This document shows positions 1 through 64,000 of a stretch of 64,000 bases of DNA, one piece after another. The stretch is from assembly GCF_002575655.3 (NCBI RefSeq), contig NC_053035.3:374209792-374273791 (forward strand), in the 5' to 3' direction. Each line of letters begins with the position of its first letter. The stretch's first letter is position 1. Origin of the DNA: Aegilops tauschii subsp. strangulata. Its lineage: Eukaryota > Streptophyta > Magnoliopsida > Poales > Poaceae. The notes under the pieces are model-generated. The model was not told the DNA's origin. It saw only the letters and a list, made by a program, of their open reading frames with translations, and did not search any database. The translations under genes and the position numbers were made by a program.

Positions 1-43
1 AAATAACAACTTTATTATTGCCTCTAGGGCATATTTCCTTCAA
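1..43 (-). repeat. Angela/WIS-type Copia LTR terminus, cut by the window edge
   Basis: Read on the minus strand, this is the start of a Copia LTR, with the CCCTAGAGGCAATAAT core typical of Triticeae Angela/WIS LTRs. The same core occurs on the plus strand at 926 in a related LTR, so two LTRs of this group lie in opposite orientation only 0.9 kb apart. The terminal TG is not intact at the inner border, so the exact end is uncertain. The rest of the element is outside the window. Confidence 0.7.
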
Positions 44-925
44 CTAGACATAATTATCTATGGAGATAATAGTGTCTAATAGGACTAGCCAAAATACTTA
101 TTGATAGAATACTAAAGTATTTTAGTATGAGAAATGTGAAGAAGAGTTTCTTGTCAATGTCACATCGAAGGAGTCGGTATCCTGAAATACTGATGAGCGA
201 AATATGATTTCAACCACACTTTTATTTCATGGTATGCAAACAACCAGATATTTCTAGTACTCCAAGTTAGTTGTAAGTAAAAGTTCCTAGTATGGTCAAA
301 TTATTGATCACAGGACAACAATGAAAATGTCGTTAAGGATTGGCGACATGTTTTTCACCCACGGAGAAAATGAAGAGATTGTTGTAAGGAGTTACATCAA
401 TGAAGGCTCGTTGTAAGTAGTACATCGATAAAATCTTCATCTGTGCTCCAAGTGATTTTTCCGATTTCAAATTAAAAGTGATTTATGGTGGCACAATAAG
501 TTGGAATTAGTCCAAGAAAGTTACTATGGTGAATTCTATAACAGAAGGGTAAGTATATTATTTCTTTAGAAGCAAAAATGAAGGGTGATGAATCGAAAGT
601 TCATTCATGAACTTGGTATGGTTTCTAGATGGTTGTATCATTGGAACACTATTCTTAGTAGTGGTTCCATAACTCAGTCCAGGGAATCAAAAGGTTCTAC
701 CAGTGATTCAATATATATACAAAGCTGGTTTCACACAAATTATGAATTCTTTTGAAAGCATGATAGATGCATAGAAATGCAAATGATACACGCATATCTG
801 AAGTTCTCAGATTCGATAGGACAAAGTCTATACCACAAAGCAAAGCATGGACTAACACCAGATTACCATTGGTGTAAAAGTTAAAAGTGTTAACTAGATT
901 ATTAACTCTAGTCCAAGTGGGAGAC
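44..925 (+). pseudogene. Decayed Copia pol 3' part (end of RT, RNase H)
   Basis: No open frame survives, but short in-frame stretches read as the end of a Copia polyprotein. Around 381-413 the translation resembles the VVKGYTDAS segment at the start of Copia RNase H. Around 484-580 it resembles GGAVSWKSSKQSTVADS followed by TEAEY. At 598-640 it resembles the VWIRKFIHELG segment. Several stops (for example TAG near 514 and TAA near 557) and frameshifts show an old copy. The region ends in a polypurine tract (CAAGTGGGAGAC, 914-925) directly before the LTR, which fixes orientation and makes the next LTR the 3' one. Confidence 0.7.
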
Positions 926-2156
926 TGTTGGAAATATGACCTAGAGGCAATAATATTGTATTATAATATTTACATATTCATAGTTAAGAGTTTATATTCC
1001 ATGCTATAACTTCTATGATCCTGGAATATGCGATTCAGGGGAAAACTCATATGCACGTGTGGAATGATAAACGGTAACAATAGGTGGCGGTCTCACCTCT
1101 AAGACTGGTTCAAGTGTTGTTGGTGATCACGTTTTCCGGATCTTAGGATATCATTAAGTGTAACGATAGTCCTAAAACAACATTGGGGGTATGATGTTAG
1201 AAGAACGATCATATTGAATCGACCCAATAATTGTTTGTTATACTTTGTGATTATATCGTGTAAAATCATCTGTTATAACACGGAGTGTTAGCATGTGTTT
1301 TAGTTCCTCAGACCATGAGAGTATCTCAGTGACTTCCTACCAGACGATGGGCTTTGGAGTTGCTAAAACGTCATCTGTAACAAGCTGATAATAACGACAA
1401 CTTTCAGGTTCACTAGAAATTTTGACAAGTGACCGGATAGCTCAAGAGTGGGACTTGCTCCTCCAATGATGGAGAGATATTCTTAGGGCCCTCTCAGTGT
1501 CACAACATCCATCATCGTCTGGCCAGACACAGGTGACTACATCACGGGGATGCCGAAACACGTGAACAAGAAAGAAGAACAAAACCGGTAACGGGAGCAA
1601 CGGTATAGTGAGCATTGTGATGACTCAGCAGGATGTCGATGCACACCAGGTTTTGTAAAGTATCGCGAATCAACGAGAACATCACATGATAACATAAGGT
1701 TCCCTCAAATATCATGACTGATATGGATCTCAACGGTTCCGCTATCGGTCACTAAACGAAGGGGTTTCGTTCATGTCTATGATTTAATAACCTATGGGGT
1801 CACAATCTTAAGGTAATCATAATCTGCTGACTGTTAGTGTGATGTGAGTGATGAAAATATATTTGTGGAATTGTTTCATTAATATCCGGAATATTCCGAG
1901 AGGTTCCGGAAGTGTTTCGGGGTCACCGGAAGGGTTTCGGTGAATATCGGGTAATACTGGGTACTACCGATTAATTATATATACGTGGAAAATGTTTCCG
2001 GAGATGTTCAATTATATTTATAATGGTCTGAAAATATTTATAACATTTCATATTCAATAAAAATATCTACGAGCCTAAAAAGGCCAAGAGGTGGAAGGAA
2101 ATATGGGCCACATAGGCCCATATTGAAGTGGGTACCCCTTTCCTAGTGGGGGTGGG
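926..2156 (+). repeat. Copia (Angela-like) 3' LTR, truncated at its 3' end
   Basis: It starts TGTTGGAAATATG just after a polypurine tract and carries the GACCTAGAGGCAATAAT core. Around 1890-1970 there are repeated short CCGGAA/GTTTCGG motifs, as in Angela-group LTRs. About 1.2 kb remains. The 3' end is lost where another LTR begins at 2157 (TGTCGGTGTC). Small open frames inside it have no support as genes. Confidence 0.65.
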
Positions 2157-2620
2157 TGTCGGTGTCAAAACCAGCGGATCTCGGGTAGGGGGTCCCGAAC
2201 TGTGTGTCTAAGGTTGATGGTAACAGGAGACGGGGGACACGATGTTTACCCAGGTTCGGGCCCTCTTGATGGAGGTAATACCCTACTTCCTGCTTGATTG
2301 ATCTTGATGAATATCAGGATTACAAGAGTTGATCTACCACGAGATCGTAATGGCTAAACCCTAGATGTCTAGGTTGTATCATTATGATTGCCTCTACGGA
2401 CCAAACCCTCCGGTTTATATAGACACCGGAGGGGCCTAGGGTTGTACAGAGTCGGTTTACAGAGGAAGGAATCTTCATACACGAACGCCAGGCTTGCCAT
2501 CCACACAAAGGAGAGTCCCATCCGGACACGGGAGGAAGTCTTCTGTCTTGTATCTTCACGGCCCATCAGTCCGGCCCACGTCACACAGCCCGGACGGCCG
2601 AGGACCCCTTGATCCAGGAC
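2157..2620 (-). repeat. Gypsy-type LTR, about 460 bp, minus strand
   Basis: The plus-strand reading starts TGTCGGTGTCAAAACC and continues through the GATCTCGGGTAGGGGGTC segment common in Triticeae Gypsy LTRs. On the minus strand a TATA motif (TATATAAA, 2414-2421) lies about 240 bp from the LTR start, a normal promoter position. The distal end is a few bases short of what I remember for this family and abuts a different LTR fragment at 2621. No internal domain is attached, so it is a solo or truncated LTR. Confidence 0.6.
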
Positions 2621-2685
2621 TGTCGGATTACGGGTTCCGGCAAAACCCTCAAGGTTCGAACTCTGGGGTGCGCACGAAGATCTCT
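2621..2685 (-). repeat. Terminal 65 bp of a B/C-family Tat LTR
   Basis: On the minus strand this matches the last 65 bp of the LTR of element B (about 48398-48462): both contain CTTCGTGCGCACCCCAG, a GAGGGTTTTGCC segment and the end ATCCGACA, with about seven differences. It is cut at 2685, where the Copia LTR begins. So the Tat family seen at 24-55 kb also had a copy here before the Copia element inserted. Confidence 0.65.
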
Positions 2686-3030
2686 TGAAAGTGCAACTAT
2701 CCCTGGGTGGTTTTGGTAATTCCTAACAACATATAGCTCATTGAGCTAATGCTATTCCAAGATAAATATTTCTGGAAAGCTCAATGTTTGGCATGGCATG
2801 GATTAGAAAGTGGACCCTTCAAAATGCTAAGGACAAAGGATTGGCTCAAGCTCAAAGCACAAGACTCTACATTTTCCATTTTAGTGATCCAAGATCACAT
2901 TGAGTCTATAGGAAAAGCCAATACTATTAAGAAGGGATGAGGTGTTGCTTAATGATGATCTTGCTCAAAATGCTTAGTGATATGCTCCAAAACCCTCCAC
3001 TACTTTCTCATATCCACATATGTCCTAAAC

Positions 3031-3512
3031 CAAAAAGTCCAACTCGGCCCCACCGAATCTTTCCATCCGGAGCCACCGAGTTCAGTTGACATAGCCACTG
3101 CCAGAAACCCTAATCAATTTGGTCTCACCGATAGGGATCTCGGTCTCACCGAGATGGGATTGCAAACTCTCTTTTTCCCTTCGTAACGTTCCGGTCAAAC
3201 CGAGATGAGCGATCAGTCCCACCGAGATTGCAATGCAAACTCTCTGTTTCCTTTTCGTAACGTTTTGGTCCAACCGAGATGAGCGAATCGGTCCCACCGA
3301 GTTTGCCTGACCAACTCTCTGTTTGGCTATTACCAAAATCGGTCTCACCGAGTTTGTGTAATCGGTCTCACCGAGATTACGTTATGCCCTAACCCTAATG
3401 ACATCGGTCCCACCGAGTCGACATGTCGGTCCCACCGAGAATCCTAACGTTCACATTATGAACCAAATCGGTCCGACCGAGTTCTCTGAATCGGTCCCAC
3501 CGAGTTTGGTGA
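3031..3512 (+). repeat. Cluster of about 14 TCGGTCCCACCGAG-type hairpin motifs
   Basis: The motif (C)TCGGT-CYC-ACCGAG is a near-perfect inverted repeat with a 3-base loop. Variants occur about 14 times here, separated by 15-40 bases of unrelated sequence, and the cluster ends about 35 bp before the LTR TATA box. A second cluster of the same motif sits upstream of an internal TATA motif at 19753. The spacers differ from each other, so this is not a simple tandem repeat. Confidence 0.8.
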
Positions 3513-3545
3513 TTTGTGTGTAACGGTTAGATTTTGTGTGGAGGC

Positions 3546-3553
3546 TATATATA
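3546..3553 (+). promoter_or_regulatory. Copia LTR TATA box
   Basis: TATATATA followed by CCCCTCCACCC, in the usual position about 800 bp before the LTR end. It lies directly downstream of the hairpin-motif cluster, so those motifs are placed like upstream promoter elements of this LTR. Confidence 0.6.
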
Positions 3554-4355
3554 CCCCTCCACCCACTCTTCATTCGTGGAGAGAGCTATCAGAACATGCC
3601 TACACTTCCAATACATATTTTCTGAGAGAGAACCACCTACACTTGTGTTGAGGTCAAGATATTCCATTCCAACCACATAAATCTTGATCTCTAGCCTTCC
3701 CAAGTTGCTTTCCACTCAAATCTTCTTTCTACCAAATCCAATCCTATGAGAAAGAGTTGAGTGTTGGGGAGACTATCATTTGAAGCACAAGAGCAAGGAG
3801 TTCATCATCAACACACCATTTGTTACTTCTTGGAGAGTGGTGTCTCCTAGATTGTCTAGGTGTCACTTGGGAGCCTCCGACAAGATTGTGGAGTTGAACC
3901 AAGGAGTTTGTAAGGGCAAGGAGATCGCCTACTTCGTGAAGATCTACCCTAGTGAGGCAAGTCCTTTGTGGGCGACGGCCATGGTGGGATAGACAAGGTT
4001 GCTTCTTCGTGGACCCTTCGTGGGTGGAGCCCTCCGTGGAATCGCGCAACCGTTACCCTTCGTGGGTTGAAGTCTCCATCAACGTGGATGTACGATTGCA
4101 CCACCTATCGGAACCACGGATAAAAAATCTCCGTGTCAACATTGCGTTTGCTCCCTCAATCTCATCCATTTACCTTCATATGCAATTGTTTTACATTCCG
4201 CTGCTATACTCTTAGAATTGCATGTGTAGGTTGATTGCTTGACTTGTGCTAAGTTGCTAAAATCTGCCAAGAACTAAAATTGGGAAAAGGCTAGATTTTT
4301 ATTTGGTCAAGTAGTCTAATCACCCCCCCTCTAGACATCCTTTCGATCCTACAAG

Positions 4356-4367
4356 TGGTATCAGAGC
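4356..4367 (+). other. Primer-binding site, initiator tRNA-Met type
   Basis: TGGTATCAGAGC, complementary to the 3' end of plant initiator tRNA-Met, two bases after the LTR end. This is the standard Copia primer site and fixes the LTR boundary and element orientation. Confidence 0.85.
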
Positions 4368-4605
4368 TTTGGTCTCAATTTGCTTTGATTTCCATAGCTT
4401 TTGGTGGTCATAGCCTTGGTTTCACAACCTAGGAGAGTATGGCGTCTAGTGAGGGAAATTACCACCGTAGAGGTCCTTACTTTGATGGCACTAATTTTTC
4501 TAGTTGGAAGCATAAGATGAAAATGCATATTCTTGGACATAACCCCGTCGTTTGGCCTATTGTGTGTATTGGCTTGCAAGGTGAATTTTTTGATGGGAGA
4601 GAACC

Positions 4606-7600
4606 TGTCACGTCCCTAGCCTTGCTATGCACTTGGACTAGCTTGGTTGCTGCATCATGTCTAAATTTCATTTAAACTTGAAATGGGGATGACAGAACCC
4701 CCAGCACCCCCCCTGAAACCAACTAGGGTTTACTAAAATTGGTTTCAATGAACCCAAAATGCCCTTCACAAAATGTTCATCATTTCTGGATTGGGCTAAA
4801 ACCCCTGGCAAAAATGGTGCACACTTTTCTAGGACATTCTGGATTTTTGAATTAAATCATAAGTATTTGAATTTGGACATTTAAATTCTATAAAATATTT
4901 TAAATGTCCAAATAATCTTGAAAGCATTTGAGGGCTGTTGGAAATAGTTTCAAAAGGGCCCACAATTATTTTCAGGATCTTACAAAATGAGTTAGTATTT
5001 TTACTAATTCAAAACAGAGAAACAAAATAGAAAAACAGAAGCAATTAAGTAAGAGAGAGAGAGAGAGAGAAGGCCACTGGGCCCCTCACCTGGACTCACC
5101 TGGCGCCCCACCACGGCCCAGGAGCTGGCCCAGCCCACCAGAGCCGCCACCGTCTCCCACCTCGCGCCAGAAGGACGCCAGAGGGACGCCGGGAGTGTGG
5201 TCGCCGCGCGCGAGGCCACCTCCTGCTTCCGCCGCTTCTGGACGCCTCCACGAGTGCCACGGCACCTCCCCGACCCCCTCTCACTTCTCCCTCGCTCTCT
5301 GGACCCCTCCTCCTCCTCTGGTTCTCTCCCCTGCACCGCCCGAACGCCGCTCGCCATCGGCGTAGCTACTGCCCTCGCCGAGCCCCGTTGCCGTGTCCCA
5401 CTGGTCCGCCGTCGATCACCGCTTCACCAAGCCGAAGGACGCACCCGCGGGACGCCTGAAACGACGCCACCATCTTCGTTTCCACCGCCGGCCGCCGGAG
5501 ATCCCCCTCGATGCTCTGCTCGCTCCGGTGCCTCCCCGAGCTCGCCGAGGCCACCGCTGCACCCGCTGTGAGCTTCTGTGTCATTTCCCCCTCTCCCCTT
5601 GCTCATTTTCTTCCTCTAACATCGATGCCCGTCGGAGCCGAGAGCTCTTCGCCGCCGGCCATGTCGCCGCCGTGGCCACCGTTGCCTAGAGCTGCAACCG
5701 AGCACACATACGTGCTCAGTGCACCCCCAGGAGGCCGTAGCACCCCTCCTTGCCTCCTGCCGTGCTCCCCAACACCGAAACCGAGTGCGCCCGAGCTCCG
5801 GCCGCCGCGGTCGAGCTCCTCTCCATCGTCTCCGGCCACCCCAGCTCCCGCCGTCTGCTCCATCAGCTGCGCGCGAGCAGCAGCTCTTCGTAGAGCCTCC
5901 CCACGCCCAAAACCATCGCCTGTGGGCGATTTCCGAAGCCTCCGCCGTCTCTATCGTCGCCGGCGACGAGCCGACCTTCCCCATTGTGTCACTGACGCGT
6001 GGGCCAGCCCCTGTTAAAAGTTAGTTTAGTTTAAACCTAAACTTAATTAGGCACTGAGAGACTGACACGCGGGACCCACTGGTCAGGTTTGACCTGGACC
6101 GCGCTGTTGACCTGATGACGTCATCCTGACGTAGTGCTGACACAGTAATTTAATTACTGGAGTTATTCTTATACAGGAAATTCCAGAAAATAGTGCAAAC
6201 TTCTAAAATTCATAGAAATTCAGCCGTAGCTCCAAATCAAATAATTTATATATGAAAAATTATCAGAAAAATCCAATCTATCCATTTATGCTACTTTCAT
6301 GCATGAAAAACCAACTTATACCTGCTGTATAAGTGAAAACATTCAAATGGCATTTTAAATGCTCAAACTAGAGTTTGCATTTGAACCTTTGGTTCAAATG
6401 GACTCCCTGGCACTTGTTGCTAGCTGCATTAGCTCAATTCACAGCATATTGCCATGTCACATTCATGCATCATATTGTGCATTGCATTGATTGTGTTCTT
6501 CCTTGTTTGCCGGTGTTTGCCCCCTCTCGATAGATGTGGTTCCGACGATGAGTTCGATGACACCGACGAAGAACTATACTATCTTCAGAAGTGCCAGGCA
6601 AGCAAAACCCCCTTGCTCATTCCGATACAATCCCACTCTCTCGCTCCTGCTCTCTTTTACTGCATTAGGACAACAACGATTCATCTGTTACTTGCTGCGG
6701 TAGCTGAACCCCTTTATCCTCTGCATGACCTGTCATTGCCACAGTAAATAGATGAAACCCACTAGCATGAGTAGGAGTTGTTTGAGCCCTGATGTGCCTA
6801 CTCATTCATGCTTGTTTGTCATGCCTGCTATTGCTTAGAGTTGAGTCAGGTCTGATTCATCGGGAATGAATTGGAATATGGTGAACATGTCCTACTGTTG
6901 AGAGCTAAGTGTGTGAACACGATTTGGTAAAGGTAGCGGTGAGAGGCCATGTAGGAGTACATGGTGGGTTGTCTCATTGAAACCGTCCTCAGGAACTGAG
7001 TTCTGTGTTTGTGATCCATGAACAGTTACTACCACACATTGGGTTCCGGTAACTCGACCCCTCTCGGCTTATTAACCGCCTCGATCTCTGTCCAGGAGTT
7101 GCAACTAGTCTCTGGTGTTTGTAGGTAGTGTTAGTAGTCTACCAAGTGGCACCCGGTACAGGTGGGCTTGGGACAGACTAGGCACACGTGGCCTGGTGTA
7201 CCGAGTGGCACCCGGATGGTGGGCTCGGGAACCCTGCACATATCGTTTGGGGCCGTGAGTGACACCCCGGCCGGATCTCCTTGCGGATGGAACCCGAATA
7301 GGCGATAAACCTGGACTAGAGACTTGTGTGGTTAGTCAGGTCGTGGCCGACTCCCTCGCCAGGCTTCCGCTTGAAGGTTGCCGAGGTACGCGACGTGTAC
7401 ATGGTGGTAAGTGGCGAGAGCATGTGTGACGAAGTACACCCCTGCAGGGTTAATATGATCTATTCGAATAGCCGTGTCCGCGGTAAAGGACTTCTGGGTT
7501 GCCTGTACAGTTCATAGACAAGTGAAAGTGGATACTCTAAAATGCGCAAGATAAGCGTGAGTGCTGTGGATGGCGTTCTCGTAGGGAGACGGGAGCGGAT

Positions 7601-8699
7601 CCATAGTGGTGTATTGATATGGTGAATATGTGGACTCGTGTGCGCCACCTCAAAAGAGTTACTTGCAGTCGTAGTTCAGAATAGCCACCGAGTCAAAGCT
7701 GGCTTGCTGCAGTTAAACTCCACCACCCCCTTTGTTGATACCGATGCATATGTAGATAGTTCTGATGTAAGTCTTGCTGGGTACATCTATACTCACGTTT
7801 GCTTATTTTATGTTTTGTAGAGAGACGTCAGTCTCGCTAGTAGTTCCGTGTGGACTTCGACGTTTAGCTTGATACCTCAGCTACGATCTTGTGCCCTCGG
7901 CAGGATCTGGTAGATAGTCAGGCTTCTCAGCCTTTTTCATTTATAGTTGTCTGTACTCAGACATGTTAAGCTTCCTCATGTGCTTTGACTTGTATGCTCT
8001 GAATGTTGGGTCATGAGACCCATGTTTGTAATATCTGGCTCTTCAGAGCCTAATGAATAAATACTCTGAGTCGTAGAGTCTTGTTGTGATGCCATGTTGT
8101 ACTTGCACATATCGAGCATATTGTGTGTATGATTGAAATGCTTGGTATGTGTGGGATCCGACAATCTAGTTGTCTATCCTTAGCAGCCTCTCTTATGGGG
8201 AAATGTAGTCTAGTGCCTCCTTGAGCCATAGTAGTCCGCTACAGCCCGGTTCACCGGAGTCCTGCTAGCCCAGCACTACTGCTCTAGACACTTGACTGGC
8301 CGGCATGTGTTTCATATCGTTTCTGTGTCTGTCCCTTTGGGGAAATGTCACGCGGTGACATCCGGAGTCCTGCCTAGCCTGCTACAGCCCGGGTTCCCGG
8401 AGTCCTGTTAGCCCAGTGCTACAGCCCGGATTCGCACGCTGATCACCGACACGTTCGATGTTGATTCATGTATGGCTGTCCCCATACGTTAGTGCCGCTT
8501 TGGGTGCACGACTAGTCATGTCGGCCCGGGTTCTCTGTCATATGGATGCTAGCGACACTATCATATACGTGAGCCAAAAGGCGCAAACGGTCCCGGGCCA
8601 TGGTAAGGCGACACCCGTGGGAATACCGTGCGTGAGGCCGCAAAGTGATATGAGGTGTTACCGGCTAGATCGATGTGACTTGGAATCGGGGTCCCGACA
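4606..8699 (+). repeat. 5' LTR of the LARD-like element (4094 bp)
   Basis: It starts TGTCACGTCCC and ends GGTCCCGACA. It includes an AG-rich run near 5050-5070, a very GC- and Pro-codon-rich block (about 5090-5990) and an AT-richer 3' half. Against the 3' copy I count by eye about 35-50 base differences (about 1%) plus one 42-bp indel: the 3' LTR has 42 extra bases after the shared GACGAGCCG near 13911, missing at 5972. The open frames in the GC-rich block are overlapping, lack known domains and are not called. Confidence 0.85.
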
Positions 8700-8703
8700 G
8701 CTT

Positions 8704-8715
8704 TGGTATCAGAGC
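8704..8715 (+). other. Primer-binding site, initiator tRNA-Met type
   Basis: TGGTATCAGAGC begins four bases after the LTR end. Together with the polypurine tract before 12544 it defines the plus-strand orientation. Confidence 0.85.
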
Positions 8716-11700
8716 CTGACTGCCTGTAGGTTTCCGAAGCCAAACTGGTCGAAGTTGAGTCTAGAAATGCTTTAGTTATATAAGGGAATTGATTGTGGAA
8801 GGGAATGTAAGGCTCTTTTTACTCCTTTACCTTATAGCCTTCTGATCTGAGTCATCCTCTTCTCTTCTACGGGGATTAAGAACTAGGCTTCTCATCTTTC
8901 TACCAGGATCACGTGTTACTAATCCGTAGACTCATAGGATTGATGGATTTAAGCCTCAGTTCAGTTTCTTCTACTTCCGTATGTTAGCTGTTGATCTCGA
9001 AACCTTGATATTGTGCTTCTGAATGGTTATGCCACCATTTTTGCAGGATGTCTCAAATCCTTTGAGCATTTACAGCCGTTATGCTGTCCGAGTCATCCCA
9101 GGCTTCTAAATAATCTGAAGCATTTGCAAATTCCTTCTTTCCGTTTCCAATGTTCCTTTGGGCCAGATTAACCACACTAACTGTTGAGTTGAGGTACTCC
9201 ATTGCCTCGACATATATGTTGGAGCTAGTATTATGACCATAGGTTTATTAGAGGATCACCAGGTAATCTAGCCATGTTTTGTGTTCCCAGTGTGATGATT
9301 CTGGCCACCATTCTCGAAAGCATCTCGTGATGCCATTTAGTAGTAGGTATCCTACTCTTGGGTCCTTGACCCAAGATTCACTCTACTTACCTCGTGTTGA
9401 TAGTGTTGCTCGTACCTTTAGGATATTAGTAACCTTTGCGATAGTCCTCGAGGTCCGTGGTATCTCATTCTTCCAATACCATGAACCATCATGGCAGAAG
9501 TTCTGTTGAACCAAAAGATCACAACAAGAGTGCTCTCGATGAGTTCTCCATTCTACATTTTGAATCTGCCAGTTCTACCTTTCTGCATGGGTTATCCGGA
9601 AGAAATATGTTGAATTTGTTCGACATACTAATCCATGCATCCACAACTCAGAAAAACATATGTTCCTTTGGGTTGTCCCTCTTTAGTTATTTTCTGACCC
9701 TCGTCTATCAATTGATAGTCAGGAGTAGTTGTGCATTTGTGTTATCGATGCCTATTATTCTTGTGGTCTGTCAAGCCATTCTAATCCGGAATGACTAGGA
9801 GAAACAAACTCCAGTACCTCGTCCATCTTTGGGATTGGGTCAAAGTAGTTGTATTCCGCAGATCAAAATGCCAATCCAGCTTTTGCTCTGTTCTACCTTG
9901 GAGTGTTACCCCCTTTATGTCGAGAATATCGTAGGAATTGCACCACCTCTTATGAATTCTTGACGCAGTGATACTCCTCGCCGTCATCACTCATTTCTTG
10001 GTCCCATGTTGTTGCAACCGGAATGCCGACAAGTGAACTATGATGTGTGAAATCAATACTCCTAGCAACTCCGTTGCTTGGTAGTTAAAGGAGAATAATT
10101 TCATCCTTAGCGTGTTGGTTACTGAATCACATCCTAAGGTTGATCGTGCTACCTAGTCCTTATCTCCGGTGCACTCTTCGATCAAAGAGTTAGGATTATT
10201 CAATCCCTTGCTTATTTGATCATATCGTCTTGCCCTGAAAAGCAAGATTGTTCTCGATCTTAATAACATGTCGGTGGATCATGATTTTCCAAATATCTTC
10301 TTGGAAGTACCACCAGGTTGTCCCTGACCGATATGTTGAGTTCGTGAACAAGTTGGTTTCCTGTAAACCACCCCTTCTCCAAGAATCCGTGTTGGATACC
10401 CTGAGCTAGTTGGTCAAGCTAAACAACAACTTGGAGAGTTGGAAGATAAAAGCTTGCCAGCTTAGTTCATTTCAAGGGATATATCTGCGTGTGTTGAAGA
10501 TAGATGATATCTTCATCGATTGGTCCCTGTGATCAGTTGTTGGACCTATTGTCGTATCAAGACTTTGATTTGAGTATGGGTTATCATCAAATCAAATCAG
10601 AACCAACGATGTTCATAATGTTGTCTTACTCGTGGTTGATCCCTCGAGCATACACCATTATATCTTTTGGGTCTGACCAATGCTATCACTTGTTCACATA
10701 ATTATGGAATTCCATCTCCATGGAAACCTGGATGAATTGTTGTTGAGCCCATCAGCAACACTGCTACCTTCTCCATGACTCGTGTTGAACATCCAGCTAG
10801 TATTGGAAACTTTATAAGCATTATCTTCGTGATCCGTTCATGAAGCATATGTTGGATGAAAGAAGTGACTTACTCTAATTCATGTAGATTAGATGCAAGT
10901 TGCCGCCGTGAATTTGAGAAAGTTTGTTTTGCTTCCTTTGGAATCATCCCAAGTCAGTCATGCACATGTGAGAAGTATTCTATGGTTTGGAGACTTGCAA
11001 CCTTCATTCTATATGTATTCCTAGCACACCAAGCCACTGATTGACTTGTTCAAGGAGAAGAAGTCCCTTCTTAAGAATCATGACTTATGTTAGGACTTCG
11101 TTGTCCTCGATGTTGGTTCCCCACCTGAACCCGGTAGTATTTTATTGTAAGACTTCTACGTGGTCATGCTTGTCTTGGACAGCGTGTTCACATGTATGTA
11201 GCAGAACCAGCTCATGTTTTGGAGCTTGCTACCATAGCTCATTTCCCGAGAATCTCGCAACGTCATCTCGTCGATTTGTGTTGCAAACCTTCATTTTCTT
11301 CTAGACTCGATGAGTCTGGAATATCCTATTACCAACTAGATCCGAATCTCAGGCAGATATGATGGTTGGAACTTTTCCAAGATTATGATGTAGGTCCCGA
11401 CAAGGTTGATGTTCTGGCCGACACACCTAGCCGGAAGATCTATTATTATAGTATCTTGAATGAGGAAGTTGGCCACCTCTCCATAAGGATTTCATAAGAT
11501 TCTACTTCCGTAGATATTCCTTATGGACTCTTGTGCTCCCGAAGTCCGACCTTTTACTTGATGTTCTACGTACCAAACCATTTTAATAAATGGGTTGCAC
11601 TAGCGCATCAAGGAGAACATTAGAAGCGGAGTGCTAAATGTCTCTCGGTCGATCATCCAGATTCTGTTTCCTTAGCCTCGCTAAGGGGAAGTCTGAGAAG

Positions 11701-12530
11701 GTGTTATCTTCCTTTGTATCCGCATTGTCCATCACTATTCATCATGGAAGTAAGATATGATGCCAGGATCCTCGGCACGGATATTGGTAAAACTTGATGA
11801 ATATGGAAATGCTCAAGTTCTTGAGAGCACGCGCAAGCATTAGGTGTCATCGTCAGCACTAACTGGGACTGGCCCCAATTTCCTTGGTTATGTTATAACC
11901 TTTCCAATAGTGGAATCACTCTCTACTGTTGGGTTTCTCCCCAGTTACTAGAATCACTCCCATCATTTGCATTTTGTTCCCAGCTTGCACCGCCATTGTG
12001 CCATCCTTCGTACTCCGCCAAACGATTGTTGTGTTTTGCCTTGGGCTGGTATAAAGAATTTCAATGATCTCCGAATCAAAAGTAATTCTTTTTGCCACTT
12101 AAGGGAAGAATTCTACGAGTCACCTTTCCTAAGGTGCCCCGTTATGGAGTCATGGCAATTAACTCCTCGCTGCTTTGGAACCCATGCACCATATTATCTA
12201 AGCGTGGGATTGTTGCCCACCAAATCAAACCTCATTGTTTGTTCTTCCATCCCTCTCGATGTGTTTTGTGTCTCAACTCGAGATGTTTCAACATCTCATT
12301 CCGCGAGTTGATCTTGTATAGCTCGATCTTCGAGAAGATCAATCCTGTAGAGTTTCCCTCTCTTCCGTCATCATAGTTGGATGAAGCTCTCGAAAGATAA
12401 GATGTCAAGATCAAGATGATGCAATGAATTAACATCTTCGAGAAGAACAATTGGATCGTGAAGATTATGTTAGTTTGCGTTCCCCTTTCATTTTACCCTA
12501 CGCTTGAATCTCGGGACGAGATTTTTGTTT
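8716..12530 (+). pseudogene. Decayed Tekay-like Gypsy polyprotein remnant
   Basis: No frame longer than about 115 codons, but scattered traces of a Gypsy polyprotein in the right order. A degenerate zinc knuckle CSQCDDSGHHSRKH (9282-9323) has His where the last Cys should be. An RT fragment DFDLSMGYHQIKSEP (about 10561-10605) matches the IDLRSGYHQIKI motif of chromovirus RT. The end reads ESRDEIF just before the polypurine tract, as in Tekay/Del elements. Stops and frameshifts are everywhere, far more decay than about 1% LTR divergence predicts, so the interior was already dead when this copy inserted. Confidence 0.65.
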
Positions 12531-12543
12531 AGTGGGGGTGAGT

Positions 12544-15500
12544 TGTCACGTCCCTAGCCTTGCTATGCACTTGGACTAGCTTGGTTGCTGCATCATGTCT
12601 AAATTTCATTTAAACTTGAAATGGGGATGACAGAACCCCCAGCACCCCCCCGGAAACCAACTAGGGTTTACTAAAATTGGTTTCAATGAACCCAAAATTC
12701 CCTTCACAAAATGTTCATCATTTCTGGATTGGGCTAAAACCCCTGGCAAAAATGGTGCACACTTTTCTAGGACATTCTGGATTTTTGAATTAAATCATAA
12801 GTATTTGAATTTGGACATTTAAATTCTATAAAATATTTTAAATGTCCAAATAATCTTGAAAGCATTTGAGGGCTGTTGGAAATAGTTTCAAAAGGGCCCA
12901 CAATTATTTTCAGGATCTTACAAAATGAGTTAGTATTTTTACTAATTCAAAACAGAGAAACAAAATAGAAAAACAGAAGCAATTAAGTAAGAGAGAGAGA
13001 GAGAGAGAAGGCCACTGGGCCCCTCACCTGGACTCACCTGGCGCCCCACCACGGCCCAGGAGCTAGCCCAGCCCACCAGAGCCGCCACCGTCTCCCACCT
13101 CGCGCCAGAAGGACGCCAGAGGGATGCCGGGCGTGTGGTCGCCGCGCGCGAGGCCACCTCCTGCTTCCGCCGCTTCTGGACGCCTCCACGAGTGCCACGG
13201 CACCTCCCCGACCCCCTCTCACTTCTCCCTCGCTCTCTGGACCCCTCCTCCTCCTCTGGTTCTCTCCCCTGCACCGCCCGAACGCCGCTCGCCGTCGCCG
13301 TAGCTACTGCCCTCGCCGAGCCCCGTTGCCGTGTCCCACTGGTCCGCCGTCGATCACCGCTTCACCAAGCCAAAGGACGCACCCGCGGGACGCCTGAAAC
13401 GATGCCACCGTCTTTGTTTCCACCGCTGGCCGCCGGAGATCCCCCTCGATGCTCTGCTCGCTCCGGTGCCTCCCCGAGCTCGCCGAGGCCACCGCTGCAC
13501 CCGCTGTGAGCTTCTGTGTCGTTTCCCCCTCTCCCCTTGCTCGTTTTCTTCCTCTAACATCGATGCCCGTCGGAGCCGAGAGTTCTTCGCCGCCGGCCAT
13601 GTCGCCGCCGTGGCCACCGTTGCCTAGAGCTGCAACCGAGCACACATACGTGCTCAGTGCACCCCCAGGAGGCCGTAGCACCCCTCCTTGCCTCCTGCCG
13701 TGCTCCCCAACACCGAAACCGAGTGCGCCCGAGCTCCGGCCGCCGCGGTCGAGCTCCTCGCCATCGTCTCCGGCCACCCCAGCTCCCGCCGTCTGCTCCA
13801 TCAGCTGCGCGCGAGCAGCAGCTCTTCGTAGAGCCTCCCCACGCCCAAAACCATCGCCTGTGGGCGATTTCCGAAGCCTCCGCCGTCTCTGTCGTCGCCC
13901 GCGACGAGCCGTGGACCAGGCCCGGCGGGTTTGACCTCGCTGACCAGGGTTTGACCTTCCCCATTGTGTCACTGACGCGTGGGCCAGCCCCTGTTAAAAG
14001 TTAGTTTAGTTTAAACCTAAACTTAATTAGGCACTGAGAGACTGACACGCGGGACCCACTGGTCAGGTTTGACCTGGACCGCGCTGTTGACCTGATGACA
14101 TCATCCTGACGTAGTGCTGACGCAGTAATTTAATTACTGGAGTTATTCTTATACAGGAAATTCCAGAAAATAGTGCAAACTTCTAAAATTCATAGAAATT
14201 CAACCGTAGCTCCAAATCAAATAATTTATATATGAAAAATTATCAGAAAAATCCAATCTATCCATTTATGCTACTTTCATGCATGAAAAGACAACTTATA
14301 CCTGCTGTATAAGTGAAAACATTCAAATGGCATTTTAAATGCTCAAACTAGAGTTTGCATTTGAACCTTTGGTTCAAATGGACTCCCTGGCACTTGTTGC
14401 TAGCTGCATTAGCTCAATTCACAGCATATTGCCATGTCACATTCATGCATCATATTGTGCATTGCATTGATTGTGTTCTTCCTTGTTTGCCGGTGTTTGC
14501 CCCCTCTCGATAGATGTGGTTCCGACGATGAGTTCGATGACACCGACGAAGAACTATACTATCTTCAGAAGTGCCAGGCAAGCAAAACCCCCTTGCTCAT
14601 TCTGATACAATCCCACTCTCTCGCTCCTGCTCTCTTTTACTGCATTAGGACAACAACGATTCATCTGTTACTTGTTGCGGTAGCTGAACCCCTTTATCCT
14701 CTGCATGACCTGTCATTGCCACAGTAAATAGATGAAACCCACTAGCATGAGTAGGAGTTGTTTGAGCCCTGATGTGCCTACTCATTCATGCTTGTTTGTC
14801 ATGCCTGCTATTGCTTAGAGTTGAGTCAGGTCTGATTCATCGGGAATGAATTGGAATATGGTGAACATGTCCTACTGTTGAGAGCTAAGTGTGTGAACAC
14901 GATTTGGTAAAGGTAGCGGTGAGAGGCCATGTAGGAGTACATGGTGGGTTGTCTCATTGAAACCGTCCTCAGGAACTGAGTTCTGTGTTTGTGATCCATG
15001 AACAGTTACTACCACACATTGGGTTCCGGTAACTCGACCCCTCTCGGCTTATTAACCGCCTCGATCTCTGTCCAGGAGTTGCAACTAGTCTCTGGTGTTT
15101 GTAGGTAGTGTTAGTAGTCTACCAAGTGGCACCCGGTACATGTGGGCTTGGGACAGACTAGGCACACGTGGCCTGGTGTACCGAGTGGCACCCGGATGGT
15201 GGGCTCGGGAACCCTGCACACATCGTTTGGGGCCGTGAGCGACACCCCGGCCGGATCTCCTTGCGGATGGAACCCGAATAGGCGATAAACCTGGACTAGA
15301 GACTTGTGTGGTTAGTCAGGTCGTGGCCGACTCCCTCGCCAGGCTTCCGCTTGAAGGTTGCCGAGGTACGCGACGTGTACATGGTGGTAAGTGGCGAGAG
15401 CATGTGTGACGAAGTACACCCCTGCAGGGTTAATATGATCTATTCGAATAGCCGTGTCCGTGGTAAAGGACTTCTGGGTTGCCTGTACAGTTCATAGACA

Positions 15501-16679
15501 AGTGAAAGTGGATACTCTAAAATGCGCAAGATAAGCGTGAGTGCTGTGGATGGCGTTCTCGTAGGGAGACGGGAGCGGATCCATAGTGGTGTATTGATAT
15601 GGTGAATAGGTGGACTCGTGTGCGCCACCTCAAAAGAGTTACTTGCAGTCGTAGTTCAGAATAGCCACCGAGTCAAAGCTGGCTTGCTGCAGTTAAACTC
15701 CACCACCCCCTTTGTTGATACCGATGCATATGTAGATAGTTCTGATGTAAGTCTTGCTAGGTACATCTGTACTCACGTTTGCTTATTTTATGTTTTGCAG
15801 AGAGACGTCAGTCTCGCTAGTAGTTCCGTGTGGACTTCGACGTTTAGCTTGATACCTCAGCTACGATCTTGTGCCCTCGGCAGGATCTGGTAGATAGTCA
15901 GGCTTCTCAGCCTTTTTCATTTATAGTTGTCTCTACTCACACATGTTAAGCTTCCGCATGTGCTTTGACTTGTATGCTCTGAATGTTGGGTCATGAGACC
16001 CATGTTTGTAATATCTGGCTCTTCAGAGCCTAATGAATAAATACTCTGAGTCGTAGAGTCTTGTTGTGATGCCATGTTGTATTTGCACATATCGAGCATA
16101 TTGTGTGTATGATTGAAATGCTTGGTATGTGTGGGATCCGACAATCTAGTTGTCTATCCTTAGCAGCCTCTCTTATGGGGAAATGTAGTCTAGTGCCTCC
16201 TTGAGCCATAGTAGTCTGCTATAGCCCGGTTCACCGGAGTCCTGCTAGCCCAGCACTACTGCTCTGGACACTTGACTGGCCGGCATGTGTTTCATATCGT
16301 TTCTGTGTCTGTCCCTTTGGGGAAATGTCACGCGGTGACATCCGGAGTCCTGCCTAGCCTGCTACAGCCCGGGTTCCCGGAGTCCTGGTAGCCCAGTGCT
16401 ACAGCTCGGATTCGCACGCTGCTGACCGACACGTTCGATGTTGATTCGTGTATGCCTGTCCCCATACGTTAGTGCCGCTTTGGGTTCACGACTAGTCATG
16501 TCGGCCCGGGTTCTCTGTCATATGGATGCTAGCGACACTATCATATACGTGAGCCAAAAGGCGCAAACGGTCCCGGGCCATGGTAAGGCGACACCCGTGG
16601 GAATACCGTGCGTGAGGCCGCAAAGTGATATGAGGTGTTACCGGCTAGATCGATGTGACTTGGAATCGGGGTCCCGACA
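12544..16679 (+). repeat. 3' LTR of the LARD-like element (4136 bp)
   Basis: Near-identical repeat of 4606-8699, 42 bp longer because of the indel near 13911-13952. It ends GGTCCCGACA and is followed by the target-site copy GCACC and then the resumed Copia gag frame. Confidence 0.88.
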
Positions 16680-18701
16680 GCACCGAACCGTGAATCTACT
16701 GCGGAAGAGTTGAAGATGGTACAATACAATGCTCAAGCATGTGATATTCTCTTCAACGGATTGTGCCCCGAAGAATTCAACAAAATCAGCCATCTTGAGA
16801 ATGCAAAGGAAATTTGGGATACTTTGATTGATATGCACGAAGGTACCGACTCCGTCATGGAATCCAAATTGGATGTGCTTCAAAGTCAACTTGACAAGTT
16901 CAAAATTAAGGATGGTGAAGGTGTCGCTGAAATGTACTCTAGGCTTGCTCTCATCACAAATGAGACTGCCGGCTTAGGAAGTGAAGAGATGACCGACAAA
17001 TTCATCATCAAGAAGATCCTAAGAGTCTTGGATGGAAAATATGATACCGTCTGCACATTGATCCAAATGATGAACAATTACAAAGATCTCAAGCCAACGG
17101 AAGTCATTGGAAGAATTGTTGCTCATGAGATGTCACTCAAGGATAAGGAAGAGCTTCACAACAAGTCAAGTGGTGCTTACGAAGCCTCATGTGATACTCC
17201 CACATCTTCAAGTGAGAAACAAAACTTCAATGAAGAATTGAGCCTAATGGTAAAGAACTTCAACAAGTTCTACAAGAGTAGAAGCAAAGAAAGAAGTTCC
17301 AAGTCAAGGTCCTACAATGACAAAAGATCTTCTAGTCGTGAGCGTAATTGCTACAATTGTGGAAGACCCGGACACTACTCCAATGAGTGTACGGCCCCCT
17401 ACAAAGGAAGAGAAGATTCTCCCAAAATAAGAAGTAGAAGAGAAGAATTACCACCAAGAGAAAGGAGGAGTAGAGATGATCGTTATGAACGAAGACCCTC
17501 TCGGAGAAGCAAGGATTCAGAAAGAAAGGAAAAGTCATCAAGGAGCTACACAAAAAGAAGACATCAAGCTCATGTTGGTGAGTGGGTATCCGGCTCCGAC
17601 TCCGACAATCACTCTGAAAGAAGTTATCACTCCGACTCCGAATATACTCAAGATGAAGGTGTTGCCGATCTAGCACTTGTGTCAACCAACTCCTATGACA
17701 TATTTGACTCACCAAATGAAGGAATTGGAAGATGCTTCATGGCCAAAGGTCCAAAGGTAACACATCCCGAGTATGTTGATTTCAATAGTGATGAAGATGA
17801 TTTGCTAGGTGATGATGATTTACTTGTTGACAACTCTAGTGATGAAAACTATGATGAAACGTCAATTAATCATGCTAATCAAGATAAAACGAATGATGAT
17901 GATAAGAAGGAGATTGAGCGTCTAACCAAAGAACTAAACACTCTTAAGTTAGCTCATGAAACTACCTTGGAAAATCATCGAGAACTTTTAAAGACTCATG
18001 ATAAGTTACACTTTGAAAATCTCAACCTTGAGCAAGAGCATGAGTTTTTAAAGGCAATCAATGATGATCTTCGCAAGAAAAGTTCTTCTTACATTGCCAA
18101 GCATTTACTCTTGTCTACTTACATGCCACAAGTTAAATCTAGCAACAAGAACAAGAAAGATTCTTCATCTAGTAGTAACAACAATCATGCTAAATCCAAT
18201 GTTGATGCTTCTAGTAGTTCTCTTGATTCCACTCATGATTCTCTTAGCCAAGTTACATTTGAGCAAGAAAATAGCTTATTGAAGGGAATCATAGAGAAAG
18301 GTGTTTACAAGAGTCTTGCCGGAAGTAAGCAATTTGAGGAAATTGTGCGCAAGCAAGGAAGACACCGGAAGAATCAAGATGTTGGTTTTGAACGAAAGTT
18401 CAATGCCAATGGAGTTGAGTGCGAAGAAGATCAATACCCCAAGACGAAGTTTGTTCCTCAACAAGAGAAGTATGATCCTACTTCCTTCAAAGGAACACAA
18501 GCTCAAGATGATCTTCCACCACAAGACCACAAGCAAAAAGGCAAGGATAAGCTTCAAGAGGAAATTGATGCATTTGAAGAAGCACCTAAGGCCTTGGTCA
18601 AGTGGGTTCCCAAGACTACATCAAGTTCCACTTCATCAAGTACAACTACAACTCCAAGGATTCCCATCAAGATGGTGTGGATCCAGAAGAAGAAGAACTA
18701 G

Positions 18702-20459
18702 AGAGTTCTTGAGGGTGACTCTGCCAACATACTTCACTCCTATCATTTTGGCAAGGACAAGTGCAAACAACTTCCATATCTTGCACTACTTCAAGGAGTC
18801 ACAAACCCTCTTGTTGGTAAGACAAGGGACAAGGTAACCTAATGACTTCATGGACATCATCTTGTGTATGCATCACTCTATGTCTATGGATATCCTTGTT
18901 TGTTCCTTGTGGGACTAACCCGTGTAGGTATTGAAAGTGCAACTCACTCCAAAGGATTGCTCCAAATGATCTACATCAACATTGAGCATCTACATCTTCA
19001 ACACCTACATGAAGTCATCATCGACAAAACCCAAGGTTAGTTCATTCCCTTTAGGGGGAATATCACATTTAGGGGGAGATTTACTCAAATCAATGAGCTA
19101 GAGCAACTCTAATGGTGTGAACAAAACAATGCTTTATGTAAAAGTGGTAACCCCACTTGTGCTTAAACGATGAGTATGACCTATGATCAAATGTTCTCAT
19201 TTGACTCCTAAGTCAATATACTCATATATAGATGACCTAGGCATCGCCAATTGCTTGATAGATGCTAGAATGTTTGTGCATGCTTTGACACATATTTCAT
19301 TTGCCATTTTATTGTGTGAGCATGTTGGTTGCATATTTTACTCATTCGAGGACATCCATTTGTTGCTATGATTGTTTGGCTCTTTCTCTTTTGCCAAATG
19401 GATGGACAAGAATGCCTAAGAACACCCTCTAGCTATCTATGCTTTTCTCGTCTCAAACTCTATTCATGCTACATCACAAAGTTTGATCAAGTCAGATTCG
19501 AACCACTCTGTGTGAGGAGCACTCGGAGATCCCGATTCCTCATAGACTTAAACTTCCAAAACCTCTTTGTGCATCTCGATCTGACCGATTCATCCTTTTC
19601 GGTCCTACCGAGTCAGCAAGTTGATCTTGGGTTTTCAATCTCGGTGCAACCGATTAGAACTTTTCGGTCACACCGACTTGCAGTAACTGCTTGCAGTTTG
19701 GCATCTCGGTGCCACCGAGTCGTTCCACTCGGTCACACCGACAGGGTCAGGTTATATATACCACTGGGTCAAAATTTGGAAATTTCTCCGAACCCCTTCG
19801 CCCGCGCGTAACCTACTCTGCCTCCTCTGGTCTCCGGATCGTCCTCTCGTCGCCAGCGACCTCCCGCCGCTGGTCTCCGCTGCCGTCAATGGAAATCTTC
19901 TCCACCGTTGCCGCCGTAGCAAGTTCGTCGCCGCACTAGGGTACGGACTTGATCATTGTGCTAATCTTTATCTCCGATTCCTAGCACATTGCTCTGCCAT
20001 GTTTCTTGCCATAATTGAAATCATCCTGTCCAGCGAAAAGGTCCCATAGATTAGTTTTGATTTGAAAATTTAGGGTTAGGTCTCCGCCGAATTCATCTCG
20101 GACCGACCCAGTTGTAGAAATCGGTCTCACCAATTTTGGCTTAGGCCAGAGCACACGCATTTTCGGTCCGACCGAAAATTGCAAATCGGTGTGACCGAGT
20201 TCGATTCTCTGTGAAACCCTAGCAGTCTCGGCACCACCGAACTGTGACTCGGTCTGACCGAGTTCACTAGTTCAGGTTCCAAAAGCTGCTTCGGTATCAC
20301 CGAGTTTACAAATCGGTAGATCCGAAATGCTTTCTGTGAAGAACTAAAACTAAGTTTTTAAGTCATCTGTTTTGCAAAAACTCCTGTACTTTGTGATGCT
20401 CATCTACTCTACCTCATCTATAAACTATTCACAGGGCCTGCTGATAGTTTGCTTGCAAG
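18702..20459 (+). other. Non-coding interior of the Copia element with a possible second promoter
   Basis: No gene-like frame in 1.7 kb. At 18944-18957 there is a 14-base match (TTGAAAGTGCAACT) to the start of the 5' LTR. Two purine-rich AGGGGGA runs lie near 19050-19080. From about 19567 to 19745 a second cluster of TCGGT..ACCGAG hairpin motifs precedes a TATA motif (19753-19760), and more copies follow at 20117-20325. A CT-rich leader (19800-19940) comes next. An acceptor-like TTCACAG at about 20430 lies just before the ATG of the second ORF, so a 5' UTR intron is possible but unproven. Confidence 0.5.
19753..19760 (+). promoter_or_regulatory. Internal TATA motif for the Copia second ORF
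   Basis: TATATATACC, flanked much like the LTR TATA box (TATATATACCCC at 3546) and likewise preceded by a cluster of TCGGT..ACCGAG hairpins. It lies about 700 bp before the ATG at 20460. That it drives the second ORF is inference. Confidence 0.4.
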
Positions 20460-20789
20460 ATGTCTGACCAAAGTGACAGCCAGAACAAGTCAGAGGAACA
20501 GGTTCAGTTGAGTGAGGGCACTAGTCCCTCTAGCAGCTATGATGATGGCAGCAGGAGCACACCAAGCAACTTGCCAAAGGCTGCTACCAGAAAAAGGAAG
20601 AAGAGAACTTCTGATTCAGAGGATGAAGACTATGTGGCTGTTGAAGATGAAACCACTTCTAAGAAGAAATTGCTGAAGAAAGAATATGGCACAGCTGCTG
20701 CAACAAAGCCTGGTCTGAAAACAAGATGGAATGAAAGAAAGAAAAAGAAGCTCCGCAGCTTGCCCAGAAGAAGAAAGACCCGCCGCTAA
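20460..20789 (+). pseudogene. Second ORF of the Copia element, N-terminal part
   Basis: A 109-codon open frame from ATG. The protein is hydrophilic: Ser/Asp/Glu-rich first third, a basic KRKKR cluster (nuclear-localisation-like), an acidic SEDEDY segment and a Lys/Arg-rich end. I see no known domain. The end is probably not native, because organellar-type DNA follows. A similar Lys/Glu-rich frame at 22635-22799 looks like its continuation. Function unknown; the composition suggests a nuclear nucleic-acid-binding protein, which is inference. Confidence 0.5.
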
Positions 20790-22112
20790 CTATTTGGAAA
20801 TCCCTGGTGGGTTGGGCCTGAAAGACAAGTGTGTGTGGATTTCCACATCGTCGTCTTTACTTTAAGACACAACTCTTCTCTTTCATAGTGTTATGTCCCC
20901 CGATCGATAGCTTAATACATTTCAGTATTTGGCTTGCCCTGAAGAAGAAATTGTATACTCCCTTTGGTCGGAAGGCGGCGGGGGAAGGAAGGGGACACTG
21001 GGCAGGATCTTTCAGCAGCGAATTCCCCATACAGATAGAGGCGCCTATCAAAAAGATACTCCGAAGGCTTCGGGATCGAGGACGCTGGGCATAATCTCTG
21101 AAAACTCCTGACTCGTTCGGTGTGGTTTTGTTTATTCAACACCAATTTCCTTAGCTTTTTTTCTGAAGGAGACAGAGAAGAGAGTAGCTAGATTTCTTTT
21201 TCTATTTGATTTACAAATGGTCCGGTTTTATTTCAAAATGGGGCTGGAAGGTCAGCCTAGCTAGTCTTGTCAATCAGCCCTGACTCGTCTTCTCCTTGGT
21301 ACCTACCGCTATTGAACTTCGGTACCTATATTCCTGAAACAAGTTTGGTTCAGTCGTCAAGTACAGATTTCCTTTACCCAGAGTTGGGAACTCTGAATAG
21401 TTGTTTGTGCTTTCGATCGGCTTGTTGCACTAAAGCTGCGAGGTTCTTTGATCGAATCAGCTATTTGCGTTTACTTTCATCCCATCCCACTCTCTTTCTT
21501 CTTTCGTTTTAAGAAAAAAAGAAGGAATTTTTAAATCCTTCTTATCCTTCTATACAATCCAATCATGCAGTCTAGCTCTACTTTACAACGATATATCTAG
21601 CTTTTAGTTTTGTTGAACTGCGCTTATCTCAGGAGCAACAGCCGAGAATACAAAGCAGAAAAAGCGAGTGAGATCTTGACTTTCTATTATCATACAACAT
21701 AGAAGTATTTAATCAAATCAGAAAGAGCCCTGGGATTTGACCAAAACAGCATAATTGAAAGCTCTCGTCTCAGTCGCTCGCCTAAGAAAAGGTACCGGGT
21801 TGCTCCGTGATGACGAATAAGCAACCCAGCCCAATCCTTGCTTTCATAGAAAAAGGTACATTTACTCGAATATTCGTTCAATGACTCAATATTTAGTAAT
21901 CAAATAATGCGTTTGTTAGATCATTTAGTGAGAAATAAAACGAGAATAAAGAGAGAGTCCTCCAAAATAGGACAGGCATGTTTCCCTAGATGAGGGATAC
22001 TCATCATTATTACGAATAGGTTACTCTATCAAAAACTTTCTATCCAATTCCACTACTGTGAGCGGTCTGAACTTTGACCCTTCTTTCTTTCTTCATTTAA
22101 AAAGGGGGAGAA

Positions 22113-22172
22113 TAGTTCGACCTATCGAGAAAAATTGTCAGCCTACGAATGTGGTTCCGATCCCTCAGGATG
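22113..22172 (+). pseudogene. nad3: Mitochondrial nad3 fragment
   Basis: The translation contains [14 protein letters not shown], close to the conserved [14 protein letters not shown] segment of NADH dehydrogenase subunit 3 (complex I). The two Ser codons sit where C-to-U editing is expected to give Phe, so the source looks like unedited mitochondrial DNA rather than mature RNA. Frame breaks occur just before and after. It is far too short to function. Confidence 0.65.
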
Positions 22173-22186
22173 CTTTAAGAAAGAAA

Positions 22187-22416
22187 AGAATTCTGAATGG
22201 AATGATTTTGAGTATAAATTTCTTGGTAAAAAACCTTCGCCCAATTTTGAATTGTCAACACAAGAGCTTTATGTAAGAGTAGAAGCCCCAAAAGGTGAAT
22301 TAGGGATTTATCTAGTAGGAGATGATAGCCTTTTCCCCTAGAGATGGAAAATCCGTCCACCCGGGTTTATTAATTTGCAAATTCTTCCTCAGCTAGTTAA
22401 AAAAATGAAATTGGCT
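22187..22416 (+). pseudogene. ndhH: Plastid ndhH 3' fragment
   Basis: The translation reads [17 protein letters not shown], then [20 protein letters not shown], then [20 protein letters not shown], matching the C-terminal part of the plastid NDH 49-kDa subunit. One TAG (22339-22341) replaces the Trp after DSLFP. The last 25-30 residues are missing because the sequence jumps to trnI. A non-functional nuclear (or first mitochondrial) copy. Confidence 0.85.
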
Positions 22417-22516
22417 GGCGAGGTCTCTGGTTCAAGTCCAGGATGGCCCAGCTGTGCCAGGGAAAAGAATAGAAGAAGCATCTGACTCTTTCATGCATAC
22501 TCCACTTGGCTCGGGG
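22417..22516 (+). pseudogene. trnI-GAU: Plastid trnI-GAU 3' exon fragment and trnI-trnA spacer
   Basis: 22417-22450 matches the 3' exon of plastid tRNA-Ile(GAU): the GGCGAGGTCTCTGG stretch, the TTCAAGTCC T-arm and the ATGGCCCA acceptor end. It is followed by the plastid spacer up to the first Gs of trnA. The 5' exon and most of the anticodon loop are absent, so no tRNA can form. Confidence 0.8.
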
Positions 22517-22634
22517 GGTGTTTTAAGTCTTTGAGCAGTCAAATGAGCTAAACTCCTGTGAATGAAACGCCTGTCCTAAAGCCCAAAGAGGTGCATATGG
22601 TACCCAAATAAGAATAGGATAGATATGTACTAAG

Positions 22635-22799
22635 ATGCCAGCAAGAAGACAGCCCATGTCTAAGCCAAGGAAAGTTGCCACAGGTGAAACTAGGAAATTC
22701 ACCATTGAGTCTGAAGAAGAAGCAGCTAGTGAGGATAAGAAGAAGAAGAGGGCCAGAACCACTACTGCCAGAGTTCTTGGCAAGCCCTCAATGAGGAAA
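22635..22799 (+). pseudogene. Probable continuation of the Copia second ORF
   Basis: About 55 codons from the ATG at 22635 encode a Lys/Arg/Glu-rich peptide (basic start, acidic ESEEEAASEDKKKK middle, basic RARTTTARV end), with the same style as the ORF at 20460. The open frame runs on to 22916 only by reading into the adjacent Gypsy LTR, so that extension is not counted. No known domain. Confidence 0.4.
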
Positions 22800-24197
22800 G
22801 AATATCAAACGGAGTCCAAACGAAATGAAACCTTTGGGAACGTGATTTTCGGAACGAACGTGATCCAGAGGACTTGGACCCTACGTCAAGACATCAACCA
22901 GGAGGGCACGAGGTAGGGGGCGCGCCTACCCCCCCTGGGCGCGCCCTCCACCCTCGTGGGCCCACTGTTGCTCCACCGACGTACTCCTTCCTCCTATATA
23001 TACCTACGTACCCCCAAACTACCAGATACGAAGCCAAAAACCTAATTCCACCGCCGCAACCTTCTGTACCTGTGAGATCCCATCTTGGGGCCTGTTCCGG
23101 AGCTCCGCCGGAGGGGGCATCGATCACAGAGGGCTTCTACACCAACACCATAGCCTCTCCGATGATGTGTGAGTAGTTTACCTCAGACCTTCGGGTCCAT
23201 AGTTATTAGCTAGATGGCTTCTTCTCTCTTTTTGGATCTCAATACAATGTTCTCCGCCTCTCTTGTGGAGATCTATTCGATGTCATCTTCTTTTGTGGTG
23301 TGTTTGTTGAGACCGATGAATTGTGGGTTTATGATCAAGCTTATCTATGAACAATATTTGAATCTTCTCTGAATTCTTTTATGTATGATTGGTTATTTTT
23401 GCAAGCCTCTTTGAATTATCAGTTTGGTTTGGCCTACTAGATTGATCTTTCTTGCAATGGGAGAAGTGCTTAGCTTTGGGTTCAATCTTGCGGTGTCCTT
23501 TCCCAGTGACAGTAGGGGCAGCAAGGCACGTATAGTATTGTTGCCATCGAGGATAACAAGATGGGGTTTATATCATATTGCATGAGTTTATCCCTCTACA
23601 TCATGTCATCTTGCTTAAAGCGTTACTCTGTTCTTATGAACTTAATACTCTAGATGCATGCTGGATAGCGGTCGATGTGTGGACTAATAGTAGTAGATGC
23701 AGGCAGGATTCGGTCTACTTGTCTTGGACGTGATGCCTATATACATGATCATACCTAGATATTCTCATAACTATGCTCAATTCTGTCAATTGCTCAACAG
23801 TAATTCGTTCACCCATCGTAAATACTTATGCTCTTGAGAGAAGCCACTAGTGAAACCTATGGCCCCCGGGTCTATTTCCATCATATTAATCTTCCAACAC
23901 TTATTAATTTTTATTGCTTTCTATTTTACTTTGCATCTTTATCATAAAAATACCAAAAATATTATCTTATCATATCTATCAGATCTCACTCTCGTAAGTG
24001 ACCGTGTAGGGATTGACAACCCCTTATAGCGTTGGTTGCGAGGATTTACTTGTTTGTGTAGGTGCGAGGGACTCGTGCGTGGCCTCCTACTGGATTGATA
24101 CCTTGGTTCTCAAAAACTGAGGGAAATACTTACGCTACTTTGCTGCATCACCCTTTCCTCTTCAAGGGAAAACCAACGCAGTACTCAAGAGGTAGCA
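22800..24197 (+). repeat. 5'-truncated Gypsy LTR (WHAM/Sabrina-like), 1.4 kb
   Basis: The sequence from ATCAAACGGAGTCC through the CCTATATATACCTACG promoter region to the end GAGGTAGCA matches the 3' two-thirds of a very common Triticeae Gypsy LTR; family name uncertain. A TATA motif lies at about 22997-23003. The LTR start is missing at the junction with the Copia second ORF. Its far end (24197) abuts element C's LTR. No internal domain is attached and no gene is seen in it. Confidence 0.6.
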
Positions 24198-24496
24198 CCT
24201 GCGCTTGCTCCTTTAGCACCAAAGAGGAAACGGGTACTCTGCGCCCGCTGGCGCCAGCCTGACCTTGGTCGTCATGGCTCACGTCACGCGAACCTCGTGA
24301 GGTGCTCCTTGCCTTGATCTCTCCGCTCCTCGTGAGCCAGCCTAAGGAGGCTGCCCCTGAGGAGGTCTTGTGCCGTCCGCCTCGCGAGGCTTGGCCCCTC
24401 GCGAAGGTCTTGAGTGTTTGCTGGTGAAGATGGGACGTACCAGGCCACTGGAGGAGCCACGCCATGGGCCGCAGGCAGGCAAGTCTGGGGACCCCC
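24198..24496 (-). repeat. 3' LTR of element C, truncated at both ends
   Basis: On the minus strand it matches B's 3' LTR from about 55081 to 55375 (shared GGGGTCCCCAGACTTGCC, CCTCGCGAGGGGCCAAGCC and GTTTCCTCTTTGGTGCTAA segments). The first 18 bp of the LTR and about 320 bp of upstream interior are deleted, so the LTR is fused directly to the start of the B3 ORF. The other end is cut at the LTR ending at 24197. Confidence 0.75.
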
Positions 24497-25179
24497 ACCG
24501 TGGCCCCTCGCAGCCGCAGCAGCGCCTCTTCGTGCGGTGGGAGCCGCCCAGGTCGTGGCAGCCCCGTCGATGAAGGGAGGCGTGCCATGGTTGCGCGGCC
24601 TCCCTGGCCGCACTTGCACTCGGCGGAGGTGCTGCCGGAGTTTGTCGTGTGGTTGGAAAACCCGTGCGGCACCTGGCTTCAGCTCCCATGCTCCTTCACC
24701 GGCGAACTTCCGGCTGCGGGTCCAGGCGGTCTTTGGCTGCAGGTGGACGGCTGCTGCAGCAAGGCTTCGTGGGTCGCGGTGGAGGTCTCCGTCGCGGGCA
24801 ACGCAGCCCTGGCCCGTGGTTGGTAGACATTTGCCCGCACACGGGGCCTGGGCAGGCGGTGTACCTCCACTTCAAGTATGATGGCGACGCGACCCTCTAC
24901 GTGAGGGTATTCGGGGAAGATGGTCGCCACGGCGGATGCTGCCCTGAGGACAACGACGGCGGCGAGGTGCTCGGCCTTGGTGACGGCCGCGATGAGTGTG
25001 AAGGTGAACTCGCCCTCGGCGCCGGCCGCGGCTCGTCCAGCTACGGCAACTCCTCCTCCGGTGACAGCTCCAGTAGTGGCCGCTATGATCAGCCGCCACG
25101 TCGCCGTGCTCGCTTCAAGGACGGTGGTGGGTCGTCCCGCCGTCACGCCCCGGTGAAGCGCGAGAAGGACTCTGGATGA
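24497..25179 (+). pseudogene. Convergent B3-domain ORF of element C
   Basis: Homologue of the ORF at 54740-53957 in element B. The frame 24497-24826 has the VLPEFVVW start of the B3 region, LQLPCSF, GGLWLQ and ALARGW. A TAG at 24824-24826 replaces the CAG of B's GWQTFAR. A one-base loss near 24871 shifts the frame, and the last part resumes as LHFKYDGDATLYVRVFGEDG, then a Gly/Ser-rich tail, ending KREKDSG at 25177 with TGA. The AT-hook seen in B is deleted here. It lies antisense to C's gag-pol and ends toward the pol 3' end. The product would have been a DNA-binding protein; it is dead now. Confidence 0.75.
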
Positions 25180-25386
25180 GTTGGAGGGAGCGCTAGGGGC
25201 CGATCTTCAGGATTAGTTGCGGGTGTAGGGGCCGCTTTTGAGTGTTTTCCCCTTCTTCTTCTTCTCCTTCTTCCTTTTCTTTCCTGCATCGTCAGAAACA
25301 AGTATGGGGCCCCGGGCGTATGATGGACCGTAATGCTTTTCCTGCCTTTTGCTATGTTTATCATTCTCGAGTCGTGTTGCGGCATC

Positions 25387-25923
25387 TGTCGTGGGATTGT
25401 CACGGCAGATGTCCTAGTGCAAGGACTTAGTCGTGGAGCCATCACAACGAGATTAGCTTAAAGGGGTTAAAGCGGGACAAAGGACACAGGGAGTTTATAC
25501 TAGTTCGGCCCCTTGCGGTTAAGGTAAAGGCCTAATCCAGTTGAGGTGGAATTACTTATGTCTCGATTACCAAGGAGCGAATACGCTTGACCTAGCTTTC
25601 GATCTCTTCTTTCTTGCCCTTAACTCGCCGCCTGGTCGTCCCTTTATATACTCAGGTTGATGCTCGGTGGCTTATAGAGTCCCGGCCGGCTCATAAACGT
25701 GTCCGTCCTGGTGACTTAACTACAATTGCCATATCGTACAAGTTATACACATATGGCGGTTTATAACTACGGGCCTTAAGCCGCCTTTGGGCCTTGGGCC
25801 CTTCATAAGTTATCCTCATGAACCGCCATCTTCAATTCCTTCCTGGGCTTTGTCTTTGTAAGTCACCATGAAGATAACCCGGCCTCTCTTGGGCGGGTTA
25901 ACTCAATAACTATATCCCAAACA
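25387..25923 (-). repeat. 3' LTR of element D
   Basis: Plus-strand reading TGTCGTGGGATTG to CCCAAACA. A minus-strand TATA motif (TATATAAA) lies at 25643-25650 with a conserved twin in the 5' LTR. The polypurine tract is 25924-25937 (minus strand, ACCTGGGGCCTAA). Confidence 0.88.
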
Positions 25924-26204
25924 TTAGGCCCCAGGTTGATTTGAACCTGTTCACATCGATCTTCAATACTTAGAAAAAATCCCTCCTTCATTACCTTCGC
26001 GAAACTTGTAACTCTCCATGACATCATCTTCTGGGATCATGATAACCCGCCGTGACATCACCTGTCATTAATTTTACACAGAGCCAAAATCTTTAATGTA
26101 TCTCCTTATTTTTAATGAATCTCCGAAAATCGAGGCGTCTGCACTGTTACAGATCCATTTTTTGACCTCCTCGATTCCCGCACTTGCCACTTATCCATTC
26201 GCCT

Positions 26205-26212
26205 TATAAATA
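26205..26212 (+). promoter_or_regulatory. TATA motif upstream of element D's convergent ORF
   Basis: TATAAATA followed by GGGCCGGGAG, then a CT-rich leader of about 250 bp before the ATG at 26464. It is on the plus strand, opposite to the element's LTR promoter. Elements B and E have equivalent motifs. 25924-26204 holds no gene. Confidence 0.55.
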
Positions 26213-27343
26213 GGGCCGGGAGTCTCTTTCACTTTCCCCCCTCGGCCTCTTCGTCTTGTCTTCTTCCTCGCGACACCCTAGCACTCATACTCCGCCGCCG
26301 CCGTCGACCCTCACCTCTGCTTCGTCAACGGCCACTGCATCAACCTGTTCAGACCAGATTCCACTCGCGCGCCTCCGCCGCTCAACAGCCTTGGTAAGTT
26401 CTTCCTCTTCCCCCTCCGTAGATCTCATTAGGGTTTACAGAAGTTCATGGAGCTCGTCGCCGAATGACCCGGCATAGCGGCAACGTGATCACGTCTTCTG
26501 GGTTACCGAACACTCCACTTCGCAAATGCCGTCATGAGGTCTTACATATTTCGGACGTACTTTACCCCAAGGCGGGTTATTTTCGACAACCTCTTAACTT
26601 GTCTAATTCAAACTATCAGGGGACTTCTCATTCCTCTTTTGGCGAGTCAATAGGAACACAAATTCCAGCTTTCAAGACTGTACCTGGGTAAGACTATTCT
26701 TAACTATTCCATATTTTGTGCTTGGTCATCACCTTGATTTTATTTTCTTGTTTTTGAGGGGCCAAGCTAAACCCAGTAAAAAGGCAAAGCTGAATAAGTC
26801 AGTCAATGACCCCAATCCATCTGAGCTAGAAAAGCAGCAACCAGAGCCTTCTCATCCACTTGCTGACAACCCTGTTGATGATCTACCGCCAGAAGACCAT
26901 CATGTTGACATTGATCCGATGACTGTTAACCCAACTGATATCAATCCACCAAGCCCTATCTGAGCCACCAGTCCTATTAAGCCGACAGAAAAGGATGATG
27001 ATGTTACTATTACTGGTCATGGCTTCACAACCCCGGGTCGTCCTACCGCCTTATCCAGGCACAACACCAAAGAAGAAACTTCTGCTGAGGATAAAGGCAA
27101 GTGGAATGTCGACTTAGAACGCTATACCCAGCTCAATGCCTAGGACCTCCATTCTGGCTATTTGAACCGGTTATATACCAGCCGTGATTTTGAAGCCGGC
27201 TTAGTGAACATGATGAAGGATCGCTATGAGGTAAACACTGTTACTTCCCTTCATATAAACATATCTTCATTAGCCGCCAAGTTTATTGGACATGATAGAA
27301 TTGAATGTGCTTTAAACTTCAACAGTTGCATAGATGAAAACTA

Positions 27344-27512
27344 GTAGCCCCCAAGGGCCAGTTTATATTTTGGATATGAACTGGTACTTATGATAATAGT
27401 ACTGCAATTCTGCATACGTAGCCCCCAAGGGCCGGCTTATATTTTGGATATGAACCGGGACTGATGATAATAGTACTGCAATTCTGCATATGTAGCCCCC
27501 AAGGATCGGCTT
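27344..27512 (+). repeat. 74-bp tandem repeat in intron 2, 2.3 copies
   Basis: Units at 27344-27417 and 27418-27491 plus a partial unit from 27492. They differ at only a few positions. Each unit starts GTAGCCCCCAAGG. On the element's sense strand that start reads CTTGGGGGCTAC, a polypurine-tract-like motif. Confidence 0.85.
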
Positions 27513-27657
27513 AACAATGTATGTTAAGTCAAAACTTATCATCTTGGAAGGAATAATACTGTTCATTGTCTTCATAAGCCAGATCATCACCATTTGTCCC
27601 CCAATAATATTGTCGTGGGGCCAATAAATATATTCATTTCTTGAGAAGAGCAATATG

Positions 27658-27770
27658 CATTAGCCCCCAAGTGCCAAGGATAAGACTTGTAATTGTGCTT
27701 GGGACTTCGTAGTATTTGAAGAAGCAATAGACATTAGTCCCCAAGTGCCAAGTATAATACTTGTTATTAT
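27658..27770 (+). repeat. Second 74-bp tandem repeat, second unit split by the LINE
   Basis: First unit 27658-27731 (CATTAGCCCCCAAGTGCCAA start). The second unit begins at 27732, runs to 27770 and resumes at 35263 (GCTTGGGACTTCGTA) after the LINE and its target-site duplication. The unit length again is 74 bp, but the sequence differs from the 27344 repeat apart from the CCCCAAG core. Confidence 0.75.
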
Positions 27771-28181
27771 TATTATTTTGACTATAAACAGTAGGGTAAA
27801 ACCCCACTGCAATTTTTATAAATAAAGAGCAAAGTAACAAGTAGTCTTAAAGGCTTGAGATAAGCCTATAGGGAGAAAGAAAGGAAAAAAGAAAAAAGAA
27901 AAAGAAATAGAAAGAAAGAACTAGACTATGAAAAAGAAAAGAAAATTACAACAGGGCCTCAAGCCAAACAGAGAATTGTCTCTCATGCTTTTTCTTCATT
28001 CTGAACCTTAAAAGTTTTAGCTCCTCTAGGAAGATGAACTTCCATCCTTGGAAAGATGGTGTAATGCTTTCAAAAATTTTATTGTTCTGGTTATCCAGAT
28101 GGCCCATGCACCAAGAATGATGATCTCCATGTAAAATGGGTAATTTAATTTGTCTTTGAGATCTTGGAAAGCTTCCATCAC

Positions 28182-31100
28182 TCACAGGTTTGGTGTTCTT
28201 GTTGGACAAATAAAGTCCCAGCATTGTTGCACAAAGGGACATCCCCAAAATAGATGATGTAGTGTTTCTTCCTGCTGACATCCACTAACTGCACAGTTGT
28301 ATGCTTCCAACACAAAATTCTTTCTTCTAAGTAGGTTTCTTGTATTAACTCTGTCATGAAGTAGTTGCCAGAAGAATACTTTGTGTTTTAGCTGACATGA
28401 ACTTTGCCAAATCCAGTTGAAGTGAGGAGGAGTTTTCTTTTGTCCAATTAACACTTTATATGCTTTTATGGATGAATAGATTTAATTTCCCCAAATGTAA
28501 CTCCATGTGTCCAAAGATCCCAGGAATTCAGGTTGTCTCATAGAGGTGCAAATGTCCTCCATTTCTAAGAATTCCTCGTATGCCTCTGTTGTCAGTGGAA
28601 GATAGAAAAGATCCTGAAGGTATTCTGTCTGCAGCACCTATTGTATGTTCAACTGTGGATTTCTCACAAAGGAGTATAAGTGATGGAATTTGTGTTTGAG
28701 TACTGCCTGCTGCCATAGATCATCCCAAAAAGATGCACTGACCCCATCTCCCACATTGCATCTAGCAATAGCTTTGTGATGGTCAATGAGAGATAAATTG
28801 GATTTCCACCAAAAAGAACCCACCATGCTGTCACCTGGTAATTTCCCATCACTGTAGTAACTTTCCCATATCAGGTTGACCCATGGTATGTCATGTCTGT
28901 TGAAAAATTTATGCAAATTCTTCATTAGAAGGGTTTTGTTATGAGTGTATATATCCAATACACCTAGACCTCCCTGATCCTTGGGTCTACACACAGTGTG
29001 CCAAGCTACTACTGCAGGTCTGCGGTCCTCCATGTCAGGGCCTCTCCAAAGACAGTGCCTCGGGTATTTTATTATCTGTTTCTTAATGGTGATTGGGATA
29101 TCCAGACAACTCATGAAGAAAACTGACAAAGAAGTGAGCACTGATTTGACACGGAGCAATTTGCCTGCTTGAGTCATGAAGATAGAGATACCTGCCAGTC
29201 TCTTTGCAATCCTGTTAACAAGAGGTAGACATTGTTCCACAGTGGGTTTGTATATTCCCAATGGAAGGCCAAGATAAGTGAAAGGGAATTGCCCTCTGGC
29301 ACATTGGAGTGTGTTTGTGAATAATTCAATCCTATCCTCAGAAATGTTTAAAGGAACCAGAAATGACTTCCCATAATTCACTTTAAGCCCTGTTGCAGAA
29401 GCAAAAGTATTGAGTAAGGCCTTCAGACAAAAGAGCTGCCTAGTATCTGCTTGCATAATCACCAGAGTGTCATCTGCATACTGCACTATTGGGAAATGAG
29501 GGCAAGAGTTGACTTGAAGTGGTGCAGAGAGTAGATTTAACCTCATTGCTTTGTTAAGAATAGATTGCAACAGATCAGCAGCAAGTACAAATATTAAAGG
29601 AGAGTATGGGTCCCCCTGCCTCACTCCTCTTTTGATGTAATTTTTTTCCCAGGTACTCCATTCAACAAAACAGAAGATGATGCTGTTGAAAAAAGAGCTT
29701 TCATCAATGAAATCCATCTGTCACCAAAACCTTTGGCTTTAAAAATATCAAAGATTGCTTCATGTTCAATTGTATCAAAAGCCTTTTCAAAATCCAGTTT
29801 AATAACTAAGATTTCTTCCCTTGACTCGTGGCATTGGTGAATATATTCATAAGCCCATCCTAAGCAATCCTGAATCACCCTGTCCTTATGGAAGCCATAT
29901 TGATTGATATGCACCATTTGCAGAATAACACTTTGCAATCTATTGGCCAGCAATTTTGTAATGATCTTCAGCACTCCATTGAGCAGATAAATTGGTCTAA
30001 AGTCATTTGGAGAAAGTGGCACTTCTTTTTTAGGGATTAGGGTGATGAAAGATGTGTTGATACTCTCAAGATTTACATTTCTAGCATGAAAAGCCATAAT
30101 AAGCTCAATGATATCTCTTTGATTATATCCCAACAATTCTTGAGAAACTCATTATTAAAACCATCTGGGCCTGGTGATTTATCTGTTGGCAGATTCTTGA
30201 CCACATCATCAATTTCTTCCTGAGTAAAAGGCTTTTCCAAATCAATGAATATGTGTGGATCCATAGTGTTTTCATACAAATCATTTAGCTCAAAGTGCAT
30301 AGAATGCCCATTGAACTCTCCTAATCTACTCTTAAATTCCTCCCATAATATTGTTGCCTTTCTTTCATGATCAGTGACTTCAACCTGGTCCTTGTTTACC
30401 AGCATGGAAATTTGATTGTGTTTGTGATTAAAAGAGGCTTTTGTATGAAAGAATTTTGTGTTCTCATCTCCAAACTTCACACCTTTAATTTTCCCTCTTT
30501 GTTTCCAATAAATTTTCTGATTGTTTAGCACAGTTAATAAGAATTCCTTCGGCATTTTTCTGCAATTTGCTTCAAACACTGACAGATCCCTGTATTCCTC
30601 TATTAAGTCCCAAAGGAAAATAACATCATTCAGCATTGCAATCTGCTTCTTATGACAAGATAAGGATTTTTCCCACAGCTTGAGTGCTCTTCTAACATTC
30701 TTGAACTTTGCATTTATCTTCTTTGCACAATCAGTGTGGCCCACTGGAATGTTCCATGCAGCTTGAACCACTTGCTTGAAGGAGCTGTGGTTAAGCCAAT
30801 AATTTTCAAACCTGAACACTTTTGACTTTGGAATATTTGTGCCAATTTTGATCATACAAGGAAGGTGATCAGAAATTGGTTTAGCCATGGGTAGAGCAAT
30901 GGAATCTGGATAGCTGGTCATCCAAGCAGCAGATGTCAAAAACCAATCCAACTTCTCTAGTAGGGAGCTGTCCTGCATGTTACGCCAGCTGAATTGTCTG
31001 CCTTTTAGTGGTAATTCAATCAAACCAAGTTCACTAATAGCTTCATTAAACATGAGCATTTCATTTACATCACCCCTAGGTTTATTTCTGTCCTCAGGTT

Positions 31101-31587
31101 TTCTAATGAAATTAAAATCACCCATGATAATCCAGTCCACATCACTAGGCATCTGAATATTACCAAACCATTCAATGAACTCAATCTTATCTTCATGATT
31201 GCAAGGCCCATAGATGTTTGTGAGGATCCAAGACTTGGAGGAAGTGTTGCAGGTGAACTGAATGGATAGAGAGAACTTGTTTTGGAACATCAACTCTCCA
31301 GTGAATAAAGCTCCATTCCAAGCAGTGAGGATGCCACCAGATGCCCCAATGGAAGGTAAGTATTCAAATTTATTAAATCTCGGTGGGCAAACTTTATGTA
31401 TATATGTTGAATCAAAGGTCTCTCTCTTTGTTTCCTGCAAACACACAATTCCAGCAGCACTTTCTTCCACTTTTTGTCTGATAGCCAGCCACTTATCTGA
31501 AGAGTTAATACCTCTCACATTCCAGTTTAGTATATTCCAGGTTCTGTTGTTATTCATTGAAAACCAGAAGTATGTGTCCTTGTACAC
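28182..31587 (-). pseudogene. LINE ORF2: endonuclease and reverse transcriptase
   Basis: N-terminal apurinic-type endonuclease: NWNVRGIN, LQETK, IYGPCNHEDK, IIMGDFNFI and SDHLP motifs, in order, from 31540 to about 30850. Then a linker with the FFHTKAS segment, the NLPTDKSPGPDGF motif, and RT with [35 protein letters not shown] and the catalytic YADD (near 29480). The C-terminal zf-RVT-like segment is CQQEETLHHLFWGCPFVQQC (about 28280-28215). The frame changes near 30110 and 29640, and there is a stop at 28638. It would nick target DNA and copy the LINE RNA in the nucleus; it is inactive now. Confidence 0.9.
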
Positions 31588-31928
31588 CCAGGTCCAACCC
31601 CTGGTGAATATCCCAATAATTGGTTCTTCTTTGAATCACAAGTAAAGCATAGCTGTTACAAGTAGTCACATCAGACAAGCATTGCACAGGAACAGAGATG
31701 AGCCCATGCCAAAACAACCAGTAATGCATAAGCAAAGCTTTGAAGGCAGCAGGAACATCACAGATCATTCCCACAAAAGAGTACCACAGTTTACATACCA
31801 ATCCATTACAGTCCACTAACAAAAGATGTCTTTCAAGACAATCATGCACTATGGAACAAGTTCTGATACTAATATTTACTGCAAACATATAGAAAGGACA
31901 TTCCGAAAGAGAACAGCAGGACACTCTG

Positions 31929-34900
31929 CTATTCCAGCCCTTCTGGTGTAGTATTCTCATCATCACACAATCTTTTCTTTGTAGTCCTATCCAGTGCCTT
32001 GGACACCTTGGCCACCTCCTCCTGCCCCTTCTTTTTAGGCTTCTTGGATAGCTTCTCTTGAAGTTCATCCTCAGCAACCTTACAGAAAGACTTAGTTAGG
32101 TTTTTCACCACAGAATCCTGAGTAACTGGTGGGATAGCATTACATGGCAAACAGGATTTAGCAGCACATGATTTTCTTCTATAGCCCATATTATCTTTCT
32201 TAATCCTGTCACTCCTTCTTACCTCAGTTTCTACCATAGGCTCCTTTTCCCTCCTCTTCCTTGAAATAACCTCACCCAGTGGAAGAAATTTGTTTGGGGA
32301 GACTTGCTGGAGACGACTGCCTGCCCCACTAGAGGAGTGAGCTGCTGGACTTACACCTTCATTTTCCTTACCCTGTCCCAGGAAGAAATCTTTGCAAGTT
32401 GGTGCCTGGGAACTAGAACATCCATCAGGTATGTGAAAGAGCATAGTTTCCTCTTGTTTACAGTTAGCAGTCAACATTTTCCACACATCAGACTTTAGCA
32501 AGTGCATTGTCCAACCAAACTTATCAGGTGTCAACAACAAATGTATTATGAAGTTGAACCAACTTACTGGTATTTCAATTTTGAAAGTGTTTGCAGCTCC
32601 TTGGGTTGCTGGTGCAAAATGCTTAATCCAGAGATCAAGTCCTTCTTCAGACATTAAATGAGAACCATCAATAATTTCCAAAGCATGATTCTGAGCCAGC
32701 TCATGTAAATCAAACATAATGGGAGAACTAGGCAGGGAAAAAGATCCATAGTTACCTTTATTGTTAGGAACTGAAGAGGTGCCAACATGTGGAATTGGGA
32801 CATCTTCTTTGCCCTTATCATCTGGAAGCAGAGTCTATGGAGCAGTAACAGTTGCTCCAAGCAAAGAGCTGGCAGCAGCAAATACACCACCAGAAGGAAA
32901 ATCTCTCACAGCCTCAATCTGACTGTCTGTGTTCATTTCAGGGACAGAATTGCCAGTAATTTCATTGTCTCTACCATCAATGGGATCCTCATTCATGTGG
33001 CCCATCTGTAAGTCCAGCTGAGGCTCAGCATCAACAGGTTGAGGTACCAAAGCAGGCTCTAAGGCTGGAATCTGCTGCTGCACATTGTCCATAATGTTCT
33101 GAGGCACTTGATCCTCCTCTTCTTCAATTGCATTATAGGCTAATGCAATGTTTACCAGTCCCTGACCAAATTGAGGAACTGGCACTCCCTGATTGACCTC
33201 TTCACTGGCAGAGTGAGTAATGGAATGCAGACCATCAGATAGTGAAACAGTTGTTGTAATGCTACTATTAGGTGCCCCCTCTTCTGGCAATGTTGGAATT
33301 ACAACTTGTTGTTGCTGGGGCTGAATAGGCTCTGGTTGGGGAAAAGCCCAGTGCTGATCTTGCTCTGCTTGTTCCTCCCAAGCATCCCAGTCCTCATTTG
33401 GGGCATGAATGTTGTGGTTGGGTAGAGGTTGGAATCCTGGGAAATCATTTGCATTTTGAGGTACAGGGTGTGGGTCCACACCATCAGGTAGAATGGGGTC
33501 TTCATCAGCAGGCCCACCACCCATCATTTCCTCCAGCAGCACTTCAACAGAGCAAGTCCAGGAGTCTTCTTCAAACCGCTCCCCTCCAGACCATCTTATG
33601 CTCTTTGGGATTTCAACTAGTTCTGTCACTCTGGCCTTTACCAAGATCTTTCCTTTGAGTGCATCCTCTTTCTCCCAACTAATGATCTTACCCCATTTGG
33701 AAATAGCAGACGCAATATCTTCAGTGTTACAAAAATCAAAAGGAACACCCACAAAGAGCAGCCAGCAAGTCCTATTGAAATGAACCCTGCGCCAATTTCT
33801 GCCCTCATTGTGTTTGGTAAAAGAGATGAAAACATCTCCAAAAGCATGCGGACCCTGCTGGATGAGCCTATCCTTATCTCTGACGTGCCTGAACTGCACA
33901 TATGCCTCTCCAAACGGGCAAGGTTGAATTTCCCTAAATCCAACTTGTGCATCTCCTTGAAGAAACTCTTCCAGAACTTCACGAACATTAGGAAAAATAC
34001 CTCGTCCAGGTGCGGATGAATATTGGCAATCGCCCAGTCCTCATGCCTTCTCGGACGATGAGGCACTATTGCATGAGAAACCCCAGTTCGTCCCTCAATC
34101 GCCTGAACCTGGAAGCCATGTGGAACAAAAGGTAGAGGATCGATGGGGATATTGGCCATCTCAGTCGACTCCAGCGGGGAGGCGACCGGAGCCCTCTCTG
34201 TCGGCAATGGCAGCAAAGGCGAGCTTGTCGAGGCGTGAGCAGAGGTGGAGGCAGAAGCAGTGGTGGAGACATAGTAGGCAGGTGAAGTGGAATGCGAGGA
34301 GGCAGGCGACGGTCTCGGCTTGAAGTTTGGGAAAAAATCCTTGACCAGCTCCTTAAATGATATCACCTGCCTAATCTGTGCCACCGGCCCAATACAGTGG
34401 AACCAAGATTCAACCTCTCCATCGGCCCAAGCGTTCTCTGGTGGGCTTGGGAAAGTACTAAAAGGGATATAAGGCCAAAGTCCAATCAAGTTTGGAACAG
34501 TGCAAAAACGGGTGAAGTGGCCGTTGGCCCCGCATGCATGACAAACCACATGATTACGTGAAACGGTACGTTGCACTTCATTGTGCACCAATTGAGGGCC
34601 TGACCGAGGCAGAATTATTCTGCAATGAATTGTGGTTAATGCCCTGAATACTGCCCCAATAACCGCTCGAAAACTGATCTACCGTCCCTGACCACCGTGG
34701 AGTAGCTCCGGCGATCACCGGAGTGAGGAACAATTGCCTTGCCAGCCCTACCCACCAGAGTCCATTCTTTGTCAAGCTCAGCATAGTAAAGAGCTTCTTC
34801 CCGGCGCCAGTTTGGGCCACCAAAGTTCCAAAGACTAAAAACCAACTCAAAATCCTTTTCAATGATTCTACCCGCATTATATATCTCAAAACCTACGGAC

Positions 34901-35157
34901 TTTGAGGCTACTGAGAACTTGTAAGATCTATCTCATAGGAAACGAACACGAAAACCTTGGGCATAGCCACCAAACATGGCAAGAAGTGAAACACTGACCG
35001 TGTGCACATCAAGCTTGAAAGATGCTTGGCAAAACGAAACCACCATGGTGAACTCCTTTTGATGAAATCTCGGAGAGAAAACTACCGGGTGACCAAACTT
35101 GGTCCTCTCCACTTGAAACTTCTTCCCACGGTCGAAGTTGAGAGCAAAGGGCGCCAT
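31929..35157 (-). pseudogene. LINE ORF1: zinc-knuckle RNA-binding protein
   Basis: It starts near 35157 (MAPFALNFDRG). A CCHC knuckle CHACGANGHFTRFC lies at about 34540-34500. An RRM-like segment (CWLLFVGVPFDF... to about 33550) follows, then an acidic, Gln/Pro-rich linker, and a basic C-terminus with RRSDRIKKD ending TTPEGLE at 31929. At least three frame changes (near 34930, 34600 and 33900) and a TAG near 32834 break it. The role would be to coat LINE RNA. Length and layout are normal for plant L1 ORF1. Confidence 0.8.
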
Positions 35158-36329
35158 CTTGAGGGGAGGGTGGCTACCAGGGCCGGAGTGGCCACTGGTA
35201 GGAGCTGGGTGGCCGCTGGTGCTAGGAGGGTGGAGCGCTAGGAGGGTAATACTTGTTATTATGCTTGGGACTTCGTATAAATTCATTGTCTTCTCAAAAA
35301 TTGTTTACCTCTTGCAGGCTGATCTTAGCAGTAAAGAATCCCAAGTCGCTGACCTTCGGGAAAATATCAAATCTCAACAAGCAGAGACCTCCAAAGCCAA
35401 AGATGAACTGACCAATGCATTAGCAGTAATGGAAAAATTGAAGGAAAGCTTTAAGGCTAAAGAAGAAGGTTGGGCTATAGATAGGTCAGCCCTGCTGAAG
35501 AGAGCTGAGGACGCTAAGGCTGCGCTTAAGCCGGTAACTGAGGAGTTATCTGGTTTAAAGCAGCAGATTAACCTTATGTCAGCAACCATCTTTGGTAAGA
35601 ACAGACTCCCCTTGTACTTGTAAGAATCATATTAGAAGCTGCTGCCGGCTTACCCATAACGTCACTTATGGAGGTTCTCGGAGCGCGAAGTTGGGCTCAG
35701 ATATGCGCGTCCGGCTTAAAGCTGTCTACACTCTTGTAGAACAGCTATATACTGGTGCTCAATGAACCATCGCTGCTATGATGCACAAGAAGACTCCTTC
35801 AACACTCATCCAAGATACTTTGAAGCAATTATCAGTGCTGCCCAAAAGAATTGATGACTTAAAACGGGGAGCCGCTAGGGCTGGTGCATTTACTGCTTTA
35901 AGCCGGGCCAAAGCATGGCAGGCCGATCTTGACCCGGAAGATTTGGCCAACGGCTGCCCCAGTGTTAAGGAAGATGGATTTAATTTCAGTGCTGATGACT
36001 TTGCAAAAATACCAAGAGCTATGCGCCCATTAGCAAGCAAGCTAGCTGATGAAACGAGCTTATCCACGTACCAGGCGGCTTATGATGCTCACAATAAGAA
36101 GATTGGTGCGTCGGTTCATGAACCAACCAATCTTATTCCTCCAATTCGTAAGCACAACTTTACCCCTGACATTGACCCATCAAATCTTATTGACGATGAA
36201 GTTGTGTTTAGAGCGTTGACCGGTATCAACTGGGCTACGCCTAACTTCCAGCTGATGGATAAGCAAGGAGGTGAAGATGAGGAAGAGGTGCCAGAAGATC
36301 CCGAGCTCTCAACCCACCAAGAATCTTAA

Positions 36330-37613
36330 GCCGGTGTACTTACCAGAAGAATTTGCTGTATTGATAACTTTGATGACTACTTAGTCTGGTTGGGCCATCC
36401 GATGCCTTGTAATAGGCTAGCTTAAACTCTTGACCTGTTATGCCATCGCGCATATTTTGTTTTGCATGATACTGTTGATCTGCCAATTGAAGGTCTGCCA
36501 TTTGTGCTTATAATATCAGCAATTTGAATCTGTTCCTGCATACAGCAGATTTAAAAGTGTCCTGGCGGTTTACCGCTGGACGGGTTATAATGCCCAACAT
36601 AAAGCCATGGGAAACTAACATAGTTTATAACCAAGGCTGGACTTAATGATAACCATATATAATTTAAAATTTATCATACCTGTGATATTTGATCACACTA
36701 TTGGTTTACCAAGCCAGTGTAGTAAGAGTGATAACCCAAACTTTGAGCACTGGTAATTATCATATATTACCGGCTTATGAACAAAGCCAGGCCGGGTTAA
36801 TAAACACCATATATTATCTTATCGTATACTGGCGACTTATAGTCGAAAGCCGGATCGGGTTAATAAACACCGGGTAGTTTCATGTATAAACCATAAGGCA
36901 TCACAGCCCTCATCAGCTTTTTAACCATGTATTACTATGTCACAGGAGAAAAAACCTCAAAAAATGTTCAAATCAAACAACAAAAAATCAAGGCTTTCAT
37001 GGGCGGCCAGGCCTAAAACTAAAGTGCTTTCACGGGCTGCACAGCCACTGAGTTAAACCTTCATACAAACCTTATAAGCCGGACCTCACACAACCAATCG
37101 TCGTTTTAACTTTGACAAGTTCAGGGTCTGTATAAGATTGACTTGTCAAAAGTGCGGCGGGTCGTTCCAGTATTACCTAGGCGGAGTGGCGGACTTAAAA
37201 AGGCAGGATAACCTGGGGTTTTAGGTGAATACACCTAGCTTTCAAGCCTAGCTTTTAAGCCTATTACAAGGGTCATAAAAACTCTTGTTCTTTAGAACAA
37301 AGAGCCCCCAAGCAATATTTTTGAGCTGTGCTCAATGGGCGCCTATGTTTGAGTTGTGCTTTTGCAACAGACTCTCTTTGGTCCCTTTAACCTGGGTAGC
37401 AAGCCCCCAAGTTTATATATATATATATGGCCTATAAGTCGGATCAAAGGGTAATCATAACTTCACTTTATAAAGCAGAAGCCCCCAAGTGACCAAAAAC
37501 TCATTATTTAAAGAGAAAACGACAGAGGCCCTGCTTTAACAGGGATGCCGGATTTATTATATTGATCATAATATATACATTGTCAAAATATGTACATCAG
37601 AAGAGCTAGTGGC
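36330..37613. other. Element D spacer between the convergent ORF and pol
   Basis: No gene. It is rich in CCGGCTTA/TAAGCCGG words, has degenerate repeats (GGGTTAATAAACACC at about 36795 and 36857), a TATATATATATA run near 37417-37428, and three GCCCCCAAG motifs (37304, 37403, 37481). It lies between two converging transcription units, so 3' ends of both would fall here. Confidence 0.6.
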
Positions 37614-38783
37614 TCATGTGTAGTAAGGCCGAAGATGAGCAATATTCCACGGCCGGTGGGTCTCCTCCTCCGACTTATGTGAGTCTTTGTGCTCTCGAAC
37701 ATTGATAAGGTAGTAGGACCCATTGTTGAGATTCTTACTGACCACAAAAGGTCCTTCCCGAGGTGGGGATAACTTGTGCATATCAGTTTGATCCAGGATA
37801 AGCCGGAGCACCAGATCACCTTCTTGAAAAGTTCTGGTTTTAACCCGGTGGTTGTGATAACAGCGCAGATCTTGCTAGTAGATCGCCGAACGAGCCGCCG
37901 CGATGTCACGCTCCTCATCTAACAGGTCAAGTGCTTCCTGACGTGCCTTTTTATTGTTAGCTTCAACATAAACCGCCACACGCGGTGAGTCATGACGGAT
38001 GTCACCAGGGAGAACCGCCTCTGCTCGGTAAACCATGAAGAAGGGTGTGTAACCCGTAGATCGGTTTGGGGTGGTGTTAATGCTCCACAATACGGAAGAT
38101 AACTCCTCAACCCAACAACCCGGCGTCCTCTGTAGGGGAACCATAAACCAGGGCTTGATGCCTCTCAGGATCACTTGATTGGCTCTCTCAGCTTGACCAT
38201 TAGATTGGGGGTGAGCCACTGACGACACGTCAAGCCGGATATGCTCATGTTGACAAAATTCTTTCATAGCACCCTTGGACAGATTAGTGCCATTATCAGT
38301 TATGATACTGTGGGGAAAGCCAAAATGGAATATCACCTTTTTAATGAACTGAACCGCCATCGCCGCGTCACATTTACTGACCGGCTCGGCCTCAACCCAC
38401 TTTGTAAATTTGTCAACTGCCACCAGGAGATGTGTCTTTTTGTCCTTGGACCTTTTGAAAGGTCCAACCATATCAAGCCCCCAAACCGCAAACAGCCAAG
38501 TATATGGAATCATCCTCAATTCTTGAGCCGGCACATGGGCTCGTCGTGAAATTTTTTGACATCTATCACACCTGCTGACCAGGTCTTCAGCATCCGCATG
38601 AGCCGTCAGCCAATAAAATCCATGACGAAAAGCTTTAGCCACGAGAGACTTTGAACCGGCATGATGACCACAGTCTCCTTCATGAATCTCATGCAGGATC
38701 TCACGGCCCTCTTCTGGAGAAACACAACGTTGAAAGGCCCCTGTAACACTACAGTGATGCATCTCTCCATTGTCAATTGTCAT
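37614..38783 (-). pseudogene. Element D integrase
   Basis: The zinc-binding HHCC part is intact (HEIHEGDCGHHAGSK ... CDRCQK). The catalytic core has all three acidic residues: the Asp in WGLDMVGPF, the Asp in IITDNGTN and the Glu in SNGQAERAN. It ends with the GDLVLRLI and GPFVVSK segments typical of Gypsy integrase C-termini and RPYYT at 37614. One stop (37875-37877) after ARSAIY interrupts the end. There is no chromodomain, as expected for Tat. Confidence 0.88.
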
Positions 38784-39322
38784 TGACTTAGACCGCCGGG
38801 TTATCTAGCTGGCTAAGGTTTCATCCTCAGGTAACTCGCCCCGTGTCATATAAGCCAAATAAGGGATCGTCCAATCAGGAATAGCATGAATAGCCACCAC
38901 CAACTATGCTTCTGGGTCAGGAATAGCAAGATCCTCCTCCGTAGGCAACTTGTCTGAGGGGTTATACAGAATATCCAAGAAAGTATTGGGCGGCACCGGC
39001 TTACGCTAAGAACCCAGCCGGCTTAAAGCATCAGTCGCCTCGTTCTTCCTTCGATCAATATGCTCAACCTGATAACCCTTAAAGTGACCTGCAATAGCAT
39101 CAACTTCTCGACGATAAGTCGCCATGAGTGGATGCTTAGAATCCCAAGTACTAGAAACTTGTTGAGCCACCAAGTCTTAGTTGCCAAAGCACCTTACCTG
39201 GCTTAAGTTCATCTCCTTAGCCATCCGAAGACCGTGGAGCAAGGCCTCATACTCAGCTACATTGTTAGTACAAGGGAACATCAACCGAAGAACATAACAA
39301 AATTTATCACCTCGAGGGGAAG
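38784..39322 (-). pseudogene. Element D second (archaeal-type) RNase H
   Basis: After a frameshift near 39330 the translation reads NNVAEYEALLHGLRMAKEMN, then DLVAQQVSSTWDSKH and NEATDALSRLGS. This is the second RNase H domain that marks Tat elements. It carries at least four in-frame stops (after FGN, SRLGS, PDPEA and TLAS), three of them TAG where CAG is expected. Confidence 0.8.
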
Positions 39323-40816
39323 CTAGCATAACTCCAGGCCCGAGCCCTCCAATTGCCTGGACCCATCAAAGTGAATAGTCCAATACGTGTTATCTGGCTT
39401 TTCTTCAGGCTTCTGCAGTTCTGTCCAGTCATTGATGAAATCCACCAGTGCTTGAGACTTGATGGCCGTGCGAGGCATATATTTCAAACCATGAGGTCCA
39501 AGCTCAATGGACCACTTGGCTATCCGACCTGTAGCTTCTCTGTTCTGAATAATATCCCCTAAGGGAGCAGAACTTACCACAGTGATAGGATGGCCCAAAA
39601 AATATTGCTTAAGCTTCCGACTGGCCATGAGCACTCCATATACAAGCTTCTGCCAGTGCGGATACCTCTGCTTGGACTCGATAAGCACCTCACTGATGTA
39701 GTAAACCGGCCTTCGAACCGGATATTCCTTGCCTGTCTCCTTCCGTTCCACCACAATGGCTAGGCTCACAGCCCAGGCGTTAGCAGCCACATACAACAAC
39801 AATGGCTCCTTATCAACAGGGGCAGCAAGAATGGGCGGCTCAGCCAGCTGCTTCTTCAAGTCCTCAAACGCTGCATTAGCGGCATCGCTCCAGACAAAAT
39901 TATCCATCTTTTTCATCATCTGATACAGAGGGATAGCCTTCTCTACCAACTGGCTTACGAACCGGCTTAAGGCCGCAATACGACCCGCCAACCATTGAAC
40001 ATCATTGATACATGCCGGCTTAGCTAAAGAAGTAATGGCTTTGATCTTCTCCGGATTAGCTTCAATGCCTCTGTTAGAAACCAGAAAACCCAAGAGCTTG
40101 CCAGCCGGCACACCAAAAACGCACTTGGCCAGGTTAAGTATCATCTTATAAACCCGGAGGTTATCGAAGGTTTCCTTCAAGTCTTCTATCAAGGTTTCCT
40201 TCTTTCTAGATTTCACCACAATATCATCCACATAAGCATGAACATTGCGCCCAATCTGGTTATGAAGACAATTCCGCACACATCGCTGGTAAGTCGCCTG
40301 GGCACTCTTGAGCCCAAAAGGCATAGACACATAGCAGAAGGCTCCAAAGGGCATTATAAAAGCCGTCTTCTCCTGGTCCTTAACTGCCATCTTGATATCA
40401 TGATAACCCGAATAAGCATCCAAAAAACTCTAACGCTCACAGCCCGCCATAGCATCAATAATTTGATCAATACGAGGGAGAGCAAAAGGATCAGCCGGAC
40501 AAGCCTTGTTTAAATCCGTGTAATCCACACACATGCGCCAAGTGTCATTCTTCTTAAGTACCAACACTGGGTTAGCCAACCACTCAGGGTGAAAAACTTC
40601 AACAATAAACCCAGCCGCCAAGAGGCGGGCTACCTCTTCACCAATGGCCTTACGCCTCTCTTCATTAAAACGACAACGAAACTGCTTGACCGGCTTAAAC
40701 TTGGGATCAACATTAAGAGTGTGCTTAGCGAGTTCCCTCAGTACTCCTGGCATGTCAGAAGGTTTCCATGCAAAGATGTCCCGGTTCTCACGGATGAACT
40801 CGATGAGCGTGCTTTC
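39323..40816 (-). pseudogene. Element D reverse transcriptase and RNase H
   Basis: RT: IFAWKPSDMPG start, HPEWLANPVLVLKK, WRMCVDYTDLNKACP, FLDAYSGYHDIKM, MPFGLKSAQATYQ, the catalytic YVDD (40226-40215) and KLLGFLVSNRGIEANPEKI. Then the connection and first RNase H (RRPVYYISEVL, YMPRTAIKSQALVDF, HFDGS). A TAG at 40430 splits RT just before FLDAYSG. Without it the domain layout is complete. Confidence 0.88.
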
Positions 40817-41629
40817 CTATTTCGGATCCAGATTAGCACTGATGCTGAACTGCTTGGATGAATTGCCAGGAACGAAATCCACCATCTTGGTATCATCTGC
40901 CGACTTAAACTTGAGGGCCGGGTCATGCTCCGTAGTTGGCTTTTTCAAAGATGTCATGTCTGCCGGGTCAACATTATCTTTGTAAAATTTCAACTCCTCT
41001 GTTGCACAGACCGACTCAGCATAGGCTGCATCACCCTCCTCGCACTCTAAAGCGATCTTCTGGCTCCCGTGAACAGTGATAGTTCCCTTGTGCCCCGGCA
41101 TCTTGAGATTCAGGTAAACATAACAAGGCCTGGCCATGAACTTAGCATAAGCTGGCCGTCCAAACAGAGCATGATAAGGGCTGTTGATCTTCACCACTTC
41201 AAAGGTCAACGTCTCCGACCTAGAGTCATGATCGTCTCCAAAAGCAACTGCCAGAGCTATCTTACCAACCGGGTACGCCGACTTACCCGATACCACGCCG
41301 TGGAAAACAGTGTTCGATGGCTTCAGATTCTTATCAGTCATCCCCATGCGATGGAAGGTTTCATAGTATAGGATATTGATGTTGCTTCCACCGTCCATGA
41401 GTACCTTAGTGAACTTATATCCTCCCACCTAAGGTGCCACCACCAAAGCTAAATGACCTGGGTTATCAACCCGGGGTGGGTGATCCTCCCGACTCCATAC
41501 AATGGGTTGCTCAGACCAGCGCAAGTAACGGGGAACTGCCACTTCAACAGCGTTGACTGCCCTTTTACGAAGCTTCTGATCCAGTTTGCACAAACTTGTG
41601 GTGAAGACATGGTACTGCCCACTATTCAA
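40817..41629 (-). pseudogene. Element D protease region
   Basis: Retropepsin-like aspartic protease with the active-site KVLMDGGSNINIL (around 41390) and the flap/second motif FGRPAYAKFMA. In-frame stops lie at 41630 (gag end), 41429 and 40817. It would cut the gag-pol polyprotein in the particle. Confidence 0.8.
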
Positions 41630-43848
41630 CTACTTAGGGTTACTCTGATACCCAGATTGTTGTTGTCGATTCCCCTGATCTGACTGTTGATGGTAGCCAC
41701 CCTGATTGCATTGATTGCCTTGGAATCCAGAGCTAGAACCGCCGCCATCGTAACCCGGTCCATGAGAGCCGGAACCTGAGACACCACCCGGCCCATGATT
41801 GTCTTGAAAAATATTAGAATTTTTATACTCCTTCATAATGAAGCAATCCTTCCAGAGGTGGCCAGACGGTCTTTCTCGTGTACCATGCCTTGGGCAGGGC
41901 TGATTCACGATCTTCTCAAGATTAAAGCCTGATCCTCCGGTCCATGGGGGCAGTTTACCTTTACGACGCTGGCCATTATTCTGTGCGTTGGTGTTAGCCA
42001 CAAAGTCCAAGCTATTATCAGCTTTGCGCTTACCATTGCCTCCCTGATTCGCCGGATTATGATGCTGCCCTCTGGTGTTGCTGCTCTTCTTTCCCTTTCC
42101 CGGCTTTTCCTCGTCAGACTCAGGGTCCTTGGTACCATCAGAGTCAGCGTACTTAACCAAAGCCGCCATGAGTGTCCCCATGTTGTTGCAGTGGCGTTTA
42201 AGCCGCCCTAACTTCTGCTTCAGGGGCGTGAACTGACAATTGTTTTCCAACATTAAGACTGCTGAATCGGCATCGATGTGATCCGACGAGTGCAGGATTA
42301 TTGAGACCCGGCGCACCCAATGGGTTGTCAACTCACCCTCTTCTTGGACACAGGAGGCTAAATCCTCAATTGACATGGGCTGCTTGCACGTATCCTTAAA
42401 ATTCTGGATAAACCGGGCTTTTAACTCGGCCCATGATCCAATGGAGTTGGCTGGCAACCTCTTCAACGAAGTACGAGCCGTCCCTTCGAACATCATGGTG
42501 AAGTATTTAGCACATGCAGCATCGTAAACATCCAGCAGTTCCATCGCCCTCTATAACTCTCAACCCATGTTTCAGGGGGTAAGTCGGTAGTGTAGTGGGG
42601 CACCTTACGGGGACCTTTGAAATCCTTGGGCAATCGTACGTTACGCAGAGCCGGAGCCAAACACGGCACACCCAAAGTCCTGAAAGTCACACCTGTCTCC
42701 ACCAAAGTTGTCGGATGACTCAAGGAATGCTGATGAGCCGCATACTGAGCCGCCATCTTGGCCTCCCGACACGCTCTTCCTTTATCCACCATGTTCTGGG
42801 CATTACCCCCACCACCTTCCGGGTTATGTCCACAGGGCGGGTTGCGGTTCCGCCCACTGCTTGACACGGCTGGTTCCTCGATATGCCTGCTATAACTTTG
42901 ACTCGGGCGAGGGGTTGAATGAATCCTGTCACTGTAAGAATAAGCCTGCTGCTGCACCAATGCTTTCTGAAGTAGCTCTCTAGCCCTTCGCGTTTCAACC
43001 GCTGTTGGAGACTCGCCTTCAACTGGGAGGTCCGCCAATCGTGATGCTGCAGTGATCATGTTATCCAAGGGCTTAGAATAATGACCCGGTGGCGTCGGCA
43101 CGTGCTGCGGTGGGATATTGTCCTGGCGAGGTGGGTCCATTGTGCGCGGCTGAGCCGGCGCTGCCGTCCTAGGCGTTTCAACCCAGTTTATAACTGGTTG
43201 GTTACTGGTCCCTGCTTCGGGCGTGTTAAAGAGATTTCTCGCCTCGTAAACCGGAGGTAGGCGAGTCTGATGCCTCCTCCTCATGACTTCATTTGAGGCG
43301 TTCTGATCCAGCATGAGCCGGAAGGACTCTGACTGAATCCGTTGTGCCTGAGCATCCAAAGCAGCCCGCTCCTCGGCCATCCTAGTGTTTTCTACGTTCA
43401 GCTCCTCCTTGGCCTGTGCTATCTCATCGCGCAACTTTAGGACCGCCGCATTATGCTGATCTTGATCCGCCGGGTTAACCACTGCTGTTACCAATGCTGT
43501 CAGCTTATCCAGCAAGTCCGTTAAGATCTGAGCCGGCAGGCGCACAGGGCCTCCTGCCCCGGCAGCCGTTGCCGCTGCTGACCCGGAAATCATCTCTGCT
43601 GCAGTCGACGAGTGCTGCACGGGCTGCGTACCAGCCATAAAGATCGCAACCCGGTTCGGTGGCTCAAAGGGGTCTGGAATACTGTCGCCATCGGAATAGC
43701 CCCCAAGCCGGCCGTCTTGCAGTTGATACAGTGAATCGGTCTCACCGGTGGATGACTCGTCGTCAGAGTAGACGACCGTCGCATCACCAGATACCAATCT
43801 ATCCTCAGATTCCGCTCCATGGATGAATCCCACGAAGGCACGATTCAT
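41630..43848 (-). pseudogene. Element D gag
   Basis: Two overlapping frames, 43848-42493 and 42544-41630, joined by a frameshift near 42540. The N-terminal part is long, with a Glu/Ala/Arg coiled coil (about 43450-43330) and a Pro-rich linker. The capsid region includes NVRLPKDFKGPRK, FEGTARTSLKRLPANSIGSW and ARFIQNFKDTCKQPMS. The end has a CPRHGTRERPSGHLWKDC zinc-binding-like segment and a Gly/Ser/Gln-rich tail. A short leader frame (44141-43845) in front is probably the true gag start, separated by a frameshift. Confidence 0.8.
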
Positions 43849-44123
43849 GGCGGGCTGAAGTCAGGCGGGTCTTGCACGCTGAGCCGTCTCGACGATGTCG
43901 GTGCAGATGTCCGGCTTAGGGCCCGGCTCGCCGATCTTGCCGATGAAAACGTGAATTCTGCCAAAGGGGCCCGGTACCCGTACTCAATTGAGCCGGCCTC
44001 GGGGCCCCGGCCTGCATCGTCTATGTAGAGCTTGCCGCGACGACTCTTGGTCATCCAGCCCACAGTGTATCCCTTGATCCCTTTGAAGTTGCCCTCTAAG
44101 AACTTGAAACCATCGTGCGATAG

Positions 44124-44142
44124 CCCCACGATGGGTGCCAAC
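44124..44142 (-). other. Element D primer-binding site
   Basis: On the minus strand, directly after the 5' LTR, the sequence reads TTGGCACCCATCGTGGGG. The position and the initial TGG fit a tRNA-primed site. I cannot assign the tRNA. Confidence 0.6.
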
Positions 44143-44680
44143 TGTCGTGGGATTGTCCCGGCAGATGTCTAGTGCAAGGACTTAGTCGTGGAGCCATCAC
44201 AACGAGATTAGCTTAAAGGGGTTAAAGCGGGACAAAGGACACAGGGAGTTTATACTGGTTCGGCCCCTTGCGGTGAAGGTAAAGGCCTAATCCAGTTGAG
44301 GTGGAATTACTTATGTCTCAATTACCAGGGAGCGAATACGCTTGACCTAACTTTCGATCTCTTCTTTCTTGCCCTTAACTCGTCGTCGGGTCGTCCCTTT
44401 ATATACTCAGGTTGATGCCCGGTGGCTTACAGAGTCCCGGCCGGCTCATAAACGTGTCCGGCCTGGTGACTTAACTACAATTGCCTTATCGTACAAGTTA
44501 TACACATATGGCGGTTTATACGTACGGGCCTTAAGACGCCTTTGGGCCTTGGGCCCTTCATAAGTTATCCTCATGAACCGCCATCTTCAATTCCTTCCTG
44601 GGCTTTGTCTCTATAAGTCGCCATGAAGATAACCCGGCCTCTCTTAGGCGGGTTAACTCAATAACTATATCCCCAACAGC
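44143..44680 (-). repeat. 5' LTR of element D
   Basis: Pairs with 25387-25923. Plus-strand reading TGTCGTGGGATTG to TCCCCAACA. The minus-strand TATA motif lies at about 44398-44405. Followed by the target-site copy GCATA and then element C. Confidence 0.88.
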
Positions 44681-47600
44681 ATAAGTGTTTTTCGTAGGCA
44701 TGTAGAGATAACTCAGCTTGGTGTATCTGAAGTAGTTTCCGCCTCGTGAGGCGTGCGTCTCCCAGCGCCTGGTGAGGCCTCCTTGCCGCGGGCTTGGGGG
44801 GCATCGAGGTACTGCAAAAATTTGTTAGGAAACCCTTATTCCTCCTTGCTCAGGGCCCCAGGAGTGGCCGGTCATGACCCAGCACTCCACATCGCGGTAC
44901 CCAAGGGGCACGGACTTAAGAGAGGGAGGTGCGCCAGTTTGCGAGCTCGAACAAGGGTGCCTCGCGAAGACCAGGAAAAACTCATGCGCGCACCTTTCCA
45001 GCCCCCTCGCGAGGCACGCGAGGGAGAGTACGGGCCAAAACAAAGAACCGAGGGAAGAAACAGAGGGAAAAGGCAATCGAACCAAGCCAACAAGAAACAC
45101 CAGAACGTGAATTTCCATTAAAGAGGGGCAAGCCAACCACGGAAAGCAAATGAACAGCCGCGTCTGGCACCTAGTCTAGTCTTCTCACCAGCGCGGAGCT
45201 AAGTGCCGCCACTAGGACGTGGGAGGGAGCCCCCGAGGCCCGAGCGCGGCACTCCGGAGACTTCGGGGCGTGTACAACCCCACTCATTATTACGTGAGAG
45301 TGTCACAAGCGGAGACCTTCACATGCACTGGGCCTTGCTTCACAGGCACTGGGCCTTGCTTCATGGGTAGAACTTTCGGAGGTGCTCGATGTTCCAGGCG
45401 TTCTGGATGGGGACCCCGTCCTGCATCTCCAGGCGCACGGCGCCAGGCCTGAAGACGTGGGCAACCCTAAACGGGCCCTCCCACATGGGCGAGAGCTTAT
45501 GCAGCCCTTCCCCAGAGAGCACCCACCTTAGGACGAGGTCGCCCTCTTTGAGCGTCCTGGAGCGGACGCTGCGGCAGTGATATACCGTCACAACGCCTGC
45601 TGGTAACTTGCCGCTTGGAGCATGGCTTCACGGCGGCGTTCCTCCCCCAGCACAAGGTCCATCCCCCGCATGGCGTCCTGCTGCGTCTCATCAAAAGCCA
45701 GGACCCGCGCGGAGCGATGCTTAACCTCGTGAGGGAGAACCACTTCTACTCCATAGACGAGGAAGAACGGGGTCTCGCCTGTTGGCTTGGTAGCGGTGGT
45801 GCGGATGGACCACAGCACGGACTGGAGCTCGTCGTGCCAGCCCCTGCCGCAGGCCTCGAGCTTCTTCTTAAAGGTCCTGGTCTTGAGGCCTCTCAGGACC
45901 TCCGCGTTGGCGTGTTCGGCCTGGCCATTGCTCCTGGGGTGTGCCACCGAAGCGTAGCATATTGGCTCACGAGGCCCTTGATGAACTTAACCGCGGACCC
46001 GGCCGGGATGGTGCGGATGGCCTCCACCTCCGCCCATTTGGTGAACTTGTTGATGGCGACATAGAGGTAGCGGTAGCCCCCAGGCGCTCGTGGGAACGGG
46101 CCCAGGATATCCAGCCCCCAGACCGCGAATGGCCACGAGAGCGGGATGGTCTGGGGGCCCTGAGCTGGCTGGTGGATCTGCTTGGCGTGGAATTGGCAGG
46201 CCTCGCATGACCTCACCAGCTCGGTTGCGTCGTTGATCTGCCTGGAGATGCATCGCAAGGAAACATCATTTGGCCGCTTTCTGTATAGCTCACCGTCCTG
46301 GATGCAGTATGCCGTAGCCTGCCGGGCCACGCGCTTCGCGTCCTCCTCTTTCTCCGACAGCGTCCCTCGCATCAGGTATTCCTTGAACTCCTCGGTCCAG
46401 CACCCCTCCCAAGGCTCAAGCGCCAGGAGCAAGCGTGCTCATGTGGTCGGGCCACAAGCGGGGGCTCCCGAGGCTGGTGGTTGAGGGAGTTCCTCCCGAG
46501 GCGGTGCCAGCCTCGCAGATGGGGGCGCTGCTGATGGCTTGAAAATCCGCTCCTCGAAGACGCCTGGTTCCTGGGGCAGACGCTTGGATGCCCTTCTGGC
46601 GATGTCGTCGGCTTCCTTGTTCGTGCCGCGAGGCACGTGCTGATGCTCCAATAACTGCTTCTCCATCTTGCGCACCTCCGTGAGGTACGCCTCCATGTGC
46701 TCGTCCTTCGGCTCGTACACCTTGTTGGAAAAGTTGACGAGGAGCTGCGAATCGCCCTTGGTGGTGAGACGTTTTACCCCCAAGGCCATGGTGGCCTTGA
46801 GACCGGCGATCAATCCCTCGTACTCCACGATGTTGCTGGAGACCTTCTCGCCCTGCTGGAAGCAGAGCTGCATAGCGTAGTAGAGCTTGTCTTGGGTGGG
46901 CGAGATAAGCACGGCTCCAGCCCCCGCGCCTTGGCGTGCGAAGGCGCCGTCAAAATACATGACCCAACCATCCGGCGCCTCGCTCCCCGGCGAGAGGGAG
47001 CGGCCCTCGCAAACCTCAGGCTCCGGGGCGTCGGTCCATTCGGCCTAGAAGTCGGCTAGGGCAGCCCCCTTGATGACTCTGGTTGTGCTGAACTCAAGCT
47101 GGAATGCTTGCAGCTTGATGTTCCATTCGGCAACTCTTCTAGCTGCGTTGGGGCTCCAGAGTACCCTCTCCAATGGGTAAGCCAAGACGACCTTGATTGG
47201 GTGACAATGGAAATAATGGCGCAGCTTGCGTGAGGCCACTAGGAGCGCGAGCAGGAGCTTCTGCGACATGGGGTACCGTGCCCTTGCATCCCGCAGTATC
47301 GTACTGACAAAGTACATCCAGTGCTCGACGAGGGCGGGAGCGCTGATGGAACCTGCGTCCGCCTGAGGTTGGGGCGCCTCCTGAGGTGATGAGTCCCCAG
47401 GAGCCTGGCCATTCATTAGGGCCTCTATAGGCCTGAGACCATCGTCTTGTTGAGCTTGATCATTTGTTGGCATTGTGGCGGATCCTGAGGCACCCTCTTG
47501 GCGCCGTACCGCCTCGGTTAGGGGGGCGGCGCGGCAGACTCTCGGCCTGGCACTCCTCCCGTACCGCCACCAACGTCGCGCTGGCGGAGTAGGGAGTGGC

Positions 47601-47953
47601 GGCAAGGTAAAGCACCAGGGGCTCGAGGGGACGAGGCACCACCATCACTAGAGGGCTAGTCAGGTATCTCTTGAGATCTTGAAACGCCAGGTCGGCCTCC
47701 AGGGTCCACTTGAACGGACCCTTCTTCTTCATCAGCTTGAAGAATGGCAGGGCGTGCTCCCCCAGCTTGGAGATGAAGCGACCTAGCCATGTCACACAGC
47801 CCGCAAGCTTCTGCATGTCCTTGAGGGTCTGCGGTGGACTCATGTCTTCTATTGCCTTGACTTTCTCCAGGTTAGCCTCGATCCCCCTATGGGACAGAGG
47901 AAGCCCAGCAGCTTGCCGGAGGGAACACCGAACACACACTTCTCTGGGTTGAG
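44681..47953 (-). mobile_element. Tat-clade Gypsy element C, pol part
   Basis: Continuation of 24198-25386 beyond element D. 44681-45360 is 3' untranslated sequence (no gene) colinear with B 53124-53790. 45361-47953 is the second half of pol. LTR, gag, protease and the first half of RT are missing: the element stops at 47953 and, after about 8 bases, B's truncated LTR begins. Confidence 0.82.
45361..47953 (-). pseudogene. Element C pol: RT end, RNase H domains, integrase
   Basis: RT end KVKAIEDMSPPQTLKDMQKL (47870 downward), connection/RNase H (RYPMSQKLLLALLVASRKLR), second RNase H (VMYFDGAFARQGAGAG, NIVEYEGLIAGLKATMALG, HVPRGTNKEADDIARR) and integrase (WPFAVWGLDILGPFP, ARSNGQAEHANAEVLRG, end HLRKFYP). 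Frame changes occur near 47900, 47480, 47040, 46435 and 45945. About 33 codons holding the second catalytic Asp (IITDNGSQF in B) are deleted near 45955, and the zinc region is also shortened. Inactive. Confidence 0.85.
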
Positions 47954-47961
47954 CTGTCCGG

Positions 47962-48462
47962 CCATGGAGCCCAAGACGGCGTCACCACGAGAGCCTTTTC
48001 CAGGCGAAGACCACTTTTGTCAGGATAAGCTATACTAGCTGTCCCCTTTCAAATTGGCCGTTGTTGGCTCCCTTCCCGCTCAATATTTGGGGAGAGGACC
48101 AGGGCCTATATAAGTAGAGCTAGCCACCACCGTAGGGAGTCTCTCGACCTCAAGTTCATTGAGAGGCATCTCACCCACACAAGTTCGTCAAGCACAAGAA
48201 CACCTCAACCTCAGGAGGCTGTTCTTCCCCTTGTACTGTTCATCATCAGCCCAAGAGGCAATCCACCACCACCACACTGGAGTAGGGTATTCACCACTAC
48301 GGTGGCCCGAACCAGTATAAATCTTGTGTCTTTGTCTTGCGAGTTCATCGAGTTCGTCTGCGAGATCTTAGAGAGCTAGGGCGTGGATCGGTAGGGAGGA
48401 AATCTTCGTGCGCACCCCAGTGTTTGAACCTTGAGGGTTTTGCCAGAACCAGTGATCCGACA
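47962..48462 (+). repeat. 5' LTR of element B, first 399 bp missing
   Basis: It begins CCATGGAGCCCAAGACGG, which is position 400 of the LTR as judged from the 3' copy (55462), and ends ATCCGACA. TATA motif TATATAAG at 48107-48114. The junction with element C lies within 47954-47961. Confidence 0.85.
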
Positions 48463-48480
48463 TTTGGCACACCAGGTAGG
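48463..48480 (+). other. Element B primer-binding site
   Basis: TTTGGCACACCAGGTAGG, a one-or-two-base variant of the TTTGGCGCGCCAGGTAGG site seen after many grass Gypsy LTRs. It fixes the LTR end at 48462. Confidence 0.7.
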
Positions 48481-48522
48481 GTGCGCCATAGCTCCTCTTC
48501 CGTCAATCTACGCTCCGCCCAC

Positions 48523-50550
48523 ATGGCGGGCGCCCTGTCACCGACTCCGACGACCGGCGTTGACGACGGGGCCAGGGGGCTCCGAGCCCTAGCCCCCGCC
48601 CTACGGCGGGTGCGGTGGCCACCCAAGTTCAAGCCGGAGATGCCGCCGCGCTACGACGGTGCGGCGGACCCGTCGGCTCTCCTGCTGGCGTACGAGGAGG
48701 CCGTCCTCGAGGCCGGGGGTGATGACAAGGTCATGGCCAACTGGCTTCCCATGGCCCTCGCCGGCGAGCCGCGCGCCTGGCTGCTCAACCTTCCTGGATC
48801 CACGGTGTCGTCTTGGGAGGAGCTGCGCGACCTCTTCACTGCGCGCTACGCGGCACCGGCGCACCACGCGGTCGCGGCCCTGCTAGGTGGCTCTCAGGCA
48901 TCGCCTTTAGATCGCCACATCAAGCCGTTCCTCCGCCAGATTGGTGCCGCTTCCAAGCGCTCGGGGGCTTCGCCCGGCTGGGCCGCGCCTGAGGCCGACC
49001 TCACCTTGAGCTCAGAAGACCACCCTGTCACCACCACCGGCTCCGGCATGCTTCCGATGCTCTACACGCCCACCATATGCAACGTGGCCGTCACCAAGAC
49101 CCTCATTGATGGCGGCGCTGGCCTCAACTTGCTCTCCGCGGAAGCCTTCAGCCTTCTTCATGTGCCGCTCGAGCGGCTCAGCCTCAGCAAGCCTTTCTCA
49201 GGAGTTGGTGGCGTCGCCGCCCGCTCCCTGGGGCAGATCCGCCTTCCCGTCACCTTCGGCACGTGCGACAACTATCGAACCGAGCTGGTCGACTTCGACA
49301 TCGCCCGCATCGGCCTCCCGTACAACGCCATCCTCGGGTACCCAGCTCTGGCCCAGTTCATGGCGGCGACTCATCCAACCTACAACCTCATGAAGATGCC
49401 TGGAAGCAAAGGTGTCCTCATCGTCAAGGGGGACACCAAGGAGGCCATGACGGCGCTCAAACTTGCCTTCAAGACCGCTGCAGTGGCGCAGCCCGCCGGC
49501 GCCGGTGCCCCCGAGGCCAAGGAGGCCACGCCAACCAAGAAGAAGCAGTTGTTCACCCAAGACAAGGCAGAAACCAAGCAGGTGCCGGTCAACGAGGACG
49601 GGTCCTCAGGAGCCACCTTCACCATAGGTGCCGGCCTCAACTCCAGCCAAGAGGAAGCATTGGTGAAGTTCTTGCGCGCGAACAAGGATATATTCGCATG
49701 GGAGCCCAATCAGCTGGTAGGGGTCCCAAGAGAGGTGATTCAGCACCACTTAAGGGTATGCCCCAATGTGCGCCATGTGAAGCAGCGAGCAAGGCGGCAG
49801 TCCACGGAGAAGCAGGCCTTCATCGTCCAAGAAACCCGCAAGTTGGAGGCGGCAGGTGCCATTCGTGGGGTCAGGTACCCCGAATGGCTGGCGAACCCCG
49901 TCGTGGTGCCGAAGAAAGGTGGAAACGAGCGAATGTGCGTCGACTTCACCAACCTCAACAAGGCGTGCCCTCAAGACCCGTTCCCTCTCCCACGCATCGA
50001 CCAGATCATCGACTCCACCGCCGAGTGCGACCTGCTGTGCTTCCTGGATGCGTTCTCAGGGTGTCACCAAATCAAGATGGTCGTGGAAGATGTAGAGAAG
50101 ACAACCTTCCTGACCCCGCGTGGGGTGTACTGCTACACCTGCATGCCCTTCAGACTGCGCAACGCGGGTGCGACCTTTCAGCGGCTGATGCACATCGCCT
50201 TAGCGCGGCAGCTCGGGAGAAACATGGAGGCCTACGTCGACGACATTGTGGTGAAGTCTCGGGAGGCGAGAACCTTGATCCAAGACCTGGAGGAGACCTT
50301 CGAGAGCCTGCGCCAGGTGAACTTGCGGCTTAACCCGGAAAAATGTGTGTTCGGTGTCCCTTCCGGCAAGCTGCTTGGATTCCTTGTGTCCCACAGAGGG
50401 ATCGAGGTGAACCCGGAGAAGATCAAGGCCATTGAGGACATGAGCCCACCGCAGACCCTCAAGGAAATGCAGAAGCTGGCTGGTCGGGTGACCGTGCTGG
50501 GGCGCTTCATTTCCAAGCTGGGAGAGCGCGCTTACCCTTCTTCAAGCTAA
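48523..50550 (+). pseudogene. Element B gag (internally deleted)-protease-RT in one frame
   Basis: One 675-codon frame from ATG 48523; a further 62 upstream codons are open but lie in the LTR and leader. A short gag capsid part (VRWPPKFKPEMPPRYDGAADP, WLPMALAGEPRAWLLNLPG) ends abruptly around 48880-49020 and runs straight into the protease, without the usual Gag C-terminus or zinc knuckle. Protease: KTLIDGGAGLNLLS (49093-49134), ILGYPALAQFMA. RT: EWLANPVVVPKK, MCVDFTNLNKACPQDPFPLP, CMPFRLRNAGATFQ (Arg for the usual Gly), YVDD (50233-50244). A frameshift near 50530 ends the frame. Confidence 0.82.
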
Positions 50551-51875
50551 TGAAGAAGAAGGGCCCATTCGAGTGGACCCCGGAGGCTGACCAAGCCTTC
50601 CAAGACCTCAAGAGATACCTGACCAGCCCTCCGGTGATGGTGGCACCACGGCCTCTCGAGCCATTAGTACTTTATCTTGCCGCCACCCCATACTCCGCCA
50701 ACGCTGCACTAGTGGCGGTCCGAGAGGAGCATCGAGCCAAGAGCGCGCCGCACCGAGCTACGCCGCCAGCCGAGATGACGCAAGGTCAGGAAGGCGCAGC
50801 AAGAGCCGAAGCGGCAACAACAGAAGACCAAGCTCGGCAGGACAACGCCGTAGAGATTCCCGTGAGCGATCAGGCGCCAGGGGTCCTACCACCTCAGGAG
50901 GCACCCCAACCATCGCAAGACGCGAGCCTCACCAACACGCCAGCCCTCGTCAAATACCCGGTGTATTTTGTCAGCACAGTGTTGCGGGATGCGAGGGCGC
51001 GATATCCCATGCCTCAGAAGCTCCTGCTCGCGCTCCTGGCGGCCTCGCGCAAGTTGCGGCACTACTTCTAGGGCCACCCCATCAAAGTCGTCTCGGCCTA
51101 CCCATTGGAGAGGGTGCTCAGGAGCCCCAACTCTGCCAGAAGGGTCGTCGAGTGGAACATCGAGCTGCATGCGTTCCAGTTGGAGTTCAGCACCACCAGG
51201 GTCATCAAGGGAGCCGCGCTCGCTGATTTCGTGGCAGAATGGACAGATGCCCCGACGCTGGAAGTAGGCGAGGACCGGTCCACCTCCACAGGAAGTGAGG
51301 CGCCCGACGGATGGGTCATGTATTTTGATGGTGCCTTCGCGCACCAGGGCGCGGGGGCTGGAGCAGTGCTCATCTCGCCCACGCAGGACAAGCTCTACTA
51401 CGTTGTGCAGGTCTGCTTTCAGCAGGGCGAGAAGGTCTCCAACAACATCGCAGAATACGAAGGCCTCATAGCTGGCCTGAAGGCCGCGGCAGCTCTAGGG
51501 GTGAAGCGCCTCACCGTTAGGGGCGGCTCACAGCTCCTCGTCAACTTCTCCAACAAAGTGTACGAGCCAAAGGACGAGCAAATGGAGGCGTACCTGGCAG
51601 AAGTACGTAAGATGGAAAAGCAGTTCCTAGGCCTGGAGGTGCAGCATGTGCCCCGTGGTACCAACAAGGAAGCCGACGACATCGCCAGGAGGGCGTCCAA
51701 GCGGCAACCCCAAGAGCCCGGCGTCTTCGAGGAGCGGCTCTTCAAGCCGTCAGCAACGCCACCACTTTCAAACACAGCTCAGCCTCGGGAGGAGCTCCCA
51801 CAGCCGCCTGCCACAGGAGCCCCAGCTTGTGGCCTGACCTCAAGAGCTCGCCTGCTCTTGGCACTCGAGCCCTAG
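50550..51875 (+). pseudogene. Element B RNase H and second RNase H
   Basis: The frame resumes at MKKKGPFEWTPEADQAFQDL. The first RNase H (LVLYLAATPYSANAALV, RYPMPQKLLLALLAASRKLR) ends in a TAG at 51069-51071, where GHPIKVVSAYPLERVL follows in frame. The second RNase H has VMYFDGAFAHQGAGAGAV, NIAEYEGLIAGLKAAAALGV and HVPRGTNKEADDIARRASK. A TAG at 51873-51875 replaces the TGG (Trp) that element C keeps in its LALEPWEGCW. Confidence 0.82.
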
Positions 51876-53123
51876 GAGGGGTGCTGGACCAAGGAATTCA
51901 AGGAATATCTGATGCAAGGGGCACTGCCTGAGAAGGAGGAGGACGCAAAGCGCGTGGCCCGGCAAGCCACGGCGTACTGCATCCAGGACGGTGAGTTGTA
52001 CAGGAAGCGGCCAAATGATGTTTCTCTGCGCTGCATTTCCACGGACCAGGGGAAGGAGTTGCTAATTAACATACATGGCGGGGATTGTGGGCACCACTCG
52101 TCATCACGGCCCCTCGTCGGCAAGGTATTCCGAAGTGGGTTCTACTGGCCCACTGCGCTCAATGACGCAGCTGAGCTGGTGAAGTCCTGCGAAGCCTGCC
52201 AGTTCCACGCCAAGCAGATCCATCAGCTGGCTCAGGGCCTCCAGTCCATCCCACTCACATGGCCATTCGCGGTCTGGGGGCTGGACATCTTGGGCCCGTT
52301 CCCTCGAGCGCCTGGGGGCTACCGCTACCTCTACGTCGCCATCGACAAGTTCACCAAGTGGGCGGAGGTGGAATCCATCCGCACCATCCCAGTCGGTTCC
52401 GCGGTCAAGTTCATCAAGGGCCTCGTGAGCCGTTTCGGGGTCCCCAACCGCATCATCACCGACAACGGCTCGCAGTTCACCAGTAACCTCTTCAAAACAT
52501 ACCGCGCTAACCTTGGAACGCAGATCTGCTACGCTTCGGTGGTGCACCCCAGGAGCAATGGCCAGGCTGAACGCGCCAATGCAGAGGTCCTGAGGGGCCT
52601 CCAGACCAGGACCTTCAAGAAGAAGCTCGAGGCCTGCGGCAGGGGCTGGCACGACGAGCTCCAGTCCGTGATGTGGTCCATCCGCACCACCGTCACCAAG
52701 CCCACGGGCGAGACCCCATTCTTCCTTGTCTACGGAGCCGAAGCGGTCCTCCCTCACGAGGTCAAGCATCACTCCGCACGGGTCCTGGCGTTCGATGAAA
52801 CGCAGCAGGACGCCACGCGGGGGATGGACCTCGTATTGGGGAAGGAGCGTCGCCGTGAAGCTGCACTGAGGGCGGCAAGCTACCAGCAGGCGTTGCGGCA
52901 ATACCACTACCGCAACATCCGCTCCAGGATGCTCGAGCCGGGCGACCTCGTCCTGAGGCGGGTCCTCTCTAGGGAAGGGTTGCACAAGCCCTCACCCATG
53001 TGGGAGGGCCCCTTCAGGGTTGTCCATGTCTCCAGTCCTGGCGCCGCGCGCCTGGAGACGCAGGACGGGGTACCCATCCAGAACGGCTGGAACATCCAGC
53101 ACCTCCGGAAGTTCTACCCATGA
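51876..53123 (+). CDS. Element B integrase
   Basis: Uninterrupted from just after the TAG to TGA at 53121. Zinc-binding part: HGGDCGHHSSSR ... CEACQF. Core with all three catalytic residues: WGLDILGPFPRAPGG (Asp), RIITDNGSQFTSNLF (Asp), RSNGQAERANAEVL (Glu). The C-terminal part has ETPFFLVYGAEAVLPHEV, GDLVLRR and GPFRVVH, ending NIQHLRKFYP. It would insert element cDNA into the chromosome. It is the best-preserved pol domain in the window, but lacks an intact upstream frame to be made from. Confidence 0.82.
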   Translation, partial: EGCWTKEFKEYLMQGALPEKEEDAKRVARQATAYCIQDGELYRKRPNDVSLRCISTDQGKELLINIHGGDCGHHSSSRPLVGKVFRSGFYWPTALNDAAELVKSCEACQFHAKQIHQLAQGLQSIPLTWPFAVWGLDILGPFPRAPGGYRYLYVAIDKFTKWAEVESIRTIPVGSAVKFIKGLVSRFGVPNRIITDNGSQFTSNLFKTYRANLGTQICYASVVHPRSNGQAERANAEVLRGLQTRTFKKKLEACGRGWHDELQSVMWSIRTTVTKPTGETPFFLVYGAEAVLPHEVKHHSARVLAFDETQQDATRGMDLVLGKERRREAALRAASYQQALRQYHYRNIRSRMLEPGDLVLRRVLSREGLHKPSPMWEGPFRVVHVSSPGAARLETQDGVPIQNGWNIQHLRKFYP

Positions 53124-53956
53124 AGCAAGGCCCAGTGCCTGTGAAGAAAGGCCCAGTGCCTATGAAGAATCGCCGCCCGTGAAATTCTCACGTAATAATG
53201 AGTGGGGCTGTACATGCCCCGGAGTCTCAGGAGTGCCGCCCTCAGGCTTCGGGGGCTCCCTCCCACGCCTAGTGGCAGAACTTAGCTCCGCGCTGGTGAG
53301 AAGACTTGAAGACTAGACTAGGTGCCGGACGCGGCTTTTCATTTGCTTTCCGTAGTTGGCTCGCCTTCTCTTAATCGAAATTTGCTTTTGGTGTTCCTTG
53401 CTGGTTTGGTTCCGTCGCCCTTGTCGCCTTTCCTGACTCTAGTTCGCTTATGTTCTCTCTCTCGCATACCTCGTGAGGGGGCTAGGCAGGTGCCCCCGCG
53501 AGGGTTTCTTCCTCTTCTCTCTGCCTTCGGTCTGCTTTCTCGCAAGGCACCCTCGTTTGGGCCCACAAGCCAGCACATCTCTCCTAATCCGTGCCCCTCG
53601 GGTACCGCGATATGAAGCGCTGGGTCAAGGCTCGGGTGAACGATAAGTCTCCTAGCGAGCCTCCTAACGAATTTTTTCCAGTTCCTGAGCGACCACTAGG
53701 CCAAGACGGGCACGAGGAAACAAGTGCCTCATGAAGAAGAGGCTGCCCCGAACGCACCAGGCTAAGTTATCTCCACACAAAGTAACAACACAGCACGGAA
53801 ATAACAAGCATAGCATAATGGTTGAGGAACCACAGTTCGATACATGCCCCTTCGGGCCCATACTAGTTTCATTTTGATGCAAGAAAGAAAAGAGGAACAA
53901 GACCAAAGCGGCGTTGCAGCAATCCACGGGGGCAGGTCTCTAGCAAAGTCCCGAGC
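53124..53956 (+). other. Element B spacer between pol and the convergent B3 ORF
   Basis: No gene. It starts with a short direct repeat (AAGGCCCAGTGCCT twice, 53129-53160), contains CCTCGTGAGG/CCCGCGAGGG-type palindromes near 53466-53505, and is colinear with element C 45360-44681 plus 25386-25180. Confidence 0.65.
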
Positions 53957-54740
53957 TTAGCCGGACCACTCCTCTTGCTTCACAGAGGCATGGCGACGAG
54001 ACGACCCGCTACCACCTTCGAAGTGGGCGCGGCGGTTGGTCGTAGCCGCCGCTGCTGGAGCTTTCGCCAAGCGAAGAGCCACCGTAGCTGGACGAGGTGT
54101 AGCCGGCGGGCTCGCCCTTGCCCACGTCGCGGCCATCGCCAAGACCGAGCACCTCCTCGCCGTCGTTCGTCTCAGGGCAGCACCCGGCGCGGCGACCATC
54201 TTCCCCAAACACCCTCACGTAGAGGGTCGCATCACCGTCATACTTGAAATGGAGGGTGCACCGCCTACTCAGGCCGCGCGCGCGGGCGAACGTCTGCCAA
54301 CCGCGGGCCAGAGCTACATTGCCCGCGGCAGAGAACTCAACCGCGACCCAGGAGGCCCTGCTGCAGCAGTCGTCCGCCTGCAGCCAGAGCCCGCCTGGAC
54401 CAGAGGCCGGCAGCTCGTCGATGAAGAAGCGCGGAAGCTGAAGCCAGTTGCCGGCCGGATCCTCCGACCAGACAACGAACTCCGGCAGCACCTCTGCCGA
54501 GTGGAAGCGTGGCCGGGGAGGCCGTGCAACCACGGCACGTCTCACCTCATCGACGGGGCTGCCGCAACCGGAGTGACCCCCGCCACGCGCAGCGGCGCCA
54601 CCCAGGGAGCGGGGGGCCACGGCGGGAGTCGTGGTGTGCTTACGGGGACGACCGCGTCCCCGCTTGGGCGCCGGGGAGCCGGACCCCTCGCGGGGGGCCT
54701 TTCCCATCTCCGCAGCGGAGAACCTCTTCAACGGCGCCAT
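53957..54740 (-). pseudogene. Convergent AT-hook plus B3-domain ORF of element B
   Basis: ATG at 54740. Residues about 26-34 read KRGRGRPRK, an AT-hook. Residues about 90-195 form a plant B3 DNA-binding domain of REM type: VLPEFVVW, WLQLPRFFIDELP, GGLWLQADD, ASWVAVEF, LARGWQTFARARGL, LHFKYDGDATLYVRVF, ending near GCCPE. A Gly/Ser-rich tail follows. A frameshift near 54030 diverts the end; the other frame gives the tail SSRRHASVKQEEWSG ending at 53957, matching element C's KREKDSG end. The product would bind DNA in the nucleus. It may derive from a host B3 gene. No intron is visible. Confidence 0.78.
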
Positions 54741-54819
54741 TGGAGTCGGTGGTGGAGCAGAGGAGGAAGAAGCAGGCAGAATGGGAAGAAGTGGGGGACG
54801 GGGGCTCCACCCCCTCCCT

Positions 54820-54827
54820 CATTTATA
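54820..54827 (-). promoter_or_regulatory. TATA motif upstream of element B's B3 ORF
   Basis: TATAAATG on the minus strand, 80 bp before the ATG at 54740, on the strand opposite to the element's gag-pol. The distance leaves room for a short leader. 54828-55062 holds no other gene and ends in the polypurine tract CCCGGGGGCTAC (55051-55062). Confidence 0.5.
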
Positions 54828-55062
54828 GCAGAAGAAGGCCAACCAGCGCCCCCCACGATCACAGGTAATGATAGTTTTCCTTGCATGTCACAGGGACTTG
54901 TCAAGTCGAGCGGTTGCCGAGGCAACGTGGGGAAGCGGAGACGCCCACGTCTAATCAACCGCCACGCGTCGACGAAAGCTTTTGGGGCCCGCGGCGCGCC
55001 GCACTTGACCTTTGGCTTCGCCTCGAAGCCAAGCCCGAGCGCGCCTTAGGCCCGGGGGCTAC

Positions 55063-55772
55063 TGTCGGCGTTCTGGGAACGGGGGTCCCCAGACTTGCCT
55101 GCCTGCGGCCCACGGCGTGGCTGAGCTGCAGGCCTGTACGGCCCATCTTCATCAGCGAGACATTCAGGACCCTCGCGAGGGGCCAAGCCTCGCGGGGCAG
55201 ACGACGAAAGACCTCCTCAGGAGCGGCCTCACTAGGCTGCCTCGCGAGGAGCGGAGAAATCAAGGCAGGGCAAACCTCACGACCCTCTCGTGACGTGAGC
55301 CATGACGATCAAGATCAGGCGGGCGCCAGCACGCGCCGCGTCCTTGTTTCCTCTTTGGTGCTAAGGAGGCAAGCGCAGGCGCGGAGTACCAAGGCATCAA
55401 GCAAAGGTTTCCATATCAGTGCAACAAGACCAAGACCAGCAGGACGGCAGGACGAAGGTCACCATGGAGCCCAAGACGGCGTCACCACCAGAGCCTTTTG
55501 CAGGCGAAGACCACTTTTGTCAGGATAAGCTGTACTAGCTGTCCCCTTTCAAATTGGTCGTTGTTGGCTCCCTTCTCGCTCAATATTTGGGGAGAGGACC
55601 AGGGCCTATATAAGTAGAGCTAGCCACCACCGTAGGGAGGCTCTCGACCTCAAGTTCAATTAGAGGCATCTCACCCACACAAGTTCGTCAAGCACAAGAA
55701 CACCTCAACCTCAGGAGGCTGTTCTTCCCCTTGTACTGTTCATCATCAGCCCAAGAGGCAATCCACCACCAC
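55063..55772 (+). repeat. 3' LTR of element B, interrupted by element E
   Basis: It starts TGTCGGCGTTCTGG directly after the polypurine tract. The second part (55462-55772) pairs with 47962-48272. TATA motif near 55607-55614. It is cut at 55772 by TGTCGGGTGG of element E. Confidence 0.87.
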
Positions 55773-57002
55773 TGTCGGGTGGTAGGTGCGACATATGCCA
55801 ACGGGTGGCTTATCATGGTGGGTGCAAATAAGACGTCGCCGGTGCCTGGAAACGGGATGAGGCGAAGACATGCACGCCGGCGAATCTTACCCAGGTTCGG
55901 GGCTCTCCATGGAGATAACACCCCTAGTCCTGCTCTGCGGGGTCTCCGCATGATCACTAGATCAGAACGAGTAGCTACAATTGCTCCTAGAGATGTTGGG
56001 TTCAAGGGAGAAGAAGAGCAAGGCTAGCTCTCACTTCCCTCTCTCTATGGTGTGTGTGTAACTCTAAGAACCCAACCCTTTGCATGGGTGCCCCGGGGGG
56101 TTTATATAGGCCTACCCCCCGGGGGTACAATTGTAATCCGGCTGGGCGCGGGTCCCAGTCGTCAGTGTCTGCGCTCGCCGGCTTCTCCGCCGGCCGTTGG
56201 GGCCCTCCGACTGGTGGGTCCCGCTGGCTGCCGGCCTCTTGGTCGACAGGCTGGCCCCACCGCCTAGGGGTCTTGTCGGCGGCTGCTTACTGTAGCCTCA
56301 ACCCTGATGACGAGGGCTTCGTCGAGGTAAGCGTGGCTACAGTGTGCCGCCTCGAGGGATCTCACTGTAGCCTTACCTCGTCTTGTCTCCTTAATGTGGC
56401 ACATGCTTCGAGGAAGGGGGTAGCCGGCTTCTGGGGGCCGGCTACGCCCTTGGCCGACTGGGGGAGGCCGGGCCGCCTTCGCGCCTCTCTCTGGCTAAAG
56501 GGGCCCGCCGCCCGTAGGCCATACTGGTGTCTGTCGTGGGTGACGTTGAGGCCAGCATGGCTACAGTGCCGAGCCGGACGGGAGACGGCCGTCCCGTACA
56601 GCGTCCTGTGGCCATGCCTGCCTCGGGCTTCGGGGGTAGTGGGCCACACTGTGGCCACACCCGTCTTGTCACCGTTATGTGGGTGTAGTTTTGGTGGGTG
56701 CGGTCTTGGCCGGCTTCTTGGAGTCGGCGCTCTTCGCGGCCGACTCTGGGGAGTCGGCGTTCTTCATGGCCGGCTCTGGGGAGTCGGCATCCTCTATGGC
56801 TGGCTTCCTGGAGTCGGCCATCCCGTGGTTATCTTGGGGGGAGGTTGCTGAGGCTGGGTCGCCTTCTGAGAGTCGGCTTCAGAGGTAGCCGGCCGGGGAA
56901 GGCGGCCCAATGCTTGAAATGCTTGAAGGCCCAAATGGCCTGATAATTTTTTGAAGAGCCAGGGGCAGTCGGTTAGGCTACCCGTGGCTATTTACTCCGA
57001 CA
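55773..57002 (-). repeat. 3' LTR of element E (1230 bp)
   Basis: Plus-strand reading TGTCGGGTGGTAGG to TTTACTCCGACA. Minus-strand TATA motif TATATAAA at 56101-56108. GC-rich, with a 30-bp tandem repeat (56708-56827). The open frames across it (for example 56054-56851) are compositional and have no domain. Confidence 0.85.
56708..56827 (+). repeat. 30-bp tandem repeat, four copies, in element E's LTR
   Basis: Units start at 56708, 56738, 56768 and 56798, each GGCYGRCTYY-type followed by GGAGTCGGC. A plus-strand frame turns them into a ten-residue repeat (AGSGESAxxM), but there is no sign that this is a gene. The units lie upstream of the LTR promoter on the element's sense strand. Confidence 0.85.
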
Positions 57003-57452
57003 GTAGTCCCCGAAGCTGATTGGGCTTCGAGGTTGGGTGGGAGTCGAGAAGCTCGATCAGCTTCCTATCTTGACAAGCCGGCAGCTGGGGGCCGGCTTTG
57101 GTTAGGTGCGCCGTCTTGGCCAAAAAAATTGGAGTCGGAGGGCGGGAGCTCGCCAGCGCGTGCACCGGGCCGCAGGCCGGCCACTTGCCGCCTGCGAACC
57201 ACGTGGCCTCTCTAGGCTCAAAAGCCTGCCAGCCCACGCGCGCGACGGGACGTTGCCGCAGGGCGGGGGCCCACCACGCCCACGCCCAGGCCCAGGCGCG
57301 GATTCTCTACGGCCCGAAGCCGCCAGCACGTCTCCCCGCGGCGGTTTCGGCACGCTTTTAGGGCGTAATAATCGCGAGGCGTGGGGGGAGTGGGTGCAGT
57401 TAATCCCACGTCTCACCCCACGTCCGGCCTCCCCGGCTTCACCTTGCGAAGC

Positions 57453-57460
57453 TATAAGTA
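57453..57460 (+). promoter_or_regulatory. TATA motif upstream of element E's convergent ORF
   Basis: TATAAGTA followed by a G-rich run and a CT-rich leader, 161 bp before the ATG at 57614, on the plus strand opposite to gag-pol. 57016-57452 otherwise holds no supported gene. Confidence 0.5.
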
Positions 57461-59883
57461 GGGGGAGGGGGGAGAGCGGCAGGCTCTCGCACGCTCCTCC
57501 TCTTTCCACCATCTTCTTCCTCCTGTGCTTTCTTGCAACAGCGCCTCGCCGCCGCGCTCTTCCACCACTCGCTCCTCCGCCGCCGCGCTCGTTCTCGCCA
57601 GCCCCATGCCGCGATGCAGTACGGCGGGGATTGGGACGGCTCCAACGTCCACGAGGATCACGTCAAATTCCTCCGCAAGACGCGGCGGCTGCCCGGTGCG
57701 GACAAGGTGGAGGTCCGTCTCGCGCCGGCGAAGGAGATTACGCCGGAGCCGCGGGAAGGCGAGCGGGTAGTCTTCCGCTCGCATTTCTTGCGCGGCATCG
57801 GCCTGCCCGTGAGCGCTTTCTTCCGCTCTTGGCTCGAGTTCTACCAGCTCCAGCCGCACCACCTCCCCCCGAACACGGTAGTGCTGCTGTCCGCCTTCGT
57901 CACCTTGTGCGAAGGCTACCTCAGCGTCCTCCCTACCCTCAAGCTCTGGGGGGAGTTCTTCCAGTCCAAGCTGGGCACGCGCATGCAAGGCGTGCCGGCT
58001 CAGAGTGGCGCCTTCATCGCGATGCGGAGGGTGGCCGCCGACAACCCCTTCCCCGTCATCATGCTGATCCAGTCGGTGAAGTTATGGCAAAAGTCGTACT
58101 TCTACGTGAGGAACGTCGCCCCGCAGGGCGACTACGTCAATCTGCCGGCTTACGTAGCCGGCCCACCAGCGGGCAGGCGGCCCCAGTGGTCCTACCGGGC
58201 CGTGACGCTGACGCCGGCTGGAAACGCAGCCGTCGCCCGAGTGCGAGCGATGATCCAGTCGGAGGGCTTGTCGGGGCCTGACCTGCTGGCCGCCTTCGTC
58301 ACGCGCCGGGTACTCCCGCTCCAGAGCCGCCCTCATCTGATCTGTCAGATGAGCGGCCAGCTCGATCCGAGCCGGATGTGTACAAAGGACATGCCGCACG
58401 ACGAGGTGGCATATATGGTGAACTACCTTGAGAACTGCAAACTCTCCGCAGAGTGGCAGTTCGGCAAGGAGCCATATTGCCGAGCCAATCCGCCGCCTAC
58501 GGTATGTTCTCCTTGTCTCTTCTTCTTCTCTCAGTTTTGTCGCCGAGTTCCTTTTGGCCGACTCTGACTAGTCGGCTTGTTTTCGTCAGAGCCCTCTTCT
58601 TCGGCCTGCAGGCGGGTCGGACGCGGAGCGCCGATTCGCCCCGGACCGGACGGAGCATGATCTGGAGGACCCCGACTTGGGGGCGGCTGCTATGGACGAC
58701 AACACTGAGCCGGGTGGTGGCCAAGCCGGCGGTGAAGCAGGCGGCTCCGGGCTTGGAGTCAGCTTCGACGACTGGCCGGACGATGACGAGGCCGAAGTCG
58801 TCCCGCGCCGTCAGCCGGCGTCTGGCCGCGGCGCGGGTTCCTCCGCTGCGCCGCCTGCTCGGGGCGGCGGGCAAAAGCGTCGTGCCGCGCAGGGTTTGTT
58901 CGGCAGTCGGTCGAAGAAGCCCCGAGGCGGGGCAGCGGCGACTAGGCAGGAGGAGGCGGCCGCGAAGGCGGCTCGCTTCCGCAAGACGGTGAAGCAACCG
59001 CAAACGGTGTCGGTGTAAGTTCAAACTCTTTCGTGTACTCTTTTTTCTTTTCTCTGGTGGCTCCTGAATCCTTGTCTTTTTCTCCAAACAATCAGAGCTC
59101 CATTGTCGCTCGAGAGGGCGGCTGCCGCCTCCGTCGTTGAGTCGTCGAGGGGATCTAGGAGCACCACTCACTGCGTGGACCCCCATGCCAACCTTCAGGC
59201 GGCGACGGAACGGAACGCGCGGGAGGAGCGGGAGGCGGAGGCACGGAAGGAGGCGGCCGCCCAGGCGGCGCAGGAGGAGGAGGCGGCGAAGGCGCGCGCC
59301 GACGCCGCAGCCAAGGCCCAAGCGGAGGCTGCAGCTGCGGCGATGGCGGAGGGGGCCTTGTTGGTCACCCCACTGCGCGTCGCAGCGCCTGGGGCCCCGG
59401 AGCCTCCGGCAGAAGAAGCCGGCGGTGACCAGCCGGGGCTGGAGAGGGATGACGACGTCGTCATTCTGGAGAGGGCGCCGGTGCCGACCCCGCCGACTGG
59501 GGCTGCTCAAGGCGGCCGGCCTGATCTTCCGCCTGCGTAGTCGGCGGGGGGCGAGCCGGCCGCGAGGATTGAGCTGGCGGTCCGGCTGCCGCCGAGCCGG
59601 CGCGCGGGGAAGGTTGCGTCAGAGCCACAGAAGGCTGCGTCGGAGCCGCAGCCGGCCGCGGGCTCCAGCTCGTCGGCCCAGGATGTGGAGGTGGCCAGCG
59701 CTACCTCGGGGTGGACGCCGGGCGGAGGGGCGGCCGTGATGAACGTGGCCGCGCAGGATGTCCGGACCCGGCTCCAGGCCCAGGCTACGGCGCTGAGGCA
59801 ATACACCGACGAATTCCTTGCAACGCGGGCGGCCATCCGGGTTAGTCTTCTTATCTTGCTTCTTCTTGATCTTAGTTTCTTCC

Positions 59884-59924
59884 GTGGGGGCGCGTCAGCG
59901 CACCCACTGGGTGTAGTCCCCGAG
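59884..59924 (+). repeat. 41-bp intron repeat, copy 1
   Basis: GTGGGGGCGCGTCAGCGCAC to CCCCGAG, identical to 60130-60170, in intron 3 of element E's ORF. It is followed by GCCTGCTGAGCAGGC, a perfect 6-bp-stem hairpin. Confidence 0.9.
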
Positions 59925-60129
59925 TTCTGAGTCGCCTGCTGAGCAGGCGGCTTGGAACTTCTTAGTGGATTTGGCTTTGCTATTCTTGTTCTTACTTCGA
60001 TCTTCTGCCTATCTTGCAGGACTACCACAATCTTCGTGCGGCTGCCTTCAACTCCCAGGCTCGGGAGCTGACCCAGAAGACCGCCGACCTAACTGAGAGC
60101 CGGGGTAAGTGCTTTGTTCTTTATCTCAC

Positions 60130-60170
60130 GTGGGGGCGCGTCAGCGCACCCACTGGGTGTAGTCCCCGAG
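60130..60170 (+). repeat. 41-bp intron repeat, copy 2
   Basis: Identical to 59884-59924, in intron 4. The following hairpin is GACTGCTGAGCAGTC: the outer stem bases differ from copy 1 but remain paired, a compensatory change. Confidence 0.9.
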
Positions 60171-61436
60171 ATTCGGGCCGACTGCTGAGCAGTCGGGTCG
60201 GATCTTCCTTGACGACTTCCTCTTATTGTTTCTTCTTTTTCTGCCGTCTCTGCAGCGGCCAACGCCAGTCTGAGGGCACAGCTGGGAGAGTCTCAGACTG
60301 CCCTTCGTGCCAAGGAGGCCGAGTTTGCCGCCTTGGTGCAGGAACGTGACCGCCTGGCCAAGAGGTTGGCCGACCAGGAGGAGGGCCACAAGGCGGCTCT
60401 GAAGGCGGTGCAGGACCGCGAAGCCGCCCTCCAAGCTGAGTACGAGACAGAAGCGGCTGGCTGGGCTGAAGCAAAGCAGACTCTGATCAATGGCTATGGC
60501 CAGATCGAAGATCTGGCTGACGGTAAGCCGCCTACTTCTTCGTCCTTTCTTGCCGTCTGCCGCATTTGGCTCGTTTTCTGACTTGGTGTTTTCTCTTCTT
60601 TCTCTTTCTTTCTTGCATAGAGTACTTCCCTGGCTACTCTACCGCCGCCAGCCAGATCATCGAAGCCCGCCGCCAAGCACGAAGGCAGGCTGGCGTCGAG
60701 ATTGCACCAAACGCGGGCCGTTCGCTGGAGGAGCAGCTCTTGGCGATCCAGGCCCGTCTCCAGCCGGCTCACCGACTGCTTCGCCGGCTTCAGCGTGCTG
60801 GGGCGCAAGTATTGGCCACCCTCTGGCCCGGCGAAGTGGTTCCCCGCACCCCCAGTCGGACTGCCGACTGGCTGGAGGTGGCGGTCGGTCGCTTCAAAGC
60901 CTGGAAGGCCTCGGCGGCTCGGTCCGGCACCAGGCGGGCGCTGGAGTTCGTCAAGGCCTGGTACCCCGGCCTGAGTCTGGACCAGCTGGCTACCTGGCGG
61001 CAGCAAGCCGACACGGAGCTGGAGCAGGCGCGGCCGGCGGGCTTCGGCGATCGCCGACTACACCGACACCAGCATCTTCGCCCCTGAGGTAGATGACAAC
61101 GGTGTCGCCCAGCCGGAGGAGTGGTTCGGGCTGAACCCGGCAGACGGTGAAGACTCGGCGGAGGAGATCGACTCCAGCGACGAGGGCGAGGAGGAGGAGG
61201 AGGAGGGTGAAGACGCCGAGCCGGATGGTGGAGCGGCCGACCAGCCTCAGCCTGACCGCGCCTCCAGCACCACGTCACGCGCGGGTGCGTCGCCTGCCAC
61301 CAGTGGTGACCAAGCCGAGACCCGCCAGCCGGCGACGCCATCTCCACCGACCAGCCTGGCTCCCGCACCGCGCCTTAGTCTAGTCTGCTATCTTTTATTT
61401 TCCTGTCTTGTCACTTTTGGAACAATATTCTGTTAA

Positions 61437-62110
61437 GTCTGCACAATTCCACCCACTGGGGGTGTATTCGAACTTATGTCGGTTGCTGGCATGTTGGGGG
61501 CTTTTTATGTATATATGACTAATGCATGCGTTTGGCTTTTCCTTGTTCTTTTCTTTTCATCCTTCTGCTGTTTCCTTTGCCGCCCTCCCTTGGTTGTCGC
61601 CTCCCCAGTCAGACAGTTGCTCTGCAATCTGTGGCTGGAGGAGTGCTTGGCCAATTGGGAGGGCAAGTACTCTAGCTTTGTTGGATTAGAGCTAAGTGTT
61701 TAGGAAGCCGGCCAGTCGGCTGTTCTGACAGCCGGCAAGCGTGGTTGGAGGCCGTCTTTTTGCTATATAAGTTCGTTAGTCCTTAGCCGTTTTTCGTGTG
61801 GGCATCCTTTCTGCCTTGTCTCTTGCTAGTCGGACAGTCGGTTCTTCGAGCTACGACTTTCAACAAGAGAGGACTCGGGAGCCAGCACACTACTTGTCTG
61901 ACTTCAGGTAGAACTTTTAATATAGCTCAAGGCGGCCAGTCCCCGGGCCGACTAGTCGAACCCGGTGCCACACAAGAAATCAAATGTAATAATACATTCA
62001 TGGATATGACACTCGTCATTCATAGATAAATGAAGGCAGTCCCCGAGTACTGTTCGGGGGGCCTGTTGGTTCGTACTTAATACAAAAGGGTAGCATGATA
62101 CATACTGCTT
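61437..62110. other. Element E spacer between the convergent ORF and pol
   Basis: No gene. It contains CACCCACTGGGGGTGT near 61449, echoing the intron repeats, AGTCCCCGGG/AGTCCCCGAG motifs near 61930 and 62038, and AT-richer sequence where both convergent transcripts would end. Confidence 0.6.
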
Positions 62111-64000
62111 TCAACTGTAAAATCTTCTCAGGAGGTTCACGTTCCATGGTCGCTCTGACTCCTTGCCGGACTCATCTCTCTTGCGTGCTCTTGGTTTTTG
62201 CGCGTCGATCAAGTAGTAGGAGTCGTTGCCTAGTGCCTTGCTGATGACGAAGGGGCCTTCCCAAGGGGCCGAGAGCTTGTGCTGGCCGGCTGTTCGCTGG
62301 ATCAGCCGAAGCACAAGGTCGCCCTCTTGGAAGGATCTTGGCTTGACCTTGCGGTTGTGGTAGCGGCGCAGCCCTTACTGGTAGATGGCGGACCGGCTGA
62401 GTGCTAACAGCCGGCCTTCTTCTAGTAGATCGACGCTGTCTTCTCTTGCTTCCTTGGCCTCCGCCTCCGTGTACATGGTGACCCGAGGCGAGTCGAACTC
62501 GATGTCGGTTGGGATGACAGCCTCGGCATCATATACAAGGAAGAACGGAGTGAAGCCGGTTGACTTGTTGGGGGTAGTGCGCAGACTCCAGAGGACAGCC
62601 GGCAGCTCATCGAGCCAGCAGCCGGCCGATCGCTCCAGTGGTACAACCAGTCGGGGCTTGATGCCGGAGAGGATGAGTCCATTTGCTCGCTTGACCTGGC
62701 CGTTTGACTGCGGGTGGGCAACGGACGCTAAGTCCAGTCGGATGCCCTGCGTCGCACAGAAACGTGCCAGTGCTCCTTTGGCAAAGTTTGTGCCGTTGTC
62801 GGTGATGATGTTGTGCGGTACGCCGTACCGAGTAGTGATGTCGGTGATGAATGTTACGGCATTCGGCCCGTTCAGCTTCTTGATCGGCTTCGCTTCGATC
62901 CACTTGGTGAACTTGTCCACGGCGACAAGCAGATGTGTCAAGCCGCCGCGGGTTGTCTTGAAAGGGCCCACCATGTCCAGTCCCCAGACGGCAAAGGGCC
63001 AGGTGAGGGGAATGGTCTTGAGTGCAGAAGCCGGCAGGTGTTGCTTGGAACTAAAGACTTGGCATCCTCTGCAGCTCTTGACTATCTCTTTGGCATCTTC
63101 CAAGGCAGTCGGCCAAAAGAAACCATGGCGGAAAGCCTTGGCCACAAGTGATCTTGAGGCTGCGTGGTGGCCGCATTCGCCTTGGTGGATATCCTTGAGG
63201 ATTGCCACTCCTTTTTCTGGCTCGACACAACGCTGGAAGACTCCAGTGACGCTGCGCTTCACAAGTTCTCTGTTGATTATTGCATATGCTCCGGCTCGTC
63301 GTTGCACTAGTCTTGCTGAGATCTCATCAGCCGGCAGCTCTCTGCTGACTAGGAACTTGAGGATGGGCTGGGCCCATGATGGAGCTGTGACTTCTTCTTC
63401 TGTTAGCGTAGCCACCATGACTCGGGTGGGTGGGTTGGGTGGCGTGGAGTTGGAGTCGGCCACCGCTTCTTGTGTCGTTGCAGTCCCCGGGCCGACTGCT
63501 GCAGTCCCCGGGCCGGGTTCTGAAGTCCCCGGGCCGGGTGCGACTACGGCAGTTCCCAGGCCAGTTGTCGAAGTCCCCGTGCCGCCTGCGGGGTTCCTCC
63601 AGTCGGATCCGGCTGCATCTGGCACAGGCAGTACGAAGATAGAGTCCGACTCTGGAGACGGCTTGATGGACGGCTTGAGGAGGCGCTGGAGGGAGACGCC
63701 AGTCGGTATGGCTTGTTGGGTGGAGCCGATCCGTGCTAGGGCATCTGCTTGGTCGTTGTCGGCCCTTGGCACGTGAAGGAACTCGCACCCTTCGAAGTAC
63801 CCGCTGATCTGCTGGACGAGGAATCGATAGCTCGCCATGTTCGCGTCCTTGGCGTCCCAGTCGCCAGACGACTGCTGGACCACCAAGTCTGAGTCGCCGT
63901 AACACAGGATCCGGCGTATGCCGAGCTCTTTGGCTAGCCGGAGCCCGTGTACGAGCGCCTCGTACTCGGCCACGTTGTTGGAGGCGGCGAAGTGGATCTG
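62111..64000 (-). pseudogene. Element E second RNase H and integrase
   Basis: Second RNase H: NNVAEYEALVHGLRLAKELG at the window edge, YGDSDLVVQQSSGDWDAKD, HVPRADNDQADALARIGS. A Pro/Gly/Thr linker with GPGT repeats (63477-63580) follows. Integrase: IHQGECGHHAASR ... CRGCQ zinc part; catalytic Asp in WGLDMVGPF and in IITDNGTNF; but the third site reads SNGQVKRAN, with Lys for the catalytic Glu. A TAA at about 62375 (after SAIYQ) precedes the end, which continues GPFVISK to LLRRFYS at 62114. Gag, protease and RT lie outside the window. Confidence 0.87.
63477..63580 (-). repeat. Tandem repeat of about 24 bp coding a GPGT linker
   Basis: About four or five imperfect units with the core CAGTCCCCGGGCCG (plus-strand reading), in frame with the protein between the second RNase H and integrase. 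They translate on the minus strand as GPGT-type repeats. The core resembles the AGTCCCCGAG motifs elsewhere in element E. Confidence 0.75.

What the first reader, a model, noticed from the sequence alone, without database searches (positions are those of the whole stretch)
53957..54740. A retrotransposon family with an antisense AT-hook + B3 DNA-binding gene
Seen: two copies (B 54740-53957 minus, C 24497-25179 plus), both antisense to their element's gag-pol and in the same slot between pol and the 3' LTR. They share an REM-like B3 domain (LPRFFIDELP, GWQTFAR, FKYDGDATLYVRVF); B also keeps an AT-hook (KRGRGRPRK). Known: extra ORFs of unknown function occur at this position in Tat elements, and B3 domains are plant-specific DNA-binding modules. 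Inference: the family captured a host B3 gene and may use it for targeting, for control of its own LTR, or for interfering with silencing.
Basis: partly seen in the sequence, partly recalled or inferred. Interest (0 to 1): 0.8.

Follow-up and report, generated by a model that had tools for sequence, protein, structure and literature searches.

The report
Jumping gene carrying captured DNA-binding gene
A very abundant retrotransposon family in a wild-wheat-like genome carries, on its opposite strand, an extra gene that it appears to have taken from its plant host; the gene makes a predicted DNA-binding protein that selection seems to have kept, and it may help the element control its own expression.

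The parts
54009..54740 (-). Antisense accessory gene of element B, 243 aa, AT-hook + B3 protein (P0001)
   Evidence: Open ATG ORF; B3 and AT-hook motif; 150 scored genome matches, itself included
54633..54665 (-). AT-hook (residues 26-36)
   Evidence: Pfam AT_hook E 0.026, below cut-off; mean pairwise identity 80% against 41% in the following linker
54192..54488 (-). B3 DNA-binding domain (residues 85-183)
54820..54827 (-). TATA box of the presumed own promoter, 87 nt before the ATG
   Evidence: the 8-base pattern occurs 7 times in the window; TATA[AT][AG] 83-95 nt before the aligned start in 30 of 30 protein-chosen copies and found in 25 of 30 DNA-chosen copies
53957..54008 (-). Out-of-frame remainder of the family's C-terminus in copy B
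   Evidence: Sequence against relatives
48337..53123 (+). gag-pol of element B: gag (weak match), protease (weak match), RT, RNase H, archaeal-type RNase H, integrase; broken by a frameshift and stops
   Evidence: Pfam, ORF list
47962..48272 (+). Part of the truncated 5' LTR of element B; 97.4% identical (8 mismatches in 311) to 55462-55772
55064..55772 (+). 3' LTR of element B, interrupted at 55773 by the next element
24497..25179 (+). Copy C of the accessory gene, pseudogene without start, AT-hook or promoter
24195..24496 (-). LTR stub of element C fused directly to the accessory gene
   Evidence: 83.9% identical to 55081-55382
44875..47954 (-). pol remains of element C (RNase H, archaeal-type RNase H, integrase)

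Best explanation
A large Ty3/gypsy family of the Tat clade carries an accessory gene, antisense to gag-pol and between integrase and the 3' LTR. The gene has a conserved TATA box of its own and encodes a small protein with an AT-hook, a REM-type B3 domain and a Ser/Gly-rich tail. The B3 part probably descends from one capture of a host REM-like gene. Shown by computation: the slot, the architecture, the predicted B3 fold, copies on all seven large contigs, intact copies, and a pattern of constraint on hook, B3 and tail but not on the linker. Inferred: the protein is made from its own promoter, enters the nucleus, grips DNA with hook (minor groove) and B3, and acts on the element's own DNA as a regulator of LTR transcription or chromatin. 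An antisense promoter of its own would let it be made when the LTR is silent.
Against: No expression, binding or localisation data. B's own B3 and AT-hook scores lie below Pfam's cut-offs; Pfam AT_hook matches 2 of 50 relatives at E<=0.05. Synonymous sites evolve faster than the spacer (median dS 0.207, dN 0.068, spacer K 0.113 in the protein-chosen set), so plain dN/dS overstates constraint. In the DNA-chosen set the whole-gene ratio is 0.60, B3 alone 0.65, and 0-fold diversity (0.065) equals that of the spacer (0.066), although the spacer was the search key and so is biased low. Shared-change counts are small, not independent, and leaving out the linker was decided after seeing the regions. 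Only 9 of 30 DNA-chosen loci are intact by my test, and 10 of these 30 are also among the 30 protein-chosen loci. The TE branch is very long (3.02) and only 18 host exons were in the tree.
Confidence: 0.6

Rival explanations
1. The protein steers integration: hook and B3 tether the pre-integration complex to chosen chromatin or to AT-rich DNA.
For: DNA-binding architecture; found beside integrase in 26 of the 30 best loci. Works like chromodomain or tethering modules of other elements (recalled).
Against: It is a separate antisense gene, not fused to integrase, and would have to be made on its own and find the complex. No insertion-site analysis was run.
Confidence: 0.15
2. Anti-silencing factor in the manner of VANC: the protein binds motifs in the element's own non-coding DNA and removes repressive marks. 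(A special case of the best explanation.)
For: Same logic as VANC, a TE-encoded sequence-specific DNA binder (PMC5735166, passages). Two predicted DNA-binding modules with signs of selection on both.
Against: No motif array was sought beyond a tandem-repeat scan, which shows only a short repeat at the integrase end and one inside the gene. No methylation data.
Confidence: 0.25
3. The antisense transcript matters, not the protein: it makes double-stranded RNA that restrains the element, and the ORF is a by-product.
For: Antisense transcripts with such a role are discussed for LTR elements (PMC7264820). A TATA box is conserved.
Against: Constraint follows the reading frame: B-C substitutions by codon position 27/26/71, p 1e-7; hook and B3 look kept while the linker drifts.
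Confidence: 0.07
4. A passive passenger: a captured gene that hitchhikes in a successful family without function.
For: Captured genes in LTR elements are known (PMC7264820). Whole-gene ratio 0.60, 0-fold diversity equal to the spacer's, and 21 of 30 DNA-chosen loci not intact, as expected for dead copies.
Against: Shared changes are fewer at amino-acid sites: p 0.024 over the whole gene, 0.0014 outside the linker (rough); relatives at 48-60% identity keep B3, and those with an N-terminus mostly keep the hook.
Confidence: 0.05

Closest known systems
B3 domain in Aegilops tauschii LTR-retrotransposon consensuses (PMC9289625, section 12 read)
   Same: B3 in at least five consensuses, all such domains being in Gypsy elements; at their filter only in Ae. 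tauschii among 121 angiosperm genomes. Probably the same family (inference).
   Different: One sentence. It gives no strand, slot, AT-hook, promoter, selection test or fold.
Retand antisense ORFs with Transposase_28 (PF04195; PMC11963269 abstract, results and discussion)
   Same: Antisense, between pol and 3' LTR, predicted DNA-binding protein, regulatory role proposed.
   Different: A different protein: the one comparison made gives only E 0.021, outside the TRP28 domain. B3 is not among the domains named in the parts read. Pol-LTR distance is about 1.94 kb here, 2.9-6.6 kb there.
Maize Grande gene23 (as described in PMC7264820)
   Same: Antisense accessory gene with own promoter and a nuclear protein.
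   Different: No clear similarity to other proteins reported for such ORFs there; here the protein is AT-hook + B3. Nuclear location is not tested here.
VANC anti-silencing proteins of VANDAL transposons (PMC5735166 passages)
   Same: TE-encoded sequence-specific DNA-binding protein; a model for how this one may work.
   Different: Different protein and class of element (recalled); anti-silencing not tested here.
Host REM-family B3 genes, e.g. At1g16640 and VRN1 (family label recalled)
   Same: Closest fold and sequence.
   Different: Host genes; the TE proteins add an AT-hook and form their own long-branched clade.

Membership tests
B3 domain superfamily | Sequence match to B3 profile | tested here: met
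   40 of 50 relatives at E<=0.05, best 3.8e-6; B alone, 22.2 bits, is below the 30.1 cut-off
B3 domain superfamily | B3 barrel fold | tested here: met
B3 domain superfamily | DNA binding | not testable with these tools
   Needs EMSA or DAP-seq
REM type of B3 | Closest relatives are REM proteins | tested here: met
AT-hook proteins | GRP core flanked by basic residues | tested here: met
   KRGxx(R/H)P(R/H)(K/E) in 22 of 141 fetched proteins, many of which lack the N-terminus; 21 of 22 that reach residue 26; GRP core in 25 of 30 genome copies. Pfam score below cut-off and only 2 of 50 matched
Ty3/gypsy Tat clade | Second, archaeal-type RNase H; in angiosperm Tat elements between RNase H and integrase | tested here: met
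   RVT_3 at 51105-51875 between RT_RNaseH and rve; criterion from PMC6317226 passages
Retand subclade | RT-RH-INT phylogeny, PBS type | not tested
   No reference set was at hand
Retand subclade (as surveyed in PMC11963269) | Antisense TRP28 ORF and pol-3'LTR region of 2.9-6.6 kb | tested here: not met
   No TRP28 in the three pol-LTR ORFs of B that were scanned; distance about 1.94 kb. So it is filed as Tat, not Retand
VANC-like anti-silencing factors | Loss of methylation at own copies | not testable with these tools
   Needs methylation data

The most novel reading that the evidence does not exclude
A retrotransposon captured a host REM gene, added an AT-hook, and turned it into its own sequence-specific transcription or anti-silencing factor, made from an antisense promoter that works independently of the LTR: a retrotransposon counterpart of VANC, and one reason for the family's success.
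Probability: 0.3. Interest if true: 0.85.

Novelty: new variant of a known kind. Interest (0 to 1): 0.62.

Why it matters
What the antisense accessory genes of plant Tat elements do is an open question (PMC7264820, PMC11963269). This one has a recognisable, host-derived DNA-binding domain, so its binding sites could be measured directly. It also matters for annotation: two family members are named as host genes in nr ('B3 domain-containing protein Os03g0212300-like', Ae. tauschii), so B3 gene counts and expression studies in wheat relatives may include TE copies.

Tried and rejected
Relatives in viral contigs: none by single protein or profile. BFVD fold search: no match at E<=0.001. Homology between the B3 protein and the TRP28 protein of the neighbouring element: one 71-residue alignment, E 0.021, outside the TRP28 domain; treated as chance. 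The + strand ORF 54036-55049 was rejected as a shadow frame: no Pfam match. The + strand frames give 1.48, 1.07 and 0.34; the last mirrors the gene's codon phase and holds 8 stops. Bacterial promoter scan: irrelevant. A regular expression ('GWQxF core 0 of 141') was mistyped, and the gap count in the last line is uninformative; neither is used. The ratios (all 0.60, hook 0.60, linker 0.94, B3 0.55, tail 0.47) are distorted by frameshifted copies, so I use the nucleotide-level version. In one search the overall B-C ratio is 0.44 (not 0.20) with a laxer alignment and site classes; B3 alone is 0.26, and 0.22 outside CG/CHG sites. Rows dropped: 3 of the 29 non-B loci (under 600 aligned bases); one of 12 TE domains and two of 20 host exons before the tree. 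The second subfamily (P0024) could not be searched in the genome.

That the finding is little described rests on searches of open-licence PMC papers only. Four listed papers that hold 'B3 domain' were checked by passages and do not describe it; most listed papers were seen as listings only. The supplements of PMC9289625 were not readable. Passages of PMC11728184 and PMC10171312 were seen and not used.

Full report
WHAT IS THERE. Copy B is an open reading frame of 243 codons at 54740..54009 on the minus strand. It lies between the integrase end of a plus-strand gag-pol (48337-53123) and a 3' LTR that begins at 55064. The pol contains a second, archaeal-type RNase H between RNase H and integrase, the mark of the Tat clade (criterion in PMC6317226 passages). 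Element B is itself broken: its 5' LTR is truncated, pol has a frameshift and stops, and its 3' LTR is interrupted at 55773 by another element. The LTR parts still comparable are 97.4% identical over 311 bases. Copy C at 24497-25179 sits in the same slot and antisense to its own pol (44875-47954, minus strand), from which it is separated by a nested block flanked by 541-base repeats (25383-25923 and 44139-44678). C is a deletion derivative: start codon, AT-hook, promoter and the first LTR bases are gone, and the frame is broken.

HOW COMMON. The protein database holds 183 relatives of B at E<=0.001 and 371 by profile, the best 120 listed each time. Two of the 120 listed are nr records named 'B3 domain-containing protein Os03g0212300-like [Aegilops tauschii]'. 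The window's own genome (seven large contigs of 497-654 Mb, 4.10 Gb in all; size and number suggest Ae. tauschii, an inference) gave 17,353 first-look candidates, which is not a copy count. The best 150 were scored; all 150 match over almost the whole protein (the shortest spans are 1-221 and 18-241) at 80% identity or more, and 99 of 150 have no stop inside (my hand count). Of the 30 best loci, 28 have the LTR directly upstream (one more has an LTR match on the far side, one none), 30 the promoter stretch, 29 the spacer, 26 the integrase tail, and 25 both LTR and integrase tail in place. All 30 have a TATA box 83-95 bases before the aligned start of the gene.

SELECTION. B against C gives dN/dS 0.20 (0.13-0.31), while pol pieces of the same two elements give 0.17, 0.09 and 0.17. 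With a MAFFT alignment the gene's frame gives 0.26 and the other two frames of its strand 1.04 and 1.66; on the opposite strand 1.48, 1.07 and, for the mirror frame, 0.34 with 8 stops. By region: linker 0.43 (0.19-0.91), B3 0.13 (0.06-0.25), tail 0.18. Among the 30 protein-chosen copies the ratio of means is 0.30, with 0 of 435 pairs at 1 or more. That set was chosen by protein likeness, and synonymous sites there evolve faster than the spacer (median dS 0.207, dN 0.068, spacer K 0.113), so I made two checks. First, leaving out CG and CHG sites the 0-fold/4-fold ratio is 0.33 over the gene, 0.19 in the hook, 0.27 in B3, 0.35 in the tail and 0.72 in the linker. Second, I took 30 loci chosen only by likeness to B's non-coding spacer (40 were scored); 10 of them are the same copies as in the first set. 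In these, 25 of 30 keep at least 230 aligned codons, 9 of 30 (B included) are intact by my test, and a TATA box was found in 25 of 30. In 26 of the 29 non-B loci that align over 600 bases or more, plus B, the whole-gene ratio is 0.60 and B3 alone 0.65, which is weak, and 0-fold diversity equals the spacer's (0.065 and 0.066; the spacer was the search key). It splits as expected for dead copies of a selected gene: singletons 0.80; changes shared by three or more copies 0.40 (hook 0 of 21 against 3 of 8 sites; B3 6/194 against 6/57; tail 6/110 against 8/34; linker 14/92 against 4/39). Fisher tests of singletons against shared changes give p 0.024 for the whole gene, 0.016 for hook plus B3 and 0.0014 for all but the linker. 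Shared changes are not independent events, the counts are small and the linker was set apart after the fact, so these p-values are rough.

ORIGIN. In a tree of 11 TE domains and 18 B3 exons from the same genome the TE proteins form one clade (100/100) within a group of nine REM-like host exons (93/92), on a branch of 3.02 changes per column. The host exons are 18 of 20 fetched, out of 150 scored B3 matches. A TE profile scores the REM-like exons highest (best L009, E 2e-10 in a set of 20). This fits one old or fast capture; long-branch error is not excluded.

MECHANISM. Shown: a protein-coding gene with two predicted DNA-binding modules in a repeated antisense slot behind a conserved TATA box, with signs of selection. 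Inferred: it is made from its own promoter, enters the nucleus and binds DNA. I think it most likely regulates the element's own LTR or chromatin, because the slot and own promoter resemble maize Grande gene23, whose product is nuclear (as described in PMC7264820, parts 1-2 of 3 read), and because a clear precedent for a TE-encoded DNA binder of known role is VANC (PMC5735166 passages). Integration targeting is possible but less economical for a separate antisense gene.

AGAINST THE LITERATURE. PMC9289625 (section 12 read) reports in one sentence that B3 was detected in Ae. tauschii LTR-retrotransposon consensuses and, at their filter, in no other of 121 genomes. PMC11963269 (abstract, results and discussion read) lists TRP28, Smc and other domains in Retand antisense ORFs, not B3. 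PMC6317226 (passages) used a 250-codon minimum, which copy B's ORF falls short of, though relatives of 257-259 aa do not. I found no description of the AT-hook, the promoter, the selection or the REM origin in searches. Hence: a new variant of a known kind, with its existence partly in print.

Noticed in passing
57533-58567 (+), LTR about 55773-57002, pol 62375-63973 (-): The neighbouring Tat-like element carries the usual Transposase_28 (PF04195, E 1.7e-20) antisense ORF, so one window shows two different proteins in the same slot.
   Followed up: partly
nr records P0136 and P0141; PMC10326901 Table 3: Two family members are named as host B3 genes in Ae. tauschii. A wheat drought hub gene, TraesCS4D02G251500, bears nearly the same BLAST name (one passage seen); whether it is a TE copy was not tested.
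   Followed up: no
4606-8701 and 12544-16681: Two 4.1-kb direct repeats, 97.8% identical, beside a copia-type gag at 16710-18701; perhaps unusually long LTRs or a duplication.
   Followed up: no
28638-31587 (-): RT and endonuclease ORFs that look like a non-LTR element, inside the nested block between C's accessory gene and its pol.
   Followed up: no
53120-53169 and 45317-45363: A 21-base tandem repeat at the integrase end is present in both elements B and C.
   Followed up: no
L031 (G000:C1:374277863-374278525): A 95% identical accessory-gene copy 13 kb beyond B, matching residues 1-221 and lying in an open frame of 1093 aa, without spacer or integrase tail in its flank.
   Followed up: no
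34 of 141 fetched proteins: Many database relatives begin at an internal start just before B3 (MVARPP-like), so hook-less forms may exist or may be gene-calling effects.
   Followed up: no
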